From IMG/VR virus record IMGVR_UViG_3300007770_000007, positions 1 through 64,000 of that record: DNA of 64,000 nt; one strand, given 5' to 3'. A program made the position numbers and the translations under genes. Shown here piece by piece: positions 1 through 64,000 of this stretch. A model generated the notes under the pieces. It searched no databases, was not told the DNA's origin, and saw only the letters and a list, made by a program, of their open reading frames with translations. Source of the DNA: a virus. Position 1 is the stretch's first letter, and each line of letters starts with the position of its first letter.

Positions 1-597
1 GTGGAACTGGCATCCAGTCTGTACAGGCGTAGGGAGAACTTCCAGGTGCTGTCTCCACGGCACGCAGGGTCTGTTGGCGTAACTGCGTTGAACGACCGTA
101 TCCGGTCATCTTTGAATCCTGGTGTTGCTGGGCTGGTCGAGGTTCGGCTGGGGGGTGAGGTGATTCGAGAGGATGACCGTGTGATGGTGGTTCGGAACGA
201 CTATGGGTTGGACGTGTACAACGGGGATGTTGGAAAGGTCGCACGGATTGACCGCAAGGCTCGGGAAATCGAGGTGAAGATCCACGGGATGCCTGGGACC
301 CCTCCGCGTCATGTTCGGTTTGCGTTCAAGGATGCTGTCTCTCGCCTTCGACTGGCCTACGCACAGACGGTCCACAAATCCCAAGGGCAGGAGTACGACG
401 TGATCGTGATGCCGGTTGTCCCCTCTTTCGGTCGGCAGCTTCAGCGCAACCTCTTTTACACCGCGATCACCCGTGCCAAAGAGAAGGTGGTGCTGGTAGG
501 CAAGGCTTCCGCGATTGCTTCGGCTGTTCAAAACGCCAAGGCAGATCAGCGGAACACGATGTTTGCCACCCGAATCTCCCAAGCCTGCGGAGAGTAG
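1..597 (+). CDS. RecD/UvrD-type DNA helicase, C-terminal part (5' end outside window)
   Basis: The visible 198 residues hold the last helicase motifs of a superfamily 1 enzyme. There is a RecD-like segment DRVMVVRNDYGLDVYNGDVG (about residues 59-78), then motif V-like TVHKSQGQEYDVIV (about 122-135) and motif VI-like LFYTAITRAKEKVVLVG (about 151-167). The order fits the second RecA-like domain of RecD/TraA or Dda-type helicases, which unwind DNA with ATP during replication or recombination. Walker A and B lie upstream of the window, so the true start is not here and the GTG at base 1 is only the first in-frame codon. It leads the recombination cluster. Activity is inferred from motifs alone. 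Confidence 0.85.
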   Translation: MELASSLYRRRENFQVLSPRHAGSVGVTALNDRIRSSLNPGVAGLVEVRLGGEVIREDDRVMVVRNDYGLDVYNGDVGKVARIDRKAREIEVKIHGMPGTPPRHVRFAFKDAVSRLRLAYAQTVHKSQGQEYDVIVMPVVPSFGRQLQRNLFYTAITRAKEKVVLVGKASAIASAVQNAKADQRNTMFATRISQACGE

Positions 598-672
598 GGG
601 GGTTCCTTTGTTTGTGGGGGGTGTAGTAGGTCCTACCGCTCCTTTTTGGGGCCGGATAAAAGGAGAGCCGTC

Positions 673-1101
673 ATGAGTACCACCGAAGAGAGCCGTAAGC
701 GCCTTCAGGAAACCGTTGCCCGCGTGAAAGGCAAGATGCGCGTCACCAAGGTTGTTGCAACCCGTGCCGTCAAGACCAAGCGCGGCGACTTCTTTGCCGG
801 TATGTCGGCAGCTTGGGATTCTGTTCAGGACGACGCGGGAGGCAGTGCCGACGTTGACATTTCCGTGGACACCGAGGACAGCGCAGCCAACGGCATGACC
901 TTGGAGGAGGCTCGCGTGGCCCATATCCTCCTCTCTATGGAGTGCCATATTGCTGCGTGGAGAGCCGCCCTCACCGATGGTGCTGTCAGCAAGAGCCAGT
1001 TCGACAACAAGGTTCGCGTGATCAAGCACAACACGGTCGAGCATCTTTCGGAGCTTCAGGGTAAGACTGCTGCTGAAGCCGAAGAAGAAGAAGCGGCATA
1101 G
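673..1101 (+). CDS. Hypothetical protein, 142 aa
   Basis: I do not recognise this protein. The ATG at 673 follows AAAAGGAGAGCCGTC, a strong ribosome binding site. A TTG in frame further upstream (646) lacks such a site and is less likely. The N-terminus is basic (RVKGKMRVTKVV), the middle is predicted helical, and the last residues form an acidic EAEEEEAA tail. It sits between the helicase and a coiled-coil gene in the replication block, so a DNA-metabolism accessory role is possible but unsupported by any motif. Confidence 0.75.
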   Translation: MSTTEESRKRLQETVARVKGKMRVTKVVATRAVKTKRGDFFAGMSAAWDSVQDDAGGSADVDISVDTEDSAANGMTLEEARVAHILLSMECHIAAWRAALTDGAVSKSQFDNKVRVIKHNTVEHLSELQGKTAAEAEEEEAA

Positions 1102-1110
1102 AGGTTGGAA

Positions 1111-1890
1111 ATGGGAGACTTGCCTGACATCACCCAAGAGGTAGTCGAGGGGATCTTCTCTCGTCTGGAGGATATGGAGGTTCACTTGGACCCCAACCCT
1201 CTGGAGTACGGTCCTCGTCGCCTTACGCTGAAGATCGCAGCAGCCCGTAGCCATCTGGCACAGACGGAGCGCGTTTATCTTCAGGTTTCACAGTGGCTTC
1301 AGCAGTATCGTCATGCGAACCGGAGTTCACAGGCTGACTTCGATCTCCAGATGCAAGACCTTATGACCAATGATCCCGAGGTTCGGGCTGGCCGCAACGT
1401 CAAGGATCGGGATGCCATCGCCACGATGAAGCTGCGCTCCGAGAAGGAAGATATTGCTTCCCAGGAACTCACCCTCCAGGACTTGGAGGCTGTGATGACC
1501 GTCATCAAGGCGAAGCGTGCGGACCTCAAAGACACCCAGGCTCGAATCCGGGATCAGATGAAGCTGTGTCAGGAAGAGATTGGGTTGGGGGGCCGTTGGG
1601 GGTCCAAGCCTGCCCCTGGTGTCGAGGCACCGGACCTCGATGCTGCCCCGCACGTTGATGCAACCACTATCCGTGACTTGCAGGCCATGTTTACAGGAGA
1701 GGACGTGGAGGTGGATGCACCCCCACCCATCCCGGAAGCTGTAACGTCGGAACCTTCCCTGGAGGAAGGGTTGCCTACACAGGGCAGCGATAATGAGGTG
1801 GATGAGTTCTTGGCTGCATTGGATGCCGGAAAGTCCCGTTCACCCGACACTTTGGACATTGATGAACTTTTGGGAGATTCCTTCGGGTAG
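1111..1890 (+). CDS. Coiled-coil protein with acidic C-terminal tail, replication cluster
   Basis: About 259 residues. Residues about 30-160 are helical and charged with heptad-like spacing, indicating coiled coil. Residues 170-259 are Pro/Glu/Asp-rich and likely disordered. The extreme C-terminus reads TLDIDELLGDSFG, an acidic-hydrophobic tip resembling the ends of the next-door SSB-like protein, of RecA and of the product at 12649. The start at ATG 1111 is preceded by GAGG; a TTG lies two codons upstream. Lying directly before an SSB-like gene, it could be a recombination mediator, but no family was recognised. Confidence 0.75.
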   Translation: MGDLPDITQEVVEGIFSRLEDMEVHLDPNPLEYGPRRLTLKIAAARSHLAQTERVYLQVSQWLQQYRHANRSSQADFDLQMQDLMTNDPEVRAGRNVKDRDAIATMKLRSEKEDIASQELTLQDLEAVMTVIKAKRADLKDTQARIRDQMKLCQEEIGLGGRWGSKPAPGVEAPDLDAAPHVDATTIRDLQAMFTGEDVEVDAPPPIPEAVTSEPSLEEGLPTQGSDNEVDEFLAALDAGKSRSPDTLDIDELLGDSFG

Positions 1891-1992
1891 GGGGGGTCTC
1901 TTTCCTTTTTCCGTGGGTAAAGGGTTTCAGGCGCAACCTTTCCTACATCGCTCGTAAGAAGCACTTTCACCCGCGCCTTTTTGGAGAACGAT

Positions 1993-2718
1993 ATGTCCAC
2001 TGGATTCATGGACTTTAGCATCGGTAGCGGCGACGACCGCATCGGTAAGAAAGCAACTCGATTCAAGCCCGAGGCTGGTCGCACCTACCGTGTGAGCCTC
2101 GCGTGGTTCAAGGATGTTGGAGAGGACGGCGTTCCTTCCACTGATCCTTCCAACCTTCGCTTCACGGGCTGCGAACGCATCTACAAGCCCGGTGTCGGCT
2201 ACTTTCTGTACAAGGGGCCTGCCTACGCCGAGTTCGGCCAGCCCAAGCAGAGCGTGGCCACTGTCATGGTGATCTGGCCCACGGACAAGAACGGCGACCT
2301 CGACGCTGCCTCGTTCAAGGCTGGGACTGGCTATCAGGTCATGCCCTGGATCTTCTCGCCTGACAAGTACAAGGACATCGGGCGTATCCACAACAAGTTC
2401 TCGTTGCTGGAGCATGACTTGAGCATGACCTGCACGGACGCCACCTACCACAAGATGACGTTCACTCCCGAGAACAACAACCTGCTGTTCAAGCTGCTTG
2501 GACAGGAAGGCCAGCTTCGGGAAGCTGCTGATCGCATCATGGCCGAGGCCAAGACGATTGCAGACGGCATCCACCGGGAACTCGCTCGTGACCTGACGGT
2601 TGACGAGATCCGCGAGAAGCTCGGTGGGGAGGCTGAAACTCCCGTCAACGGGGGAGGGGCTGTGGCCAACACCTCCAAGGAAGTGGACAACCTCTTGGAC
2701 GGCCTTCTGGACGGATAG
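1993..2718 (+). CDS. Putative single-stranded DNA-binding protein
   Basis: 241 residues from ATG 1993, with TTGGAG seven bases upstream. The first 150 residues are rich in aromatic and basic residues alternating with beta-type segments, as in OB-fold proteins. The C-terminal part is helical and ends in KEVDNLLDGLLDG, an acidic tip of the kind SSB and T4 gp32 use to recruit partners. It lies between a coiled-coil gene and the RuvC-like and RecA genes, the usual place for a phage SSB. I cannot name the family from sequence alone. The upstream 102-base gap (1891-1992) starts with a G-run and holds no clear terminator. Confidence 0.55.
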   Translation: MSTGFMDFSIGSGDDRIGKKATRFKPEAGRTYRVSLAWFKDVGEDGVPSTDPSNLRFTGCERIYKPGVGYFLYKGPAYAEFGQPKQSVATVMVIWPTDKNGDLDAASFKAGTGYQVMPWIFSPDKYKDIGRIHNKFSLLEHDLSMTCTDATYHKMTFTPENNNLLFKLLGQEGQLREAADRIMAEAKTIADGIHRELARDLTVDEIREKLGGEAETPVNGGGAVANTSKEVDNLLDGLLDG

Positions 2719-2719
2719 G

Positions 2720-3361
2720 ATGCTTGTCCTTGGCTTGGACCCGTCCCTGACAAACTATGGGTGGGCCTTGCACGATACGACGGCCCCTGTCGGAGACCCC
2801 TCACGGTGTCCCGCCAGGGGCCGTTTTCGTACCCCCTCCAAGATGGAGTTCCTTGAACGGTACATGAAGATGCGCTCCTCTTTGCAGGGTGTTGTTCAGG
2901 AGTACCAGCCTGACCGGGTTGGGATCGAGTTCCCCATCTTCAACGACATGTGGAGCGAGGGCATGTACGGCCTCTTCCTCTACTCCTGCGAAGCCCTGAA
3001 ATCCGAGGGCTGTGATGTAGTGTTCTGGTCCCCTATGCAGGTAAAGGCCCACGCCCGTGATTCCATTGTGCGTCCTCCCAAGTGGAAGATGGATAAAACC
3101 GACATGGTTGAAGCCGCTCGGGTGGATTCCGGTGGTGGCCGGTGGAACCATAATGAAGCCGATGCCTACCTTGTGGCTCGACTGGCTTCTCGGTTCTGGC
3201 TTTTTCACCAAGGGGTTGTTTCCGAGGGGGGTCTTTCTGCTACCGAAAACAGGTACTTCACGGAAGTGAAGAAATATGTCCGAGGGAGGAAAGCTGGCCG
3301 TGAAGAACGGCGGGGGATCATCCACCGGGAGAATGATCGCTTTTTCATCTGGTCCCGCTGA
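2720..3361 (+). CDS. RuvC-like Holliday junction resolvase
   Basis: 213 residues. The N-terminus VLGLDPSLTNYGWAL is the RuvC/RNase H-fold first strand with the catalytic Asp at about residue 6. A second acidic strand, RVGIEFP, is near residue 73, and HNEADAYLVARLA near 144 supplies the C-terminal acidic residues. RuvC-family enzymes are dimeric metal-dependent nucleases that resolve four-way junctions or debranch DNA before packaging. The ATG at 2720 begins one base after the SSB-like stop. A longer in-frame reading starts inside the upstream gene and is not credible. It precedes recA by 13 bases, so co-expression is likely. Confidence 0.85.
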   Translation: MLVLGLDPSLTNYGWALHDTTAPVGDPSRCPARGRFRTPSKMEFLERYMKMRSSLQGVVQEYQPDRVGIEFPIFNDMWSEGMYGLFLYSCEALKSEGCDVVFWSPMQVKAHARDSIVRPPKWKMDKTDMVEAARVDSGGGRWNHNEADAYLVARLASRFWLFHQGVVSEGGLSATENRYFTEVKKYVRGRKAGREERRGIIHRENDRFFIWSR

Positions 3362-3374
3362 TACAGGAGATTCC

Positions 3375-4574
3375 ATGCCCAGAGCCAAGAAGAGTAGTAG
3401 CACTGACAAGAAGGCCCTCAAGGTGTCTGGGAACGCGCTTTCCAAGGCTCGTGAGTTCGTGCAGAAGAAGATGACCAAGTCCTATGAGCAGGCTCATGTT
3501 CCTTTGGATCCAGAAGCCCTCCAAGAGTCAGCACCCCACCTTCCCACGGGGTCTACCGCTATTGACTTCTTGATCGGGGGCGAGGCCAACACCTTTGGGG
3601 TTGCTCCCTGCCCAGGGCTTCCTCGTGGTCGTGTCACCCAGGTCTGGGGGCACGAGAGTGCAGGAAAGACCACACTTGCCCTTACAGCCGCAGCATCAGC
3701 TTGTGCCCAGGGAGGCACTGTCGTCTACATTGATTGGGAGAACGACATTGTTCCCGACTATGCCGCTGCCCTTGGGGTTCCCATCACGGACCCGGATAAG
3801 TTCGAGCTTCTTCAGCCGGATTCCCTGGAAGAAGGCATCAAGTTCGCGATGATCTTTGCGGCGGCGGGGGTGGACCTCATCGTGTTCGACTCTGTTGGTG
3901 CTGCGGTGACTCGTCGTATCGCGGAGCGCGACATGATCGAGGCAGGTGAACAGTCCAAGGTCGGAGAGCTTCAGGCTGTTTGGTCCCAGGAACTCCCCAA
4001 CCTCAAAGGTGTCATCGCCAAGAGCGGAACCGCTGTCTTGGGGATCTCCCAGGTTCGGGCAGACATTGGCAAGACCTACGGCCCCAAGACGAAGCCGCAG
4101 GGTGGCAACGCCTGGAAGTTTTACTCCAGTGTTCGCTTGGAGCTTCGTCGTGTGCAGAATGAGAAGTCTCGACGCCATGACGCACTGACCCACCGCACTG
4201 ATGAGCGTGTCATCGGCGGCATCATCAAGGCCAAGGCGGTCAAGTGCAAGATGTCCAAGTCACAGGGCCGGGAGGTCGTGTTCTACATCCGTTGGGGCGA
4301 GGGCATCGACAACTACCGTTCGATCTTGGAGATCGCTATCGCACACGGACTCATCAAGAAGGGAGGGGCTTGGTTGTCCTGGGATCGGCCTGATGGTCTG
4401 GTGAAGAAGCAGGGCATCGAGAAGCTCCGGGACTACTTGATTGAGGATGCTGATGCCTACAATGACCTGTGCTCGCAGGTCTACCCTCTCCTTGGGTCCG
4501 TTGAGGTGTATGAGGAAGAGGACGTGGAAGAAGAGAGTGACATCGACGCCGCCTTGAGCGAGGTCTTGGGGTAG
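3375..4574 (+). CDS. recA: RecA-family recombinase
   Basis: 399 residues from ATG 3375, preceded by CAGGAGATTCC. Walker A GHESAGKTT is near residue 92, Walker B VDLIVFDSV near 166, and the loop-2 region with GGNAWKFYSSVRLELRR near 242 is diagnostic of bacterial RecA. It forms filaments on single-stranded DNA and performs strand exchange. The C-terminal 100 residues include a conserved RecA-like lobe and end in an acidic stretch (EEEDVEEESDIDAALSEVLG) similar to other tails in this cluster. The Lys/Ser-rich N-terminal 35 residues are longer than in bacterial RecA. Together with RuvC, SbcCD and nuclease genes it makes a complete recombination set. Confidence 0.93.
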   Translation: MPRAKKSSSTDKKALKVSGNALSKAREFVQKKMTKSYEQAHVPLDPEALQESAPHLPTGSTAIDFLIGGEANTFGVAPCPGLPRGRVTQVWGHESAGKTTLALTAAASACAQGGTVVYIDWENDIVPDYAAALGVPITDPDKFELLQPDSLEEGIKFAMIFAAAGVDLIVFDSVGAAVTRRIAERDMIEAGEQSKVGELQAVWSQELPNLKGVIAKSGTAVLGISQVRADIGKTYGPKTKPQGGNAWKFYSSVRLELRRVQNEKSRRHDALTHRTDERVIGGIIKAKAVKCKMSKSQGREVVFYIRWGEGIDNYRSILEIAIAHGLIKKGGAWLSWDRPDGLVKKQGIEKLRDYLIEDADAYNDLCSQVYPLLGSVEVYEEEDVEEESDIDAALSEVLG

Positions 4575-4618
4575 GTGGGATGGCTTGTTGACCGGGTAGT
4601 AGGAAGGATGGGGGTGCT

Positions 4619-5740
4619 ATGAGCGTTCTTGTCCGACTTCAGAACTTTCAGTCAATCGAGGATGCTTCGATTGAGATAGACGGCTTCACTGTCGTTACCG
4701 GCCCTAACAACAGCGGCAAGAGTGCGTTGATGCGAGCTATTCGGGGGGTGTTCACCAATGCCCCCGCTGGCTCCCTGGTTCGTCACGGTTGCCCCCACCT
4801 GACGGTTGACATGACCTTTGAGGATGCTGTTGTCCGTTGGGAGAAGGGCAAGAAGATCAACCGCTACACCCTCAACGGGAAGGTGCTTGATAACGTCGGT
4901 CGAGGGGTCCCTCCCGAGGTTGCTGCCATCGGTCTTCAAGAGGTGAAGGCCGCTTCCGATAGGTTGTGGCCTCAAATCGCGGAACAGTTCGGGGGAGTGC
5001 TGTTTCTGGTGGACCGTCCAGGGTCGGTGGTGGCCGAGGCTCTTTCGGATGTAGATCGGGTAGGGAGGCTGTCGGATGCCCTTCGACTCTCTGAATCAGA
5101 CAGGCGCTCGGTCACTTCTGAACTCAAGATACGTCGCAAAGATGCAGTGGCTTTGAAGGAGGAGTTTAGGACTTTTGAGGGGCTGGACGAGGCCGCTCTG
5201 CTCGTGGACAGTGCGGTTACTGCCTACGAGGCCCTCTCATTTCTGGATGTAGAGGTTCAAGAGGTGGCCAACTTGAAGAGGCAGCTTGAAGCCACACAGG
5301 GTGTGGTGAAGGCCCTTGACGGGTTTGACCCCTCACTTGTGCCTCTGGCGCACCGTGAGTGGTTTAGGGATGTACGGGCAGGGGTCCAGGAGGCAAGAAC
5401 CTTTCAGAAGCAGCTTCGCTCCTCCCAGGGCGCTGTGGAGAGGGCTGTTGGAGTGTTGGAGGCGGTGGAGAAGCACCCCCTCCCTTCCAGTGCCGGGGTG
5501 GAGAAGGTGGCAAGCGCCATCAAACAGGTTCAAGAGCTTGGGGGACGGTTGCACACAGCCCGTAAGGCGGTGCGCCTCCTGGAAGTGGAGCTTCGAGAAA
5601 CGGGGGTCCGTCTATCCGAGGCTCAAGAAACTTTCTGGACCATTCTGGGAGACCGGGGGATCTGTCCCACCTGTGAAACCGTATTTGATGAAGATGCTCC
5701 TCTTCACGAATCACGCTTCATGGAGGCTTCTTCCAAATGA
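4619..5740 (+). CDS. SbcC/Rad50-like ATPase, N-terminal half ending at the zinc hook
   Basis: 373 residues. Walker A GPNNSGKSAL is at about residues 28-37, in an N-terminal ABC-type lobe starting VRLQNFQSIEDASIEIDGF. Residues 160-340 form long coiled coil, and CPTC near residue 349 is a Rad50-type zinc hook. The protein stops 24 residues after the hook, so it has no signature motif, Walker B or returning coiled coil. Those parts are found in the gene at 10304. Rad50/SbcC with Mre11/SbcD processes DNA ends. The stop overlaps the sbcD start by four bases (ATGA). Nothing suggests a frameshift at its end. Confidence 0.85.
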   Translation: MSVLVRLQNFQSIEDASIEIDGFTVVTGPNNSGKSALMRAIRGVFTNAPAGSLVRHGCPHLTVDMTFEDAVVRWEKGKKINRYTLNGKVLDNVGRGVPPEVAAIGLQEVKAASDRLWPQIAEQFGGVLFLVDRPGSVVAEALSDVDRVGRLSDALRLSESDRRSVTSELKIRRKDAVALKEEFRTFEGLDEAALLVDSAVTAYEALSFLDVEVQEVANLKRQLEATQGVVKALDGFDPSLVPLAHREWFRDVRAGVQEARTFQKQLRSSQGAVERAVGVLEAVEKHPLPSSAGVEKVASAIKQVQELGGRLHTARKAVRLLEVELRETGVRLSEAQETFWTILGDRGICPTCETVFDEDAPLHESRFMEASSK

Positions 5741-6696
5741 TTCAACTTGTCTGGCGCACTGATGTCCACCTTTCTGACAAAGCACCCTCCAGTCGCACCG
5801 ATGATTGGGCTGCTACGGTGTTCGACAAGTTGGATCAGGTTCGCCGTGTAGCAAAGAAGGTCGGTGCAGCAGCGATCCTGGACGGCGGCGACTTCTTCCA
5901 TATCAAGTCACCGGGCCGGAACTCCCATTCCTTGGTCCATCGAACTGCGGAGCACCACGCCGATTATCCGTGCCCCGTCTACTGCACTCCGGGCAACCAC
6001 GATTCGATCTACGGAGACTACTCCTTCCTTCCACAACAGCCTCTTGGAGTCCTGTATGCCAGCGGTGTGTTCCGCAGGCTCTATGACGAACACGAGGCCG
6101 TATTTGAGAAGGATGGGGTGAAGGTCCGTGTGGTGGGGGTGCCCTACCACGGCACTACTTATGCCATGGACCGTTTCCACTACATCGAGCGCAAGGACGA
6201 GGACTACCTCATCTGTGTGGCCCATGTCTTGGCTTCCAAGAAGGGCGGCTCGATGTTTGAGGGGGAGGACATCATCAAGTACGAAGCTCTCCGTGACACA
6301 GCCCCGGATATGTTCCTCTTTGGGCATTGGCATAAAGACCAGGGCATCGTGGAGTTACAGGATAAGACCTTCGTGAATGTCGGAAGCCTGACCCGAGGGA
6401 CGCTGTCCCAGGACGATGTAGGCCGTCGCCCTGCGTGTGTTCTCCTGTCTTTCTCGGAGCAGGAGATGACGGCTAAGGTCGTGAGGCTTCGGGTGAAGCC
6501 TTCCGAGGAGGTGTTCGATATAGAGGGCCGTGCCCGCCAAGTCCAGCGCCAAGTCGAGATGGATTCCTTCGTGTCGGCTATCCGGGACTCACTCCAGAGC
6601 GAGGCGGGGGAAACCTTGGCCGATGTAGTTCAGGGTTTCGCGGATGTTCCTCAAGAGGTCCGGGAGAGGGCGTTGTCTTACCTGGAGCGGGTATAG
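5737..6696 (+). CDS. SbcD/Mre11-like metallophosphoesterase nuclease
   Basis: 319 residues with all signature motifs of the calcineurin-like family: TDVHLSD (about residue 8), GGDFFH (about 49), GNHD (about 86), an AHV histidine (about 168) and GHWHKD (about 195). Mre11/SbcD/T4 gp47 enzymes are Mn-dependent exo/endonucleases that act with Rad50/SbcC at DNA ends. The start overlaps the stop of the SbcC N-half. The C-terminal 80 residues are helical and probably dock onto the Rad50 coiled coil, as in known complexes. The following gene starts after a 9-base gap. Confidence 0.92.
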   Translation: MIQLVWRTDVHLSDKAPSSRTDDWAATVFDKLDQVRRVAKKVGAAAILDGGDFFHIKSPGRNSHSLVHRTAEHHADYPCPVYCTPGNHDSIYGDYSFLPQQPLGVLYASGVFRRLYDEHEAVFEKDGVKVRVVGVPYHGTTYAMDRFHYIERKDEDYLICVAHVLASKKGGSMFEGEDIIKYEALRDTAPDMFLFGHWHKDQGIVELQDKTFVNVGSLTRGTLSQDDVGRRPACVLLSFSEQEMTAKVVRLRVKPSEEVFDIEGRARQVQRQVEMDSFVSAIRDSLQSEAGETLADVVQGFADVPQEVRERALSYLERV

Positions 6697-6705
6697 AGGT
6701 AGATT

Positions 6706-7185
6706 ATGGCTAAACAGTTCCCACTCCATGCGTTGTTCCAAGCTCTCCACAAGGCTGTGATCCAGGCCACCAAGGTTGCTCGTGAGACTTCGATCCAGTC
6801 CCTGAAAAAAGACTACTTCAGTCAGGTTCACAACGAGGACGGAACCCCTACGGGGGTGTGGAAGCCGAAAACCTTGTCACTCGTTCTTCCTACCCCTGAA
6901 GGGGAGGAGATAAAGCCTGTACAGTATGACGTTCCTCTGTACTCCTTGGTGAAGCACCAGTCTGTCGCGCTGGATACCCTCAAGATCAACTTCGAGGTCG
7001 AACTTCATGGCCTGGAGGAGTTGGAGTCCGAGGGCGCAGGCAGCGAAAACATGCTTGCCAGTACCCCCGCAGGCGTTTTCAGTAGAAAGACTATGGCGAA
7101 AGTAGAGGTGACCTTCAAGGGGGAAGACCCTTCCGAGGGTATGATGCGGATCAACGATAAAATCCTCAAAACTTTCCCAGCGTAG
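6706..7185 (+). CDS. DUF2589-related protein
   Basis: 159 residues. I place it near the DUF2589 group because of a helical N-terminus (HALFQALHKAVIQATKVARE), then YDVPLYSLVKHQSVALDTLKINFEVEL (residues about 79-105) matching in style the VPLLAI..PSLxVxExEVDF strand pair of its neighbour. The rest is beta-rich. The function of the family is unknown to me. It sits between sbcD and a second DUF2589-like gene, 9 bases apart, so the two are likely co-translated and may form a complex. Assignment by eye only. Confidence 0.6.
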   Translation: MAKQFPLHALFQALHKAVIQATKVARETSIQSLKKDYFSQVHNEDGTPTGVWKPKTLSLVLPTPEGEEIKPVQYDVPLYSLVKHQSVALDTLKINFEVELHGLEELESEGAGSENMLASTPAGVFSRKTMAKVEVTFKGEDPSEGMMRINDKILKTFPA

Positions 7186-7194
7186 GAGTAAGAA

Positions 7195-7842
7195 ATGGCT
7201 GACGGCCTTGTAAATATGTCTTCCCAGTTCAAGGGCTTGCCCATGAAGGACCTGATTGGTGGTCCTTTGCAGGCAGCCTGCGATGCACAAACCCTTCTGG
7301 CGAACGCCAGCGCGTCCTTCATCAAGGATATTGGTCTCCAGGACGACGGGAGTGGCAGCTACTCGGCCCGTACAGTTGACTTTGGCTTCACCCGCCCCAC
7401 ACAACTTCCCGATGGAACCGTCAGCACAGAAAAGGTGGACCTTGAAGTCCCCTTGTTGGCCATCATCAACACCCCTTCACTGTCGGTGAAGGAAGCGGAA
7501 GTGGACTTCACTATGTCGGTGTCTTCAAGCACCAGCAGTGAGTCCAGTTCCGATTCAGAAGCCGATCTGGATGCGACGGCCAAGTTGAACTACGGCATCT
7601 TCAGTATGAAGGTTCATGTCCACGGGCATGTTGCTACCCATAGTTCTAACACCCGTAAGTCGGACAACTCGGCCAAGTACAATGTCAGAGTCGTTGCACG
7701 CGACGACGGGCCGCCTGAAGGCTTGATGAAGGTTCTCGACATGCTCAACTCCGCTATTGCCCCCACGTCAGTTTCTGGCGGCGATGCTGCGGATGATGGT
7801 GACAATCCCCCTGCCGCAAAGAAGAAGAAGGGCGGCACCTGA
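7195..7842 (+). CDS. DUF2589 family protein
   Basis: 215 residues. The order of elements fits DUF2589: LPMKDLIGGPLQAACDAQ (about 15-32), a central helix, ARTVDFGFTR, then VDLEVPLLAIINTPSLSV and EVDFTMSVSSS. The C-terminus is Ser/Asp-rich and ends with Lys-rich AAKKKKGGT. The start has GTAGGAGTAAGA upstream. This family is mostly known from bacterial chromosomes and has no established function. Its presence as a pair in a phage recombination operon is unusual. The gene is followed by a strong hairpin at 7861, closing this transcription unit. Confidence 0.75.
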   Translation: MADGLVNMSSQFKGLPMKDLIGGPLQAACDAQTLLANASASFIKDIGLQDDGSGSYSARTVDFGFTRPTQLPDGTVSTEKVDLEVPLLAIINTPSLSVKEAEVDFTMSVSSSTSSESSSDSEADLDATAKLNYGIFSMKVHVHGHVATHSSNTRKSDNSAKYNVRVVARDDGPPEGLMKVLDMLNSAIAPTSVSGGDAADDGDNPPAAKKKKGGT

Positions 7843-7860
7843 TAGCCGACCTCCCTGCTG

Positions 7861-7897
7861 AATAGGCCCCCTGGGAGAAGATCACAGGGGGCCTATT
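7861..7897 (+). terminator. Strong hairpin, probable terminator
   Basis: A perfect 13-base inverted repeat (AATAGGCCCCCTG / CAGGGGGCCTATT) with an 11-base loop lies 18 bases after the DUF2589 stop. The T-tract is short (TATTTGT), so termination may be partial. Confidence 0.75.
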
Positions 7898-7926
7898 TGT
7901 AGGTACTGTGTGAACTGGAGAACCTC

Positions 7927-8844
7927 TTGAATAACAAGTCCACCCTCTACTGGTCCCACCTCAAAATGTATGAGGAGTGTCCGCAGAAGTTTCTGTGGAC
8001 AAAGGGGTGGGGAACCCTTGATGTCGGAGCAGGCCCAGGGGAAGGAAAGCCCATCCCTGTTCGGCGCACTCGACACCACGCCGTCATGGGGATTGTTACG
8101 CAGTACGCCATCGAGCGGATGTACAACGATGAGTTGTATCGCGAGCCTGCCCTCCTGAAGCAGCGCCTCCTGGAGATTGTTGATTCGGAATGGGATCGGG
8201 AGTCCTCCAAGGAGCGGAACTGGATCGACTACCGGGTTGCCGGATCTTCACGCTCTTTGCGTCAGGTCTGCCGGGATGGGGTGGTGGGATACCTTTCCAC
8301 GATGAAGGCCCACAAGCTGCTTGGGCCTTATGCCAAAGCAGAGGTCAACCTCGTAGGGTGGATTGATAAGTGGAACGGCGTAGGTGGCCGTGCCGATACG
8401 ATTGTCCGTCGAGAGGACACCGGCATCACGATCATTGACGGCAAGAACACCCTTCACAAGATGAAGTACACCGATCCAGACCAGTTGAGGTGGTACGCCA
8501 TGCTTTTCAAGCTGGCTTACAAGGTGATGCCGGATCGACTGGCCTTTGTTTGGTTCAGGTTTCCCTATGGGTCCGAGAACACAGAGGGCGAGCTTGAAGA
8601 GGGGGTGGAGTGGGTTGATTTCACGGAGGACGACCTTCGTGGGTTGGCCCAGCGTGCTGTCGATGCCAAAAAGGGGATGCGCTACGAGAAGTTCAAGCCT
8701 ACCCCCTCCGCGTCCGTTTGCCGGTTCTGCGACTTCGAGAGTGTCTGCGATGCCCGGAAGGAACAGAAGGCGAGCAGAAGCCGTAAGCCCAAGAAGATTG
8801 ATGCCTTGAGCGATTCAGACGGCTTCGTAGACCTTTCCCTGTAG
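7927..8844 (+). CDS. RecB/Cas4-type PD-(D/E)XK exonuclease with Fe-S cysteines
   Basis: 305 residues from a TTG start with GGAGA seven bases upstream. The catalytic core is visible as GGRADTIVRREDTGITIIDGKNT split over residues about 157-180, giving the acidic residue and the D-x-K motif, with a following QLRWYAMLF helix near 190. Cysteines at YEECPQKF (about 18) and CRFCDFESVC (about 270-279) match the iron-sulfur arrangement of AddB/Cas4/Dna2-type nucleases. Such enzymes trim DNA ends to feed RecA. The C-terminus ends in a basic linker and an acidic-hydrophobic tip (DSDGFVDLSL). Confidence 0.88.
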   Translation: MNNKSTLYWSHLKMYEECPQKFLWTKGWGTLDVGAGPGEGKPIPVRRTRHHAVMGIVTQYAIERMYNDELYREPALLKQRLLEIVDSEWDRESSKERNWIDYRVAGSSRSLRQVCRDGVVGYLSTMKAHKLLGPYAKAEVNLVGWIDKWNGVGGRADTIVRREDTGITIIDGKNTLHKMKYTDPDQLRWYAMLFKLAYKVMPDRLAFVWFRFPYGSENTEGELEEGVEWVDFTEDDLRGLAQRAVDAKKGMRYEKFKPTPSASVCRFCDFESVCDARKEQKASRSRKPKKIDALSDSDGFVDLSL

Positions 8845-8892
8845 GGGGGTCTTTCGTGGGTTCGGGTGGGTACTTCTGTGTGGAGGTATCCG

Positions 8893-9162
8893 ATGGAAGA
8901 ACTGGACCAGCGACTGCAACAAGCAATGCAGACCCGTGACCAACTGGCCGCTGATGTTCAGCGGGTTGAGGGTCGTCTCGATGCTGCTCGCACCACTCTC
9001 TCCGAGGTCGAAGAGGCCATCCGGGATAAAGGGCTTGACCCTGCAAAGCTGGATTCGGTCCTGGAAGACCTGCAAGCTCGTTACGCCGAAGGCGTGCAAA
9101 CCTTTGAGCAGGACCTCGAAAAAGCCCAACTCAACCTTACCCCGTATCTGGAGAACCCCTGA
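8893..9162 (+). CDS. Small coiled-coil protein, 89 aa
   Basis: ATG 8893 follows GGAGG. The protein is almost wholly helical, with heptad-like repeats (ELDQRLQQAMQ through DLEKAQLNL). It overlaps the clamp-like gene start by one base (TGATG). No family recognised. As it lies between the two halves of the split Rad50, it could belong to that complex, but this is only positional inference. Confidence 0.75.
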   Translation: MEELDQRLQQAMQTRDQLAADVQRVEGRLDAARTTLSEVEEAIRDKGLDPAKLDSVLEDLQARYAEGVQTFEQDLEKAQLNLTPYLENP

Positions 9163-10316
9163 TGAAGATCGAAGCCGCCAAAGTTGACCTGGAAACCGCC
9201 TTGCAGGTCGCCCGCCTTGTGGTGGGGACAACGGGGAATGACCTCTCCACTCATTATTTGTTCCGGGCCACGGAGGGCGGGGCCGAGGTTCTCGCCTACT
9301 GCCAACGGGTTTTCGCCCGTGCCCCTCTCAAGTGCAGTGTGGAGGGGGATGAGGGGGATGCTTTCACGGTGGAGGCTTGGCGGCTGGACAAGTGGCTTGG
9401 CGGTGTGTCGGGTACTTCCCTTACGCTTGAATCTGGAGAAGGCGGCAAAGTGTCGGCCTCTGGCGGTCGCAGCAAGATCCGGCTTCGCTCTCTTGACCCC
9501 ACCAAGTTCCCTTATTGGGACAACACCTTCTCGGAAGCTGAGGATGCAGGGTGTGTGTCTTCCGTTCAGCTTGCTGCTGCCTTGGGGTACTCCAAGAGGT
9601 TCGTGGCGGCTGAGGACACCACTCGGCCTGCCATTAGTCAGGTGGAGGTGATTGACGGGGTGCTGTGGTCGTCTGATCGACGGACAGTTTCTTTGGTTGA
9701 GGTGGAGGGGCTGGAAAACAGCAACCTTCGCGTTGCAGGGAAGGATGTGAGCACCCTTGCACGGTTCTTGTCTCAATCTGTGGGTCCGGCAGGGGCCAAG
9801 TCATTGGACACCAGCACGGTTTCCTTGTTTCAGCACGATGCTGCCTTTTTCATTGCCCGAGAGGACGGTTCCCATTTGGGTGTTTCGAGGCCGCAGGCTG
9901 AGTTTCCCCTTCTCAAGGTTGATCGAGAAGCTGATGATGAGGCTTCTTTCACGGTGGCTTGTGAGGATCTCCGGTCGGCAGTGTCGGTCCTCTCCGCTTC
10001 TGCCCCCAAGGACAACACCGGAGTGCGTGTACGCGCCAATGGTGAGGGGGTGATCCTGTCGATGTCTTCTGAAGCGGGGGGAGACGATGAGTACCCGGTC
10101 CCGTGTAGCTCTCTGGAGAACGCAGATGTTTTTTCGGAAGAGGGTTTCGTCGTGGACTATTCTTACTTGCTGGGGATCATCGACCATTTCGGTCTTGGTG
10201 ATCTGAACCTTGGCGTCAACCGTCGCGGAAAGGGCGGCTTCGTGGCCTTCCGTCACGCGGAGACCTTCGGCTCTACCGATAGCAACTATCATACGGTGGT
10301 TGTGTGGAGGCAGTAG
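9162..10316 (+). CDS. Sliding-clamp-like protein (DnaN-type processivity factor)
   Basis: 384 residues, close to the length of the three-domain bacterial beta clamp. The N-terminus (KIEAAKVDLETALQVARLVV) has the clamp pattern of a strand followed by a long helix. Repeating beta-alpha units recur near residues 130-150 (SSVQLAAALGYSKRFVA) and 255-275 (ACEDLRSAVSVLSASA), as expected for three similar domains. Clamps encircle DNA and tether polymerases, and the DnaX-like loader gene at 13562 supports this. Similarity is structural in style rather than by signature motif, so the call is moderate. The stop lies 13 bases inside the next gene. Confidence 0.62.
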   Translation: MKIEAAKVDLETALQVARLVVGTTGNDLSTHYLFRATEGGAEVLAYCQRVFARAPLKCSVEGDEGDAFTVEAWRLDKWLGGVSGTSLTLESGEGGKVSASGGRSKIRLRSLDPTKFPYWDNTFSEAEDAGCVSSVQLAAALGYSKRFVAAEDTTRPAISQVEVIDGVLWSSDRRTVSLVEVEGLENSNLRVAGKDVSTLARFLSQSVGPAGAKSLDTSTVSLFQHDAAFFIAREDGSHLGVSRPQAEFPLLKVDREADDEASFTVACEDLRSAVSVLSASAPKDNTGVRVRANGEGVILSMSSEAGGDDEYPVPCSSLENADVFSEEGFVVDYSYLLGIIDHFGLGDLNLGVNRRGKGGFVAFRHAETFGSTDSNYHTVVVWRQ

Positions 10317-10951
10317 GCCATAAGCGACGGCTTGCGGAACTACGCGACAACCTCTCCCGTGCCCAAGGCCGTAGGGATTCCGTTCAGGAGCGCATGGCTT
10401 CAGGGGAGGCCGTGGTTGCGTCCTTGGAAGCCGAGGGGCAAATCCTGGATCGTGTGGCCGACCTTCTGCGTCTTCTCATAGACCAGGAGATCGCCGCCAA
10501 TGCCCAGGCTGCTGAATCGTTGTTGACGGAGGGCCTTCGTACCGTTTTCGATGACATGGACCTTTCAGTTCGCAGTGAGATCGACGTTCAGCGAGGTCGT
10601 GTAGCGGTCAACCTGTTCACAGTCCAAAGACAGCCTGATGGAACCATCACCGATGCCCCTTCGACCGAGGGTTACGGGGGTTCCGTTACAGCCGTACAGT
10701 CGGTGCTTTTGCGTGTGGTTGTGGTGTTGCGTCGAGGTATGCGGCCCTTGCTCTTGCTGGATGAGTCTTTGGGGGCGGTAGCGGAACACTATGTCCCCCG
10801 TGTCGGCCAGTTCCTGACACTGCTCGCTGAACGGGTAGGTATGGATATACTCGCGGTCACCCATAATCGTGTCTTGGTGGAAGCTGCCAACAAGGCGTAC
10901 CGCATCAAAAAGGTTGGAAGCTCGGCCAGCTTTGAAGAGGTCCGTACATGA
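10304..10951 (+). CDS. SbcC/Rad50-like ATPase, C-terminal half
   Basis: 215 residues. It opens with about 80 residues of coiled coil, then carries an ABC signature-like GYGGSVTAVQSV (about residues 122-133), Walker B RPLLLLDESLGAVAE (about 147-161) and an H-loop AVTHNR (about 183-188). There is no Walker A. It therefore completes the protein begun at 4619, with the break at the zinc-hook apex. It starts at GTG inside the clamp-like gene, implying translational coupling, and its stop overlaps the next gene by four bases. The alternative, a separate ABC-type protein, is less likely because the lobe would lack a P-loop. Confidence 0.82.
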   Translation: MEAVGHKRRLAELRDNLSRAQGRRDSVQERMASGEAVVASLEAEGQILDRVADLLRLLIDQEIAANAQAAESLLTEGLRTVFDDMDLSVRSEIDVQRGRVAVNLFTVQRQPDGTITDAPSTEGYGGSVTAVQSVLLRVVVVLRRGMRPLLLLDESLGAVAEHYVPRVGQFLTLLAERVGMDILAVTHNRVLVEAANKAYRIKKVGSSASFEEVRT

Positions 10952-11358
10952 AAAGTGCCGGGGAAGTCGCACAGAAGCTAAAGCAGGCTCGCTTTCGACA
11001 TATCAAGCGAGTTCTGGCCAAGGCCGTGCGTACCTCACCGGATCTTTCTGACGCTGCGAAGGACAACTTGAAGAAGGAGCTAAAGAAAACCTTTGAGGGC
11101 GCTTCTGTCTCAACGATTGCCCCGCTCTATCCTGATGTCGCTGTCTTGATGTGGGTGCTTTCGGATTCGGTGGACACCGAGGACAGCTTGATGCCGGGAG
11201 CAACCCTGGTTGGCTCCTTGGGAGGCATCCCTCTTTGGGCTGACACTCCAGAGGAAGCTGTCCAGGCCCAACACCACCTTGACCGTCTTGTTGACCGTCT
11301 CCAGGAGATAGAGGGGGAGGTGTCGAAACCCTGGTGGAAGAGGGCGTTCTCATGGTGA
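10948..11358 (+). CDS. Hypothetical protein, 136 aa
   Basis: Starts in an ATGA overlap with the Rad50 C-half. The N-terminal 50 residues are basic and helical (KLKQARFRHIKRVLAKAVR), the middle is more hydrophobic (DVAVLMWVLSDSV, GATLVGSLGGIPL), and the end has KPWWKRAFSW. No family recognised. Its tight coupling suggests a link with recombination or replication, with no direct evidence. Confidence 0.7.
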   Translation: MKSAGEVAQKLKQARFRHIKRVLAKAVRTSPDLSDAAKDNLKKELKKTFEGASVSTIAPLYPDVAVLMWVLSDSVDTEDSLMPGATLVGSLGGIPLWADTPEEAVQAQHHLDRLVDRLQEIEGEVSKPWWKRAFSW

Positions 11359-11876
11359 CCCTTACCCAGATGATCCCCTACGACTTGGGCAAGAAGACAC
11401 CTCTTCTTGTAGAGGTTCCGGTGGATCGGGAGTTGGCTCCGTATTTGGTGTCCTCGTCCAAGTCTGCTCTCTGGATTGAACGCCCCCACCCCAACAACTG
11501 TGTTCGGGCTGCGGTGACCAATCACCAAGGTCACGCTAAATCCCTCATCGAGCATATTGCAATCAAAGGGGACGCCGAAGAATGGGGGAACTGCCACCCT
11601 CTGTCAGAGAAGGGGGTTCGGGAGGCCCTGGCCCATCTCCAATACTATGGGTTTGGGGATGTAGAGGTTCTCTTTTCGCCCTCTACCCGCGATGTAGGAA
11701 TCCCCGAGGGTGTCCCGGTTCGAGAAGCTCCTTGGGTTCCTAAAGGGTGGGCGGTTGTGGTTCCTGTTGACCGTTCTTTTGTAGGCACCACCCTCTGCTT
11801 CAAGGAGGGCCTCTTCGCTACGGTGGTTCATAATGCTGCGCGGGGTGTGGCGGTCCTGATTGGCGACCCCGAGTGA
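11352..11876 (+). CDS. Hypothetical protein, 174 aa
   Basis: The ATG at 11352 overlaps the upstream stop by seven bases and has AGAGG at a suitable distance; a GTG 18 bases upstream is possible. The protein is mixed alpha/beta without recognisable motif. A repeated wording, VEVPVDRELAPYLV and VVPVDRSFVGTTLCF, hints at two related halves, as does SALWIERPHPNN. The stop overlaps the primase start (GTGA). Function unknown. Confidence 0.7.
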   Translation: MVTLTQMIPYDLGKKTPLLVEVPVDRELAPYLVSSSKSALWIERPHPNNCVRAAVTNHQGHAKSLIEHIAIKGDAEEWGNCHPLSEKGVREALAHLQYYGFGDVEVLFSPSTRDVGIPEGVPVREAPWVPKGWAVVVPVDRSFVGTTLCFKEGLFATVVHNAARGVAVLIGDPE

Positions 11877-12571
11877 AAAGGTGGCTTCGAGAAGCATTGT
11901 CATCGTTGAGCTTGTCGGAAGATGCGGAAGCATATGTCCTCGGGCGCGGCCTTCCAGAAGCATTGGTGTCTGACATTGGGATTGGGGTTTGGACCCCTCC
12001 CCCTACCTCTGCCCCTGATTCAGATTTTCGAGGATGGCATGGCTCTCTGGTGGTTCCTACTTGGTCTCCGCGAGACGAGGTGGTTGGCTTGGAGTTTCGG
12101 GCGTGGGGGGATCGACCGAAAGCGGTCAAGAAGTACCACCTTCCTGAAGCACGTTGGATTCCCACGTTTGTTGGACTCACTCCTTCCACTTTTCGCCGGA
12201 TCTGGGATGGCGGGGATGTCTGGATAGTCGAGGGGGTCTTTGATCTTGCCTTGGCCCACGCTGTCCCGGATAAGGACGTGGTGCTTGCCACAGGCGGGGC
12301 TGCACTTCGGAAACGCCACCTCCTTTTTCTACAGCGGTATGTTTCTTCTACCTCTTTCGTCCACCTTGTCTTTGACGAGGATGAGACAGGCCGCCGACAG
12401 GCTACGGGGTTCACTGACGAGCGCACGGGGAAGTGGGTTCCGGGGGTCCCCCGTCGTTTGGAGCGGGTGGGCGTCCGGTGTCGGGATGTTCGTTATCGGG
12501 GAGGGAAAGACCCCGGAGAGGTCTGGGAGCGTTCTGGCACCTCTGGCCTGCGGAAAGCCTTTCGGCTTTGA
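11873..12571 (+). CDS. DnaG-type primase, catalytic TOPRIM region without zinc domain
   Basis: 232 residues from GTG 11873. Residues 15-40 (YVLGRGLPEALVSDIGIG) match the RNA-polymerase-domain start of DnaG. The TOPRIM fold shows the Glu motif VWIVEGVFDLALAH (about 115-128) and the DxD motif LVFDEDETGRR (about 165-175). DnaG N-terminal zinc-binding cysteines are absent, and the protein is about half of bacterial length, with no helicase-interaction domain. It would make RNA primers for phage replication, perhaps with a separate zinc protein or helicase outside the window. Another TOPRIM function cannot be fully excluded. Confidence 0.8.
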   Translation: MKRWLREALSSLSLSEDAEAYVLGRGLPEALVSDIGIGVWTPPPTSAPDSDFRGWHGSLVVPTWSPRDEVVGLEFRAWGDRPKAVKKYHLPEARWIPTFVGLTPSTFRRIWDGGDVWIVEGVFDLALAHAVPDKDVVLATGGAALRKRHLLFLQRYVSSTSFVHLVFDEDETGRRQATGFTDERTGKWVPGVPRRLERVGVRCRDVRYRGGKDPGEVWERSGTSGLRKAFRL

Positions 12572-12648
12572 GGGTCTTATTGGGGGGTCTGACCGTCCTG
12601 CTGGCGGGTAAGAGTGTGTGACCCTTTACGGGAGATAGGAGTTTCAAC

Positions 12649-13215
12649 ATGGCTGTTGAGTATTGGAAGGCGAACGACGAGATCCACCAGAAGATCCTGG
12701 ACTTGATTGGGCAGCACCACCCTGACCTTGCTTTGGTGTCGGATGAGGTGGTGTGCGTGTTCCGGGAAAAGGCGGGAAAGACTGGAGGCCAAGTGGTTCT
12801 CGGGTCTTCCAAGAAGGTCGCTCCTCTGGCTAATGCCCTTGCTGGGCAGAGCTTCAAGTTCGTCCTGGAGCTTGCCGCTGATCAGTGGGAGCAGGAGTTG
12901 ACGGGGAAGCAGCGCGAAGCGTTGTTGGACCACCTCCTGACTGCCTGTCGGTGTGAGGAAGATCCCAACAGCGGGGAGTTCAAGTGTTCTGTGGCGAAGC
13001 CTGACATCATGGCTTTCCGTGAGAATGTTGAACGCTACGGAATGTGGTTTCCTCAAGAAGAGGACGAGAGCGCCACACCCGTGATTGAGATGTTCGGAGA
13101 GGCTGACAAAGTGCCGGATCAGCCGACGGACGTGGATGAGATCCTTGATGAACTTCTCGACTCCGATGAAGGAGAGGACCATCTCGGTGAAGCAGACCGT
13201 CTTGGTGACATTTAG
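12649..13215 (+). CDS. Degenerate phage metallopeptidase-like protein with acidic tail
   Basis: 188 residues, with GGAGATAGGAG before ATG 12649. The layout recalls the putative phage metallopeptidase family (PhageMetallopep): FREKAGKTGGQVVLGSSKKV, a W-x-x-L helix, then REALLDHLLTACRC where active members have ALLDHELxH, and later DIMAFRENVERYGMW. The catalytic Glu and second His are replaced here, so it should not bind zinc in the usual way. The C-terminal tail (TDVDEILDELLDSDEGEDH) resembles tails of the RecA and SSB-like proteins. It may have been recruited as a structural partner in replication. Confidence 0.6.
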   Translation: MAVEYWKANDEIHQKILDLIGQHHPDLALVSDEVVCVFREKAGKTGGQVVLGSSKKVAPLANALAGQSFKFVLELAADQWEQELTGKQREALLDHLLTACRCEEDPNSGEFKCSVAKPDIMAFRENVERYGMWFPQEEDESATPVIEMFGEADKVPDQPTDVDEILDELLDSDEGEDHLGEADRLGDI

Positions 13216-13572
13216 GTGTGGGGTCTTGAGACCATAAAGCAGATCAACAAGGAGGCAGCCGAGGCTGCCAGGAAGCGGGAAGCCGCTCCCCATCTTGTTG
13301 TCGAGGCGTCTTCCCTGAAGGAGTGGCCTCCTTTCCCGTTCCCCCACCTTGGCTATGCCTGTGACGACGTAGACAAAACCCACTCCCGGCTGAAGACTTT
13401 CTTCGTAGATTCTTCTGGGTTGGGGGGTCCGGGGGAGCCAGCACTCACCACAGATGCCTTCAAGAAAGCCCTTGCGGAGCTTTTGGAGGCAGAAGGCCCT
13501 CTTCTCTTGGCTCTCGAAGAGGTAGGACAGTTTCAAGTCTATGTAGCGGTATGGCGGGCCAATGGCGTTTGA
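13216..13572 (+). CDS. Hypothetical protein, 118 aa
   Basis: Begins at GTG immediately after the upstream stop. The N-terminus WGLETIKQINKEAAEAARKR, followed by a Pro-rich segment, has the look of small conserved phage proteins whose function I do not know. The last 11 bases overlap dnaX. No clear ribosome binding site is present, so translation probably depends on coupling. Confidence 0.7.
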   Translation: MWGLETIKQINKEAAEAARKREAAPHLVVEASSLKEWPPFPFPHLGYACDDVDKTHSRLKTFFVDSSGLGGPGEPALTTDAFKKALAELLEAEGPLLLALEEVGQFQVYVAVWRANGV

Positions 13573-14956
13573 TACCAAGTATCGACCTCTCACCTATGAC
13601 GAGGTGCTGGGACAGGACGCCACAGTAGAGGTCTTGCGCCAGTTCGTGCGTGAGGGTCGGGGCTTCCACCAATCCTATGTATTCTGCGGGCAACACGGCT
13701 CTGGCAAGACCACCTTGGGTCGCATCCTGGCCCGCTCACTCCTTTGCGAGAACCCCCAAGAAGGAGGGCCTTGCGACTCTTGCACCTCTTGCATCTCTAT
13801 TCTGGAGAAGGGTGCTTCAGAATGCTTTGTCGAACTCGATGCTGCCACGAAGTCAGGCAAGGCTGACGTAGCCAAGATTGTAGAGGACATCGGATACGCC
13901 ACCTTTAGCGGTAAGCGGTGCATTTACCTCTTTGACGAAGCACACCGGCTTTCCAAGCAGGCGCTCGATGCGCTGTTGAAGCCGATGGAGGATTGTGTCC
14001 AGGGGGTCGAGGACAAACAGTTGGTGTGCATCTTTGCCACCACAGAGCCAGACAAGATGCGCTCTACTATCTTTTCTCGATGCGCCCCGGCCTTCGTCAT
14101 CAGGCAGGTGAGTTCCAAGGCCATTGGGGAGCGATTGGCACAGGTCTGTTCCCAGGAAGGCTTGGAGTATGAGTTGCCTGCCTTGGAGCTTATCGCTGAC
14201 CACAGCGAGAGCCATATTCGTGACGCCCTCAAGATGGTCGAGGGCGTTTCTATGGTGGGGCCTGTAACCACCGCTGCGGTTTCATCGTATCTTCGCCTGG
14301 ACGCTAACCAGTTGGTGTGGGACCTTCTCCAGAGCATCAAGGCTGACTTGCCGATGGCGTTGCTCTCAGCCAAGACCTTGTCCGATGAGGTTTCCCCCTC
14401 CGTAGCCTACGAGCGCATCGCGGCAGCCGCTCTTCTGGCTTATGAGACAACGCTGGGGGTGGGGAAAGTTCCTCGCTACTGGGACGAGGAACAAGTGGCG
14501 GCATTGGGGTCTTCTTTAGGAGAGGGCCTGTTGCCTATCGCAGAGGTTTTCGCGGCCCCTCCCCGTCGCCCCACAAGGCGTTCCCTTGTGCTTGACGTTG
14601 CCCGTTCGCATCACGGGACCGGGGTCTTTGTGGCAGCCCCCGGAATCACGCCTGCCGCACCCTCTACACAACGGGAAGACTTGTCACTGTCAAGGGTGGG
14701 TACTGTTGACAGACGTAAGGAGTCTGCTCGTGCTGCCCACACCACTAAATCAGGGGTTTTCGTTGATCCTCGTGCTGTTGGAAGCGGTACAGGGGTCGGC
14801 AAGCAGCCGGTTTCACGGGACAAACCGCCTACTATCAACGATTCAAGCGCCGCTCTTGAGCCGCATGTTTTCCAGACCATCCTTCAAGTCCGTCTGGCAG
14901 AGTTGAGGCGGCAACGTGGCAGATTCTCGGGACGAAACAACATGGGTGGTTCTTGA
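13562..14956 (+). CDS. dnaX: DNA polymerase III gamma/tau-like clamp loader
   Basis: 464 residues. It opens with FDTKYRPLTYDEVLGQD, typical of DnaX. Walker A GQHGSGKTT is near residue 42, a four-Cys zinc module (CENPQEGGPCDSCTSC) near 62-77, Walker B YLFDEAHRLS near 121, and the SRC motif (IFSRCAP) near 171. These features define the AAA+ loader subunit that opens the sliding clamp. Residues 330-464 are low-complexity and basic and may bind polymerase or helicase. The gene overlaps both neighbours. It supports reading the product at 9162 as a clamp. Confidence 0.92.
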   Translation: MAFDTKYRPLTYDEVLGQDATVEVLRQFVREGRGFHQSYVFCGQHGSGKTTLGRILARSLLCENPQEGGPCDSCTSCISILEKGASECFVELDAATKSGKADVAKIVEDIGYATFSGKRCIYLFDEAHRLSKQALDALLKPMEDCVQGVEDKQLVCIFATTEPDKMRSTIFSRCAPAFVIRQVSSKAIGERLAQVCSQEGLEYELPALELIADHSESHIRDALKMVEGVSMVGPVTTAAVSSYLRLDANQLVWDLLQSIKADLPMALLSAKTLSDEVSPSVAYERIAAAALLAYETTLGVGKVPRYWDEEQVAALGSSLGEGLLPIAEVFAAPPRRPTRRSLVLDVARSHHGTGVFVAAPGITPAAPSTQREDLSLSRVGTVDRRKESARAAHTTKSGVFVDPRAVGSGTGVGKQPVSRDKPPTINDSSAALEPHVFQTILQVRLAELRRQRGRFSGRNNMGGS

Positions 14957-15461
14957 ACTGACAAGGCTCGGGGAGCAGAAGGCAGAGGAGGGAGAGCTTC
15001 CTGTGCTGCTGCAAGACGCCCTGAATGTTGGAAACGACTGGCCCGTGTTCGTTCCCTGCGTGGTCTACGAGCGTGACAACACGCGCATTGTCCTCAATAT
15101 GATGGAGGGCTACGTTTTTGTCGCTGCCGGGTTACCAGAGAGTACCTACATCGCTCTCGAACACGATTGCGCCTACATCCGTCAAGTGTTGTGTCACCAC
15201 CAACAGGGTGGTGTGGCCGTTCTATCAACGATTCCTGATTCAAACCTTGACGAGATACGGGCCGGTCTTCGTAAAATGATCGCGGTGGAGATTGAAACGG
15301 GTATGCAGGTCGAGGTGGTGGACGGGCCATACGCGGGGTTGTCTGGAAACGTGGTAGAGCTTGAGGGGGACAATGCTCATGTCTACGTTGAGATGAGGTC
15401 CCTCAAGGCTATACGGTCCATTCCTCGCACCGTACTTCGGCCTAAAACAGCAAACGGGTAG
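14916..15461 (+). CDS. NusG-like transcription factor (NGN plus KOW)
   Basis: 181 residues from GTG 14916, overlapping the end of dnaX by 41 bases. WPVFVPCVVYERDNTRIVL followed by EGYVFVAAGLPE near residue 65 resembles the NGN domain of NusG/RfaH. Residues about 128-175 form a KOW domain with MQVEVVDGPYAGLSGNVVEL. NusG-type factors bind RNA polymerase and change elongation or termination. Next to a sigma-like gene, it is likely part of phage transcription control, for example read-through of terminators. Confidence 0.78.
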   Translation: MADSRDETTWVVLELTRLGEQKAEEGELPVLLQDALNVGNDWPVFVPCVVYERDNTRIVLNMMEGYVFVAAGLPESTYIALEHDCAYIRQVLCHHQQGGVAVLSTIPDSNLDEIRAGLRKMIAVEIETGMQVEVVDGPYAGLSGNVVELEGDNAHVYVEMRSLKAIRSIPRTVLRPKTANG

Positions 15462-15468
15462 GTGGCGA

Positions 15469-16083
15469 ATGTCGAGTAGTTATTGGTGCGGACATAAGAT
15501 TTTAGATCCGCAAGACATGGAGCGTCAGTTCTCCACGGAGGACAGTCTGGCTCACCTTGACTGCACCGGCACCGAGTACATGTCGGAGAGCCGCACCTCC
15601 CAGTTGGCCGAGGTTCGCGCCGTTCTCGACTCCATCCCTCCCAGGGAAGCAGATTTCGTTGAACTGTATTTCTTCAAGCGGGTTCGGCAGACGGCTATCG
15701 CAGACATCTTCAATGTCTCACAGCCCACGGTCTGCTATCGGCTCCAGCGTGCAGCGGCCCGAATCAAGTATCTTTTGGGTCTTCCTGAACATGATTTGGG
15801 CGAGATGCGCGTGGAACTCTCGAAGGTTCTCGGTGATCCGGTCGATGTTGACGTCATGATCGGGATGGTCGAGACCACTTGCCAGAGCGAGGTAGCCAAG
15901 AGGATGGGGGTTTCCCAAGGCTTTGTCCGTCATCGCTTCCTCCGCACAATCGCTGCTTTGGAGCAGATGCCGGGGATGGACGGGTACGTTGCTGTGTTCA
16001 AGCATGTGTCGGGGAACTTGAACATTCTTCGCGAGGTACAGCGGGCCAAGTGGTCTGAACCGGTGATTTACTTGGTTACCTGA
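15469..16083 (+). CDS. Sigma-region-4-like protein with two helix-turn-helix motifs
   Basis: 204 residues, with AGGTGG upstream. Residues about 46-100 (LDSIPPREADFVELYFFKRVRQTAIADIFNVSQPTVCYRL in pattern) match sigma-70 region 4: acidic/aromatic helix, then a helix-turn-helix with SQPTV. A second helix-turn-helix lies near residues 137-158 (SEVAKRMGVSQGFVRHRFL). Region 2 is not recognised in the first 40 residues. It could act as a phage late sigma or as a coactivator bridging host polymerase to phage promoters. It would be a natural reader of the repeated 18-base motif found before virion genes. Confidence 0.7.
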   Translation: MSSSYWCGHKILDPQDMERQFSTEDSLAHLDCTGTEYMSESRTSQLAEVRAVLDSIPPREADFVELYFFKRVRQTAIADIFNVSQPTVCYRLQRAAARIKYLLGLPEHDLGEMRVELSKVLGDPVDVDVMIGMVETTCQSEVAKRMGVSQGFVRHRFLRTIAALEQMPGMDGYVAVFKHVSGNLNILREVQRAKWSEPVIYLVT

Positions 16084-16144
16084 TCTCGGTGTTCCTCTTA
16101 TTGAGCATGTCCCGTGAAGGGCGCGTTCCTTCGGAGGACAAGTT

Positions 16145-16459
16145 ATGCCGAAGTCAAAACCTTCTCACCGCCGCGTGGCTATGGCGAAGCGGCTGGCGCG
16201 AAGATGGATCAAGGCCAACGTGCGCCCCGAGTACCGGATCACCGTGTACATGGGTCCCAAGGGTCTTCGCAATCTTCCGGGACTCCTCCGTTCTTTCCGT
16301 GATGGCAAGATCAAGGTTGGATCTGTAGACCCTGTTCGCGATCTCGGAGTCAAAGCCGGGTTTGATCATGTTGAACTTTGGTCAGCTAACCGTGAAGGGC
16401 TTGTCGAGTTGGACGAGTGGCTTCAGGCGGTGGGCTGTGAAACAACTGGCGTTTGGTAG
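16145..16459 (+). CDS. Hypothetical basic protein, 104 aa
   Basis: ATG 16145 with GGAGGAC upstream. The N-terminal 25 residues are very basic (PKSKPSHRRVAMAKRLARR), followed by an alpha/beta segment (GFDHVELWSANREGLVELDEWL). No family recognised. It lies at the border between replication and structural genes. Confidence 0.72.
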   Translation: MPKSKPSHRRVAMAKRLARRWIKANVRPEYRITVYMGPKGLRNLPGLLRSFRDGKIKVGSVDPVRDLGVKAGFDHVELWSANREGLVELDEWLQAVGCETTGVW

Positions 16460-16467
16460 GGGGGATC

Positions 16468-16896
16468 ATGGCTGCCGCATTGGTTCTTTCGGAGTTTAGT
16501 TACACGTCTGGGTCTGCTTCGGACCAGTACCTATTCACGGTCGTTTCCGACTCCCAAGGCAACCTTTCAGTGCGCGACATCCAGAATGCTTACGGCATGG
16601 TGGTAAGTCCGTACTCCCGTATCCCCAAATCCGTTGAAGACGACATTCATTCCGCAATCTCACAGGTGGAGGCGCTAATGGCTGCTACATCCGCAGTGAA
16701 CGGCACTCTCACGTTCACTGATTCGCACGAAGAAACCTTCACGTTTGTAGAGGCCATGACGGACGCGCACTACCGCGTCGTGCTTTCCAGTGACGCCTTT
16801 GTTCCGTTGCGGATTAGTGCCCAGACGACCACAACTTTTACTGTCCAAGCCGGTGCCGACTTTTCAGGCACTGTGGGCTTCGACGTGTTCGTGTGA
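16468..16896 (+). CDS. Putative virion protein, beta-rich, 142 aa
   Basis: ATG 16468 follows GGGGGATC. The protein is Ser/Thr-rich and mostly predicted beta strand (GTLTFTDSHEETFTFV, TTTTFTVQAGADFSGTVGF), the style of phage fibre or decoration domains. It is directly followed by a beta-helix protein gene, so a common role on the virion surface is plausible. No signature domain. Confidence 0.65.
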   Translation: MAAALVLSEFSYTSGSASDQYLFTVVSDSQGNLSVRDIQNAYGMVVSPYSRIPKSVEDDIHSAISQVEALMAATSAVNGTLTFTDSHEETFTFVEAMTDAHYRVVLSSDAFVPLRISAQTTTTFTVQAGADFSGTVGFDVFV

Positions 16897-16904
16897 GGTA
16901 GAAG

Positions 16905-18476
16905 ATGGCTCAACCCCCTTGGCTTGTAGATGTTCTCCAGATTGAACCTGGGTCTGGAGACACCATCACCATTGACCGTGACTCCACTGACGGAGCCATG
17001 CAGTTTGTCGATGCGGTGGTCACGTCTGGTGTCCTGCTCCCGAATCTTGTTGGAATCCGTAACATCACGGGAGTCTTCGTCGTGGGCCGTGCCGGTGACG
17101 GCGCTGCTTATACAACGGTCCAGTCAGCGTTGGATGCTATCCCTGCCTCTTCCACTGCTTTGGTGCCCTCCCTCGTCCTGGTGATGCCGGGGGTCTACAC
17201 GGAAGATTTGACCCTTACGCGGGACGGCGTTTACATCGTCGGTCTTGGCGGGGCCAAGCTGGTGAATCTTACAGGGACCCACACCCTGACCATCAAGGCT
17301 GAATCAACCTCGACCCCGCAGAACGTGCTGCTCAAGGGCTTGGAGATTGAGAACACCCATGCGGGAGATGCCTGCGTCTATGTTCTCGGGGCTGATACTT
17401 TCGCCTCTGGGACTGTCGATGTAGACAACGCACCGCTTACGGCAGGAGACACCATCACTGTGGGAGGCGTGGTTCTCACAGGAGTTTCTGGAACCCGGAC
17501 CTCCGGTTCCGATGATTTCTCGGTCAACGGCGCTACCACTGACATCATCGCTGCCGAGATTGCTGAAGCGGTCATGGATAGCGCGAACAGCTTCACTGAT
17601 GTTGTGACCGCGACCTCTGCTCTGAACGTGGTGACATTCACCGCTGTAACGGCAGGCGTTACGGGCAACGCGATCACTTTGGCGGTATCCGTAGCAGTGC
17701 CGTTGGACTTGGTTCCCTCTGGCGCAACCCTGGCGGGAGGCGGTTCCTCCGGGAACCTTGTGGCAAACGGTGCTTTGACCATTGAGGATTGTGTCCTGGT
17801 TGCTTCAGGAGCGGGGTGCTTCCAGGTCAACGCAGATACCGCGAACCATATTCGAGTGCGCGGTGGAACCTTCCGAGGTTCGGCTGCTACGTCCGTGTTT
17901 CAGGCATCCAATACGGCCCAGGTTTTGTTGGAAGGTGTCGAGTGGACAAATGATTTCCAACTCGCTTACGACAACACCCTGGATCAACCCAACGACACGA
18001 CCTCCGAGTATCAGATTTTGAACTGTGGCCGTATCCATGACCTCTCTTGCAATCTGGTTGGTCTGGGTTCCCTCACTATTTCCAACTGCCCCGACATCAG
18101 CGTGCTGGCCCAGGATGGTGACCAAACCTTGGCTCTCAACAACTGTGTGGTGGGCGGGGCTACAACTCTTGGGACTACTACAGCAGCTACGTTCCGCAAT
18201 ACGGAACGAGGAACCCTGGCGATTTCTGGGGGGACCCCTACCCTCGCAGAGTCCCGGATCATTGGATCCCAGGCGTTTGTTGCCTCGGCTTCCGAGACAA
18301 TCACTTTCGACATCCCCCAGCCTGACGCGCTCTACACCGTTGTTTCAGAACAGCCAGGGGGAGGCGTCGTGGGGGTTCAGAACAAACTTGCTGCATCATT
18401 TGATTTGGCCGAGGTAGCAGGCCCCGCGACACCGATAACCGCGACCGTCAACTACGTCGTGCTTCGAGATATTTAG
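16905..18476 (+). CDS. Right-handed beta-helix virion protein with inserted repeat domain
   Basis: 523 residues. Short repeated strands with Asn/Gly/Val turns (VYIVGLGGAKLVNLTG, TLTIKAES, LKGLEIENTHAG, LTISNCPDISVLAQDGDQTL) are typical of pectin-lyase-like beta helices found in tailspikes. Residues about 165-265 interrupt this with a domain (ITVGGVVLTGV ... AAEIAEAVMDSANS ... VTGNAITLAV) that also occurs twice in the protein at 54281. No catalytic depolymerase residues could be assigned. The start has AGGTAGAAG upstream. Likely a spike or fibre. Confidence 0.72.
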   Translation: MAQPPWLVDVLQIEPGSGDTITIDRDSTDGAMQFVDAVVTSGVLLPNLVGIRNITGVFVVGRAGDGAAYTTVQSALDAIPASSTALVPSLVLVMPGVYTEDLTLTRDGVYIVGLGGAKLVNLTGTHTLTIKAESTSTPQNVLLKGLEIENTHAGDACVYVLGADTFASGTVDVDNAPLTAGDTITVGGVVLTGVSGTRTSGSDDFSVNGATTDIIAAEIAEAVMDSANSFTDVVTATSALNVVTFTAVTAGVTGNAITLAVSVAVPLDLVPSGATLAGGGSSGNLVANGALTIEDCVLVASGAGCFQVNADTANHIRVRGGTFRGSAATSVFQASNTAQVLLEGVEWTNDFQLAYDNTLDQPNDTTSEYQILNCGRIHDLSCNLVGLGSLTISNCPDISVLAQDGDQTLALNNCVVGGATTLGTTTAATFRNTERGTLAISGGTPTLAESRIIGSQAFVASASETITFDIPQPDALYTVVSEQPGGGVVGVQNKLAASFDLAEVAGPATPITATVNYVVLRDI

Positions 18477-18485
18477 AGGTAAGCC

Positions 18486-19487
18486 ATGAGCAACTTTTGG
18501 GACAATACAGGCATCTTCACCGGGACAATCCCGAGCGCCATTGACCGACACCTTTCCGAGAAGGTGTCAGGCCAGAGTTTTGATTCGGTGCGGGATCTCA
18601 CGGATGTTTCCAGGGCGGCCAATGCGCTTCCTCTGAGCACTGAAGCAGGAACCAAGGTGTCCTTTACAGGCGGCCTTGGCGCGTACATGACTTACGAAAA
18701 CCCGCCTCCAAAGGGTGCTATCGGTGAAGTTGTGAACGTCAAATCAGCCAACGGTGACATCACCAATCATGACGGCAAAGTCTTCGTGCAGTGGGATGAT
18801 GGTAAGTTTCGGGCCATTCATGCGGAACACTTGCGATTGGCGAAACAGGGCAAGACCGCAAAGGATTTTGCCTCTATGGATACGGGGGAACTGGGCAAGG
18901 CGGTTGCAAAGAAGTTCCCCAAGGCATTCTTCAACAAGAAGCAGCAGATGTGGGATCTCGGGGATGGTCGCATGGTCATGTTTGTCAAACACGGGGACAA
19001 GAACACCATTGATGTTTGGACTTCGGATAAACGCCCCAAGAAAATCAAAATGGACATCAGCATTGGCTCCGTGGGGGATGCTGTATCTGCGCTGAAGAAA
19101 CACAAAGCCGCCTCTGATCTCAAGGCTGACTTCGAGAAGATCAAGGCCCTGGTCAAGAAGAAGCCTGACAGCAAGTTCTTGAAGGGCTTGCTGAAGCAGA
19201 TGGCTGACAAGGGTTTCGCCCCTACTGACAAGCAAATGGCCGTGGTGCAGAAGATCGAGAAAGAGATCGGGCAGATGGCCGAGATGCAGAAGGAACTGAA
19301 GTCGCTCGGCAAGGCGGCCAAGACGATCCGCGTGTCGAACTTGGGCAACCTCACGGATTTCCTCAAAGCTGCGGACGGGCATCTGGTCCACAAGAGCACC
19401 AATGATCTGTGGTCCGTGACCGCCGACGGTGAGGGTTTCCTTATTGAACGCCTCTTCGATGACGAAGGGCAACCCCTCAAGGGATGA
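18486..19487 (+). CDS. Putative virion protein with SH3/KOW-like segment
   Basis: 333 residues, AGAGGTAAGCC before the ATG. Residues about 55-120 (GTKVSFTGGLGAYMTYE, GEVVNVKS, KVFVQWDDGKFRAIHAEHL) look like a small beta-barrel of SH3 or KOW type. Residues 170-300 are Lys-rich and helical (KIKALVKKKPDSKFLKGLLKQM). The last part again looks alpha/beta. It lies in a run of structural-type genes; function unknown. Confidence 0.65.
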   Translation: MSNFWDNTGIFTGTIPSAIDRHLSEKVSGQSFDSVRDLTDVSRAANALPLSTEAGTKVSFTGGLGAYMTYENPPPKGAIGEVVNVKSANGDITNHDGKVFVQWDDGKFRAIHAEHLRLAKQGKTAKDFASMDTGELGKAVAKKFPKAFFNKKQQMWDLGDGRMVMFVKHGDKNTIDVWTSDKRPKKIKMDISIGSVGDAVSALKKHKAASDLKADFEKIKALVKKKPDSKFLKGLLKQMADKGFAPTDKQMAVVQKIEKEIGQMAEMQKELKSLGKAAKTIRVSNLGNLTDFLKAADGHLVHKSTNDLWSVTADGEGFLIERLFDDEGQPLKG

Positions 19488-19495
19488 GCCTTGTA

Positions 19496-19513
19496 CGGTA
19501 GAGCGCCTATTCT
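19496..19513 (+). promoter_or_regulatory. 18-base repeated motif, candidate late promoter (copy 1)
   Basis: CGGTAGAGCGCCTATTCT lies between two genes, 26 bases before the ATG at 19540. It matches the window-wide consensus CGGTARVGTNYCTATNCC, including CGGTA, G at position 8, AT at 14-15 and C at 17. Confidence 0.6.
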
Positions 19514-19539
19514 GTTCTGTTTCGTAGGAGAGTGTGCCC

Positions 19540-20790
19540 ATGCGCCCTGACCCAGCACGCATCGCGAAAGCCCATACCCGCAAGCAGCGGCTTGGTGCGT
19601 CTGCTGACGGCCAGAAGACGGCTTCCATGTCCCGCACTGCTGGTGAGGTTCGCTTCATCAAGGACCGTGGCGGTGACAAGAACGAGTGGGGTTGGGGAAG
19701 CCCTGGTCCCAGCGAGCGCCAAATCACGTCCGACTTCGTGTTTGATCCCAAGTACCTGAAGCCCCTGGCAACGACGATGCGCTCTGCGCTTATGGCTCTG
19801 GGCCATGTTTCGTCTGCTCACGACCGCTTTCTCAAGATCAAGAGCCGCGACGTTAGCCCTGACGGCAGCCTTGGCGGTAAGGGGTACATCCAGAAAGTTT
19901 CCGAGATGCGTCGGCAGTTGATGAACTGTTCCGAGGCCCTGTCTGCTTTCACCGACACCATCTATGACGAGATGGCAGCCCCTCACTGGGATCCTGCCGA
20001 GGACACTCTTGATCCGCGTGATCGGGATGAGGTTCGGGAGATCGTTGAGGAAGCCGAAGAAATCCGAGAGGACCCCACCGGCTGGGCCGACGAGGAAGAG
20101 GAAGACGAGTTCGGCAAGACCGCTGGTACTTTGTCCTATCGGGGGGACACCCCGCTCGATAAAGCGTATGCGATGACGGATCTTCTCATTGAGCTTGGAA
20201 AAGACCTCCCCACCGGATCTTCCCGAAGCCGGGAGTTCAAAGCAGTCAAGACTGCCCTCCGAAGCCTGGAGGGGTTTGTGAAGGGCATTGGTTCGGACAC
20301 TCCAAGGCCACGCGCAGCCCAGACGGTTCGCCGCAAGACGGCTGCATGGGCAGGCATCGACTACATGCGCGGAGATGACCGCTGGACTCTTGGCAAGGCG
20401 GTTGAGAGCCGTCGTGTTCGAGTCCCTTCTGGTTACGAGTTGGTTTCAGAGCCGGGAAAGGTCGTGCTTTTCAACTGGGGCGTCTTGGACGAGGGGGCCA
20501 CCGCAGAGTTTCGATTCATGCCCGATGGCACGAACATTCAGTTCATTATCGACGGGTATAACGACAAGCGTTCGCCCGGTTTGGTTCGGCACAGGTGGGT
20601 CGGCAACCCTGTCGATGACGCGGTCCTTATTGAAAAGCATATCAAGAAGTACATGCCTGCACTTGTGAAAGCAGTCTCGGACGACGAGGAGGACCTTCTT
20701 CGAGAAATCGAGAGGCGTCAGCGCATGGCAGGAATCCCCGGAAGCACCGCCCGTGTGCTTGCACGGTTTATGGAGGTGAACGGTGAGTAG
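19540..20790 (+). CDS. Putative virion protein, 416 aa
   Basis: ATG 19540 has TAGGAG at proper distance; a GTG two codons earlier is too close to it. The N-terminus is basic (PDPARIAKAHTRKQRL), the middle helical, residues about 155-205 strongly acidic (EEAEEIREDP through EEEEDEF), and the C-terminus helical, ending STARVLARFMEV. The arginine-alanine peptide style (ARIAKA, RVLARF) recurs in neighbouring structural proteins. A candidate promoter precedes it. No known domain. Confidence 0.65.
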   Translation: MRPDPARIAKAHTRKQRLGASADGQKTASMSRTAGEVRFIKDRGGDKNEWGWGSPGPSERQITSDFVFDPKYLKPLATTMRSALMALGHVSSAHDRFLKIKSRDVSPDGSLGGKGYIQKVSEMRRQLMNCSEALSAFTDTIYDEMAAPHWDPAEDTLDPRDRDEVREIVEEAEEIREDPTGWADEEEEDEFGKTAGTLSYRGDTPLDKAYAMTDLLIELGKDLPTGSSRSREFKAVKTALRSLEGFVKGIGSDTPRPRAAQTVRRKTAAWAGIDYMRGDDRWTLGKAVESRRVRVPSGYELVSEPGKVVLFNWGVLDEGATAEFRFMPDGTNIQFIIDGYNDKRSPGLVRHRWVGNPVDDAVLIEKHIKKYMPALVKAVSDDEEDLLREIERRQRMAGIPGSTARVLARFMEVNGE

Positions 20791-22945
20791 CGACAAGCCC
20801 CTCGATGTTTTGGGGGAGAGTCACCTTCCGGCTGACCTCCTCACCCCTACCCTTGGCTCCAACTACGGTATGCCTGGGTTTGAGGACATGCACTACAACC
20901 AAGGCGTCCTTGAAGGCGTCCTGGATCCCGAGTTGATGCCTCCTCCCGCGTTGCCTACTGGGCTGGAGCGCGTTGCTGAATCAGACATGGGCGTCCAGGA
21001 GATGATGAAGGAGGCCGAGTTGGCCGACCTGTCTTGGCTTGCCGATGCAGAACAAGACCCCGAGCGTCTCCCCCAGAACCCGGTTGATTTGGGAATCCCG
21101 GAACTTGAGGAAGCCTGGGGCGTTGATCGCCGCACTAACGGTATCCAGGTGTTCTCTACGGATCTTGCCCACGCCAAGGCGTCGGCCCCTGACACGCGCC
21201 TCCCCATGAATGAACGCGACTTGTCGGACATTCTGGTTACGGCCATGCGGCGCTCTGCGGCTGGTGAGGACATCAGCCTGATCATCGAACAGTCCCGAAT
21301 CGCCGCTGGCGTGGATGCAGATCGAATCGAGAAGGGGCTTTCCATTATCCGCAGCGAGCATGGTCTTGCAGGAAAGGTCTTTGTTCGTGCCGCCGCATAC
21401 CCCTCTTATGAAAAGGGGAAGTACCGCGACGAGATTCTGAAGGCCGCCAAGGGAGCCGAGTACATCCTTGTCTCGGGCCAGGACTTTGGTTCTACTCATA
21501 TCCAGAACGGTCGCTGCACTGTAACGGGCAAGAAGGCCGTCCTTGAGGTTCCTTGGAGCAAGGCCCTGTCTCACTACAAGCCTTTGTTGCTTGCTACGGG
21601 GCATCGGGTAGCTACGGACGTTCCAGCAAAGGATGCCCTCCGGGCCGCCTTTCTTGCACCGACCTCGTTGCCGGTTGCACGCGGTGAGCGTCTTCCTCGT
21701 TACAAGGCTGTATGCGATACGGTTTCTTCTGAAGAGGCTGCGGCAAGCCTGAAGGCCGCCGACAACACTCCCACGGAAGTCCAGGTGACAGACGCCGTGT
21801 TGAATCGACGGCTTCAACTCTGGAAGCAGAGCAATATGATTGACTCTGACTTGGTTGAGCAGATTCAGGCTGCCGATCTGACGCCGAACCAGAAGTTGGC
21901 CCGTGCTCTCGATGCGGTGAACGCTCGTCGTAACGGGACCTCTGGTTTCACGGGTGCCCCTAACACCGCCGTTGAGGCGGCCCAGAAGCGCCAGCATCTC
22001 CGTCTTGTCCGTAAGGACCACGCCAAAGAGGCTTCTGAAGCACGGCTCCGAGAAATCGTCGCTTTCCGAAACTCCGATGATCTGGACCAGCGCATCGCAA
22101 AGGTCATTGAGAAGATCGAGCAGGGCGCACGCGGTTCTTACCTCAAGTCCTTTATCAACAAGGTGATTCCGCAGAAGTTTGCTGCTGAAGCAGTGCGTCG
22201 GCTGCGTCCAACATTGGAAAAGACCGGTGCCCTCGAAGAAGAGAGCAAGGCCGCTTCCTATGATGGTCATGTTTACGAACGTGCCCCCGAGGTGCGGGAG
22301 GCTGTGGAGCTTTCTGATAAGGACGCGGCGCTCGCCAAGGCTGCTTCTGATGGTGATGTTTCTGTTTCGGAGATCAAGGGTGTCCTCAAGTGGGCCTCTC
22401 GTCATATGTCCCAAGGGTCTGCCGGAAGTGAGCTTACTGAACTGCTTCGTCATCGTTTCTCGAACCGGATCCTCAAGTCTGCTTCGGGATTGATTCAGAG
22501 TATTCGCGACACCCACGAGGGCGCTGCTGGATTTCTCTACGTTGACTCCGAAGCCTACATGGCTCCCACAGGGGTGAAAGGTTGCGAGACAGGTGCCCTT
22601 CGTCATCGATCCAACCAGCTACCTGCTGTCCTGGCCAGTTCCCGGTGCCAAGGGTGTACCCGAGTTTGCACACTTTCCTGCGGCACGCGGAAGTGCAGCA
22701 CCTACAACAAGGTGCTTCTGGAGCGTTCGGACCTTCCCGGAGACATCAAGTCCATCAAGAAGGCCAACATCACCGGGGCAGACCAGACGGATGCGGAAGG
22801 TATTGCTTCCCTGTTCGGCGCTACCTATGACCCGGATGAATACAACCTTCGCAGTGCGGATTTCGAGGACGAGGTAGAACTGGCCCCGCTCCCCGAAAAC
22901 GAGAAGATTGGTGAAATCGTCTTGGGTGGCTTCCTGTGGGAGTGA
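20783..22945 (+). CDS. Putative virion protein with cysteine cluster, 720 aa
   Basis: GTG 20783 with GGAGGTGAAC upstream, overlapping the previous gene by eight bases. Mostly helical and charged. Residues about 170-290 contain an alpha/beta segment (KAAKGAEYILVSGQDFGSTHI). Residues about 600-640 hold a dense Cys/His cluster (GCETGALRHRSNQ, SRCQGCTRVCTLSCGTRKC) that probably binds metal. The rest has no motif I recognise. Position among virion genes and size suggest an internal or baseplate-type protein, unproven. Confidence 0.65.
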   Translation: MSSDKPLDVLGESHLPADLLTPTLGSNYGMPGFEDMHYNQGVLEGVLDPELMPPPALPTGLERVAESDMGVQEMMKEAELADLSWLADAEQDPERLPQNPVDLGIPELEEAWGVDRRTNGIQVFSTDLAHAKASAPDTRLPMNERDLSDILVTAMRRSAAGEDISLIIEQSRIAAGVDADRIEKGLSIIRSEHGLAGKVFVRAAAYPSYEKGKYRDEILKAAKGAEYILVSGQDFGSTHIQNGRCTVTGKKAVLEVPWSKALSHYKPLLLATGHRVATDVPAKDALRAAFLAPTSLPVARGERLPRYKAVCDTVSSEEAAASLKAADNTPTEVQVTDAVLNRRLQLWKQSNMIDSDLVEQIQAADLTPNQKLARALDAVNARRNGTSGFTGAPNTAVEAAQKRQHLRLVRKDHAKEASEARLREIVAFRNSDDLDQRIAKVIEKIEQGARGSYLKSFINKVIPQKFAAEAVRRLRPTLEKTGALEEESKAASYDGHVYERAPEVREAVELSDKDAALAKAASDGDVSVSEIKGVLKWASRHMSQGSAGSELTELLRHRFSNRILKSASGLIQSIRDTHEGAAGFLYVDSEAYMAPTGVKGCETGALRHRSNQLPAVLASSRCQGCTRVCTLSCGTRKCSTYNKVLLERSDLPGDIKSIKKANITGADQTDAEGIASLFGATYDPDEYNLRSADFEDEVELAPLPENEKIGEIVLGGFLWE

Positions 22946-22948
22946 CCT

Positions 22949-25900
22949 GTGGCTCCTCGTCACCCAAATCCTGAAGCGGTAGCGACACTGAAGCAGGCCG
23001 AGATGTCCACAGAGGCATCGGTGGCCTTGATGAAGTGGCTCTCCCGAGTCACCCGAAAGGCCGGGGTAGCGCAGCACGTCTACGTCGTCGGCGGTGCCGT
23101 CAGGAACTTCCTGCTTGAGAAGCCCATCAAGGACATAGACATGGTGGTGGATTCTCTCGCACTGCGCGGGAATCGTGACGCCGCTTGGGTGGCGCAGCAG
23201 GTAGCCCGTGCAATCCCCGCCCCTACCAAGGTGTGGACCGATAGCCTGATGGTTTCTCATATCACTGTGGAGGGTCCTTGGAGCCTTGACGGCCATCAGA
23301 TGGAGGGGGAGGAGATCGAGATCGTCAACGCTCGCTTGGAGGAGTACGCGGTTGACCCCCAGACAGGTGAGTACACCGGACACAAGCCGGAACGGGTCGA
23401 ACCCACCACGATGGAGATCGACATTTCTCGCCGCGAGTTCACGTTCAATACATTGATGTGGACGCTGCTGTCGCTCGCCAATGGCCCTGACAAGGCCGAA
23501 ATCATTGACCTCACGGGGTGTGGTCTAAAGGATCTAAAAAACCGCGAGATGCGCTGCCCTGGCGACCCCGACGAGACATTCGCGCAGGACCCCACCCGGA
23601 TCATCCGCACCATCAAGTTCGCCTTCAAGTACGGCATGAAGCTGCCGCCCGACGTGAAGGCAGCAGCTATCCGGCAGGCCAAGGGACTCAAACGCATCCC
23701 TTCCAAGACCCAGAGCATTCTTCAGAAGATTGTGTTGGATAACCCCCAATACAAGAAAGCCCTTGATGTCATGGATCGCCTTGGCGTGAACGCAGTCATC
23801 AAGGAGATAATGCTGGAGAACAAGCCCTTTCGGTCCTTTATGGAGAGCCACGCCAGAAAGAAGGGTGTTGCTTACATGCTTGATCTGATGGACGTGGGCA
23901 TCCCTGTAGGCGCTCCAATCTCTTTCCTTGATGCAGCGCAGCAGAAGCGTTTTCGGGAAGTAACGTCTGTTATGGATCGTGACGCCGCTTTGGATTTTTT
24001 GGGTATGTTGCGCCAGACGGGCAGTGCCTTGGGAGGGGCTACCCTGGCTTTGGCGCAAGAGCACGGCTATCGACAAAACGAAATGCGGGATTTTTCACCC
24101 GTCTTGAATAGGGTTGTGCGGGACCTTCTCCTCGAAGATCCTTCTTTGGCGGCTTCTTCATCGAGGCTCGTTCAGCGGGTTCGTCGGGAACTGCCTCGTC
24201 AACTGCCCCGACGGGCAAGCTCTGCTTTGGTTTACGGCACCCCTTCGGATGCCGACCGCGCAACTATGGAAGCCCCCACTCCCATATTTCCCCTCGCGTT
24301 CGAGGATTTTCACCTGATCCCGCCCCCCGACCAGGAGGAAACCCTTGAGGAGCTTCAAGACCTACGCGAACTCGCTGAAGAACAGCGCCCGGAAGCTGAA
24401 GAGTTCATCAAGGAGTCTGATGGGGAGATTCTCCATCTCTTTGATCGTCTGTGGCGCGATCATGGTGTCCGAGTCGATAAGAGGTGGATGCGAGAGATGG
24501 TCAAACAGGCGAAAACCCACGTCGCCAAGCTGAAGTGGCACTTCAATCGCCCACGTCCATATCAGGTAGGGGACGCTATCGGACAGCCCTTCGAGGCACT
24601 TGCTTCAGAAACGGCCCACTCCCCTTCGTACCCAAGCGGTCATGCCATCCAAGCGTTCCTCTTGGGAGAGGCATCAAGCCGCCTGGACCCCGAACATGCG
24701 GCTGAATACTTTGATTTGGTTGACCAGATTGCGTGGGGTCGGGCGCAAGCAGGCTACCACTGGCCCAGTGACATCCTCTACGGCGTTGAAGTTGCTGACC
24801 ATATGGCTGACTTCATGGATGTTCCCGAGGCTTGGAGTCCTCGCGTGGCGCGGATCATGGAGAGGAGGGCTTCACACGCCCTACAGAGGCATCGCTGGGC
24901 CAAGACGTTCACCGTCAACAAGGGCGATCCTATCTGGTACGGGAAGTATAAGAACAAGCGGGGGATCATTGATGGGTTCAGCACCAACGAGAAGGGTGAC
25001 GTGATCATCACCGTCGAACAGGTGCCTAATCCAACTGGCCGCAAGCAGCCCAAAGAGTTGAAGCTGTTCCGGGTGCGCCCCCGAGAGGTGGAGGAGGGCA
25101 AGGAGGCAAGCCCCCGTCGCGTCGTAGCCAAGTACAAGAGCAAGAAAGAGGTGCCCAAAGCAGACGGCAGCGGGACCACCACTGTTTACGAGTACGGCCC
25201 TCGGCAGGTAGCCCAACGCCATAAAGAAAAGGCCAAGAGATTGGAGGGGTTGAAGGCATCCCTTTCTGATTTGAGGGGTCAGGTTTCGGAGGACATGGTG
25301 TCAGACGACCCGGAGACGAGGCTTACGGCTTTGGCGGTGGCGTTGCTCGACAAGACTTATGAGCGCGTGGGTAACGAGAAATCCGCTGATGATCGTGGCC
25401 ATTTTGGAATCACGACCTTGCGGGTCAGCCACCTGGACCTGAAGGACAAGAAAGCCACCTTTGAGTACGTTGGCAAGAGCGGGGTGAAGCAGAAGAAGGT
25501 TGTGACGGACCCTCAAATCATTGAGGTTCTCAAAGCGGCAGTGGACGGAAAAGAGGGTGACGAGCGCATTCTGTGCGACGGCGATGATTGTCAGATTCGA
25601 GCGCGGCACGTCAACGGTTACCTCAAGCCGTTTGACATCACGGCCAAGGATCTTCGGGGGCTACATGCCAATGAGGAGATGCGTGTTCGGTTGAAGGATG
25701 TTCGCAAGAAGGGCGAGAGCCTTCCCCGAGGTCGAAAAGACCGAGACAAGATCCTAAAGGCAGAGTTCAAGGAAGCATTGGAGGCGGTTGCAGAGGCGGT
25801 GGGGCATCAGGCATCCACGCTCCGGTCCCAGTACCTCGTGCCAGGGCTGGAGGACTTCTACATGAAGGACGGGACTGTTATTGATGATTTGGCCAAGGCT

Positions 25901-28090
25901 GCCTCTCTGGGTCGGGATGCAGGCTTTCGTTCGTGGCTCATGGGGATCGTCAGTAAGTCCACGGTGGTCAAGGCGATCTTTGAGTGGGGTGAGCAAAAGC
26001 TGGACGGCCCAGCGGATCTTCCAGGAGGGTTGGTTCCCGAGGGCTACATCTGGAAGATGGGCGGTAGTTGGTACGCCAGCATTGGAGATGGTTTCCGGGT
26101 CCAGAAATACAGGAGCGAGCGCGAAGCTACCCGAGGGGTTCGGTTCTCGCGTGTGGCTCATACGCTTCTCCTGAAGCAAGCCACGAAGTCTGAAGCAGAG
26201 CGTGAAGAGGAAGAGGCCCAGCGACTTGTGCGTAAGTCCCCCAAGAAAAAGCCGCCTCGGGTGGACCTGGAACGCCGTCATGTCGAGGATTCGGATTCCG
26301 AAAGGGATCCCGATAAAGAGCAAGATCGGAAGGATACGTCCCACAACTTCAAGGACATCGCCGCCTCGATGGCCGCTCGGCGTGTAGCTTTTCGGTACAG
26401 GAAGGCCGAGGAGTTTACGGAGCAAGAGTGGAAGACGTATAAATCCAAGCACCCAGGGGCCAATAAGGACGACCACACGATCCGGTCAATAGGTGAGGAC
26501 GACGAGGATGGGGGTGCGTCCGAGGATACCTGGGAAGAACTTTCCTCTGATGAGCAAATGGATCTCTTGGCAGAGGGCGCAGGGACCGAGTTTGGGAAGA
26601 TTCAGGACGAATACCCCAACACCACGATCACTGAAGAAGACGTCCAGGACATGATGATGGAGCAAGCTGCGGAAGGGGTGGACCCTTTCAGCCCAGCAGC
26701 GGCCAAGGAACGCAAGGACCAGATCAAGAGCCAAGCGGCGATGGATTCGGCGTCCAACAACCTCGTCCTCCTTACCCAGTCTTTTGGAGGTGACGGGTCC
26801 GAGAAGGTTGAATCAGCCCTTCAAGGCTTGAAGGGTGATGACCGGGCAACATTCCTTGAATCATATGAGAAGGCGCAGGAAACCGCCAAGGCGCGGGACT
26901 CTGCGGTTCGAGGCGACCCTGCCGCCCGTAAAGAGTTGCTCACCCTTGCCGAAAGCCTTGATGCGGTTCTGGCCTCCATCAAGGACGGAAACCCAGGCGT
27001 GATGGGAGAGGTGCTGGCGCTATTCGAGTATGCCTCGAAGGTTCTGTTCAATCCTTCCCTCATAGACCCCGCCAACCCAGTCTCCGATAGCCAGGGTGTC
27101 GTGACGGGCGACGACCTCGCGAAGTCGAAAAAGCGCAGCGCAACTCATGCTGCGAATGCCTTTGAACGCTTCAAGGAGGCAAGCCCCGAGGAACGCGCCC
27201 ATTCCCGTGAAGCACTCGCCCAGCAGTTGGAGGGTCTTCCTGACGGGTCTGCCGCGAAGGTGGAGCTTCAAGGTGTTGTTTCAGGACTGCTTGCCGCGTC
27301 AGCTTTGCATGACGGGGAAGAGGCTACTGGCGTCGGACCTACGATGCAGCTTCTCGTCAAAGCACTCGATAAGGCTGGGGCAGCAGGTCCCGATGGGGCC
27401 TTGTTTGCACCGGTTGGGGGCGACCTTTCCACTCCAGAGGCGCAGGAGGGCATCCGGGCCGCCCTCACTGACGTGCTTGACGAAGACTGGGGAAGTTTGG
27501 TCGAGGAGGATGACCCCATCTTCCCTATCGCGGAGTTGTTGAGTGATGAATCCGCTGATTTGGGGATGGAGGATAAGCAGTTTCTTCGCACAATCATTGC
27601 TGATTATTTGACGGATGAAATCACGGTGGTGGAAGAGGCGACTCGCGAGGATCATCAAAAGGATGAGCCTACTACGGGCGACGTGAAGCAGAGCTTGAAG
27701 GAGCGCCGGAAGAAGGACAAGTCTCGGATGACGTCTGCCCTTCGGGATGCGAAAGGTCAGTTCTTGGACCAATCCGCTATTGACGAGGCGCAGGGTTCTG
27801 GGGCGAAGCAGGATGACGAAGACGCCGATACTTCTGCCGAGTCCGAGGGTGCAGGGTCGGAAGACACAGAAGAAAAGAAGGAGGAGGGTGCAGAGCGGAA
27901 GAAGGGATTCTTCGCCGCCCTTCTTGATGCCATCTTCCCTGATTCGAGAAAGGATAAATGGCAAGCCATCGTTGAAGGCGACGAGCCTGAATCTTCGACG
28001 GAAAAGACAGCCCTTGATCGTTATGATTTGCAGCCGTGGGACACTTCCAAACTTCCAACGGGAAACTCTGTCCCGTTAGATGCGCGGTAA
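22949..28090 (+). CDS. Giant multi-enzyme virion-region protein: nucleotidyltransferase, PAP2 phosphatase, topoisomerase IB
   Basis: 1713 residues from GTG 22949 (GGGAG upstream). Domain 1 (about 1-330) is a class II CCA-adding/poly(A)-polymerase-type nucleotidyltransferase: VVGGAVRN (46-53) with D62-I-D64, then RREFTFNTL and DPTRIIRTIKFAFKYG. Domain 2 (about 475-630) is a PAP2/haloperoxidase-fold phosphatase with the full set K527-x6-R534-P535, PSGH 562-565 and R598-x5-H604-x3-D608. A small SH3/KOW-like stretch (about 645-710) follows. Domain 3 (about 730-985) is topoisomerase IB: R806, K843 (GKSG), R903 (TAKDLR), H953 and Tyr962, with spacing like the poxvirus enzyme. The last 650 residues are acidic, coiled and low-complexity. 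It lies among virion genes, so it may be packaged. Confidence 0.88.
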   Translation: MAPRHPNPEAVATLKQAEMSTEASVALMKWLSRVTRKAGVAQHVYVVGGAVRNFLLEKPIKDIDMVVDSLALRGNRDAAWVAQQVARAIPAPTKVWTDSLMVSHITVEGPWSLDGHQMEGEEIEIVNARLEEYAVDPQTGEYTGHKPERVEPTTMEIDISRREFTFNTLMWTLLSLANGPDKAEIIDLTGCGLKDLKNREMRCPGDPDETFAQDPTRIIRTIKFAFKYGMKLPPDVKAAAIRQAKGLKRIPSKTQSILQKIVLDNPQYKKALDVMDRLGVNAVIKEIMLENKPFRSFMESHARKKGVAYMLDLMDVGIPVGAPISFLDAAQQKRFREVTSVMDRDAALDFLGMLRQTGSALGGATLALAQEHGYRQNEMRDFSPVLNRVVRDLLLEDPSLAASSSRLVQRVRRELPRQLPRRASSALVYGTPSDADRATMEAPTPIFPLAFEDFHLIPPPDQEETLEELQDLRELAEEQRPEAEEFIKESDGEILHLFDRLWRDHGVRVDKRWMREMVKQAKTHVAKLKWHFNRPRPYQVGDAIGQPFEALASETAHSPSYPSGHAIQAFLLGEASSRLDPEHAAEYFDLVDQIAWGRAQAGYHWPSDILYGVEVADHMADFMDVPEAWSPRVARIMERRASHALQRHRWAKTFTVNKGDPIWYGKYKNKRGIIDGFSTNEKGDVIITVEQVPNPTGRKQPKELKLFRVRPREVEEGKEASPRRVVAKYKSKKEVPKADGSGTTTVYEYGPRQVAQRHKEKAKRLEGLKASLSDLRGQVSEDMVSDDPETRLTALAVALLDKTYERVGNEKSADDRGHFGITTLRVSHLDLKDKKATFEYVGKSGVKQKKVVTDPQIIEVLKAAVDGKEGDERILCDGDDCQIRARHVNGYLKPFDITAKDLRGLHANEEMRVRLKDVRKKGESLPRGRKDRDKILKAEFKEALEAVAEAVGHQASTLRSQYLVPGLEDFYMKDGTVIDDLAKAASLGRDAGFRSWLMGIVSKSTVVKAIFEWGEQKLDGPADLPGGLVPEGYIWKMGGSWYASIGDGFRVQKYRSEREATRGVRFSRVAHTLLLKQATKSEAEREEEEAQRLVRKSPKKKPPRVDLERRHVEDSDSERDPDKEQDRKDTSHNFKDIAASMAARRVAFRYRKAEEFTEQEWKTYKSKHPGANKDDHTIRSIGEDDEDGGASEDTWEELSSDEQMDLLAEGAGTEFGKIQDEYPNTTITEEDVQDMMMEQAAEGVDPFSPAAAKERKDQIKSQAAMDSASNNLVLLTQSFGGDGSEKVESALQGLKGDDRATFLESYEKAQETAKARDSAVRGDPAARKELLTLAESLDAVLASIKDGNPGVMGEVLALFEYASKVLFNPSLIDPANPVSDSQGVVTGDDLAKSKKRSATHAANAFERFKEASPEERAHSREALAQQLEGLPDGSAAKVELQGVVSGLLAASALHDGEEATGVGPTMQLLVKALDKAGAAGPDGALFAPVGGDLSTPEAQEGIRAALTDVLDEDWGSLVEEDDPIFPIAELLSDESADLGMEDKQFLRTIIADYLTDEITVVEEATREDHQKDEPTTGDVKQSLKERRKKDKSRMTSALRDAKGQFLDQSAIDEAQGSGAKQDDEDADTSAESEGAGSEDTEEKKEEGAERKKGFFAALLDAIFPDSRKDKWQAIVEGDEPESSTEKTALDRYDLQPWDTSKLPTGNSVPLDAR

Positions 28091-28102
28091 CGTTCCTATA
28101 CC
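28085..28102 (+). promoter_or_regulatory. 18-base repeated motif, candidate late promoter (copy 2)
   Basis: CGGTAACGTTCCTATACC overlaps the stop codon of the 1713-residue gene and lies 84 bases before the ATG at 28187. It is nearly identical to the copy at 53911. Confidence 0.6.
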
Positions 28103-28144
28103 TTCACCCTATGAGCGAGACTTGTGCTCGTGGAATCCCTGTCC

Positions 28145-28170
28145 TTACAGGACCCCCTTACAGGACCCCC
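28145..28170 (+). repeat. Tandem 13-base direct repeat in a 5' leader
   Basis: TTACAGGACCCCC occurs twice head to tail (28145-28157, 28158-28170). A degenerate third unit (TTACTGGAGA) provides the ribosome binding site of the gene at 28187. Confidence 0.85.
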
Positions 28171-28186
28171 TTACTGGAGAATCGTC

Positions 28187-29248
28187 ATGGCCGACAACCT
28201 TACCCGGAGCGGGGCACGGGCCTTCACCGAGACCCTTGACCGTATCGCTACCGCCGTTCAACACAATGCAGCCCTTTTGGGCCTCCCCTCGAACATTGCC
28301 ACCGACTTCGCCTTCCGCTGCGATTTGGTTAGCGATGCGGTGGAGAAGCAAGCGGCGGCCAACTTCCCTTTGAAGCAAGCTGACTTCAACGCCGATGAGA
28401 TTGGCGAAGAGGTTCCGGGTCCTTTGGTTGATGATCCTCCCAATGCACAGATCGATGAACACTTCACCCAAGAGAAGTTCCACGAGCTTACCGAGATGGC
28501 AGACGCCGAAGAAGCCGCCGACAAGCTGGCTTCTCTGATGGAAGAGGCAGACCGCGTGATGGAAGCCGCGATGCCCACCATCAACGTCCAAGGATTCCGG
28601 GGCTTTACGGATCAGGTTCGCCGTTTAGACGAACTCTCCACCGAAATCGAGATGCTTGAAGCAGAGCTTGAGGCCGCCACCAGCGGCCTTTTGTCGCGCA
28701 AGAAGGATCTCGACAAGGAGATGAAGGCCGCCGTTGAGGTTCTCAAGAAAGACTACAAGGAGAATCTTTCGGCACAGGGCAACGTCATCATCGAGCGCAA
28801 GACCGCTCTGGTGGACGCCCAGGCAAGGTTGGCAGTCGTTGCTCGCAGGCGCACTCCGCAGAAGGTCCGGGATGAACTCCTGGCCGCTCTTGCCGAGGAG
28901 TACGGTGAGAGTATTCGTCAGCGCCTTCCTGAACTGGAGAACGCACTGCGCGAAGAAAAGAAGACTATGGCTGTCGCCTTCAAGGGATTCGAGCTTGAGA
29001 TGCGTACCGCGTCCGTTGCTGACAAGAACGCTGGTGTCCTCGACAAGCTGGTTCGCTTCCGCGAATGGCTCGTTGGTGGCCTGAAGCGCATTGTCGGTAT
29101 GGCAGAGCAGGCCACTCGTCTTTTCAAGGGCGTGGGCCGCAAGATGGAGAAGGACACCTCCATGTTCCTGCGGGAACTCGACCAGTTCGAGTCCGAGATG
29201 GGCAAGGCTGCCACCGAAGTCCACGGTTTCGATTTCTTTTCCGAGTAG
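28187..29248 (+). CDS. Coiled-coil virion-region protein, 353 aa
   Basis: ATG 28187 follows CTGGAGAATCGTC. Residues about 140-290 form a long charged coiled coil (LDELSTEIEMLEAELEAATS, KDLDKEMKAAVEVLKKDY). The N-terminal part is helical with an acidic stretch near 80. Near 310 there is a hydrophobic WLVGGLKRIVGMAE helix. Such proteins occur near scaffold and protease genes in phages; a core or internal head role is a guess. Confidence 0.65.
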   Translation: MADNLTRSGARAFTETLDRIATAVQHNAALLGLPSNIATDFAFRCDLVSDAVEKQAAANFPLKQADFNADEIGEEVPGPLVDDPPNAQIDEHFTQEKFHELTEMADAEEAADKLASLMEEADRVMEAAMPTINVQGFRGFTDQVRRLDELSTEIEMLEAELEAATSGLLSRKKDLDKEMKAAVEVLKKDYKENLSAQGNVIIERKTALVDAQARLAVVARRRTPQKVRDELLAALAEEYGESIRQRLPELENALREEKKTMAVAFKGFELEMRTASVADKNAGVLDKLVRFREWLVGGLKRIVGMAEQATRLFKGVGRKMEKDTSMFLRELDQFESEMGKAATEVHGFDFFSE

Positions 29249-29257
29249 GAGTCTCCG

Positions 29258-29824
29258 TTGAAGACCGGCACTAACAACGTCAACTGGCAAGAGAGAGCCA
29301 CAGAGTTCTCTGTCGGTGATCTCGTGGGAATCTTCGGAGCCTACGAGTCTCAAGCAGGCCGCGTAACAGCGGTCTGGCCTGCTATTGGCATGATTGATGT
29401 TGAAATGCCTAACGGCAACAAGCGGTTCCCTGCGGAAGACCTCCAGCGTTACGACGGCAACGGTAACGCAGCCCCGCCTACCACAGACTCTGCTCCGGGA
29501 GGCCAGCCTACGGTTTCGGTTCCAGGAGGCCCTTACGGTAAGAGCGCGTCTGCTGAAAGAGTTGCTGAAGCAGCCGTGCGTAGAGCTTTGTACTGGGCAT
29601 CCACGGATCGTAAGTACAAGTTGACCCGCTCTGAAAAAGACGGTGGGGCTATCGGTTGTCCCAAGTGCAAGGAAGGCTCCCTCAAGCGAGCAATCTACAA
29701 GCGTAGGGACGGTGCCAGCGAGCGCCTGATGGGATGTCCTGGGTGCATGTTTCTCATCAAGGAACTCGATATTGTGAACTTCCTTGGGGATAACGCTGAA
29801 CTTGAAGTCGGAGAGGAGGGTTAG
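29258..29824 (+). CDS. Zinc-ribbon protein with SH3-like N-terminus
   Basis: 188 residues from TTG 29258 with TAGGAG six bases upstream. Residues about 18-65 (FSVGDLVGIFGAYESQAGRV, MIDVEMPNGNKRFPAEDLQ) look like an SH3/KOW-type barrel. A Gly/Pro/Ser linker follows. Residues about 133-168 hold CPKC and CPGC pairs separated by 24 residues, a typical zinc ribbon. The linker contains AERVAEAAVRRALYWA, similar to the RVAxR peptides elsewhere. Situated directly before the prohead protease. Confidence 0.68.
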   Translation: MKTGTNNVNWQERATEFSVGDLVGIFGAYESQAGRVTAVWPAIGMIDVEMPNGNKRFPAEDLQRYDGNGNAAPPTTDSAPGGQPTVSVPGGPYGKSASAERVAEAAVRRALYWASTDRKYKLTRSEKDGGAIGCPKCKEGSLKRAIYKRRDGASERLMGCPGCMFLIKELDIVNFLGDNAELEVGEEG

Positions 29825-29826
29825 AC

Positions 29827-31239
29827 ATGGCTTTTGCCAAGTACGCCAAGGCGATGGTCCTCCATCCTCGTGTCAATGCTGCCTCTTGGGGCGGTATGCA
29901 GCGTACTGCGTCTTCTACCCCCACCCGCGACCTCTCCGCGCAAGCCACCACGATTCTCGGCACTCCTTTTAGCCCGGACCAGTACCTCCTTACCCACTGC
30001 ACTATTGTGGGATCGGTTGAGGTAGAGAAGGTAGCGGGCGCGAAACTCGGGAACGTCAAGATCGGCAGCCGTACCATCAACCGTAAGTACGCCGACTACT
30101 ACATCTCCCCTGAATCATCCGCGATGGTGAACAACAACGGGGATTCCTGGAGCCGGGATGTCTTGCTGAAGTCTTACCGGACTTTCATCGGCTCCCACAA
30201 CTTCCAGGAGCATGTCCAGATTGAGGAGCAGTCGAAGGGCCGCATCATTGATGCCGTAGCCCGTGACGTTGGCTCTTCGGTTTATATCGACATCCTCGTT
30301 GCCACTGACCGAAAGCACGCAGCACTTGTCCAGGACATTGAATCCGGCAAGATTGCAACGCTCTCTATGGGCTGCACCACGGATTTCACCATCTGCACGA
30401 AGTGCGGTCATGTTGCCGCTGATGAGACTGAACTTTGCGACCATATTCGGTATGCGAAGCTCAACACTTTCATGGATGGCGGCGGCAAGAAGCGCGTGAT
30501 TGCAGAGCTTTGCGGCCATCCCGACTACGATGAGACGGGTGGCGTGACGTTTATCGAGGCGTCTTGGGTAGCGACCCCGGCCTTTTCCGGCGCTGTCATG
30601 CGGAACATTTTGAGTCCTGCGGAGGCCACCTCCCAGACCCAGAAGTTGGAACAGGTCCTCTCCGCGCCCCCAGAGGCATGGTCGCAGGACGCGATTGCGA
30701 AGGCAGCCTCTACGGTACGCGCCTTTGGTTTTGGCGAGGATGATGAAAAGCCCGCCGAAGAGGCACCCGCTGATTCAGGGAAGCCTTTCACTGACATCGA
30801 AGACCAAATCTACGACATGGTGAAGAAGCGCGTTCAAGAGCGCCTTCAGAAAGACATGGCTGATTCCAACGTGGAAGAGCAACTGGATAACCCAGGTCCT
30901 CCGTCCACTTGGCCCAACGACACCCTTCAAAAAGAGGGCAAGCTCCACCAGTACAAGACTGCTATTCAGACGGTTGTGCGGGTGGCGTCCTCTGACGTAG
31001 CCCTCGTTGACGGGGTTGCTGCGGTCAATGATTCCTACGGAGTCAAAGTTGCACGGGACATTTACCGTGCGGTTTTGGCTGCGGGAACCCCTTCGAGCCA
31101 TCCTGACTTGAAGTCCTTTCTTGCTGCTCTTGGCTCCGCTACGGGTCGCAAGATGTCCTCTGCCGAAGTTCGGGTAGCAATCCGAGTCGGCTATCTGCTT
31201 TCCCGCCGGGCGAGCAAAACCACTCAATCCGTTACCTGA
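29827..31239 (+). CDS. Putative prohead protease with embedded Cys cluster
   Basis: 470 residues. SHNFQEHVQIEEQSKGRIID (about 123-142) followed by VQDIESGKIATLSMGC (about 168-183) fits the His and Ser arrangement of HK97/gp21-type head maturation proteases. Right after the Ser motif comes a Cys/His cluster (TICTKCGHVAADETELCDHI and later ELCGHP), probably a metal site inserted in the protease fold. ASWVATPAFSGA follows, as in other phage proteases. The C-terminal 200 residues are helical and end LLSRRASKTTQSVT. The scaffold gene is immediately downstream, the standard order. The catalytic residues are assigned by eye. Confidence 0.75.
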   Translation: MAFAKYAKAMVLHPRVNAASWGGMQRTASSTPTRDLSAQATTILGTPFSPDQYLLTHCTIVGSVEVEKVAGAKLGNVKIGSRTINRKYADYYISPESSAMVNNNGDSWSRDVLLKSYRTFIGSHNFQEHVQIEEQSKGRIIDAVARDVGSSVYIDILVATDRKHAALVQDIESGKIATLSMGCTTDFTICTKCGHVAADETELCDHIRYAKLNTFMDGGGKKRVIAELCGHPDYDETGGVTFIEASWVATPAFSGAVMRNILSPAEATSQTQKLEQVLSAPPEAWSQDAIAKAASTVRAFGFGEDDEKPAEEAPADSGKPFTDIEDQIYDMVKKRVQERLQKDMADSNVEEQLDNPGPPSTWPNDTLQKEGKLHQYKTAIQTVVRVASSDVALVDGVAAVNDSYGVKVARDIYRAVLAAGTPSSHPDLKSFLAALGSATGRKMSSAEVRVAIRVGYLLSRRASKTTQSVT

Positions 31240-31258
31240 ATACACAAGGAGAATAGTC

Positions 31259-32581
31259 ATGAGTCGCGAACGAATGACCTGGACCGATGACAAGCAGGCT
31301 TCTGAAGCCCCTGCAACCCCGTCCGACAGCGAGGGAGCCGCAAGCCCCGCCGCCAAGGAAGACCCCGCACCAGAGGCTTATGCCAAGGGCGACACTGAAG
31401 AGTGGGCCGAAGGCAAGGACGAGTCTCCTGTGGTGGAAAGCGAAGCACCTGCTGTGCCCAGCGAGAGGCAGGCTGCTGCCATGCTTGAGCGCAAGGCTGC
31501 CAAGTGCATCCGTCTTGCAACTGCCATGCTTGGTGATGGCGCTTCTGTAGAGGCCATCGAAGACCAAGCTCTCGCCTTTATGGATATGGACGACCGTGCC
31601 CTCCATTCTTCCCTTTCTCGCCTTGGCGAAGATGCAGAGAAGAAGAAAGAGGACGAGGAAGGCGCAGAGGCAGAGGCAGCAAAGACCATCCAAGAGGACA
31701 AGGAGCACGCTGCTGAAGCCAAGAAGGCCGATGATTCTGCTGACGAGGCCATCGACAAGGATGATGCCAAGGCTGCTGAAGAGGATCTCGCCAAGGAAGC
31801 TACCGACAAGGAAGCTGTCGAGAACCGTCTTGCCAAGATCGAGGAAGCCTTGAGCATCCTTGTGGGAAAGAAGGCCGAGGATGACAGCGGCGACGAGGCT
31901 ATGGACGACGACAAGAAGGCTTCGGGCCACTTGGACGAAGACGAAGCCATGCTCGAAGCCATGCTTGCCGAGGAAGGCATGATGGAGAAGCCCGAGGCTA
32001 TGGAAGACCCCGAGGCGATGCTTGAGGAGATGCTTGCTGAAGCAGAAGCCGAGGCTATGGCCGAGGAAGTTGCCGAGGCCATGTCCGCAGACCCCGGTGT
32101 TCCCGGTGAGGAAGCCCTCTACGAAGATGGCGAGTCGCATGATCCGGGCGACCATGATCCCGACGGCTTCGAGGAGTCGATGGTGGTGGACGAGGCTGTC
32201 ATGATGGCAGATCCGGTTGTCGATGATCCGATGGGCGTCATGGCTCGCGACCTGGACGAAAAGGATAGCGAGATGCTCGCAGTTCTCTTCGGCAAGCAGG
32301 CTGACGACGATGACGACGAGGACAAGGACGAAAAGGAAGACCACGACGAGGGTGCCATCAAGGATGATGAGGACCACATCGAGTCCCTTGAGGAAGACAA
32401 GGACGAGGAAGAAAAGGACCTCAAGAAAGAGGAAAAGAAGGCGGCCCGTAAGCCCCAGCCTAAGAAGGCCAGCAAGGGCGCGAAGCGTCTTGGCGGTGTC
32501 TCCAAGTCGGCAGGCAACGAGGTCGGCAACCTTTCCCAGCTTTGGGAGTCTGCTCCCGACGTGAGCCGGTTCTTCAACTAA
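31259..32581 (+). CDS. Acidic capsid scaffolding protein
   Basis: 440 residues dominated by Glu, Asp, Ala, Lys and Met, extremely acidic and helical. The only compositionally normal part is the C-terminus: a basic stretch (KPQPKKASKGAKRLGG) followed by LSQLWESAPDVSRFFN, a likely capsid-binding tip. Phage scaffold proteins co-assemble with the capsid protein and are removed by the protease, whose gene is just upstream. The start ATG has AAGGAGAATAGTC. A terminator-like hairpin follows the stop. A long open reading frame on the other strand is a by-product of the repetitive composition. Confidence 0.82.
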   Translation: MSRERMTWTDDKQASEAPATPSDSEGAASPAAKEDPAPEAYAKGDTEEWAEGKDESPVVESEAPAVPSERQAAAMLERKAAKCIRLATAMLGDGASVEAIEDQALAFMDMDDRALHSSLSRLGEDAEKKKEDEEGAEAEAAKTIQEDKEHAAEAKKADDSADEAIDKDDAKAAEEDLAKEATDKEAVENRLAKIEEALSILVGKKAEDDSGDEAMDDDKKASGHLDEDEAMLEAMLAEEGMMEKPEAMEDPEAMLEEMLAEAEAEAMAEEVAEAMSADPGVPGEEALYEDGESHDPGDHDPDGFEESMVVDEAVMMADPVVDDPMGVMARDLDEKDSEMLAVLFGKQADDDDDEDKDEKEDHDEGAIKDDEDHIESLEEDKDEEEKDLKKEEKKAARKPQPKKASKGAKRLGGVSKSAGNEVGNLSQLWESAPDVSRFFN

Positions 32582-32593
32582 TCCCAACCCTTT

Positions 32594-32629
32594 CCCCCAG
32601 GCGTGGAGGGCAACTTTCACGCCTGGGGG
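32594..32629 (+). terminator. Hairpin after scaffold gene
   Basis: A perfect 12-base inverted repeat, CCCCCAGGCGTG / CACGCCTGGGGG, with a 12-base loop, 13 bases after the scaffold stop. There is no good T-run after it, so it may be an attenuator or processing site between scaffold and capsid genes. Confidence 0.65.
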
Positions 32630-32793
32630 GTCCAAGGTTTCTCCCTAACGGGACAAAAGGGACCTTCGGTTCAATAGATACTTGATACACCGTCTTATAG
32701 TTAGACGGTTTGCGTCTGGACTTGAAGGCATACGGCCCGAGAGTCTTTCATCACACCCCTTCCTGTAAACAGGGAGCACAGTCAGGAGAAATC
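32630..32793 (+). promoter_or_regulatory. Leader region before decoration and capsid genes
   Basis: No gene. It contains CGGTTCAATAGATACT at 32667-32682, a shortened variant of the repeated promoter-like motif. A 7-base inverted repeat ACCGTCT/AGACGGT (32689-32709) follows just downstream, and CAGGAGAAATC is the ribosome binding site. A long structured leader of the capsid transcript is likely. Confidence 0.4.
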
Positions 32794-33459
32794 ATGCCTT
32801 TGCTTGGACAGGCCAGCGGTGGGTGGACAGAGTCATCTTCGGCACTTCGTATTCTCAACTTGGGAATCCGAAACTCCGTGGGCGTTCTTACGAACGACTC
32901 CTTCACCCAGACCAACCCGCCAGTAGTTACGGCCACTTCAACTATCAGTACCAATGTTGACACCAGTGTTCTTGGTGCCCTCTCTGGTAGTATCGCGTAC
33001 ACTCGACCCGATCAGGGCGTCAACTTCATCGGCCCCAACGCCGAAGGTGTTGGTGCTGCGAACGAACTGTTCGTCTTGCCCCTCGGACTCTTCATCAACG
33101 ACGCCGTAGGTAACGCCTATGAGAACACTCCCGGTCCTGCATCGGGCAAGGGTCCTTACGTCAGCGGTCAGGGAACTTATGCTTCCTCGCTGTTCGAGAC
33201 CCAGTTCTTGGCCGCCTCTGGTGGTGGTGGTGCTGCTGGTGATGCAATCACCTGGACTACTGGAATGCGTATGATCGCTTCCCGTAACGGCTACCTCATG
33301 CCTCTCTGGGACATTGTCAACGGTGGCACCTTCGCCAACGCTGGTAACAGTTCCGATGTCGAGCATGGCCACGCCGCTGGAACCGAAACGATGATGGGTG
33401 TCCTCAAGATGCCTGCTGATGCAACCCAACCAGAGATCGTTTTCGATCTCCGCGTCTGA
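32794..33459 (+). CDS. Putative capsid decoration or accessory head protein
   Basis: 221 residues from ATG 32794 (CAGGAGAAATC upstream). Gly/Ser/Thr/Asn-rich and beta-rich, with a cluster of small residues (SGGGGAAGDAITW). It sits 15 bases before the major capsid gene, after the scaffold, where decoration or stabilising proteins are often encoded. No specific fold recognised. An upstream in-frame start exists but lacks a binding site. Confidence 0.65.
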   Translation: MPLLGQASGGWTESSSALRILNLGIRNSVGVLTNDSFTQTNPPVVTATSTISTNVDTSVLGALSGSIAYTRPDQGVNFIGPNAEGVGAANELFVLPLGLFINDAVGNAYENTPGPASGKGPYVSGQGTYASSLFETQFLAASGGGGAAGDAITWTTGMRMIASRNGYLMPLWDIVNGGTFANAGNSSDVEHGHAAGTETMMGVLKMPADATQPEIVFDLRV

Positions 33460-33474
33460 TAAGGAGTACACACA

Positions 33475-34347
33475 ATGTCAGTTGCAAACTCTGTGAAGCA
33501 GAAGCTGATCAGCGACTACATCGGTACTCCCCAGGGACGTGCCAAGCTCGCTGCATCAATGACTCAACCCCTGCGGCTTCGTCGCGACTACATGGCAGTG
33601 GGTCGTAAGACCTTCCTTGTCGAGCAGTTGCCCGACGGTGCCCTGCCGATTTACGACAAAGATCCTGATGTTACGGCATATGTGGTCGGTGAAGAAGGTG
33701 AGAACATTCTTGCCATCACCAAGCCTCGCCGCGTCATCTTTCCTTTGTTCGAGATCGCGTCCAACCCGGAGATCCCCCTGACCCAGATCAAGGAGCGTCG
33801 TTTCGACCTCATTGAGCGGGCACAGGATCTCGCCCGTGCCCAGATTCAGGCTGCTGAAGATGAGCGCGTGTTCGCCGTCCTTGACGCTATCGCAACCACT
33901 GGTTTCGACAGCATCGCTGGTGGTACGAACCCCGACACCCCCGTTGTTGCACCGATTAGCGGAGCCGTCCTTGCTGACGCCTTCTCGCTCATCGAGCGCC
34001 ACGACCTCCGGGTTGCTCGCGTGTTCATGAACGCTCGCGACTACGCTGACCTGCGTAAGTTTGGCCGGGACATCTTGGACATCGAAACGCAGCGCGAACT
34101 GCTGAAGACCGGCCTTATGGGCACCCTCTGGGGCGCACAGGTCATCGTCAGCCGCCTTGTCCCCGTGGGCACGGTGTATGTTTGCTGCGAGCCAGAGATG
34201 TTTGGACGTATCCCCGTCCGTACCGAACTGACCGTTCTTTCCGCAGACGATCCGAAGGCTCGCACCATCGGCTTCTCCTGCTTCGAGAACCTGGGTCTTG
34301 GTGCCTACAACCCCCGTGGTTTGGCCCGACTGACCATCACTCGGTAG
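33475..34347 (+). CDS. Major capsid protein, HK97-like
   Basis: 290 residues, AAGGAGTACACACA upstream. The layout is that of a compact HK97-fold capsid protein: N-terminal helix, an E-loop-like stretch (RKTFLVEQLPDGALPIYDKD), a long spine helix (RFDLIERAQDLARAQIQAAEDERVF in pattern, about 107-131) and a P/A-domain core with MNARDYADLRKFG, LWGAQVIVSRLVPVGTVYV and the final FENLGLGAYNPRGLARLTI. Gene order protease, scaffold, accessory, capsid supports it. Strong terminator follows, consistent with high expression. Confidence 0.85.
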   Translation: MSVANSVKQKLISDYIGTPQGRAKLAASMTQPLRLRRDYMAVGRKTFLVEQLPDGALPIYDKDPDVTAYVVGEEGENILAITKPRRVIFPLFEIASNPEIPLTQIKERRFDLIERAQDLARAQIQAAEDERVFAVLDAIATTGFDSIAGGTNPDTPVVAPISGAVLADAFSLIERHDLRVARVFMNARDYADLRKFGRDILDIETQRELLKTGLMGTLWGAQVIVSRLVPVGTVYVCCEPEMFGRIPVRTELTVLSADDPKARTIGFSCFENLGLGAYNPRGLARLTITR

Positions 34348-34369
34348 CATTTAGCCGGTGACGGCTTCT

Positions 34370-34403
34370 GAAACCCCCGGTTGGTTCGCCAATCGGGGGT
34401 TTC
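34370..34403 (+). terminator. Terminator after major capsid gene
   Basis: A 15-base stem, GAAACCCCCGGTTGG / CCAATCGGGGGTTTC (one G-T wobble), closed by a TTCG tetraloop and followed by TTGCGTTT, 22 bases after the capsid stop. Confidence 0.85.
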
Positions 34404-34580
34404 TTGCGTTTGGGGGGTTCCCGTTCTGACTGGCTGCCGTAAAGAGTTCAAGAGGAGGGATGGGACACCCAGACTGATTCGACAAAGGTGGAGGGCGATC
34501 AAGACCCGTTGACCACTGCGCTACCCACAAGACCGAGCAGCGGCGAAACCTTGTCAGTCTAAACGCCATACGAGTACCGA
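34404..34580 (+). ncRNA. Candidate structured small RNA between two terminators
   Basis: No open reading frame with a binding site lies here. Long-range pairing is possible: AGACTGA (34471-34477) with TCAGTCT (34554-34560), extended by CAAAGG with CCTTG. Two smaller hairpins can form inside: GTGG.GGG/CCC.CCAC (34488-34516) and CGCT/AGCG (34519-34542). This gives a three-way-junction-like fold. The segment is bounded on both sides by strong terminators. On the opposite strand a D-arm-like TAGCGCAGTGGTCAACG can be read, but no full tRNA fits. Folding was done by eye. Confidence 0.3.
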
Positions 34581-34608
34581 GAGGTCCGGGACGAAAGTCT
34601 CGGGCCTC
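34581..34608 (+). terminator. Second terminator in the post-capsid gap
   Basis: A 12-base stem GAGGTCCGGGAC / GTCTCGGGCCTC (two wobbles) with a GAAA tetraloop, followed by GTTTGCTTT. Confidence 0.8.
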
Positions 34609-34624
34609 GTTTGCTTTGGGGTGC

Positions 34625-34642
34625 CGGTAGAGTGTCGATACT
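34625..34642 (+). promoter_or_regulatory. 18-base repeated motif, candidate late promoter (copy 3)
   Basis: CGGTAGAGTGTCGATACT, directly after a terminator and 30 bases before the ATG at 34673. This position, between terminator and start codon, is what a promoter would need. Confidence 0.7.
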
Positions 34643-34672
34643 CAATGGGAAGTAACCCTTCTGGAGACAGTC

Positions 34673-35278
34673 ATGTCTGATACCCCCGCCCGTCACCGCT
34701 TGATTCGCCTCGCCTCTACGTTGCCCAAGGGCAGCACGGAGCGTGGAGAGATCCTCTCCATTCTTGCCGCTGACGCTGACCACCTGAAGAAGCACCAGTT
34801 CGACAGCGAGAACAACCCCAATCCCAAGGGGAATGACAAGGACGGTGACGGCGAGACTAACGAGCCGAGTCCCGTGAAGGACAAGAAGGCTGCCCCTTGT
34901 GATGACGCCCCCGCTCCCTTCAAAGAGCAGTGCTTGAAGAAGGTTGAAGAAGGGAAGAAGAATGAGGACAAGAAGGAAGCCGGTGGTGGCTGCGACTCTC
35001 CCAAACTTCCCGACGCCCTGAAGGCACAGTGCAAGGAGAAGGAGAAGGAAGGCGACAAAGAGGCCAAGGAAAAGTACCCCTGGGATGATTGTATTGCCGA
35101 TCAGATGAAGGAATACGGCAGCAAGGAAGTTGCTGAAAAGGTTTGCGGTAAGATCCGGGCCGAGAGCCAGGGCCTCAAGTCCGCTGCTGATTTCCGCAGA
35201 AGCCTGATTCGGATGGCTGCCGAGATGCCCAAGGGCGATGCTTCCCGTAAGAAGCTCCTCACACTTCTCAAGTCCTAA
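34673..35278 (+). CDS. Hydrophilic Lys/Glu-rich virion-region protein with duplicated terminal motif
   Basis: 201 residues. The N-terminus LIRLASTLPKGSTERGEILS and the C-terminus LIRMAAEMPKGDASRKKLLT are clear copies of one peptide. The middle is a highly charged, probably disordered stretch with several Cys. Residues about 138-165 carry WDDCIADQMKEYGSKEVAEK, then VCGKI, a C..G..E.A...CG pattern seen in phage structural proteins. Strong binding site CTGGAGACAGTC and an upstream candidate promoter. Function unknown. Confidence 0.65.
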   Translation: MSDTPARHRLIRLASTLPKGSTERGEILSILAADADHLKKHQFDSENNPNPKGNDKDGDGETNEPSPVKDKKAAPCDDAPAPFKEQCLKKVEEGKKNEDKKEAGGGCDSPKLPDALKAQCKEKEKEGDKEAKEKYPWDDCIADQMKEYGSKEVAEKVCGKIRAESQGLKSAADFRRSLIRMAAEMPKGDASRKKLLTLLKS

Positions 35279-35907
35279 TGATTCAGCCATCGCCTTCAAG
35301 AGTAGCTGCCCGTTATGCGGCATCCCCTCCCACGCTTCGGCAAGTGAAAGCCCTTTTGAGGCGCACGGGAATCGAAGGTGAGTTGTCAGGGCGTGGGCGC
35401 GATTGGTCCGTGGAGTTGCCTGATAGCCGCACTTCTGACGCCTTCCAGAAAGCCTACCAAAAGGCTTTTCGTGCTGGGGTTGGGGGTTACCGTACTGGCT
35501 ACGGTGCCTGGGTTATGCGCCCAGGCTATGGCGCAGACCCCCATGACTTCAACGACCCTGCTTCCCGGCACCACTACGCCGCGCTCCCAGAGGAGCCTGT
35601 GGTCGGAGACATTCTCTATTCCAACTGGGGATATGACCAGACCAACATCGACTACTACCAGATCATCAAGGCGACCCCAAAGCAGGTCGTCATAAAGCAG
35701 CTTCTCAAGAAGGTTGTGAGCACGGGCCGCACTGATGAGAAGGTCATCCCCCTCAAGGGGAAGTTCGATCCAAGAGGGAAGGCTCTCCGTAGAAAGTGGC
35801 GTCCCGGCTACAGCGACGGCATTGCTGTGAGCATCAACTCCTACTCCAGCGCGTATAGTTGGGATGGTCGTCCTAAAAGCCAAACAATGGCCGGGTTCGG
35901 CCACTGA
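35278..35907 (+). CDS. Conserved-type phage protein with SH3-like domain
   Basis: 209 residues, starting in a TAATG overlap. The N-terminus PSPSRVAARYAASPPTLRQV carries the RVAARY peptide also found at 46563. Residues about 100-150 (VVGDILYSNWGYDQTNIDYYQIIKA) form a beta-barrel-like domain. The end is Ser/Tyr-rich. No enzymatic motif seen. Probably virion-associated given its neighbours. Confidence 0.65.
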   Translation: MIQPSPSRVAARYAASPPTLRQVKALLRRTGIEGELSGRGRDWSVELPDSRTSDAFQKAYQKAFRAGVGGYRTGYGAWVMRPGYGADPHDFNDPASRHHYAALPEEPVVGDILYSNWGYDQTNIDYYQIIKATPKQVVIKQLLKKVVSTGRTDEKVIPLKGKFDPRGKALRRKWRPGYSDGIAVSINSYSSAYSWDGRPKSQTMAGFGH

Positions 35908-35928
35908 AGACGATCTTCGCTGGGTAGT

Positions 35929-36564
35929 GTGAGCACACTGGAGGGTGAGGTGCTCATAGCAGTTTCAGGGACTATCGGTGTCGGCAAATCCACTCTCTGC
36001 GCGAGGCTTGCTGGCGAGACCGGTTTTACCCTGATTCCAGAGCCGGTGTCCACGAACCCCTACCTCGCTGACTTCTACATAGATCCGACGAGATGGGCCT
36101 TTACAGCCCAGATATTCATGATCACGGATCGCTTCCGTCGGCAGCAGGAGATCACTGATAGCAGTGAGGGCTATCTTTTGGATCGGTGTCTTCACGAGGA
36201 TTGGGTATTTGCCCAAGTTCTCTACGAAATGGAACACCTGTCTGAACGAGAGTGGGAGACGTACAAAGGTCTTCACCGCTCTCTTATTGAGGTGGTCCCG
36301 GTTCCAGATGCCGTTGTCTACTTGCGGGTTCCCCCCGAGGAGGCTCTCCAGCGCATCGGTTCCAGAGGCAGAGCTTCCGAGATGGCGATTTCCTTGGACT
36401 ACCTCTCCCATCTTCATCGCGTGTATGAGGAGTGGGCTACCCGTATGTCTACCATCACAAGGGTGGTCGCTATGGATTGGCGTTCCTACGGGGATGTAGC
36501 CGAGGTTGTTGGTCGTCTGCCTACACCAAAGAGGGCGGTATCCTCAAATCAGACGTTTTCATGA
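35929..36564 (+). CDS. Deoxynucleoside kinase
   Basis: 211 residues from GTG 35929. P-loop GTIGVGKST at about 14-22, then EPVSTNPYLADFYIDPTRW and AQIFMITDRFRRQQ (about 38-72), the DR motif LLDRCLHEDWVFA (about 82-94), and a lid-like RIGSRGRASE (about 141-150). These are hallmarks of the deoxyadenosine/deoxyguanosine and thymidine-kinase-2 type family, which phosphorylates deoxynucleosides to supply dNMPs for phage DNA. Substrate cannot be read from sequence. The last 44 bases overlap the convergent sulfotransferase gene. Confidence 0.85.
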   Translation: MSTLEGEVLIAVSGTIGVGKSTLCARLAGETGFTLIPEPVSTNPYLADFYIDPTRWAFTAQIFMITDRFRRQQEITDSSEGYLLDRCLHEDWVFAQVLYEMEHLSEREWETYKGLHRSLIEVVPVPDAVVYLRVPPEEALQRIGSRGRASEMAISLDYLSHLHRVYEEWATRMSTITRVVAMDWRSYGDVAEVVGRLPTPKRAVSSNQTFS

Positions 36565-37282
36565 CTGTCCATTCCGGGTCCATGAACGGCTCGTACCCAA
36601 ACATCTGAATCAGAGGTGCGTCGGCCTTCGCCACCCATTCTTTCATCTCATCGTCGTAGAGGGATTCCGGGTCTTTGATCCACGACGCGGGCCGGTGTGA
36701 CGCACGGTTTTGGGGTGTCACACTCTGTACTTTCTCCAGGTCCTCGTTCAACACTTCCGCAAGCCCTTCGTAGAGGGTGGAGGTGTTGATGAAAAGGTCT
36801 GGGCGTGGAGGCTTGCCGTAACAGAACCGGAATGTCCAACTACACAGGCCCAGGCCAGCACCGAGGTAGTCTATCTCGGCTCCATAATGGCCGAGCGGGT
36901 CCGGGTCCCAGATAAGCGGGAAGGGGCGCGGGAGTTCTTCCAGGTCCAGGGGGTGGGTTGCCCCGAAGAGGAAGTCCTTGAACTCCGAGGATCCATTGCC
37001 CATTCTCCTGACGTTCTCTTGCTGCTGTTCCGACGGGTAGGCACTGGAGATGGCCATGTTGTAGAGGGAGGCGTACCAGGACCAGGGGTCTCGCACGCTC
37101 CCGACCAAAGCTCTTTTCGCCAGTGCCGAGGTAGGGATGTCAGAGGCCCTTCCGTGACGCCGCAAGCTGTTGATAACCCCAAGCCCTGGGGGTTGGAGTT
37201 GCTTCAACACACGGTAGACGGACATGCCCCCTGTCTTGGGCATATGCCAGTAAGCGATCTTGTCCGTGTAGAAGAGGGACAT
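36521..37282 (-). CDS. Sulfotransferase family protein
   Basis: 253 residues. YWHMPKTGGMSVYRVL (about 11-26) is the PKTGG motif that binds the 5' phosphosulfate of PAPS, and LVGSVRDPWSWYASLYN (about 59-75) is the 3'-phosphate-binding motif with its Arg and downstream Ser/Tyr. Such enzymes transfer sulfate to sugars, lipids or proteins. In a phage it could modify the host envelope or a virion glycan; the target is unknown. It begins in a TGATG overlap with the coiled-coil gene and is last in a minus-strand fibre cluster. Confidence 0.8.
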   Translation of the reverse strand: MSLFYTDKIAYWHMPKTGGMSVYRVLKQLQPPGLGVINSLRRHGRASDIPTSALAKRALVGSVRDPWSWYASLYNMAISSAYPSEQQQENVRRMGNGSSEFKDFLFGATHPLDLEELPRPFPLIWDPDPLGHYGAEIDYLGAGLGLCSWTFRFCYGKPPRPDLFINTSTLYEGLAEVLNEDLEKVQSVTPQNRASHRPASWIKDPESLYDDEMKEWVAKADAPLIQMFGYEPFMDPEWTVMKTSDLRIPPSLV

Positions 37283-37971
37283 CAGGAAGTGGGCCTGTCG
37301 GATCGATACCGTTCAACCAGAGCTTCTACTGGAGATCCCTCTTCCCCTTCATCCCCGAAGAAATCATCCACGTCGAACTCGTCAGGTTCGTCGTTCTCTT
37401 CGTCTGATTCAGGAGCTACCCGGACACCATCCAGGATGGCGTCTACCTCATCCATCTGGTCGAGCAGGTCTTCCCCTTCGTCGTCCCATTCCCCTTCGTC
37501 GTCCTTCTCTTCTTCTCCGTCCTGAAGTCCCTTGAGAATGGCGATGGTTTCCGGGTTGCCTGCAAGCACCTGCATCCTTGTCGCGAGGTCCAGACGGCTC
37601 ACGTCGATCCCGTGGATGATTTCCGGCTCTGCTTCACCGTCCTCTTCCTCTTCCTCATCTTCTGGTTCAGGAGCGGAAGCAACGTCATTGGCGACTTCAT
37701 TTTCCTCCGCTACGAGTGCTGCTGCCACCTCCGTCCATGCCTGAAGTTGGCCTTGGAGTTGATCAGCACTGGATTGCAGTTGCTTGAAGTAGTCCTCCAT
37801 CTGGCTGTCGAGGTTTTCCACAGCTTCCAGGATTCCCGCCTCCTTCATCAAGGCATCCCTCTTCTCTTTATGCTGTGCTTGCATAGCCTTCAGGGATTTG
37901 GGAAGCTCCTTCAGCTTCTCTTGCAGGGACACGATGTTTTGAGAGGCGGTTTCCCGCAGGTTTGTGTTCAC
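37282..37971 (-). CDS. Coiled-coil protein with acidic C-terminal half
   Basis: 229 residues from GTG 37971. Residues about 10-95 form coiled coil (IVSLQEKLKELPKSLKAM, DSQMEDYFKQLQSSADQL). The remainder is very acidic (EPEDEEEEEDGEAEPE, DEFDVDDFFGDEGEEG) and probably disordered. It lies between a fibre-like protein and the sulfotransferase. It may be a chaperone for fibre assembly or a structural spacer; no family recognised. Confidence 0.68.
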   Translation of the reverse strand: MNTNLRETASQNIVSLQEKLKELPKSLKAMQAQHKEKRDALMKEAGILEAVENLDSQMEDYFKQLQSSADQLQGQLQAWTEVAAALVAEENEVANDVASAPEPEDEEEEEDGEAEPEIIHGIDVSRLDLATRMQVLAGNPETIAILKGLQDGEEEKDDEGEWDDEGEDLLDQMDEVDAILDGVRVAPESDEENDEPDEFDVDDFFGDEGEEGSPVEALVERYRSDRPTS

Positions 37972-37972
37972 G

Positions 37973-39007
37973 TCAGCACCTTCCGGTTTTGATGAACGAT
38001 ACCCGCAAGCCAGTGCTTGCGGTTCCTTCAGTTGCCTCTGTTATTCGTCCTTGGTCGTCAATGGTGACGACGGGGTTGGTGTAAGTCCCCGCCGTGACGC
38101 CTGTGTTTGCGAGGTCAAAGGTCTTTGTCCCCACCCCGTCTGTGATGTTGATGCCGGTCCCGCCCGTTAGCACGTTTGAAGCAGCCGACGTGATTCGGCC
38201 TTGGGCGTCTACCGTGACATCAGGGTTTTCGTAGGATCCGGGAGTTACGGCAGTGTTTTCCAGGGAGACGGTGACGTTTGTACCGTCGTCCGTGATGTCG
38301 ATGCCTGTGCCTTCTGCAAGCACACGGGCATTAGGAAGGTCAGCGTCAGCGGCCAGGGTGACGTACTGGGCATCGTCGGGTGCCCCCGCATCGCCCGCTG
38401 TCTTCCCGACATACCGGAATCCCACAATCCAGGGATCAAACGTCGCAGCGACAATCCCTGTTAGAGCGAAGAAGTCTGCCGAGAAGAGGAGAAGCCCGTT
38501 GGCATAGTTGAAAGTCCACCCTACGGTCTTGTTGGCCCCAACTCCTGTGGTCCCTTCCGTGGTGGTGATGAGAACACCGCCAGCGTTTGGATCACCGTTG
38601 TACAACTGCATGGCGTATCCGTTGCTCGGAGCGCCAGACGCTTGGGGGACTAACTGTGGAAGCAGCCAGTTTCGGAGTTGTGCGGAGGAAGTATCCCCCG
38701 GCGTTTCGTAGGCTGCGTAGGTGGAGAAGTTGGTTCCCGGAACCAGGGTCATTTGGGTAGCGGACGCAGGGTCAGACAGGTCCTGAATCAGATCCGGGTT
38801 GGCCGCCGCGTTGGTTTGTGCCGTTGCGAGGTTCCCGGCCACCAACCCCTGGAGCCGAGGCATCTCCGTCCATACCTGTTCTGCGGCGAGAACAAAGGTG
38901 AAGGGGAAGAAGACCTCGTACCAAACACTATTGGGGTTGGCGTCAATAACCCCGGCCTGGAGAGCCTTGGCCGCGATGTTGATTCTTTCAAGTTGGCTGA
39001 ATCCCAC
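37973..39007 (-). CDS. Tail-fibre-like protein with C-terminal repeats
   Basis: 344 residues from GTG 39007 with AGGAGGTGAGTA upstream. The C-terminal third has two copies of a typical fibre repeat: VTPGSYENPDVTVDAQGRIT and VTAGTYTNPVVTIDDQGRIT (about 260-335), each followed by a GTGIxITD-type turn. The N-terminal 60 residues are helical and may attach to the tail. The start overlaps the upstream stop by one base. Likely part of a receptor-binding fibre. Confidence 0.75.
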   Translation of the reverse strand: MGFSQLERINIAAKALQAGVIDANPNSVWYEVFFPFTFVLAAEQVWTEMPRLQGLVAGNLATAQTNAAANPDLIQDLSDPASATQMTLVPGTNFSTYAAYETPGDTSSAQLRNWLLPQLVPQASGAPSNGYAMQLYNGDPNAGGVLITTTEGTTGVGANKTVGWTFNYANGLLLFSADFFALTGIVAATFDPWIVGFRYVGKTAGDAGAPDDAQYVTLAADADLPNARVLAEGTGIDITDDGTNVTVSLENTAVTPGSYENPDVTVDAQGRITSAASNVLTGGTGINITDGVGTKTFDLANTGVTAGTYTNPVVTIDDQGRITEATEGTASTGLRVSFIKTGRC

Positions 39008-39321
39008 TACTCACCTCCTGTTTGGGCCATGTACTGCCCCAGGACAGGCATCACGTCGTTTTCTTCGAGCCGGTATACGGTTCGGGTGTGGATCCCGGTT
39101 TGCACAGACAAGGAGAAGTACCCCTCCTTGTACTTGGCTCTTACCGTTTGGGTTCCGACATAGAACACGGCGCGATCCCATAAGGCACGAGCTACATCAC
39201 GGAAATCTCTGTCGGTAAGGGTTACCTCGTCTACACGCCCTTCAGAAGTGGCGATGGACACCCTCACAGTGTTGACTTCATGGTCTCTGGTGATGTGGAA
39301 GGGTTGGGTGAATCGGGGCAT
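39007..39321 (-). CDS. Small beta-rich protein, 104 aa
   Basis: ATG 39321 with GAGG nearby; a start 12 bases upstream would overlap the previous gene. Sequence such as NTVRVSIATSEGRVDEVTLT and KEGYFSLSVQTGIHTRTVYRL suggests a beta sandwich. It lies between two fibre-like genes and is probably a connector or small fibre component. Not recognised otherwise. Confidence 0.65.
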   Translation of the reverse strand: MPRFTQPFHITRDHEVNTVRVSIATSEGRVDEVTLTDRDFRDVARALWDRAVFYVGTQTVRAKYKEGYFSLSVQTGIHTRTVYRLEENDVMPVLGQYMAQTGGE

Positions 39322-39329
39322 TTTGGACC

Positions 39330-41378
39330 TCAAACGAAAGATACGACCAGGGAATCGACCATGATTCCAGGGTTGGCGATCTCGATCTCAATGTAGATGC
39401 CGTTCTCGCAAGAGAAGCCGCCGAAGGTGATGTTGACTGTGTTTCCGCTGGAGGTCCCTTCTCGTATGTAGGAGCCGAGAACGGTAGCTCCGTCATCGAA
39501 GCTGGCGAAGTTGTACAAACCCCCATGTACACGGAGGGGGTTGGCTGTCGGTCCCGCACCCCCTCCTGTGGCAGAGGCTACACGCCTGACGTAGACCCGG
39601 AGATCCTCCGCAGCAAGGTCTGTGGTCGCATCCCCGAGGAAGGTTCCAGAGAAGTTCAGGGTCATCGAGGAGCGGTTTGTTCCTGCGGTGTCCACGAAGG
39701 TCCGGTAGTAGGAGACAGTTCCTCCCAAGGCGGTGTAGTCGGGGCCTCCCGTGGGGTTGTACACAGACCAATCCAGAATGGGGGCTTGGTTAGGGACTGA
39801 CAGATTCCCATCACAAACTATCCCCTCTCCCCCCACCAAAGTCGTGGTGCTGTTCCAGTTCCCGGCTGTCGCTCCCCCGTTGTAAGTGGAGTCCTGTCTC
39901 CGGTTCTCGTCATTGAAATACTCTGCGGTATCGGAACTGGCAGTAGTGTGTGTGTCCACAACAAGAGCAAGAGAAGCACTCGCAGCAGCAGCCCCACTTC
40001 CCCAGGAGTCCGCTGCCACTGCCGAAGCAGCAACCGAGGAGCCGAGATAGCGGTATCCAGTTCCGCTGAACGCCCAGTCGGTCTTGGAGTAGGACACACC
40101 ATCGGTGTTTTCATCATTGTTCCAACCAGCGAAACTGGCAGCCCCATCCCCAAAAGGCGATTGACTCAATGTGGGCAACGTGCCCCCAACATTCGATGAC
40201 GAGATGGTCAGGTTTCCCGTGGCGCGAGAGGTGTTGCGATTCAGTTGATCAATGCCCGTCACCTCCACAGTGAACTGGGAACTCGTGTCGTAATAAAGCA
40301 CCCCGGACAAGTACCGGGTGGCCACCATCCCAGGAGTCTCACTCAGGGTACAAACCCCGCTGATGGAGGGGGTAGTGGGGTTGGCGTCAAGGAACACAGC
40401 AGCTTGAGTATAAGTATAAGGACCACTCCCATCCGTTGCCGAGTCTGGGGTCATCACCACCTCGACATGGTAGCGACCTCCCTCTAATCCTGCATTGGTG
40501 AGGATGGTTGAAGTGTCCACCCCCACTGACATGTTTGCCTTTTGGCGGGCAGGGTGGAAGGCGTCATCCACGCCATAGCCAGAAATTACTACAAAGAGGT
40601 TTCCCGAGCCAGAGGTGTGGGTGGCGTCACCTGTCAGAGAAGGGGTGGTGTAGGTTTCTAAGACTGAAACCCCATCCGCGTCATACATCGTCACCACAGC
40701 AGTCGCGTCTCCCCCAAATCCGGTGGTGTCCCCTGGCGTGGTGAATGTAATGTCATCTTGAAGTGTGGCTGGCTGGTCGGTCCCGGCCCAGCCTCCGGTT
40801 TTGAAGGGGGTCCCCTCTCCCCCATGTGGGGTGGATATGTGGGCGGTGGTACGCGAGAGGCTTTCGGTGACCGACTGATTACCGTTATTACCGTCGGACG
40901 TGTCCCAGTGGCTACTGTATGAAGGGGGCGGGAGTGGCGGGATATAGACGGTAGCCACACCGCCCACGTCAAGAACTTCTACGTCCGCGCCTACAAAGTT
41001 GATGGTGGTGAAGGTTCCAAGAGAGACTCCTTCATCCTCAATATCAACTCCAGCCCCCCCACCCCCCGACTCAAAACAGTCAACTCCTTCTTCTACGACC
41101 GCTAAAACCCCGGTGGCGGGGTCTTCTCCTTCCATCACTCCGTAGAGCATGATCGAGGGGGTCAGTATCGCCGGGATGGTGACGGTGTATTTGTATCTTC
41201 CTGTGACCCCGGTGACGGCAGACATGGCTGTGCCTGCCACAACCACCCCTTGCCGGTTCCCTGAAGCATCGAAGTAGAAGACCTCAATGGAGGGGTTTAG
41301 GGGCGTGATCGGGTTCCCACTGCTGTCCAGGAACAGTGCGGTAAAGGTGAAGGGTTCCCCGATGATCCCTTTAGCCAT
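39330..41378 (-). CDS. Large fibre or spike-like virion protein
   Basis: 682 residues, AAGGAGTAACCG before ATG 41378. The N-terminal 100 residues form an Ig-like domain (EPFTFTALFLDSSGNPITPL, GRYKYTVTIPAIL), similar in style to the N-terminus of the product at 51599. The rest is Gly/Ser/Thr-rich and beta-rich, without enzymatic motifs, ending in a jelly-roll-like segment (GGFSCENGIYIEIEIANPG). Its place at the head of the minus-strand island suggests a receptor-binding or tail-surface protein. Confidence 0.72.
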   Translation of the reverse strand: MAKGIIGEPFTFTALFLDSSGNPITPLNPSIEVFYFDASGNRQGVVVAGTAMSAVTGVTGRYKYTVTIPAILTPSIMLYGVMEGEDPATGVLAVVEEGVDCFESGGGGAGVDIEDEGVSLGTFTTINFVGADVEVLDVGGVATVYIPPLPPPSYSSHWDTSDGNNGNQSVTESLSRTTAHISTPHGGEGTPFKTGGWAGTDQPATLQDDITFTTPGDTTGFGGDATAVVTMYDADGVSVLETYTTPSLTGDATHTSGSGNLFVVISGYGVDDAFHPARQKANMSVGVDTSTILTNAGLEGGRYHVEVVMTPDSATDGSGPYTYTQAAVFLDANPTTPSISGVCTLSETPGMVATRYLSGVLYYDTSSQFTVEVTGIDQLNRNTSRATGNLTISSSNVGGTLPTLSQSPFGDGAASFAGWNNDENTDGVSYSKTDWAFSGTGYRYLGSSVAASAVAADSWGSGAAAASASLALVVDTHTTASSDTAEYFNDENRRQDSTYNGGATAGNWNSTTTLVGGEGIVCDGNLSVPNQAPILDWSVYNPTGGPDYTALGGTVSYYRTFVDTAGTNRSSMTLNFSGTFLGDATTDLAAEDLRVYVRRVASATGGGAGPTANPLRVHGGLYNFASFDDGATVLGSYIREGTSSGNTVNITFGGFSCENGIYIEIEIANPGIMVDSLVVSFV

Positions 41379-41381
41379 CGG

Positions 41382-41555
41382 TTACTCCTTTGGGAGTTCT
41401 CGGAGAAGCCACTCCCTCTTTTCAATCCACTCTTTTCCGTCCCACACCATTCCGTTCATTTCTTCACCGACCTTCGGTTCTGGAAGGTCCATAGGAAGAG
41501 GAAGCTGCACAACTCGCGGTGCGGCTACTGCTATGCCCGTTTTCGTGAACGCCAT
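41382..41555 (-). CDS. Small protein, 57 aa, first gene of minus-strand island
   Basis: A short reading frame from ATG 41555 to TAA, with GGAG six bases before the start and three bases between its stop and the next ATG. The translation begins MAFTKTGIAVAAPRV and contains MVWDGKEWIEKREWLLREL, amphipathic and charged near the end. Position and binding site make it real. It may be a small fibre accessory. Confidence 0.65.
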   Translation of the reverse strand: MAFTKTGIAVAAPRVVQLPLPMDLPEPKVGEEMNGMVWDGKEWIEKREWLLRELPKE

Positions 41556-41613
41556 TCGGAACTCCTAAAACTTCTCGCTCATAGACTACCAACCGGAGGG
41601 AAGTTCTGATTCT

Positions 41614-41631
41614 CGGTAGGGTCTTTATTCC
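41614..41631 (+). promoter_or_regulatory. 18-base repeated motif, candidate late promoter (copy 4) in divergent gap
   Basis: CGGTAGGGTCTTTATTCC lies in the 206-base gap between divergent fibre genes, 130 bases before ATG 41762. It overlaps a 7-base inverted repeat TAGGGTC/GACCCTA (41617-41639). The rest of the gap holds T-runs and no gene. Confidence 0.6.
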
Positions 41632-41761
41632 TGACCCTATGGGTGAGAGGGATGCCCGTGTGTGGCAACCACCTCGGGTTCGCGTTGTGCTTTTTTTGGG
41701 CTACTCCTTTTTGCGCTTTTCCCTCTGAACTGACCCCTTTTCCAACTTTTGGAGTTTCCCA

Positions 41762-43984
41762 ATGGCTGATTCCGTCAACTCACTTATCCGGCTCGAACAA
41801 GGTCTTACCAAGACCATCGGCGCTACCGACAATGTTCAAATCGGCGGTAACTTTCAATCTGCTAACCTCACCGCTACCGGTGGCCTCGATGTAACCGGCA
41901 ACGCCCTCATCCAAGCCAACCTTACTGTCCTGGGTGACACCATTAGTGGTGGTCAACGCGACTTCATCGTTGAGGACAACTTCATTGACCTCAATAATGG
42001 CCAGCAGGGTGCCGATCAGTCGGGTGGTTTCACCTGCAACATCCGGGCAGCGCAGAGCGTAGACATCAATGCTGCCGGAACTGGCGCGACGTTCGTGGCT
42101 GCTGGTGCTGGTGGCGCTACCGTGAGCATCAACGGCTTCAACCCCAATGTTCTTGCTGCCGACGACATCATCGAGTTTTCCGGCTTCACGGGAGCCGCAG
42201 CAGGTAACAACGGCCTTTTCGCCGTCAAGTCAGTGGTAGACGCTTCTGCTGGTTTGATCACGATCTACACCGCTGCTGAAGTTGCTGCCGCAGTCAACAT
42301 CCCCTTCTGCCAGACCGACTTCGTGGCAGGCACTGAAGACGCTGGCAGTCTTGGGTACGAACTCAAGCTGGCAGTCGCCGCTTTCACTGACGGCACCCTC
42401 ACGGATGCAGCCGGTAACCCGATCACCCCCGCTGGTGCATTCGTTACCGCCTACTCTACTGACGCCAACGCCAAGGCCCCCGGTAACGCTGGTGCGATGG
42501 AGTACGAGGCGGCCCAGAACGTGTCCCTGCAGGAGGCATACCAAGCAGGCGCTGGAATCACCCTGGCCGACGCCGCTGGTGGTGGCGCGGGTGACATGAT
42601 CATCAAGACTGATGACACCAACCCCAACCCGGCTGACTTCAAGCTGAACAACGCCTCGAATCAGAACTACCTCTCAACGGGCACCCAAGGCACCCTTCTT
42701 ACAGTCGGTTCTGGCACGAACGTCAAGACGGTCCTTGATGGTCAAATCGCAAGTGACATCACTTTCGCCACGGGAGCGGCTCGCAGCATCGGAGTCACGA
42801 GCGCAGCATTGACGATGTCCACGACCACTGCGGGCAAGCTCACTGTCAGTGGTGGTGCGGACATGCTCATCGACTCGGACGATGAGATGGCCATCAAGAT
42901 GGAAGCCAGTGACAACAATGACAAGTCGTTGTTGCTGTCGGCCACGAACGCTGGAGCCGGTAACGGCTTCATCCAGATGGATGCCGACAAGCTCGGTGCA
43001 ACCATCCTTGGCTCAGGCATTGCCGTTACTTCGACTGGGAAGGTTTCTGTCTCTGGCTCCAACGGAGCCGCCGATGCCATGAAGCTCGAAGCAGCCAACG
43101 TCGGGAACAATGCGGGGATGCAGCTTCGCAGTGCGCTTGACATTGATGCCCAGTCCACCCACGGTGGTATTTCACTCGATGGTGTGACAGCAAGCAACCT
43201 CACCATCGCGGCAATCTCCGGGGTCGACCAGGACCTGACGCTTCGTGGAACCAATGGTGGCGCGGGTGACTCCAAGCTGGACGTTGATTTCACCCACGTC
43301 GCTATCGACTCCTCGGTGGGTGCCGTAGCCGTCACAGGTGCCGTTGATGCTTCCGTCACTGCAACCACTGGCGCAGCCTCCGTGGTAGCCACGGCGGGCG
43401 CGGTAACGCTGACCGGGAAGGCCGACAGTGTCTGGGGCCTCTCCGGTGATTGTGGGGCAGCCGACAAGACGCTCACCATCCAGTCGGTCAACTCCAATGC
43501 CGGTGGCGCTAACTCGATGCTGCTGGAGTCAGACGTTGACGTCGTACTGCGGGCGGCATCGGGTGCTGTGATTGTTCAGCAGGGCCAGTACACCAACCAG
43601 ACGGGTGCCCAGATCACCATCAACACGTTGGTCACGGTGGACGCTTCTGGTGACCAACGTGTCAAGCCCGCAGACGCAGCCTCTATCGCTGGCGCTTCGG
43701 TGTTCGGCGCAGTGGTTGCCAACGCCAACAACACGAACCCTGTCCTCATCAGGACTTGTCCTGGAACCCCCTCCGCGATGATCGCCGGTTCCGGGGGCAC
43801 TACCCGAGGCGAGGTTGTGTATCTGGGCAAGGGTGCCGATGCTGGAAAGGTTGTCATGCAAGGAAACCTCGGTACGGCATCCGGTGATGCTGTCCACCGG
43901 GTCGGCATCGCGATGGAGACCCAGGCCGCTGCCGCCGCTGTCGTCGTTCACTTCCTGCCGCAGTTCGTCGCTACCATTCCGTAG
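41762..43984 (+). CDS. Major fibre-like virion protein, 740 aa
   Basis: TTTTGGAGTTTCCCA precedes the ATG. Near the N-terminus GLDVTGNALIQANLTVLGDT and GQRDFIVEDNFIDLNNG (about 40-80) are wording common in phage fibre shafts. The rest is a long run of Gly/Ala/Ser/Thr/Asn-rich short strands (LTMSTTTAGKLTVSGGADML, ASVTATTGAASVVATAGAVT). The C-terminal 130 residues are a separate, more globular region. A candidate late promoter lies upstream and a strong terminator downstream, so it is likely a single highly expressed unit. Confidence 0.8.
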   Translation: MADSVNSLIRLEQGLTKTIGATDNVQIGGNFQSANLTATGGLDVTGNALIQANLTVLGDTISGGQRDFIVEDNFIDLNNGQQGADQSGGFTCNIRAAQSVDINAAGTGATFVAAGAGGATVSINGFNPNVLAADDIIEFSGFTGAAAGNNGLFAVKSVVDASAGLITIYTAAEVAAAVNIPFCQTDFVAGTEDAGSLGYELKLAVAAFTDGTLTDAAGNPITPAGAFVTAYSTDANAKAPGNAGAMEYEAAQNVSLQEAYQAGAGITLADAAGGGAGDMIIKTDDTNPNPADFKLNNASNQNYLSTGTQGTLLTVGSGTNVKTVLDGQIASDITFATGAARSIGVTSAALTMSTTTAGKLTVSGGADMLIDSDDEMAIKMEASDNNDKSLLLSATNAGAGNGFIQMDADKLGATILGSGIAVTSTGKVSVSGSNGAADAMKLEAANVGNNAGMQLRSALDIDAQSTHGGISLDGVTASNLTIAAISGVDQDLTLRGTNGGAGDSKLDVDFTHVAIDSSVGAVAVTGAVDASVTATTGAASVVATAGAVTLTGKADSVWGLSGDCGAADKTLTIQSVNSNAGGANSMLLESDVDVVLRAASGAVIVQQGQYTNQTGAQITINTLVTVDASGDQRVKPADAASIAGASVFGAVVANANNTNPVLIRTCPGTPSAMIAGSGGTTRGEVVYLGKGADAGKVVMQGNLGTASGDAVHRVGIAMETQAAAAAVVVHFLPQFVATIP

Positions 43985-44004
43985 CGATAGGCTTTAGCCT
44001 GATT

Positions 44005-44042
44005 CAAGGCCCGTTCGTCCTTCAAGGGGCGGGCGGGCCTTG
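44005..44042 (+). terminator. Terminator after fibre gene
   Basis: Outer stem CAAGGCCCG / CGGGCCTTG with additional GC-rich pairing inside, 20 bases after the fibre stop. Confidence 0.75.
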
Positions 44043-44078
44043 TCATTCATGGTGGGTATGATGCAACGAGGAAATGCT

Positions 44079-44441
44079 ATGGCCAAGAATGCCAAGAACT
44101 TTGAAACTCGGGTTCAGATGGGTCTGGGAGAGGCTATCGAACGCCTCATCCGGGTAGATGCAGGAGCAGCGCAGGGGTACGGAGGTTCCCGAGCGGATCT
44201 CATGGAGGAGCGCAGGTTGATTGTCGAAGCCCTCAACCAACAGTACAAGCTGGACCTCGGGTTTGACTGCAACATGGACGGGGTTCCCGACACCGTGGAA
44301 ATCTTCATGCAGTCTGCCCAGACTTCGTGTTGCCGCATCCTCCCTATGGACGGCAAGAAAGTATCATCAGGACGCAAGTCAACACGCAAGAAGCCGCAGG
44401 CGGCTAAAAAGACCGCTCGTGGTACGCGGAAAAGGAAGTGA
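44079..44441 (+). CDS. Small protein with histone-like basic tail
   Basis: 120 residues from ATG 44079, CGAGGAAATGCT upstream; other in-frame ATGs lie just before. The first 90 residues are mixed helical and include NMDGVPDTVEIFMQ (about 70-83), which looks like a Ca-binding-type loop. The last 30 residues are nearly all Lys/Arg with Ser/Thr/Ala (KSTRKKPQAAKKTARGTRKR), like a histone H1 tail, so nucleic acid binding is plausible. Confidence 0.65.
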   Translation: MAKNAKNFETRVQMGLGEAIERLIRVDAGAAQGYGGSRADLMEERRLIVEALNQQYKLDLGFDCNMDGVPDTVEIFMQSAQTSCCRILPMDGKKVSSGRKSTRKKPQAAKKTARGTRKRK

Positions 44442-44443
44442 TT

Positions 44444-44794
44444 ATGTCGATTGAACAAGTGATTTTGGGACTCTTGGCTTCGTATGCGGTCTGCTTTGGG
44501 CTGGTGAACGATAAGGCTGCTCTGATCACCAACCCCTTGAAGAAGCTGCCTCTGTTTCGGGCCGAGGACGGGGAGAACACCTTCGGGCGTATGCTCCGTT
44601 GCCCTTACTGCACGGGGTTTCATGCGGGCTGGATCACTTATCTTGTGGTTTCTGCTCCCGTTCTTCTCGGGGAGGGGGATCTGGACGCTCTCTCGTTGGT
44701 TTCCGAGGGTATCGTGTTCGCCTTCGCGTCTTGCGCCTTCTGCTACATCGCAGATGTCACCGCACAGTGGCTTGAAGAAACCGCGTCGTCTTGA
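44444..44794 (+). CDS. DUF1360-like membrane protein
   Basis: 116 residues with AAGGAAG upstream; a GTG two codons earlier is also possible. Three hydrophobic segments: VILGLLASYAVCFGLV, WITYLVVSAPVLLG and GIVFAFASCAFCYI. RMLRCPYCTGFHAGW near residue 50 matches the CP.C.G..... pattern of DUF1360. Location is the inner membrane; role unknown, possibly lysis or superinfection-related. Confidence 0.65.
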   Translation: MSIEQVILGLLASYAVCFGLVNDKAALITNPLKKLPLFRAEDGENTFGRMLRCPYCTGFHAGWITYLVVSAPVLLGEGDLDALSLVSEGIVFAFASCAFCYIADVTAQWLEETASS

Positions 44795-44806
44795 CCAGGA
44801 GCTTTC

Positions 44807-45091
44807 ATGTCCTCTTCCAAGAACATCCAATGCCCGGTTGAGGTGTCGGATGGGGATTCTTTTGGGGAATACGCTAACGCTATTCGCATCATCCCTGACA
44901 GCGGGGATGATGTCCTTTTGGATTTCTGCGTGTATTCGGCACAGGACAACAAGGCGCGGGTAGTTAGCCGAGTTCGGTTGGCGGCCTCCATGCTCCAGGT
45001 GATTCGAGACAGGATCTCCCAAGACTTGACAGATACGGTGCCCTCGTCCGAGGGGGTTTTCTTGATGCCTGCTTTGGGCGGCACGAACTAA
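44807..45091 (+). CDS. Small DUF3467-like protein
   Basis: 94 residues with CAGGAGCTTTC upstream. The pattern YANAIRIIPDSGDDVLLDFCV (about 22-42) followed by ARVVSRVRLAASMLQVIRDRI resembles DUF3467 proteins of unknown function. The stop overlaps the next start (TAATG). Confidence 0.6.
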   Translation: MSSSKNIQCPVEVSDGDSFGEYANAIRIIPDSGDDVLLDFCVYSAQDNKARVVSRVRLAASMLQVIRDRISQDLTDTVPSSEGVFLMPALGGTN

Positions 45092-45516
45092 TGCCGATTG
45101 GAAGGGTTCCGTCAGCGAGTACCTCGGCTGGGTCTTTTGTGATCCCAGGTACGACTGCTAACGGGGCCATCCGGGCGGGCGCTGCGGTAGCGGTAGTCCT
45201 CGACGGCGTTGATGCAGTGGTCGAGGAGTGTTCAGCAACCTCGAACGGCAACACCTTTGCAGGTTTCGCCGCTAAAGCGGTGGCTGATGGAGAGGTTGTT
45301 GCGGTGGTCACGTTTCGAGGGTCCACCGTCACCCCCATTGTGGAAGGTGGCGGTTCTCTCACCACAGGTGATCTGGTTTTTCTTTCGGACACTTTGGGGG
45401 AGGTGGTTCACACCGCTCCTTCGGGTGCCGGTAGTGTGGTAGTTCCACTTGGGGTGGCGGTTTCTGCCACAGAGTTATTCATCAGTACCGATGCTCGGTA
45501 CGGTATTAGTGTCTGA
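45091..45516 (+). CDS. DUF2190-like capsid or decoration protein
   Basis: 141 residues. AGSFVIPGTTANGAIRAGAAVAVV, FAGFAAKAVADGEVVAVVTF and LTTGDLVFLSDTLGEV recall DUF2190 beta-barrel proteins that decorate phage capsids. The end contains PLGVAVSATELFIST. No other domain. It is coupled to the upstream gene. Confidence 0.65.
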   Translation: MPIGRVPSASTSAGSFVIPGTTANGAIRAGAAVAVVLDGVDAVVEECSATSNGNTFAGFAAKAVADGEVVAVVTFRGSTVTPIVEGGGSLTTGDLVFLSDTLGEVVHTAPSGAGSVVVPLGVAVSATELFISTDARYGISV

Positions 45517-45535
45517 TATTTACGGAGGGCATGGC

Positions 45536-46492
45536 ATGATGGCAGCAGGTACGTTTGAGAAAGGGGATTTCAGGTCTTACAGGGCGATCACAAAGATTCA
45601 CCTGGGAGCACTTGAGTTCGACATTCAGGAAGGCGAGACCGTTCTCTTCGACGGGACCACACTCAAACGTGGCGACGGGGAGGATGAAATCCACACTCTG
45701 CGTGCAGCTATCAAGGTGGGATGGCTTGTTCCTGAAGACTCCGAGGAAACCTCGTACACCCCCAAACCCGCTGACATCAAGATCCACGAAGCGGCCCCTA
45801 CCAGTTCGGAAAGTCGAGAGGCTCGCGCCCCCCTCACAATCCAGGATGAGGAGCGAGATGTAGGCACTGTTGCCAGTCGCGTCAGCACTGGCGCTCCCAC
45901 AGGCGCGGTCGAGAAGGATGCAGACGACGCAGCCGTTGTGGGCCGTATGAAGAGGAGTGCCAAGTCCGGTCCCATTCGCATTGACGGGGAAGACCGCAAG
46001 GTGGTCAAGACCCTCGACAACGACTCTCGGGACATTGTTGAGCCTGCCCGTGTGGCTACAGGGGACGTGGACGAAGCGATGGCAGGGGATGAGCTTGTGG
46101 ACATCCTTCCTGATGCTGCGAACGCGGACGTTCCCCCCAAGGGCGTCTCCGGGGAAGGTCGGGGTGATGAGTCTGAACTACGCGCCAAGGCCGTTACTGC
46201 CAAGGGTTCCACTACTGTCGGCACTGCTGATGACGGTGAGGTGGTCGCCTCCATCGCCTCGAAGAAGGCACTTTCCGCAGACGGGCTTTCCCCTGAAATC
46301 ATCGAAGCAAAACTTGAGGTAGTCCGTCAGTTTGTTCCGGGGTTCCAGTGGGACATGAACATGCAGTGGGCCAAGCGAGCCAAGCTGGCCGTGTCCAAGT
46401 ACGGGGACAACCTTCCCGTCATCAACGCCATCCTCTCGATTGAGACAGAAGCGGTGCGGAAGGACATTATGAAGCGGCTCTACAAGGATTAG
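45536..46492 (+). CDS. Putative virion protein, 318 aa
   Basis: ATG 45536 has GGAGGG six bases upstream; an earlier in-frame start lies inside the upstream gene. N-terminal 85 residues are a beta-rich domain (YRAITKIHLGALEFDIQEGE, TVLFDGTTLKRG). The middle is Ala/Asp/Glu-rich linker. The last 55 residues (FQWDMNMQWAKRAKLAVSKY through IETEAVRKDIMKRLY) are a compact helical domain. No named family. Confidence 0.65.
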   Translation: MMAAGTFEKGDFRSYRAITKIHLGALEFDIQEGETVLFDGTTLKRGDGEDEIHTLRAAIKVGWLVPEDSEETSYTPKPADIKIHEAAPTSSESREARAPLTIQDEERDVGTVASRVSTGAPTGAVEKDADDAAVVGRMKRSAKSGPIRIDGEDRKVVKTLDNDSRDIVEPARVATGDVDEAMAGDELVDILPDAANADVPPKGVSGEGRGDESELRAKAVTAKGSTTVGTADDGEVVASIASKKALSADGLSPEIIEAKLEVVRQFVPGFQWDMNMQWAKRAKLAVSKYGDNLPVINAILSIETEAVRKDIMKRLYKD

Positions 46493-46509
46493 GCTGCGGT
46501 ACATTCCCG

Positions 46510-46546
46510 ATAAAGCCCGGATGGTTGAGTGCCGTCTGGGCTTTAT
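46510..46546 (+). terminator. Terminator
   Basis: A 15-base stem ATAAAGCCCGGATGG / CCGTCTGGGCTTTAT with two wobbles and a 7-base loop, 17 bases after the upstream stop. Confidence 0.85.
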
Positions 46547-46562
46547 TGCTTCTGGAGGCTTT

Positions 46563-48371
46563 GTGCCGCGTCCATCCCCTGCTCGTGTAGCTGCCCGATA
46601 TGCGGATTTGAACCCGCCGTTGGGCTATCCGGGCGGCCCGTGCCACGTCATGCAGCGCATCCGAGATGAGGTGAGGAACCCCAAACTCCAGGAGAAGCTC
46701 GTTGATTCAGTGGAAGACGGCGACAAGCTGTCTAACCCTGAAGCAGCGGCCATCTATGATCTGGAAGTGGACCGTGGGGCTGGCAGGTTCAAGAAACTCC
46801 GCATCACTCCCCATGCCCAGTACCGGATGGACCAACGGGGAATCATCGTCAACGAACTCCGCATCGCCCTCAAGTCTTTCCAGAAAGCATGGAACGATGA
46901 CAAGTCTCGTCAGGGGTATCGCTGGCGTAACTGGGAAGAGGACATGGCAAGAGGCCAGCCGATTCGTTGGGAAGATCCCCAAATCAAGCTGGCGGTGGTG
47001 TTTACCGCCAACCGTGATGTCGCTACGCTTGTTACCGCTTATTGGGAAGGGCAGCCTGACCCTCGTCCAGAGGATGAGGACTCCTGTTCGGTTCGGGTTG
47101 GCTTGAAGATTGCCCCTACGCCGGGGGTTCAGACTTATGTCACCGAAGACTCTGCGAAGGGGATTCCTCCCAGTAACGATAGCAGGGAGCCTGATTCAGC
47201 AGCCCCTCTTCCTGGAAGCGCCGTTCCTGGAGGGGCTGGTCGAGAAATCGGCAAGTTCGAGTACAACACTCCCGATTCGAGTTCGGACATAAAGCCTCGC
47301 ACGTTGTCGGAGCCGGGAGAGCAGCGAGGCCATCCCACTAATGTCCTCGACAACTACATCACCCGACGCACCTTTACCTCTGCTCTTGTAGAGGCGTGGG
47401 AGGCAGGGCCTCCGGGTCCGAGGCGGCAACATCGCCAGAAGCCTGCGGAGCGCAGGCGGCAGAACCGGGAGGAGTACCGCCCCAACCGCATGATAAAGAG
47501 GCGCATGGCGCTGAAGCGGTATCACCAGTTCTGTAAGCGAAACCGTCAGTGCAAGATGAAAAGAGAGTTGTATAGGAAACACCCGCAGCGGTACAAGCGC
47601 AGAGCGCCGCGCTCGGTGAAGAAACTCCCCAGGCTTCTCAAAGAGGGCGGGGACATCATCCTTTACGATCAGTGGAACCCTGCCAACAACGAAATCAAAC
47701 AGCCCGGTCCCGACGTGAACTATCGCGCAGAGGGTCCGACGACTTACGAGTTCAGGCCGGATGAGCGAGAGGGAGTTCCTCCAGGACACGCTCCTCCAAG
47801 TAACCAGACCGAAGATGTTCCTCCTGCTTCAAGCAGGGTCATTCCCGATGAGATGAAGGAAAACCTCCGGGACAACCTGACTTATGTGCAGGCGGCACCC
47901 AACTTGAGAGTGGCAGCTACCATAGGTCAAGTCCTCTCGAAGTGTGATTCCACGATCTTGAATCGCGCCAAAGCAGTCCGAATCAGCCCTTACCGGTTCA
48001 ATCCGGCGAAGGGTTTTTGGAGCTTCAAGGCTGCCGGGAGCCAGGGCACCTACATTGTGCGTGTCAAGGGAGTCCGTCGAGGCAACGTGAAGAACTTGGA
48101 CAAAGCCCAGATCAAAGTGTCTTGCTCTTGTCCTTTCTTTCGGTGGCAAGGACCAGAACACTGGGCCAAGCAAGGACAGTATCTTTACGGTCGTCCTGTA
48201 GGTACTGCCTCCAATCCCAAGGTCATGGACCCGAAAGGCCACCACGGAGCGTGCAAGCATGTAGTTGCTGCTTTGAGCAAGGCGAGGGGCTGGCGGTTCA
48301 GTTCTGAAGGCACCCTCTGGGACCAAGATGCAGTGGTTATCTTGGACGAGGATGCCCTGTTGAGTGGGTAA
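46563..48371 (+). CDS. Virion-region protein combining DUF4258-like, basic and SWIM zinc-finger segments
   Basis: 602 residues from GTG 46563 (TGGAGGCTT upstream). The N-terminus has PSPARVAARYADLNPPLG. Residues about 78-165 (LRITPHAQYRMDQRGIIVNE, then a basic helix) resemble DUF4258/BrnT-type RNase-fold domains. Residues about 286-356 are extremely Arg/Lys-rich. The C-terminus has KVSCSCPFF (about 519-527) and ACKHVVAAL (about 563-571), the CxC...CxH pattern of SWIM zinc fingers. The combination suggests a nucleic-acid-binding protein. Whether the DUF4258-like part is active is unknown. Confidence 0.65.
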   Translation: MPRPSPARVAARYADLNPPLGYPGGPCHVMQRIRDEVRNPKLQEKLVDSVEDGDKLSNPEAAAIYDLEVDRGAGRFKKLRITPHAQYRMDQRGIIVNELRIALKSFQKAWNDDKSRQGYRWRNWEEDMARGQPIRWEDPQIKLAVVFTANRDVATLVTAYWEGQPDPRPEDEDSCSVRVGLKIAPTPGVQTYVTEDSAKGIPPSNDSREPDSAAPLPGSAVPGGAGREIGKFEYNTPDSSSDIKPRTLSEPGEQRGHPTNVLDNYITRRTFTSALVEAWEAGPPGPRRQHRQKPAERRRQNREEYRPNRMIKRRMALKRYHQFCKRNRQCKMKRELYRKHPQRYKRRAPRSVKKLPRLLKEGGDIILYDQWNPANNEIKQPGPDVNYRAEGPTTYEFRPDEREGVPPGHAPPSNQTEDVPPASSRVIPDEMKENLRDNLTYVQAAPNLRVAATIGQVLSKCDSTILNRAKAVRISPYRFNPAKGFWSFKAAGSQGTYIVRVKGVRRGNVKNLDKAQIKVSCSCPFFRWQGPEHWAKQGQYLYGRPVGTASNPKVMDPKGHHGACKHVVAALSKARGWRFSSEGTLWDQDAVVILDEDALLSG

Positions 48372-48393
48372 CGTAGGCATCAGGAGATGCTGG

Positions 48394-48780
48394 ATGCCTA
48401 TTTACTCTTATCGGTGCGAGTCTGATCCCTGCCAGTGGGAGGGGGACGTGATGCGTCCTATCTCGCAGTGCAGCGATCCTTACCCCTGTCCCGATTGCAC
48501 TGGGGAGACGAAAAAGCTCGTCACGCAGGTTGGGGTTATCTTCAAGGGTGATGGTTGGGCTACCAAGAATGGAAGAGTTGCCAAGCAGATGCGGGAGAAG
48601 AACCGCCGACTTGCCGGTAAAGAGAATGAGATGAAAAGAGATGCTCCGGGCATGACGCTTGCGCCCAATGTCGGAGGAGAGCGGGTGGATTCATGGTCGG
48701 ACGCGACGAAGTTGGCGAAATCGAAGGGAAAGGACACCAGCGGCTACGAAAAGCTCGCCCGAAAGGAAAAGCAGAAGTAG
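48394..48780 (+). CDS. FmdB-type zinc-ribbon protein
   Basis: 128 residues. ATG 48394 gives MPIYSYRCESDPC, the classic FmdB start; CPDC follows near residue 34, then VGVIFKGDGWATKNGR. Upstream AGGAGATGCTGG supports this start over the longer frame. The C-terminal 70 residues are Lys/Arg-rich and helical. FmdB-type small proteins are common in phage structural regions, with unclear regulatory or assembly role. Confidence 0.75.
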   Translation: MPIYSYRCESDPCQWEGDVMRPISQCSDPYPCPDCTGETKKLVTQVGVIFKGDGWATKNGRVAKQMREKNRRLAGKENEMKRDAPGMTLAPNVGGERVDSWSDATKLAKSKGKDTSGYEKLARKEKQK

Positions 48781-48989
48781 CGGCACACACAGCCCTCAAG
48801 GTGACGGCTGGGGTTTCCCTTTTCGTCATGATCTTGGGAGCCATCCTCGGGATCGTGGTGACCCGCTCGGCCAACCGAATCATGCGGAAGTTGGCAGGAC
48901 AGTATGTACCTCCTGTCCCAGACCCCACCGTGGGGAAGCCTTCAGGTGACGTTATAGACGTTGATTTCGAGGAGAGCGTGCCCCGGTAG
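48693..48989 (+). CDS. Single-pass membrane protein, 98 aa
   Basis: The frame overlaps the previous gene by 88 bases. If ATG 48693 is used, the protein has a basic N-terminal arm (QRLRKARPKGK), one transmembrane helix (VSLFVMILGAILGIVV, about 41-56), and a Pro/Asp-rich tail. A later GTG near 48798 would give a shorter protein beginning just before the helix. Holin-like or virion membrane-penetration roles are possible; start and function are uncertain. Confidence 0.5.
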   Translation: MVGRDEVGEIEGKGHQRLRKARPKGKAEVAAHTALKVTAGVSLFVMILGAILGIVVTRSANRIMRKLAGQYVPPVPDPTVGKPSGDVIDVDFEESVPR

Positions 48990-49022
48990 TTCGGCTATCA
49001 CTTCACTTTGAGTGGAGGCTCA

Positions 49023-49742
49023 ATGGCTATCGCACCCCGTCTTGTTGGTCGTCACGAAGGGATTGTAGACCTTGCTATTTCTAATCGTGCGTCGGCCTCT
49101 TCTTATCGTGTAAGTTCGGCAACAAGCCTCAATAATGCCTATTTGACTACCGCGACTGCTCTGATGCAGGTCCCCAAGGGAGATAGTTGGCGTTCGCCTC
49201 GACTGGTCCGTAACGGCAAGAATCGTTGTGATGAGTCCAACATGGGGCTGACTCGAATCATGTATGACCCCAGCGATTATTCTGCGGCAGGCGGTGCGCC
49301 TCCTGGAGACGGGGTTACCCAGTACCTCATCACGGAAGAGTTTTACCCTGATGGGACCTCGACGTGGCTCGGAGGTGTTCTGGGAGCGGCTTCGGCTCCG
49401 GGCATCCTGGTCGTGCCCCCGCCTGATTTCTTCGCTACGGGCCGTGCTTCCTTGGTGTTGACGGGAACGGCCCCTGCTGTGGCTGCCCTGGCTTCAGGGT
49501 TCCCGCCCCCCACAGCGATGAAGATCGCCCTTCCTCGCTATGCCGATGCTGTTCAGATCCAGATCAGTACGGATGATGCTTTTGTTTCTTTCGGTCCTGG
49601 TCGCCAGGAAATCACTATCACCGCAGGAACTACTTGGGAGTTTGCAGAGCCGGGTGCGTCGGAGATTTATATTCGATGTGCTGCTGGTGACGCCGCAACT
49701 TTCCAGATGGTCTGCACCCTTGTCAACGGCCTCGAATCGTAG
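49023..49742 (+). CDS. Putative virion protein, beta-rich
   Basis: 239 residues from ATG 49023 with GTGGAGGCTCA upstream. Mostly beta and coil, with Gly/Pro/Ala/Ser-rich stretches and a last third like a beta sandwich (AVQIQISTDDAFVSFGPGRQ, EITITAGTTWEFAEPGASEI). It stands just before a candidate late promoter and two paralogous structural genes. No named family. Confidence 0.65.
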   Translation: MAIAPRLVGRHEGIVDLAISNRASASSYRVSSATSLNNAYLTTATALMQVPKGDSWRSPRLVRNGKNRCDESNMGLTRIMYDPSDYSAAGGAPPGDGVTQYLITEEFYPDGTSTWLGGVLGAASAPGILVVPPPDFFATGRASLVLTGTAPAVAALASGFPPPTAMKIALPRYADAVQIQISTDDAFVSFGPGRQEITITAGTTWEFAEPGASEIYIRCAAGDAATFQMVCTLVNGLES

Positions 49743-49749
49743 AGGGCCT

Positions 49750-49767
49750 CGGTAGAGAGTCGATACC
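49750..49767 (+). promoter_or_regulatory. 18-base repeated motif, candidate late promoter (copy 5)
   Basis: CGGTAGAGAGTCGATACC lies 7 bases after a stop codon and 46 bases before the ATG at 49814. It differs from the copy at 34625 at only two positions. Confidence 0.7.
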
Positions 49768-49813
49768 CCAATCTTATTGAAGGTCCAACCCTCTTCCTTC
49801 TGGAGAAAACACA

Positions 49814-50506
49814 ATGCCCTATATCTGTAAGATCCGTACCGACTTCTCGGACGGCACCCTCCAGGTCCTCGACCTGTGGCCCAATGCTTCCCAGCGAAGC
49901 GCAATCTACGACCCTATCGCCCAGACCAAGTATCTGAAGCGTGGTGAGTTCACCGGCACTGGTCAGAATGCTGACAATGGCCGTCCCACGACCATCACCG
50001 CAACGGCTCACGCTACGGGGTACGACACCTACGGCCTCGCAGCCTACCTTTGCGATACTGTTGTGGATAGCGTGTCGGGTGTTGGAATCACGGCTGCTAT
50101 CGCCAACATCGCGGCGGCAGGTGTTCGGGATAACGTCCTTGATGCGGGCGGTGTCATCAGTGATGCTTCGGTATCCACAGAACTCATCACAGCAGGCGCT
50201 GGGGTGGGCACCACCCTTCTCGGTGGCGGTCTGGCTACGGTAGCTGGTGTCCTCCAGATTTGTGCTGGCGGCTCCTACCTGCTTCCTGCTGGTTCGACAG
50301 AGACCCAAGCGGTCACCCTGATGGGTGACGGCGCGTTCCAGGCTGGAACCTACCGCTGGACCTACGACACGGGTGCCCTGAAGATCAGCTTTGGTGAGGG
50401 AGACCTCTCCGAGATGCTGGATGCAACTTTCGATCCGGTCGGTGATGGCACCACTGGTGCCGCTGTCGTCGTCTATGCAGACGACGGAACCGTTTACACT
50501 GGTTGA
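49814..50506 (+). CDS. Structural protein, paralogue A of a tandem pair
   Basis: 230 residues, TTCTGGAGAAAACACA upstream. Shares its whole layout with the next gene: start PYICKIRTDFSDGTLQVLDL, then KRGEFTG, NGRPTT, YDTYGLAAYL, LQICAGGSYLLPAG and the ending VYADDGTVY. The middle (about 95-150) is the most divergent part. A repeated, promoter-driven structural pair before a terminator suggests an abundant virion protein such as a decoration or head-fibre protein. No known fold recognised. Confidence 0.75.
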   Translation: MPYICKIRTDFSDGTLQVLDLWPNASQRSAIYDPIAQTKYLKRGEFTGTGQNADNGRPTTITATAHATGYDTYGLAAYLCDTVVDSVSGVGITAAIANIAAAGVRDNVLDAGGVISDASVSTELITAGAGVGTTLLGGGLATVAGVLQICAGGSYLLPAGSTETQAVTLMGDGAFQAGTYRWTYDTGALKISFGEGDLSEMLDATFDPVGDGTTGAAVVVYADDGTVYTG

Positions 50507-50515
50507 GGAGAAACA

Positions 50516-51211
50516 ATGCCTTACGTTTGCATGATTCGTACTGACATCGACAACGGGACGCTTCAGCTTCTCGACCTGTGGCCTAATACGTCGCAAGCTC
50601 ATCCAGTGGGTCCTCACGGCCAGACGAAGTACGTCAACCGTGGTGAGTTCACTGGTGCTGGTCGGAACGCGGCTAATGGTCGTCCTACCACCCTGGCTGC
50701 TGCCGGAAACGTCACGCTCTATGACACCTACGGCCTCGCTGCGTACATCGCGGATAACGTGGGGTCCACCATCTCGGGCCTTACGGTTCCTGCGGCTATC
50801 GCCAACCTGATGGCAACAGCCATCATGAACCTGATGGACACGGGCGCTGCTTTGGCTCTCGCTACCATCAACACCACTATGCAGGGTGTTGCAGGGGCGC
50901 AGGGAGATGAAACCCTTACCTCCGCAGGTGGAACGGGTTCCGTCGGCTCCCTTGCGGATGTTCTCCAGATTTGTGCGGGTGGGTCTTACCTGCTTCCCGC
51001 AGGATCCCCGGAGAACGTCACCACGGTAGGCTATGCCGCTGCGGGTGCGATGACGCCAAACTATTTCCGTCACTCTTATGATACGGGTGCTTTTGCTATC
51101 AGCTTTGCTGGTGGGGAACTCAATGAGTTGCTCGACGCTACCTACTCTTACGAGGGAACAGCCGGGGCTGCTGTCTCTGTCCTTGCGGACGACGGAAGCG
51201 TTTACGCCTGA
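50516..51211 (+). CDS. Structural protein, paralogue B of a tandem pair
   Basis: 231 residues, nine bases after paralogue A, with TTGAGGAGAAACA upstream. It repeats PYVCMIRTDIDNGTLQLLDL, NRGEFTG, NGRPTT, YDTYGLAAYI, LQICAGGSYLLPAG and VLADDGSVYA. Divergence in the middle suggests a duplication old enough for specialisation. It ends just before the terminator at 51271. Confidence 0.75.
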   Translation: MPYVCMIRTDIDNGTLQLLDLWPNTSQAHPVGPHGQTKYVNRGEFTGAGRNAANGRPTTLAAAGNVTLYDTYGLAAYIADNVGSTISGLTVPAAIANLMATAIMNLMDTGAALALATINTTMQGVAGAQGDETLTSAGGTGSVGSLADVLQICAGGSYLLPAGSPENVTTVGYAAAGAMTPNYFRHSYDTGAFAISFAGGELNELLDATYSYEGTAGAAVSVLADDGSVYA

Positions 51212-51270
51212 TTTCTCCGGGTAGAGTGCAGAGGGTTGGACCTTCTCTGCATCGCCCCCGATGCTTTAGG

Positions 51271-51298
51271 ACTCCGGGCAGGCCCTCCTGCCCGGAGT
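51271..51298 (+). terminator. Rho-independent terminator
   Basis: A perfect 12-base stem ACTCCGGGCAGG / CCTGCCCGGAGT with a 4-base loop, then TTTTC. The stretch before it (51212-51270) contains a partial CGGGTAGAGTG copy of the promoter-like motif. Confidence 0.9.
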
Positions 51299-51315
51299 TT
51301 TCATTTGAGGATCGG

Positions 51316-51564
51316 ATGACAGAGCCGCAGACGCACTACCGCACAAGCGACTTGTACTTTGCTGCGTATCTGAAAGTGGCTGCGGTCCCCTTTGTGGACA
51401 CCTTTCGCGATGGCGGGCGCGTCTATTTCTTGTTCGAGGACCAGGGGTCTTCGATCATGCGGGAGTTGAAGCGTCAGTATTTCGCTGACGTGGCGAAGGT
51501 TCCCGCCATGTCTTTTGTGCAGGCGATTCGGCTGATGAAGTCCATGACTTATGCCGACCGTTAG
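51316..51564 (+). CDS. DUF5659-like small protein
   Basis: 82 residues from ATG 51316 with GAGG upstream. YRTSDLYFAAYLKVAAVPFV (about 8-27), VYFLFEDQG and a final FVQAIRLMKSM fit the DUF5659 pattern of small phage proteins of unknown function. An upstream in-frame start falls inside the terminator and is rejected. Confidence 0.7.
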   Translation: MTEPQTHYRTSDLYFAAYLKVAAVPFVDTFRDGGRVYFLFEDQGSSIMRELKRQYFADVAKVPAMSFVQAIRLMKSMTYADR

Positions 51565-51598
51565 TTCCCTTATGGTTTGAGAATAGCGGAGGTTCGAC

Positions 51599-52492
51599 AT
51601 GGGCGTTGTATTCACACCAGGAGAAACCCTTGGTAGGAATGACCTCGACATCTTCTTGTCGAACTCTGCGGGCAATCCTACCAACGCCTTCGCTATCTCC
51701 TACGCCCTCTACTATGTAGACCCGGCCACTTGCGCCGAGGTTCTCATCGGAAGTGCAGGGCGAACCCCTGTGAACCCCGCAGTGGGCGAATACTACGCAA
51801 GCCTCCAGATCCCCCCGAATGCCACGCCCGGAGACTACCGTATCCGCTGGCTTTTCAGGGAAACGGCGGCGTCTCCTGAAGAGGGCGCGGTCCAAGAGTT
51901 TGGTGTGGTGGATGCCGCTGTGACCACTGCTTCGATTTACACGGACTGCATCCAGGACCTCATCACCAAGATGCGGTTCATGACGAGGGATAACGACCCG
52001 GATCGCAACTACCGTTTCATGCCACCAGAGGGAGAGGGCACCGTTGGTTGCTACAATCAGGTGTTCGGGTACATCTGGACTGACGAGGAGTTCGTTCAGT
52101 ACCTGGAAATCGCCCTCTGGAAGTGGAACATGCACCCCCCAGAGACGGAAGAGCTTTCCACTCTGGATAAGCTGTGCGCCAACAAAGCGGTGTGGAAAGC
52201 GGCGATCCTTTGGGGAGCGTTGGTGAACGCTGCCCAAGCCTTGGCATACAACTGGGTCGCCAACGAGTTTGACTACTCGATTGGGGGAATCTCTCTGTCT
52301 ATTGAGAAATCCTCCAAGTACGAGTCCCTGAAGCAGAACGCCGAAGAGCAGTGGGACAAACTCACTGAAGCAAAGGTGAGGACCACAAAGTACATGCGTG
52401 GCTTGGCGCAACCCCGGTTTGGGCGCGGCGTCCGTTCTGCTTTTGGCCCCTACGTTGGGAGAGGGGTTCTGTCTCCCCGGAACTTCATTTAG
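51599..52492 (+). CDS. Putative tail/neck structural protein with N-terminal Ig-like domain
   Basis: 297 residues, GCGGAGGTTCGAC upstream. Residues 1-105 are an Ig-like domain (NDLDIFLSNSAGNPTNAF through PGDYRIRWLFRET). The helical middle (YLEIALWKWNMHPPETEELS, WGALVNAAQALAYNW) and the Arg/Gly-rich end (YMRGLAQPRFGRG, GRGVLSPRNFI) give the look of a conserved adaptor. No catalytic residues seen. Confidence 0.65.
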   Translation: MGVVFTPGETLGRNDLDIFLSNSAGNPTNAFAISYALYYVDPATCAEVLIGSAGRTPVNPAVGEYYASLQIPPNATPGDYRIRWLFRETAASPEEGAVQEFGVVDAAVTTASIYTDCIQDLITKMRFMTRDNDPDRNYRFMPPEGEGTVGCYNQVFGYIWTDEEFVQYLEIALWKWNMHPPETEELSTLDKLCANKAVWKAAILWGALVNAAQALAYNWVANEFDYSIGGISLSIEKSSKYESLKQNAEEQWDKLTEAKVRTTKYMRGLAQPRFGRGVRSAFGPYVGRGVLSPRNFI

Positions 52493-52499
52493 GACCTTC

Positions 52500-52751
52500 A
52501 TGGCAGACGAACCCACCAACTCCAAACCCATCGACCTCATTCTTCAAATCAAGGGCCTCTTGCCCGTTCTTGCTGCGGTAGCCGCCATTGTGGGGTTCTA
52601 CTACACCACGGAACATCGTCTGACGCGCCTTGAAGATGACCTATCGGAGATGAGGGAGCGCGTCACCGAGCTTCAGGGTGAAGTCTCCACTGTCCGATCA
52701 GACATCAACAAGGTTGAGAAGCGGTATCGCCGCAACCGGGACGAGGATTAG
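52500..52751 (+). CDS. Membrane-anchored coiled-coil protein, 83 aa
   Basis: ATG 52500, AGGACCTTC upstream. A hydrophobic segment (GLLPVLAAVAAIVGFYY, about 19-35) precedes a charged coiled coil (LTRLEDDLSEMRERVTELQG). This is the shape of inner-membrane spanins or similar lysis proteins. Its stop overlaps that of the convergent gene at 52748. Confidence 0.65.
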   Translation: MADEPTNSKPIDLILQIKGLLPVLAAVAAIVGFYYTTEHRLTRLEDDLSEMRERVTELQGEVSTVRSDINKVEKRYRRNRDED

Positions 52752-53158
52752 TCCTCTTTGGCCGCCTCTTTGGCCAGCTTCTTGGCTTCCTTGGCGATTT
52801 CCATGTCCCTGTAGTGGTCACGCATCTCGGATAGCCCCGTCCGTACATCCTCTGCCACCTGTTCCAGCTTGGCGTTTGATTCCTGCATCTGGGTGGCTAT
52901 GGCGTGTTTGCAGTCAGCCATCATGTCGTGGCATTCCTTGGCCTCTTTGCGGTAAGCCTCGATGACTGAATCATAACGAAGCCGCATCTTCTCGATACGC
53001 CCTTCGTGGCCGCCTTCAATCTCTTTTAGCTGGCTCTGGAAACCTTCAATCAACTTGTCGAGACGGCCCTGCATCTTCATATGCTGCCATATGAGAAACC
53101 CGGCGAAGATGCCTAACGCCCCGAAGTCGAGAAGTTGGCTGATGAAGGAGTCGGTCAT
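52748..53158 (-). CDS. Membrane-anchored coiled-coil protein, convergent partner
   Basis: 136 residues. N-terminal hydrophobic helix (LLDFGALGIFAGFLIW, about 9-24), then a long charged coiled coil (LDKLIEGFQSQLKEIEGG through AKKLAKEAAKE). The same build as the convergent plus-strand product, with which it shares the stop-codon bases. Candidate holin/spanin or membrane scaffold. The binding site is weak. Confidence 0.62.
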   Translation of the reverse strand: MTDSFISQLLDFGALGIFAGFLIWQHMKMQGRLDKLIEGFQSQLKEIEGGHEGRIEKMRLRYDSVIEAYRKEAKECHDMMADCKHAIATQMQESNAKLEQVAEDVRTGLSEMRDHYRDMEIAKEAKKLAKEAAKED

Positions 53159-53175
53159 TAGGGTCTCGCTAAACG

Positions 53176-53203
53176 TAGTGTCTCACTAAACTGGGAGACA
53201 CTA
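53176..53203 (-). terminator. Inverted repeat, likely terminator or operator
   Basis: A perfect 9-base inverted repeat TAGTGTCTC/GAGACACTA with a 10-base loop, overlapping a direct repeat TCTCxCTAAAC (53164 and 53181). On the minus strand it follows the gene ending at 53254 and precedes the one starting at 53158. Confidence 0.55.
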
Positions 53204-53253
53204 TTGACACTCCATTGGCCTACCTCCTGCCCTCCCTCCTGGAAGGGTGATTC

Positions 53254-53616
53254 CTATGTAGGGGAGGGGGGAGAATCCCCCTTTTTGGGGTCATCCGGGG
53301 GCTTCATCAGCTTTGACGCCGTGCCTTCAGGGGGAAGTCTGGAGGCTATGAGTTCGGGCAGTGTCAGGGAGCCAAGTGCGCTGGTCACTTCATTGAAAGC
53401 CCTTTTGTAGTCTGGCTCGAACCGTAGTTCTGTTTTCCCCTCGTGTCCGTGGATGGATTGGATGTCTCCGATACTGTCGTATAGGTTCACAGAGGGGTGT
53501 TCGGACGACCAGAACAAGGCCACTCGACCGTTGTCGGCCACGAAGCCTTGCGCGATTCGGCCTGTACCGCTCACCCCCGACTCGTCCTCCAAGCGGTGTA
53601 GATAAAAAACCTTCAA
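53254..53616 (-). CDS. Small conserved-type phage protein
   Basis: 120 residues from TTG 53616 with GGGAGGATTCCC upstream. FYLHRLEDESGVSGTGRIAQ, VALFWSSEHPSVNLYDSIGD and SIHGHEGKTELRF are strikingly ordered motifs that recall a small phage domain of unknown function. The C-terminal 30 residues are Pro/Lys-rich. No enzyme motif assigned. Confidence 0.65.
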   Translation of the reverse strand: MKVFYLHRLEDESGVSGTGRIAQGFVADNGRVALFWSSEHPSVNLYDSIGDIQSIHGHEGKTELRFEPDYKRAFNEVTSALGSLTLPELIASRLPPEGTASKLMKPPDDPKKGDSPPSPT

Positions 53617-53663
53617 GGGAATCCTCCCGATTCATCGTTCGTAAAGCATTGTAGATAGGGAGG

Positions 53664-53894
53664 TCACCGTTTCAGGAAGCTCGCTGCGGTAGCCCATCCT
53701 TTGGAGGTCAGCCGCCTGGGTTCCCGCTTGGTCACCCAGCCCTTGTTTATGGCGTGTTGCGTGTAGGGTTCGTCGGCACCCCCGATAACCGGGTGCATTG
53801 CGGGCGTCGTGCTTCTGATAAGAGCGTCCCCCCACTTCACCAAAAGGGACCTTGTGTACTGGTCAATGAAGTTTTCTTCTGCCTTGGTACGCAT
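53664..53894 (-). CDS. Small protein, possible winged-helix
   Basis: 76 residues from ATG 53894 with AAGGAGAGACG before it, a strong binding site. The C-terminal half (HAINKGWVTKREPRRLTSKG) resembles a winged helix. First gene of a three-gene minus-strand group, so a regulatory role is possible, not shown. Confidence 0.6.
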   Translation of the reverse strand: MRTKAEENFIDQYTRSLLVKWGDALIRSTTPAMHPVIGGADEPYTQHAINKGWVTKREPRRLTSKGWATAASFLKR

Positions 53895-53910
53895 CGTCTC
53901 TCCTTGTGCG

Positions 53911-53928
53911 CGGTAACGTCCTTATCCC
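53911..53928 (+). promoter_or_regulatory. 18-base repeated motif, candidate late promoter (copy 6)
   Basis: CGGTAACGTCCTTATCCC is in the divergent gap between a minus-strand gene and the plus-strand gene at 53978, 49 bases before its ATG. It closely matches the copy at 28085. Confidence 0.65.
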
Positions 53929-53977
53929 CGCTGAATGATGTTAGGCGGGAAGCATCTCATGCAGGAGGATTCACAGC

Positions 53978-54277
53978 ATGGCAAAGCAGAGTACCCGCAA
54001 GAAGACCACGAAGACCGAGGCTCCCGAGGAGGGGGTTCTGGGAGATGTCTCTCCCCAGGTTCTTCATGGAGTTACAGCCCTTCGAGGCCAAACCAACAAC
54101 CTCCTTACGGAAGTCGGACGTGTTGAAGTCCACAAGGACCGGCTTCTCAAGGAGATTTACCGCCTTGATGATGAGGCAACCCGTCTGCTCCAGCAAGAGG
54201 CAAAGCGGTTGGAGATCCCCGACGGGACTCCTTGGCGCATGACTCCTGAAGGAAAGGCTATGGTTGTAAAGGAGTAA
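53978..54277 (+). CDS. Small basic-acidic coiled protein, 99 aa
   Basis: CAGGAGGATTCACAGC precedes the ATG. A Lys/Thr-rich start (KQSTRKKTTKTEAPEE) is followed by helix (NNLLTEVGRVEVHKDRLLKE) and a short tail. Three bases separate it from the large tail-type gene. Not recognised. Confidence 0.65.
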   Translation: MAKQSTRKKTTKTEAPEEGVLGDVSPQVLHGVTALRGQTNNLLTEVGRVEVHKDRLLKEIYRLDDEATRLLQQEAKRLEIPDGTPWRMTPEGKAMVVKE

Positions 54278-54280
54278 GGT

Positions 54281-56419
54281 ATGGCGGCTGGCTGGGATCC
54301 AGCATCGGGTGAGTTTCCGTGGCCTCCCATGAACGGTACGGCGATGTCGGCCTTCACGGGTACGGATACCGATCTCCGTTGGGACGACCCTTCGGAGATC
54401 AGCACCGGCCCAGCCACGCCTACTACACGGGCTACCGTGTCCGTTGCAGTCACAGGAACCCCCGCTGTCCTGACGGCAGCTACGGGTTCCATTGTGGTGT
54501 CTGGCTCCGTCACAGCGGGTGCGACCTTCTCTATTGCGGGGTACGTCGTCACGTCGGTGGCGGGTGCGCCCACAGCAGCCGATGAGTTCGACGGGTCTTC
54601 TGCGGACCCTGCCGTGGTTGCTGCCAACATCGCAACAGCCATCAACACCGGAACGATAGGCGGCTGGGGCATTGTTGATGCTGTGGCTACCGGAGGGACC
54701 GTGGATCTGACTGCGGTGACTCCGGGTTCCGCAGGCAACGCAATCGACCTCTGGACTGGATCAAGCCTGTTCGGGATTTCTGGAGCCGCCCTCTGCGGAG
54801 GGGCTGAAGCAGCCACACTCACTATCGGGGATCAAGTTCTCACGGCTTCCTCTGATTCCAGGACGGTGGGAGGCATGGATTTCCAGGTCGGACCCAGCAA
54901 CTTCGACACTGCCACTTCTATTGCCGATGCCATCAATGATTCAGCCAACAACCTGGGGTTTGTGACGGCTTCTTTGGAGGGCAGCACTGATGAACTGCAC
55001 CACCATTTCGGGGCCAGCGTAACCATCTCTGCTTTCCAGGACGGTTATCTGGGCGACGGCATCCAGATCGCCACGACCTCCAGTGCGTTTACCCTCTCTG
55101 ATTCACAGACTACGGGAGGAAGCGGCACGCCGTGTCCTGGTAAGTCCAACACTATGTGGACCATTATCGGAGTGAACGTGTATCGCTCTGATACTGGGGA
55201 GAGAGGTCCTTACTTTAGAGTCAACCGAGTCCCGGTAGGCACTAACTTTTTTCGGGACCGTGCTGACCGCGTTGAAGTTTCCAATGAGGTTGTGTCGTGG
55301 GACGCCTCCTGGATTTACAAAGGGGACGCCCCAAACGGGGTTCTCTGGCGTCTGACTACGAGGCAGACACCTATCGTGAAGGGTTCCGGTCCCTACCTTC
55401 CCGCAGACTCCCCCACCGACGTGACCGTTTATGTAGATGGCCGTCTGGCTCCGGTCGGACAGGTCTTTGGGCCTACCGGAGAGATTGACCTCGTTACAGC
55501 CAGCACTTGGGATGTCACCACTGAATCATGGGTGAGGCCCCCATTGCCCAAAGCAGATGGAACCTCTTCGGTGGTGGTGTCGTACACCTGGGGTCGCCGT
55601 GATTTGGTGGGGGACCTCGACAAGAAGGCCAAGGTTTTTTACCGGGTCACCACGGTCGCGGTGGACCCTTCAGGGGAAAGCCCTTCGGGTCTTGTAGAAA
55701 CCCCTTTGGGGTACTCCGAACCCATCTCCCCTATGAACAGCGAGAAGCTGGACTACATCTGGAAAGAGGCGATTCGGAGGAATCGTTGGATTCTGGAGCA
55801 GGGCGGCGAGCGCGTGAAGCTGTTTATTCGCCGTGTAAGTGGGACAGCCTGCCGATGTTCGTGGGACCCTCGGTTGTTGGAGTACACAGAACAACCCCTG
55901 AACACTTGTGAAACCTGCTTCGGCACTGGCTACGAGGGAGGGTACGAGGGGCCGATTGATCTCATCATCGGGCCTGATGATGCGGAGCGTAGAGTGACCC
56001 AGACCGCTAATGGGCGCAGGCTTGAGCACAACTATGAGGTTTGGACAGGCCCCAGCCCGATGATGTCGCAGCGGGATTTCATCGTGAAGCAGAACGGGGA
56101 GCGGTACTCAATCGGTCCAGTTCGTAGAACTGGAGTGCGGGGTGTCATTCTTCAACAGGCTTTTCAGATCGGATACCTGGATACCGGAGATATTCGATAC
56201 AAGGTTCCTCTTGTCGGGCTGGAGGAGCTTACATGGCCCGAGACTCGCTACACGCGGCCAGAAGAAGCCCCTTGCGAGGACGCTCAACCGTACCCTGTCG
56301 GATTTGACTACCAAGCCACTCCAATGGGAACCGAAGTCCCGAAGATTGAGGATGGCCGTGAGCAACGAGGCCGCACCCCCGTGTGGGCCAACATCACCTA
56401 CGGCGGTAAAGGATCCTGA
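54281..56419 (+). CDS. Large tail/neck structural protein with two copies of a mobile domain
   Basis: 712 residues. Residues about 63-165 and 180-280 are two related beta-alpha domains (TFSIAGYVVTSVAG with AANIATAINTGTIG; TLTIGDQVLTASSD with SIADAINDSANNLG), each also related to the insertion in the protein at 16905. Residues about 300-450 are beta-rich, with fibronectin-like strands. Near 521-546 there is a Cys group (CRCSWDPRLLEYTEQPLNTC then CETC), likely a zinc site. Its stop overlaps the next ATG. Probably a conserved tail-associated protein. Confidence 0.7.
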   Translation: MAAGWDPASGEFPWPPMNGTAMSAFTGTDTDLRWDDPSEISTGPATPTTRATVSVAVTGTPAVLTAATGSIVVSGSVTAGATFSIAGYVVTSVAGAPTAADEFDGSSADPAVVAANIATAINTGTIGGWGIVDAVATGGTVDLTAVTPGSAGNAIDLWTGSSLFGISGAALCGGAEAATLTIGDQVLTASSDSRTVGGMDFQVGPSNFDTATSIADAINDSANNLGFVTASLEGSTDELHHHFGASVTISAFQDGYLGDGIQIATTSSAFTLSDSQTTGGSGTPCPGKSNTMWTIIGVNVYRSDTGERGPYFRVNRVPVGTNFFRDRADRVEVSNEVVSWDASWIYKGDAPNGVLWRLTTRQTPIVKGSGPYLPADSPTDVTVYVDGRLAPVGQVFGPTGEIDLVTASTWDVTTESWVRPPLPKADGTSSVVVSYTWGRRDLVGDLDKKAKVFYRVTTVAVDPSGESPSGLVETPLGYSEPISPMNSEKLDYIWKEAIRRNRWILEQGGERVKLFIRRVSGTACRCSWDPRLLEYTEQPLNTCETCFGTGYEGGYEGPIDLIIGPDDAERRVTQTANGRRLEHNYEVWTGPSPMMSQRDFIVKQNGERYSIGPVRRTGVRGVILQQAFQIGYLDTGDIRYKVPLVGLEELTWPETRYTRPEEAPCEDAQPYPVGFDYQATPMGTEVPKIEDGREQRGRTPVWANITYGGKGS

Positions 56420-56736
56420 TGGCCCGTTGTGGACGATGCGGGCTATGGAATAAGTACCCGGACAGCCACCCGGAGAAGAAGTACGCTGGGGTCTGTATGT
56501 GGTATCAGATTCGCCTTGCCGACCATGATGTTTGGGAAGAACGGGAGTGTAAGGATTTCTTCGAGCGGATTCCGGGCCTGCACCCTTTCGACCATTTCAA
56601 GTACAAGATTCAGCGCGACAACCTGGGCGAAGCCTATGAGCACGCACGACGAGCAAAGGCTATCTCATACGTCAGCATTTTCCTTTCCATCTCTGGGTTT
56701 GCTTTGGGCCTCTACAAAGCCTTTTGGGGGTCTTGA
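56419..56736 (+). CDS. Small Cys-rich membrane protein, 105 aa
   Basis: Starts in a TGATG overlap. CGRCGLWNKYPDS with further Cys at VCMWY and RECKDFF makes a four-Cys metal site in the first 50 residues. One transmembrane helix lies near the end (VSIFLSISGFALGLYKAFW). Overlaps the next gene by one base. Function unknown. Confidence 0.65.
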   Translation: MARCGRCGLWNKYPDSHPEKKYAGVCMWYQIRLADHDVWEERECKDFFERIPGLHPFDHFKYKIQRDNLGEAYEHARRAKAISYVSIFLSISGFALGLYKAFWGS

Positions 56737-57317
56737 TGGCAAGGTTGAAGGGCGTGTATGGAAAGCCTTGGAGCAAGCTGGTCGGGGAGAAGGTTGACCT
56801 CACCCCGGAGGTGATGAATCAGGTCGGTGTCATCATCCTGGATAGCGTGAAGTCCGAGATCATCAAAGCAGCGGCTATGGCCCGAGGCGTTCGAGGGCGT
56901 GGGGAGCCGGTGCCCATCCCCAACACCAACGAGTTCAAGGATTCTTTCGAGTATTCCTTACGCGGCGCTCGCACCATCGAGATTTCGTCTGACTGGCCTT
57001 ACGCGGAGGTGTGGGAGGAAGGAAAAGATCCCTACCCTATGACATGGCTTACTGGCCGTGCTGCTGGAGCGGAACCGTTCCCCCAGCGTCCGGGTAAGGT
57101 GCAGTCGAGTAAGTACGCGGTGCCCATTGTCACCGCTACAGGAAAGGTGATTATTCGGTACGCCCCATTCACTACCCAAGATGCTTGGATCCATCCCGGT
57201 TTCGCCCGGTATGGGTTCCTCCAGAAAGGAATCAAGAAGGGAAGGTTGAAGGCAGCCGAGTACATCATCAAAGCAGCCGTTATCCCCCTTTTAGAACAAT
57301 CGGACCCGTTGCTATGA
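56736..57317 (+). CDS. Putative tail completion / head-tail joining protein
   Basis: 193 residues from ATG 56736. A helical start (LTPEVMNQVGVIILDSVKSE), then the phrase YAEVWEEGKDPYPMTWLTGR and APFTTQDAWIHPGFARYGFL. This is the general layout of HK97-gp10-type tail completion proteins, where a final helix follows an IHPG-type turn. The family call is by resemblance only. The stop overlaps the next start (ATGA). Confidence 0.6.
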   Translation: MARLKGVYGKPWSKLVGEKVDLTPEVMNQVGVIILDSVKSEIIKAAAMARGVRGRGEPVPIPNTNEFKDSFEYSLRGARTIEISSDWPYAEVWEEGKDPYPMTWLTGRAAGAEPFPQRPGKVQSSKYAVPIVTATGKVIIRYAPFTTQDAWIHPGFARYGFLQKGIKKGRLKAAEYIIKAAVIPLLEQSDPLL

Positions 57318-58003
57318 CTTTGGAAGCCCGGATTGAGTCCCCACAGCCTGTCTATATTCAAGACTTGGGTGTGTGGGTTCGTCCAGGAACCCACACCTGG
57401 GTTCCCAAAGAGAAGGCCGATTCTTCCGCTTGCTTGGCTCAACTCATCCGTCTTGGGAAGGTGAGGGTATCGTTCAGAAAGAGGTGTAAGGTGTCCAAGG
57501 ATCCCCCCAGACGACCACCAGCCATAGCTGGTGCGTTGAGCAGGCCCCGAAAGGCAGGGCTTCAGAAGCCTTTCGGCAAGCAGCAGCAAATCCAACAAGC
57601 TGCAAAAGAGGCGGGCATGACACCAGAACAGGTGGCAGACCTCGTCCAACAAGCCGCAGCAGCAGCCGCACAACAAGCCGCAGCAGCCGTTGTCGGGCAA
57701 CTGAACACGGCTCCTGGAATCGCAGAGGTAGAGGAACGCCTCCAGAGGACTATCGAAAACGCTCTCCAAAGCAGACCGGCTTCGCAAGGAGGCGGCTCGA
57801 ACGCTGCTGGCCCACGCTCCGCTGGTCCTGATGAACCCGTTTACATTCCCACGGGTATCGTTAGGGACGATTTGGACTCTGAAGTCCAAGTGCAGGCGTC
57901 AGAGTCCCAGTCCGGTGGATTGGATGCTGCTAACGAAGCCCTCCGGGCTTTGAGGCGTCGAAAAACACAAGAAGCGATGCGCGGCATCAAGAGTGAAGAT
58001 TAG
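57314..58003 (+). CDS. Virion-region protein with Ala/Gln-rich middle
   Basis: 229 residues from ATG 57314. The first 60 residues are a small beta domain (QPVYIQDLGVWVRPGTHTWV). Residues about 95-130 are Ala/Gln-rich helix (DLVQQAAAAAAQQAAAAVVG), and the end is helical and basic (ANEALRALRRRKTQEAMRGI). Likely a structural or assembly protein; no family recognised. Confidence 0.62.
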   Translation: MTLEARIESPQPVYIQDLGVWVRPGTHTWVPKEKADSSACLAQLIRLGKVRVSFRKRCKVSKDPPRRPPAIAGALSRPRKAGLQKPFGKQQQIQQAAKEAGMTPEQVADLVQQAAAAAAQQAAAAVVGQLNTAPGIAEVEERLQRTIENALQSRPASQGGGSNAAGPRSAGPDEPVYIPTGIVRDDLDSEVQVQASESQSGGLDAANEALRALRRRKTQEAMRGIKSED

Positions 58004-58011
58004 GAGCTTTC

Positions 58012-59022
58012 ATGGCAACGAAGAAAACATTGGGTGTTGGTCTTGATGTCGGGACGATGAATCTGGTTTCTGCACGGCGAAAAGGCGGGGACAAGGTTGA
58101 GACTTCTCGGATGCGCGATGCTTTCCTGGACCTGGAATCAGGGGCCAAGAAGATGCTCAAACTTTCCGGTGTGAACTTCATCGACCGTGGGGAGGACGAA
58201 GGCATCATCGTTGTAGGTGACGCCGCCCTCGATATGGCCAACGTGTTCGGGCGGGAAGCACGCCGCCCTCTTTCGCAAGGACTGATTGCAGCCGGGGAGA
58301 ACGAGGCCCTCGATGTTTTGGGTGTCTTGGTCAAGAATGTCTTGGGCGAGCCTGCTGAAAAGAACGAGGTGTGTTTCTTCTCGGTCCCGGCAGCCCCCGT
58401 AGACGAGCAGCGTGATGTAGTTTATCACCGGGGTGTGTTTGAGCGCATTGTGACCGAGTGTGGGTTCGAGGCCGTTGCAAGCAACGAGGCTATGGCTATC
58501 ATCTTCGCGGAGACTGCAAAGGAAGGCTTCTCGGGCCTCGGAATCAGCTTCGGTTCGGGAATGTGCAACCTTGCTTTGGCGATCAACGGTATCGAGGGGC
58601 TGTCTTTTTCCGTAGCCCGAGGCGGGGATTGGATTGATGAGGGAGCGGCCCGCGCAGTGGGTTCTACAAGGTCCCGCATCTGCGCTCTCAAGGAGAAGGG
58701 TATTGACCTGCTGAACCCGGAAGGCCGGGAGCAAGAAGCCATCGCTCTCTACTACAAGAGCCTGATTGAGTATTGCATCGACCAGACGGCCCGCGAGTTT
58801 GCCCGGATCAAGGATCGGTTCTCGCTGCCTTCAGCAATCCCTATCGTTGTCTCTGGCGGCACAAGCCTTGCCGAGAACTTCCTCCCTTTCTTCGAGAAGG
58901 TCTTCGAGCGGAAGCGTAAGCGTTTCCCAATCGAAGTCAGTGAGATTCGCCAAGCTGCGGATCCTCTCAACGCCGTTGCCCGTGGGCTTCTGATTCAGGC
59001 AATGCAGGAATACGAAGAGTGA
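58012..59022 (+). CDS. Actin/MreB/ParM-fold ATPase
   Basis: 336 residues, TAGGAGCTTTC upstream. Phosphate-1 GVGLDVGTMNLVSAR (about 8-22), phosphate-2 GLGISFGSGMCNLAL (about 177-191) and adenosine motif PIVVSGGTSLAENFL (about 278-292) are the three actin-superfamily signatures. Length is that of ParM/MreB rather than Hsp70. Bacterial members polymerise with ATP to move or position DNA or cell-wall machinery. The C-terminal helix closes directly onto a small gene through GTGA overlap. It may position phage DNA or virions; polymerisation is inferred. Confidence 0.85.
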   Translation: MATKKTLGVGLDVGTMNLVSARRKGGDKVETSRMRDAFLDLESGAKKMLKLSGVNFIDRGEDEGIIVVGDAALDMANVFGREARRPLSQGLIAAGENEALDVLGVLVKNVLGEPAEKNEVCFFSVPAAPVDEQRDVVYHRGVFERIVTECGFEAVASNEAMAIIFAETAKEGFSGLGISFGSGMCNLALAINGIEGLSFSVARGGDWIDEGAARAVGSTRSRICALKEKGIDLLNPEGREQEAIALYYKSLIEYCIDQTAREFARIKDRFSLPSAIPIVVSGGTSLAENFLPFFEKVFERKRKRFPIEVSEIRQAADPLNAVARGLLIQAMQEYEE

Positions 59023-59303
59023 AACCACCCTGTGGTGTATCTGACATCAGAGCGAGCAGAGTCCGGGAAGGGGATCTTGTGCTCGTTGAGCTTTATGAGT
59101 GCTGCGATCTTGAAGAGATGGACGAGTTGCGCGACTCGTTTGATGACCTCGCCCATGAAACGGGGGCAGCTTTTCTGGTTGTTCCCGAAAACTTGATCAA
59201 GAACATCAAGTCGATGAGCCTTTCGGAGATGGTCACTCTCCAGACAGCCCTCGAAGAGCAGATAGAATCACAGGTACAGAGGGATACTATCGGAGAGGGG
59301 TAG
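59019..59303 (+). CDS. Small partner protein of the actin-like ATPase
   Basis: 94 residues from GTG 59019. Alpha/beta N-terminus (GDLVLVELYECCDLEEMDEL) and acidic helices. It is translationally coupled to the actin-like gene, as small adaptor genes often are in actin-type segregation cassettes. It lacks an obvious DNA-binding motif, so ParR-like function is only a hypothesis. Confidence 0.65.
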   Translation: MKPPCGVSDIRASRVREGDLVLVELYECCDLEEMDELRDSFDDLAHETGAAFLVVPENLIKNIKSMSLSEMVTLQTALEEQIESQVQRDTIGEG

Positions 59304-59349
59304 ACGACCTGCACCAAAGGCGCAGGCCGACTACCGGAGGGTAAGAACC

Positions 59350-59556
59350 CTACTCTTCGCCAGAGTCGCCGCTCTCACCGGAGTCGCCGCTCTCGCCAGA
59401 GTCTCCAGACTCACCAGAGTCGCCGGAATCTCCAGCTTCCCCAGAATCTTCGGAACCAGAGTCAGAGTCGAGGCTACCGGAGTCGCCGGTATCCTCGTCC
59501 TTCCCACCACAAGCGATGAGGAAGGACACGAACAGGAAGTACATAAGGTTTTTCAT
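59350..59556 (-). CDS. Small lipoprotein with acidic GDSGE repeats
   Basis: 68 residues from ATG 59556 (CGAGGAGACCA upstream). A typical lipoprotein signal, MKNLMYFLFVSFLIAC, with lipobox LIAC, is followed by GGKDEDTGDSG and then repeats of GDSGE to the C-terminus. It would be exported and lipid-anchored in the host envelope. It is transcribed against its neighbours, typical of a lysogenic-conversion or superinfection-exclusion moron. The repeat DNA is GC-rich and imperfect. Confidence 0.75.
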   Translation of the reverse strand: MKNLMYFLFVSFLIACGGKDEDTGDSGSLDSDSGSEDSGEAGDSGDSGESGDSGESGDSGESGDSGEE

Positions 59557-59618
59557 TTGGTCTCCTCGGGCATTGCCCATAGACACGACCCGCTATCAGC
59601 GGTCTACCGAAGATGGTT

Positions 59619-59636
59619 GGTAGGGTGCCTATCCAT
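59619..59636 (+). promoter_or_regulatory. 18-base repeated motif, candidate late promoter (copy 7)
   Basis: TGGTAGGGTGCCTATCCA lies in the gap after the divergent lipoprotein gene, 20 bases before the TTG start at 59657. Confidence 0.55.
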
Positions 59637-59656
59637 CACGGAAGGTTGGAGGTCCC

Positions 59657-60886
59657 TTGTTTGTCAATCTCACAGAAGGAATCAGACGCAGGCTTCTCCA
59701 GGAGTTGCGTGAGTTCTGGTCCTACAATGCCAAGTACAGAGACTCCCTGGTTCCCAACATCCAGGGGAAGTTCTCTTTCAAGGAAAGGCCACAGCAAGCA
59801 ATCATCCTCAAGAATGCGTCGGCCAACCCGATGCAGCTTTCGGCTGACAACTACCAAGGCACGGTAGTCTCCTATTGCCATCTGACAGGGGTTTTCGACC
59901 AACCCGGATTGGCTATCGAGTGGGTTCGTGAAGACGGCAGGGCCATCCGGGATAACGACGGGGTGTTTCCCTCTCCCCCCGGCATTTACTTCATCGAGAT
60001 CCGAAAAGAAGAGGCCACTTTCCGTGGGGTGGTTGGCGAACATTTCGTGTTCTATGTAGACCCTCTCCTGGAAGTCTACGATGAAACACCCTCACCATTA
60101 GGCCCTCGGTTGTATGAGGTGTCGTCCCAAGCCTTCCATGCTGGCTCCCTGCGCGTGTTTGAGATGCCGGGAAGCCTTCCCCTGTATGAAGGCATCAACT
60201 ACACCGCAGACGCAGCCACAGGCCAAATCACGCTCGCGGCTCCCTTGCGGAGAGGAACCTACCTCTCTGTGGATTATCGGTACGCGGGGACCACCGCAGG
60301 ACCGTTTATCGCCCCCAGCAACATGTCAGACAATCAAGCGATTCCTGGAGTGGTGTTGGCGTTTGGCCGTAGCATCCAGGAGAACGACATTATGGCTGTG
60401 GTTGTCTCCTCACAGCGGGAAGATGCTGCCCTTGAGTATGGCGGCAGGTGGGAGATGAACCTTGATTTGGACATCATGGCAAGGGATGTCCACTCCCAAG
60501 CTGAAATCACTGACCGCACGGTGATGTATTTGCACGGCATCCTTCGTAACCGCCTGTCTTCTGAAGGCATTGAAATCCAGACTGTCTCGATGGGCGGGGA
60601 AGCGGAGGAGGTCTACGATGAAACAGGTGATGACTATTTCTATACGGCAAGCGTATCAGTGTCCCTGCTGACTGATTGGGCAATCCACGTTCCATTGGAC
60701 CGTGCCCTGAGTAGGGTGATTCAGACCAGCGTGGATAACGCTCAAGCCATGTCCGGGGTTTCCGACGACGACCTTGCTGAAGCAGGTTCGCCCAATGATT
60801 TGAAGTTGGTGCAGGACCTTCAGTTGGTGTCGTTGAGGGATCCCTGGTTCAAGGACCGGACGCGGGACTACGCTCTGATTCGGTAG
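59657..60886 (+). CDS. Putative tail/neck structural protein, 409 aa
   Basis: TTG start with TTGGAGG upstream. A beta-rich protein with a jelly-roll-like middle (GKFSFKERPQQAIILKNASA, SLRVFEMPGSLPLYEGINYT) and helical C-terminus ending SLRDPWFKDRTRDYALIR. No enzymatic motif. Its place between the actin cassette and the lysin, and a candidate late promoter upstream, argue for a virion component. Confidence 0.65.
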   Translation: MFVNLTEGIRRRLLQELREFWSYNAKYRDSLVPNIQGKFSFKERPQQAIILKNASANPMQLSADNYQGTVVSYCHLTGVFDQPGLAIEWVREDGRAIRDNDGVFPSPPGIYFIEIRKEEATFRGVVGEHFVFYVDPLLEVYDETPSPLGPRLYEVSSQAFHAGSLRVFEMPGSLPLYEGINYTADAATGQITLAAPLRRGTYLSVDYRYAGTTAGPFIAPSNMSDNQAIPGVVLAFGRSIQENDIMAVVVSSQREDAALEYGGRWEMNLDLDIMARDVHSQAEITDRTVMYLHGILRNRLSSEGIEIQTVSMGGEAEEVYDETGDDYFYTASVSVSLLTDWAIHVPLDRALSRVIQTSVDNAQAMSGVSDDDLAEAGSPNDLKLVQDLQLVSLRDPWFKDRTRDYALIR

Positions 60887-60923
60887 GTTCGCCTGCCACC
60901 AACTAAAAAGATCGGGAGAAACG

Positions 60924-61739
60924 ATGCCGTCTACTATTCGTAAAGGGGACAAGGGGAGTGACGTGAAGTTGTGTCAGCAACTTCTTACGGAACATGGATA
61001 CGCCACAGGGGCCGATGGAATCTTTGGTTCCGGCACCGAGGCCAAGGTGATGCAGTTCCAGCGCGACAAGGGCTTGGGGGCTGACGGGATCGTTGGCAAG
61101 AACACCTGGAAAGCTCTTCAGGCAGATGTTGAAGCAGAAGCCAAGAAGGATCCTCCGGGACCGCTGCCTCCTGTGCTCGTACACCTCAAATCACTGGGCC
61201 ACGAAATCATGTGGGAGGGGGACTTCCACTTGAACCTGTTCGGTATTCGTTCGCCCAACCCCAAGAGCAACTCCTTCGATGATGCGATGGGGGTTGCGTA
61301 CACCGAAAAGGGCCTTTGGAAAGTCCATTATTGGCCTGCGACTTGCGACCCAGGCACTTATTGGTTGGAGAACCCGAGCAACGTCAGGGGGACGGCCATT
61401 CTTGTTCCAGGCCAGTACCACGCCTGGAAGATTGACTTGCACAATGGGAAGTACGAGGCGCTCTGTCAGCGAGCCGCGAAGGTCAAGGTGTACCGTGATT
61501 CAAACAAGGACGACATCCTGGATCACGACGTGGACTCTGAAGCGACAGGCTACTTCGGGATAAACCTGCATAGATCCTCGACTTCCGGCGAATCGACCCA
61601 GGTAAATAAGTGGAGCGCCGGGTGCCAAGTTCATGCCCGCCTGGATGGATTCAACGAGATGATGTCTTTGGCCCACAAGCAGCGAGACTTGCTGGGGATC
61701 GACGTGTTCAGCTACACCTTGATGGATCAGTGGTGGTAG
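60924..61739 (+). CDS. Endolysin: peptidoglycan-binding domain plus L,D-peptidase-like domain
   Basis: 271 residues, ATCGGGAGAAACG upstream. Residues about 5-65 are a PG_binding_1 domain (IRKGDKGSDVKLCQQLLTEH, ADGIFGSGTEAKVMQFQ, DGIVGKNTW). The C-terminal domain has FGINLHRSS (His at about 214) and NKWSAGCQVHAR (about 228-239), matching the His...S-x-GC pattern of YkuD-type L,D-transpeptidases and related phage lysins. No signal peptide. It should cut peptidoglycan at lysis; exact bond not predictable. Confidence 0.8.
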   Translation: MPSTIRKGDKGSDVKLCQQLLTEHGYATGADGIFGSGTEAKVMQFQRDKGLGADGIVGKNTWKALQADVEAEAKKDPPGPLPPVLVHLKSLGHEIMWEGDFHLNLFGIRSPNPKSNSFDDAMGVAYTEKGLWKVHYWPATCDPGTYWLENPSNVRGTAILVPGQYHAWKIDLHNGKYEALCQRAAKVKVYRDSNKDDILDHDVDSEATGYFGINLHRSSTSGESTQVNKWSAGCQVHARLDGFNEMMSLAHKQRDLLGIDVFSYTLMDQWW

Positions 61740-61773
61740 CCCTGCTTGGAGGCTTCGTGGGTAGGGTTTATCC

Positions 61774-62013
61774 ATGAAGCCTCCATCCAAAAAAGGTCAT
61801 TGGGACAAAGACGACCTCGTTCGGGTACGGGTGAACCTTCCTCGTCGTGAGTATGAGGAGTTGGAAGCCTTGGCTCGGGAAGAGGGCATCACCGTCACCG
61901 ACGCTATTCGACGCGCCATCAAGATGGACGTGTACCTCACCCACAAGACGCACGAAGGCTGCACGCTTCTGTTCGAGGATCGCAAGGGCCAGATGTACCG
62001 TGTGAAGCGGTAG
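61774..62013 (+). CDS. Ribbon-helix-helix DNA-binding protein
   Basis: 79 residues. VRVRVNLPRREYEELEALAR then GITVTDAIRRAIKMDVYL (about 16-55) is the strand-helix-helix of CopG/Arc-type repressors. The tail is basic. No good binding site lies in front of the ATG; the closest upstream sequence is a truncated promoter-like GGTAGGGTTTATCC ending right at the start codon, so a leaderless transcript is conceivable. Confidence 0.7.
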   Translation: MKPPSKKGHWDKDDLVRVRVNLPRREYEELEALAREEGITVTDAIRRAIKMDVYLTHKTHEGCTLLFEDRKGQMYRVKR

Positions 62014-62021
62014 GTCGGCTT

Positions 62022-62363
62022 GTGTCTGATGTTCCCGAAACCCCTGCGGAGATACCTTCCCCTCAAGAGGAGCCGTATGCGGGGGCTGAAGTGGACCTCA
62101 CCAGGGAAGGGCCGCAGTTAGAGTTTGCCGCACTCCAGGCTGACACCTATGACCCCAACCCCAAGAGGGAACAGGTACGGGGGACGATTGCGTGGTTCCT
62201 GTTGGGAATCCTGGCCTTCACCATCTTGTTCGCGTTCATGGCTGTTGCCCGTCAATGGACTGACTACGACAACATCAAGGACATGCTTGGCATCCTCCTG
62301 CCGCCCATCACGGGGTTGGTGGGTTCCGCTATCGGCTTCTACTTTGGCAGGGGCACCGACTAA
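62022..62363 (+). CDS. Two-helix membrane protein, possible holin
   Basis: 113 residues from GTG 62022. The first 55 residues are acidic and Pro-rich. Two transmembrane helices follow: GTIAWFLLGILAFTILFAFM and IKDMLGILLPPITGLVGSAI, separated by a short polar loop, and the end is GFYFGRGTD. Size, topology and proximity to the lysin gene fit a holin. The stop overlaps the end of the convergent ligase gene. Confidence 0.65.
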   Translation: MSDVPETPAEIPSPQEEPYAGAEVDLTREGPQLEFAALQADTYDPNPKREQVRGTIAWFLLGILAFTILFAFMAVARQWTDYDNIKDMLGILLPPITGLVGSAIGFYFGRGTD

Positions 62364-64000
62364 TCAGGACGGCCTCCCAGCAGTTCCCAGATGTCATCCA
62401 CCCCCACCACCTTCACACCGTACTGGCGTGCCTTCTGGGCCTTGCCAGAGGTGCTGTTGGGGTCCTTGCAGACAAGGAAGGCCAAGGACTTGCTGACACT
62501 GCTCTTCACGGACCCTCCCTGCTCCTCGATGGCTGCGGTGAGGCTTGGGTCACGGAAGCCTGTCATACAGACGCTCTTGCCTGTCAGAGCACCTGCGGCT
62601 TGCTTCTTGATGGTGACACCTGCCTTGAACAACTTCTCGATGAGAGGGGCCTTCTCACGGATGCCGACGTGGAACGCTGTTGCCTTGGTGTCCCCCATTC
62701 CGGGGATGCGGGCAAGAGCGTGTTCCGTGGCATGGAACATCATGTTGATGTTGTCCAGCCCCGCATCCACCAGCTTCTTCACCATTGACCGCCCCATAAG
62801 GTCGATCCCGAGGCTTCCTACGAAGACGTGGAGCGGCATGTCCTTCTTTGCATGGAGGTCATCGAGGAAGGGGCGTGCGTTCCCGCCGATACGTCGCCCG
62901 TCGATCTCCATCAGGGCTACATCAGCGAACCCCAGCGTGTAGAGGTCAGCAGGGTCCTTGATGACTCCTTGGTCGCACAGCCCTTCGATGGTGGTGTCTC
63001 CCCATCCGAGGACGCCTACCTTCTTTACCCATCGCTTCACGGCTCCTGCGGTCTGTGCAGCACAGCCGCCCTTGTTGGGGCACACAAGGTACTCTCCCAC
63101 TGTGGCTGCTCCGCACCCACACACGGGGCAGGCAGTGGGCACGTCGAAGCACACCACCGAAGGGGGAGCAGCCTTTACCAGAGCTTCTACATACGGGATC
63201 ACGTCATTCCGACGAGACACAAGGATGCGGTCGCCCATCGCCAAGGTTCGCGGGGCTGCGGTAGTCCCAAGGCGCTTGATATTGGCCACGTTGTGAAGGC
63301 TTGCCTGCTTTACCTGCGCCCCTGCGAGACTCACGGGGTCAAACTCTGCGACGGGAGTGATCCGGCCAGTGTTCCCCACCTGCCAACGGATGTTGTTCAG
63401 GGTGGTTTCCTGTGCCTCGTGGGGGAACTTGTAGGCGATGGAGCCTGCGGGCCTGTGGTTCTTCTCGCCCAGGCTCTCCCATTCATGCTTGTCGTTCATG
63501 ATGAGGACGAGACCATCAATCTCATAATCCACCGAAGCACGGCTGGGGATGAGGTTCCCCGCTACTTGGGTCTGGAAACCAGTTGGGCTGATGTACTGCT
63601 GGTAGTAGTTCTCGATGTCATCGGCCCGGATACCGACATTCTGCCAGTGGGGAGTCTCGAATCCGAGGGTCTTCAGTTCATCGAGTTCTTGGTCCTTGCG
63701 CTCGAAGGCAGCGTACCCTTGCTGGCACCAACCGTTGTCAGGGAAGCAGTCAAAGGCGATGATGGTCAGATGCTTGCACTTGCTGGGGTCAGACTGCCTC
63801 TTGGCGGTCCCTGAAGCAGTGTTCCGAGGGTTGGATTCTCCGGGGAAGTGGGCTGCGAAGTCCGACTTCTTGCAGATAATCTCTCCACGCACGAACCCGC
63901 TCCAATCACTGGTGAGCGTGTTGGGGACCTTCATCAACTTGACGTTGCGGGTGATGTCTTCCCCGATGAGGCCATCCCCGCGAGTCACAGCTTGCTTCAG
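62360..64000 (-). CDS. ligA: NAD-dependent DNA ligase (5' end outside window)
   Basis: At least 546 residues, entering at the right window edge. From the N-side: TRGDGLIGEDITRN, RGEI, NPRNTASGT, YEIDGLVLIMN and AYKFPHE of the adenylation domain, VGNTGRITPVAEFDPVSLAG of the OB-fold, a four-Cys zinc finger (CPVCGCGA ... CPNKGGCAAQ), helix-hairpin-helix repeats, and a BRCT domain at the C-terminus (SVCMTGFRDPSLTAAIEEQG). The catalytic Lys region lies beyond base 64000. It seals nicks using NAD. It is the only replication gene found on the right side and on the minus strand. Confidence 0.93.
   Translation of the reverse strand: MKQAVTRGDGLIGEDITRNVKLMKVPNTLTSDWSGFVRGEIICKKSDFAAHFPGESNPRNTASGTAKRQSDPSKCKHLTIIAFDCFPDNGWCQQGYAAFERKDQELDELKTLGFETPHWQNVGIRADDIENYYQQYISPTGFQTQVAGNLIPSRASVDYEIDGLVLIMNDKHEWESLGEKNHRPAGSIAYKFPHEAQETTLNNIRWQVGNTGRITPVAEFDPVSLAGAQVKQASLHNVANIKRLGTTAAPRTLAMGDRILVSRRNDVIPYVEALVKAAPPSVVCFDVPTACPVCGCGAATVGEYLVCPNKGGCAAQTAGAVKRWVKKVGVLGWGDTTIEGLCDQGVIKDPADLYTLGFADVALMEIDGRRIGGNARPFLDDLHAKKDMPLHVFVGSLGIDLMGRSMVKKLVDAGLDNINMMFHATEHALARIPGMGDTKATAFHVGIREKAPLIEKLFKAGVTIKKQAAGALTGKSVCMTGFRDPSLTAAIEEQGGSVKSSVSKSLAFLVCKDPNSTSGKAQKARQYGVKVVGVDDIWELLGGRPD

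Follow-up and report, generated by a model that had tools for sequence, protein, structure and literature searches.

Organization of the locus

The window, that is, the whole 64,000-nucleotide stretch analysed here (part of the 77,335-base virus record IMGVR_UViG_3300007770_000007, from an uncultured phage), carries a single long open reading frame (ORF), P0001, which begins with GTG, contains zero internal stop codons and combines a nucleotidyltransferase, a PAP2 domain, a type IB topoisomerase (TopoIB) and a helical domain, here termed the chassis (Table 1). The original prediction had placed these enzyme cores among virion genes, a setting corroborated by a head maturation protease gene starting at 29827, a major head protein gene starting at 33475 and dozens of relatives.

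Table 1 Features of the window, with positions in the window and, where given, residues (aa) of P0001
Feature	Position	Strand	Basis
418-aa neighbour; its relative in L018 (2172-3116) is tagged near both ends	19534..20790	+	Homologue comparison
Multidomain protein P0001, 1713 aa	22949..28090	+	ORF list, Pfam, matching contigs
Class II CCA-adding/poly(A)-type nucleotidyltransferase (predicted), head and helical body, aa 13-420	22985..24208	+	PF01743, model match, motifs
PAP2 domain, soluble, acid-phosphatase-like, aa 500-641	24446..24871	+	PF01569, 7f18, signature
Beta-rich small module, mobile among relatives, aa 649-705	24893..25063	+	Iterated profile search; strands in model
Tag variant RVVAKY, directly before TopoIB, aa 724-729	25118..25135	+	Motif search
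Type IB topoisomerase (predicted), aa 744-984	25178..25900	+	PF01028; pentad R806, K843, R903, H953, Y962
Mobile insert module, 85 residues, aa 987-1071	25907..26161	+	Iterated profile search; also in L049, L072, L076
Tag copy RVAFRY, between TopoIB linker and tail, aa 1145-1150	26381..26398	+	ORF break of L005 lies here
Helical chassis domain, conserved, in acidic tail, aa 1220-1547	26606..27589	+	Iterated profile search, AlphaFold2
Conserved neighbour	28124..29248	+	Homologue fused behind chassis in L005, L076, L114
Conserved neighbour, Cys-rich C-terminal part	29258..29824	+	phmmer: 105 ORFs matched, duplicates included
Head maturation protease	29827..31239	+	phrog_18299, E = 1.2e-14; 45% identity to LR745208.1 homologue
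Very acidic protein between protease and major head protein	31259..32581	+	No PHROG match
Major head protein	33475..34347	+	phrog_2522, E = 1.8e-52
N-terminal tag RVAARY of 209-aa ORF (35278-35907)	35299..35316	+	Motif search
N-terminal tag RVAARY of 616-aa ORF (46521-48371)	46584..46601	+	Motif search

The homologue of the first downstream neighbour (28124..29248) also shares an ORF with TopoIB in L079, in which no chassis was called, and in L108, in which the match precedes the chassis. The head maturation protease gave zero matches among PDB sequences. The very acidic product encoded behind it may, from its position, be scaffold-like, and a similar acidic ORF occupies the equivalent position in LR745208.1 (L006). 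This 485-kb phage carries, arranged as in the window, a HAD-TopoIB ORF, homologues of the two conserved downstream neighbours and genes for protease, acidic protein and major head protein; no chassis was called in this stretch. Among cultured phages with related head modules (Tunturi_5, Bacillus phage G and Mycobacterium phage Alice), neither TopoIB nor the tag discussed below was found in the 19 coding sequences checked, which counts against the head-cargo reading proposed below. The 616-residue tagged ORF of the window gave DUF4258 and SWIM matches, both below the cut-off. Assignment of a host was attempted and abandoned: 58 bacterial-genome stretches matched a search pattern, of which 0 encoded a relative of the protease.

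Domains of P0001

Three unrelated enzyme cores had been read originally in one uninterrupted frame, and this is upheld by profile searches, in which segments of P0001 matched all three families significantly and above the curated Pfam cut-offs (PolyA_pol, residues 44-202; PAP2, 527-613; Topoisom_I, 756-957); the key residues named for each enzyme were found at the predicted positions. Two other IMG/VR contigs (L002 and L003) carry the entire ORF with 100% identity and a third carries its end; these contigs may all derive from one virus recovered from related samples. The domain architecture is preserved in the relative L049, which is 69% identical. In 11 of 11 comparisons (the whole ORF and ten segments), nonsynonymous change is proportionally rarer than synonymous change. 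This comparison, which is qualitative only since synonymous sites are saturated in places, points to purifying selection throughout the frame.

Class II CCA-adding enzymes and poly(A) polymerases are characterized by a head with GG...DxD, an RR(D/E)xTxN motif and a helical body, and most CCA-adding-type enzymes carry the motif as RRDFTxN. The nucleotidyltransferase of P0001 (PF01743, E = 2.7e-14) displays all of these class II features, the GG, DxD and RREFT motifs being present in the alignment; the last reads RREFTFN in the window and RREFT, RRDFT, RRELS or RRELT in relatives. An AlphaFold2 model of residues 1-745 (mean pLDDT 65.5) is good for most of approximately 60-420, with low values at 50-61 and 164-193 and a poor PAP2 part that was left unused. 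Within it, the domain matches CCA-adding enzymes, among them that of Thermotoga maritima over residues 13-420 (5hc9; Z = 11.4, r.m.s.d. 16.5, 237 aligned residues). The modelled enzyme looks complete from head to helical body: its presence in residues 1-330, as first proposed, stands, whereas its extent required revision, the domain reaching about residue 420. The cut-offs of the NCBIfam equivalogs for CCA tRNA nucleotidyltransferases were missed (best TIGR02692, 67 bits against 438.8), for which reason 'CCA-adding' denotes a resemblance and not a proven assignment.

The PAP2 signature, Kx6RP-PSGH-Rx5Hx3D, is complete in P0001 (K527, R534, PSGH at 562-565, R598, H604 and D608). The domain exceeds the Pfam cut-off (PF01569, E = 1e-8), its best solved match is the acid phosphatase 7f18 (E = 3.4e-10), and no transmembrane or membrane-like segment was found in residues 441-641, in which the highest 19-residue hydropathy is 0.43. 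The proposed action on a lipid finds no support in a soluble, acid-phosphatase-like domain, and a membrane lipid phosphatase is likewise not supported; the domain could act on nucleotides.

Residues 744-984 are predicted to form a TopoIB (PF01028, E = 4.2e-29) with an intact catalytic pentad, the Arg, Lys, Arg, His and Tyr of which are invariant in 46 of 46 rows of the family. The nearest solved structure is that of DNA topoisomerase I 6z01 (E = 3.2e-13), presumably archaeal, followed by 2f4q (E = 8.8e-10), with 2h7f (E = 0.0048) and 1a41 (E = 0.044), which we take to be poxvirus TopoIB structures, far below. A vaccinia-type enzyme, to which the original prediction had likened the spacing of the catalytic residues, was therefore discarded as the nearest kin of this domain.

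An iterated profile built from the acidic tail identified the chassis in at least 37 nonredundant ORFs of the fetched viral loci, and an AlphaFold2 model of residues 1146-1600 is all-helical in this domain (mean pLDDT 84). Known relatives were sought with the model in BFVD (0 of 55 matches at E <= 0.001) and, as a whole, in the PDB (0 of 181 chains at Z >= 5; top row for a trimmed model, 5.2), and with the profile among PDB sequences (best E = 0.12). No convincing relative of the modelled chassis was found in these searches, a result that does not by itself make the fold a new one. In 37 of 37 chassis ORFs the end lies at most 2,364 bases upstream of the head maturation protease, one ORF overlapping it by 151 bases, a distance that is independent only in loci such as L005, L014, L016 and L018, fetched with TopoIB or P0001, since most of the loci were fetched via the protease itself. 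The role in packaging guessed at for the tail receives indirect support, because the tail is what the family conserves.

Exchange of enzymes among relatives

Two scans of viral contigs provided 39 TopoIB loci and 80 of the 103 protease loci, and partner domains were called with Pfam on selected large ORFs and with custom-built profiles on all ORFs. In relatives, TopoIB and a varying choice of CCA-type nucleotidyltransferase, 2H phosphoesterase, HAD_SAK_1 (SAK RNA-repair) phosphatase, PAP2, pyrophosphatase (InPase) or RNA ligase are fused to the chassis or adjoin it. A partner lies in the same ORF in 21 of the 46 nonredundant TopoIB ORFs (2H in 11, PAP2 in seven, nucleotidyltransferase in five, HAD in four, InPase in three and RNA ligase in one). 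Among the 2H calls, those in L044, L087 and L108 derive from custom-built profiles instead of Pfam, and that in L081 lies below the Pfam cut-off. The other 25 rows show no partner of the searched families, and at least one of them (L058) is cut at a contig edge. Three ORFs of a distant TopoIB type with a very long branch (L068 at 678, L099 and L107) were kept in the 46, and matches to a 'CPD' profile, including Pfam tRNA_lig_CPD in L075 and L077, were excluded from the counts because the profile also matched stretches resembling the conserved linker after TopoIB.

The combinations vary widely. Nucleotidyltransferase, 2H, PAP2 and TopoIB are united in one ORF in L101, and L014 encodes InPase, a peptidase-like domain, TopoIB and RNA ligase within 2834 residues, while HAD or nucleotidyltransferase is part of the fusion in some viruses and has an upstream ORF of its own elsewhere (L018, L020, L021, L044 and L074). 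P0001 itself lacks 2H, HAD, ligase and InPase as judged with Pfam, and with them a full RNA-sealing pathway. On the TopoIB tree, the bootstrap of which had not settled, the partner labels need 16 changes (minimum possible 11; shuffle average 20.5), the enzyme partners being clustered but changing; a starred clade of the tree, for instance, contains L060 with PAP2, L084 with 2H and PAP2, and L101 with nucleotidyltransferase, 2H and PAP2.

Chassis and TopoIB share an ORF in only 16 of the 46 TopoIB ORFs, a count that argues against the reading of P0001 as head cargo presented below, and no chassis was called in several further long TopoIB ORFs such as those of L009, L020, L021, L035, L036, L044 and L045. 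Among the 25 uncut chassis ORFs from the protease loci listed, TopoIB is found in the ORF or upstream for 12, an RNA-end enzyme (PAP2 included) for 13 and both for ten, leaving 13 with no TopoIB and 12 with no RNA-end enzyme detected in these places, which also counts against that reading; some of these loci extend fewer than 500 bases upstream, and L090, with two neighbouring ORFs, is counted twice.

The RVAxR[YWF] tag

The motif RVAxR[YWF] occurs 74 times in 1236 nonredundant ORFs (401,352 residues), against 0.66 expected by shuffling (at most three in 50 shuffles). The count is partly a matter of ascertainment, as one TopoIB-scan pattern contained the tag before TopoIB, where 15 of the 74 lie. 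The patterns of the protease scan hold no tag, and in the 590 ORFs kept from loci fetched with it 18 tags are found against 0.25 expected. Of 360 orderings of the tag elements the true one is the commonest, followed by the overlapping RV.AR[YWF] with 44. Some results speak against a simple rule. A relaxed form of the motif is recognised ahead of TopoIB in only five of the 19 rows derived from the protease scan, as opposed to 23 of the 27 that came from the phage record, the window itself and the scans with P0001 and TopoIB; nine strict tags are present in 3080 ORFs not chosen as genes; and across the whole of LR745208.1 the enrichment of the relaxed form is mild (six against 1.55 expected; highest shuffle 4). 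One relaxed tag of LR745208.1 is located in a 2H-domain protein approximately 50 kb from the head genes.

The tag recurs between domains and at the ends of unrelated proteins: 23 of the 74 copies are within 50 residues of the N terminus, 15 within 50 residues of the C terminus and 36 internal, and none (0/74) falls inside a searched catalytic domain, although such domains cover 33% of the ORFs bearing both. L005 encodes the polyprotein in two ORFs, the break falling at the tag and both ORFs carrying a copy of it. Nine tagged proteins other than TopoIB were compared with Pfam; two barely reach the cut-off (L043, OAS1_C; L098, SWIM) and seven miss it.

The motif is best read as a targeting or processing tag. 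A broader proposal, offered tentatively and with more doubt than confidence, is that tailed phages of a large group use it for cargo loading in general and through it deliver, along with the genome, an exchangeable kit of topoisomerase and tRNA-repair enzymes; the kit would then be ready before any phage gene is expressed. It is somewhat more doubtful that the motif has no targeting role and instead serves as a simple linker or cleavage site of the polyprotein, at which the head maturation protease cuts to free the enzymes. The avoidance of catalytic domains and the exact splitting of the L005 ORFs at the tag, with a copy on each end, would fit such a role, but cleavage at tags near termini (23 in the first and 15 in the last 50 residues) would free only a short peptide. 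The sites of the T4 prohead protease, moreover, end in Glu. Those of the SPN3US and phiKZ prohead proteases do so too, which likewise speaks against cleavage at this motif.

Proposed function and alternatives

The proposed packaging or injection of P0001 is well motivated by its position, its chassis and its tag. We regard it as moderately probable that P0001 is a polyvalent protein of the head, loaded by chassis and tag, possibly cut by the protease, and carrying an RNA-end-repair and TopoIB kit into the host with the DNA. This reading joins the injection predicted for polyvalent proteins to the targeting and cutting of prohead peptides, and the packaging, cleavage, ejection and substrates that it attributes to P0001 are putative. 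The helical tail (residues 1220-1547) would be a conserved base belonging to the head assembly gene cluster, and the enzymes would be hung on it and on small neighbouring proteins, joined or marked by RVAxR[YWF]. Chassis and tag would carry the enzymes into the prohead during assembly. There the polyprotein may be cleaved between its domains by the head maturation protease encoded beside it; a search for the cleavage site gave none. Once the pieces had entered the host along with the DNA, TopoIB would act by relaxing that DNA, while RNA ends, most likely those of tRNAs cut by host defences, would be mended by the phosphatase and the CCA-type nucleotidyltransferase, the 2H phosphoesterase, HAD phosphatase and RNA ligase of relatives supplying other steps of RNA-end healing. 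The RNA-repair role is the weaker step, because P0001 has neither 2H nor ligase and its PAP2 domain could act on nucleotides.

It is rather unlikely that a virion polyvalent protein of this kind acts on DNA and nucleotide signals and not on RNA, with TopoIB relaxing the genome, PAP2 and 2H destroying defence nucleotides and the nucleotidyltransferase modifying something else. TopoIB is indeed the commonest enzyme here and often partnerless (25 of 46 rows), the PAP2 domain of P0001 resembles acid phosphatases, and RNase action or the destruction of nucleotide signals has been proposed for the 2H domains of polyvalent proteins in the portions of PMC5512222 consulted. The nucleotidyltransferase, however, matches CCA-adding enzymes along its length, and the HAD_SAK_1, 2H and RNA ligase partners are RNA-end enzymes, both of which favour RNA as a substrate.

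Less likely again is that P0001 stays out of the virion and works in the cytoplasm as a conventional multifunctional late enzyme, its gene lying among head genes by chance. Such a role would agree with the annotation of tRNA nucleotidyltransferases of other phages as ordinary genes and with several TopoIB ORFs that have no protease homologue in the fetched locus (about 10 kb on each side), but chassis and neighbours, variously fused and split, nevertheless remain beside the protease. An assembly or gene-call artefact joining separate genes, the outcome by which the original prediction would have fallen, is refuted by the same ORF on several contigs, the architecture of L049 and the purifying selection indicated throughout, and has a negligible probability; nothing in its favour was found, and although the ORF is broken in L005, the break coincides with the tag.

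Comparison with known systems

Polyvalent proteins are described, in the portions of PMC5512222 (Iyer et al., 2017) consulted, from phages and conjugative elements, are predicted to be injected with DNA and in phages are encoded among virion genes. To speak of a new kind of injected enzyme, as was done initially, was therefore too strong. In P0001, too, a single long polypeptide encoded close to virion genes strings together mutually unrelated enzyme domains; InPase and 2H domains are common to polyvalent proteins and the relatives of P0001, although not to P0001 itself. The same portions state that RNA ligases never accompanied the 2H domains of polyvalent proteins, and here too no single ORF was found with both, RNA ligase being present in L014. 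The main text of that paper, figures aside, contains 'topoisomerase' once, in the reference list, and none of PAP2, polyA, CCA-adding or TopoIB; chassis and tag are likewise absent from its portions consulted. Among the literature matches listed (titles and abstract openings) there is no report of TopoIB in a phage polyvalent protein. Neither the TopoIB-plus-RNA-repair combination nor RVAARY, RVASRY, RVAARF, RVASRW or RVAxRY as text was found in the literature searched, outside of which subscription papers and preprints lie. The polyvalent class is thus known, and the tag and the combination of TopoIB with RNA repair are apparently unreported in that literature.

Jumbo phages have a similar kit for RNA repair, made up of CCA-adding enzymes, 3'-end phosphoesterases and RNA ligases, which is predicted to reverse the damage that the host inflicts on tRNAs; in contrast to what is proposed for P0001, these enzymes are not described as virion cargo in the parts of PMC7824862 consulted. 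That paper mentions 'topoisomerase' 11 times and neither 'topoisomerase IB' nor 'TopoIB'. Host tRNA-cutting defences act at once on infection, whereas phage-coded repair enzymes need prior synthesis, a delay that a head-carried repair kit, if real, would close. The interchangeable partner sets amount to a catalogue of the RNA-end enzymes that such phages choose.

In T4 and giant phages, internal proteins are targeted to the prohead by peptides that the prohead protease cuts, as described in the portions of PMC5694885 and PMC10052503 consulted. T4 IPII begins with MKTYQEFIAEARVGAGKLEA, a faint likeness to the RVAxR[YWF] consensus that may be due to chance, as the ARV stretch is not shared by IPI and IPIII; homology to T4 capsid targeting was not adopted on a likeness to IPII alone and is left as a hint. 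The T4 tags are N-terminal and cut off, whereas RVAxR[YWF] may be N-terminal, C-terminal or internal. A position analogous to that of P0001 is occupied in Mycobacterium phage Alice by gp88, a 2H-like gene between portal and head protease (custom-built 2H profile, E = 1.2e-6 in a set of 19 proteins); gp88 stands alone and untagged, with no TopoIB in the coding sequences checked.

The tag provides a handle for predicting the virion proteins of these uncultured phages and for testing the loading of foreign cargo into heads. In encapsulins, a short terminal cargo-loading peptide brings enzymes into a shell of the HK97 fold. The likeness to the tag proposed here is one of putative function, and the shell would be the phage capsid; if the cargo-loading reading is correct, RVAxR[YWF] would load enzymes in the manner of encapsulins from either protein end or from between the domains of a polyprotein.

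Other genes and related loci

Further genes of the window are collected in the table.

Further genes of the window
Feature	Window position	Strand	Basis
Sliding clamp	9162-10316		match
Clamp loader	13562-14956		match
Thymidylate-kinase-like protein	35929-36564		match
78-residue ORF that begins with a lipobox-like sequence and contains GDSGES repeats	59350-59586	-	by eye
Endolysin	60924-61739		match

Beyond the end of the window, the viral locus L125 encodes a 1758-residue protein (2947-8223) with a tail-sheath-like sequence, as judged by eye; if this protein is a tail sheath, the virus would be a contractile-tailed phage. In L014, another viral locus, a single ORF of 2834 residues (6929-15433) combines InPase, an AstE/AspA- or M99-like peptidase, TopoIB, RNA ligase and the helical domain conserved in the acidic tail of P0001, the 1713-residue multidomain protein.

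Comparison with known phages

The major head protein (window 33475-34347) shares 88% identity with its counterpart in the 485-kb phage LR745208.1, whereas the identity is 42-45% for the adjoining head maturation protease and about 51% for TopoIB, a disparity that would mean either that the shell gene was exchanged recently or that constraint differs greatly among these genes. The same phage encodes a 497-residue protein (347195-348688) that matches the 2H phosphoesterase profile and bears RIASKY, a variant of the RVAxR[YWF] tag; as its gene is distant from the head genes, tagged proteins may be encoded anywhere in the genome. In Mycobacterium phage Alice (NC_028986.1, gp88-gp90), the protease homologue sits within a 1511-residue protein, another large protein of the head cluster, with a 2H-like gene shortly upstream.
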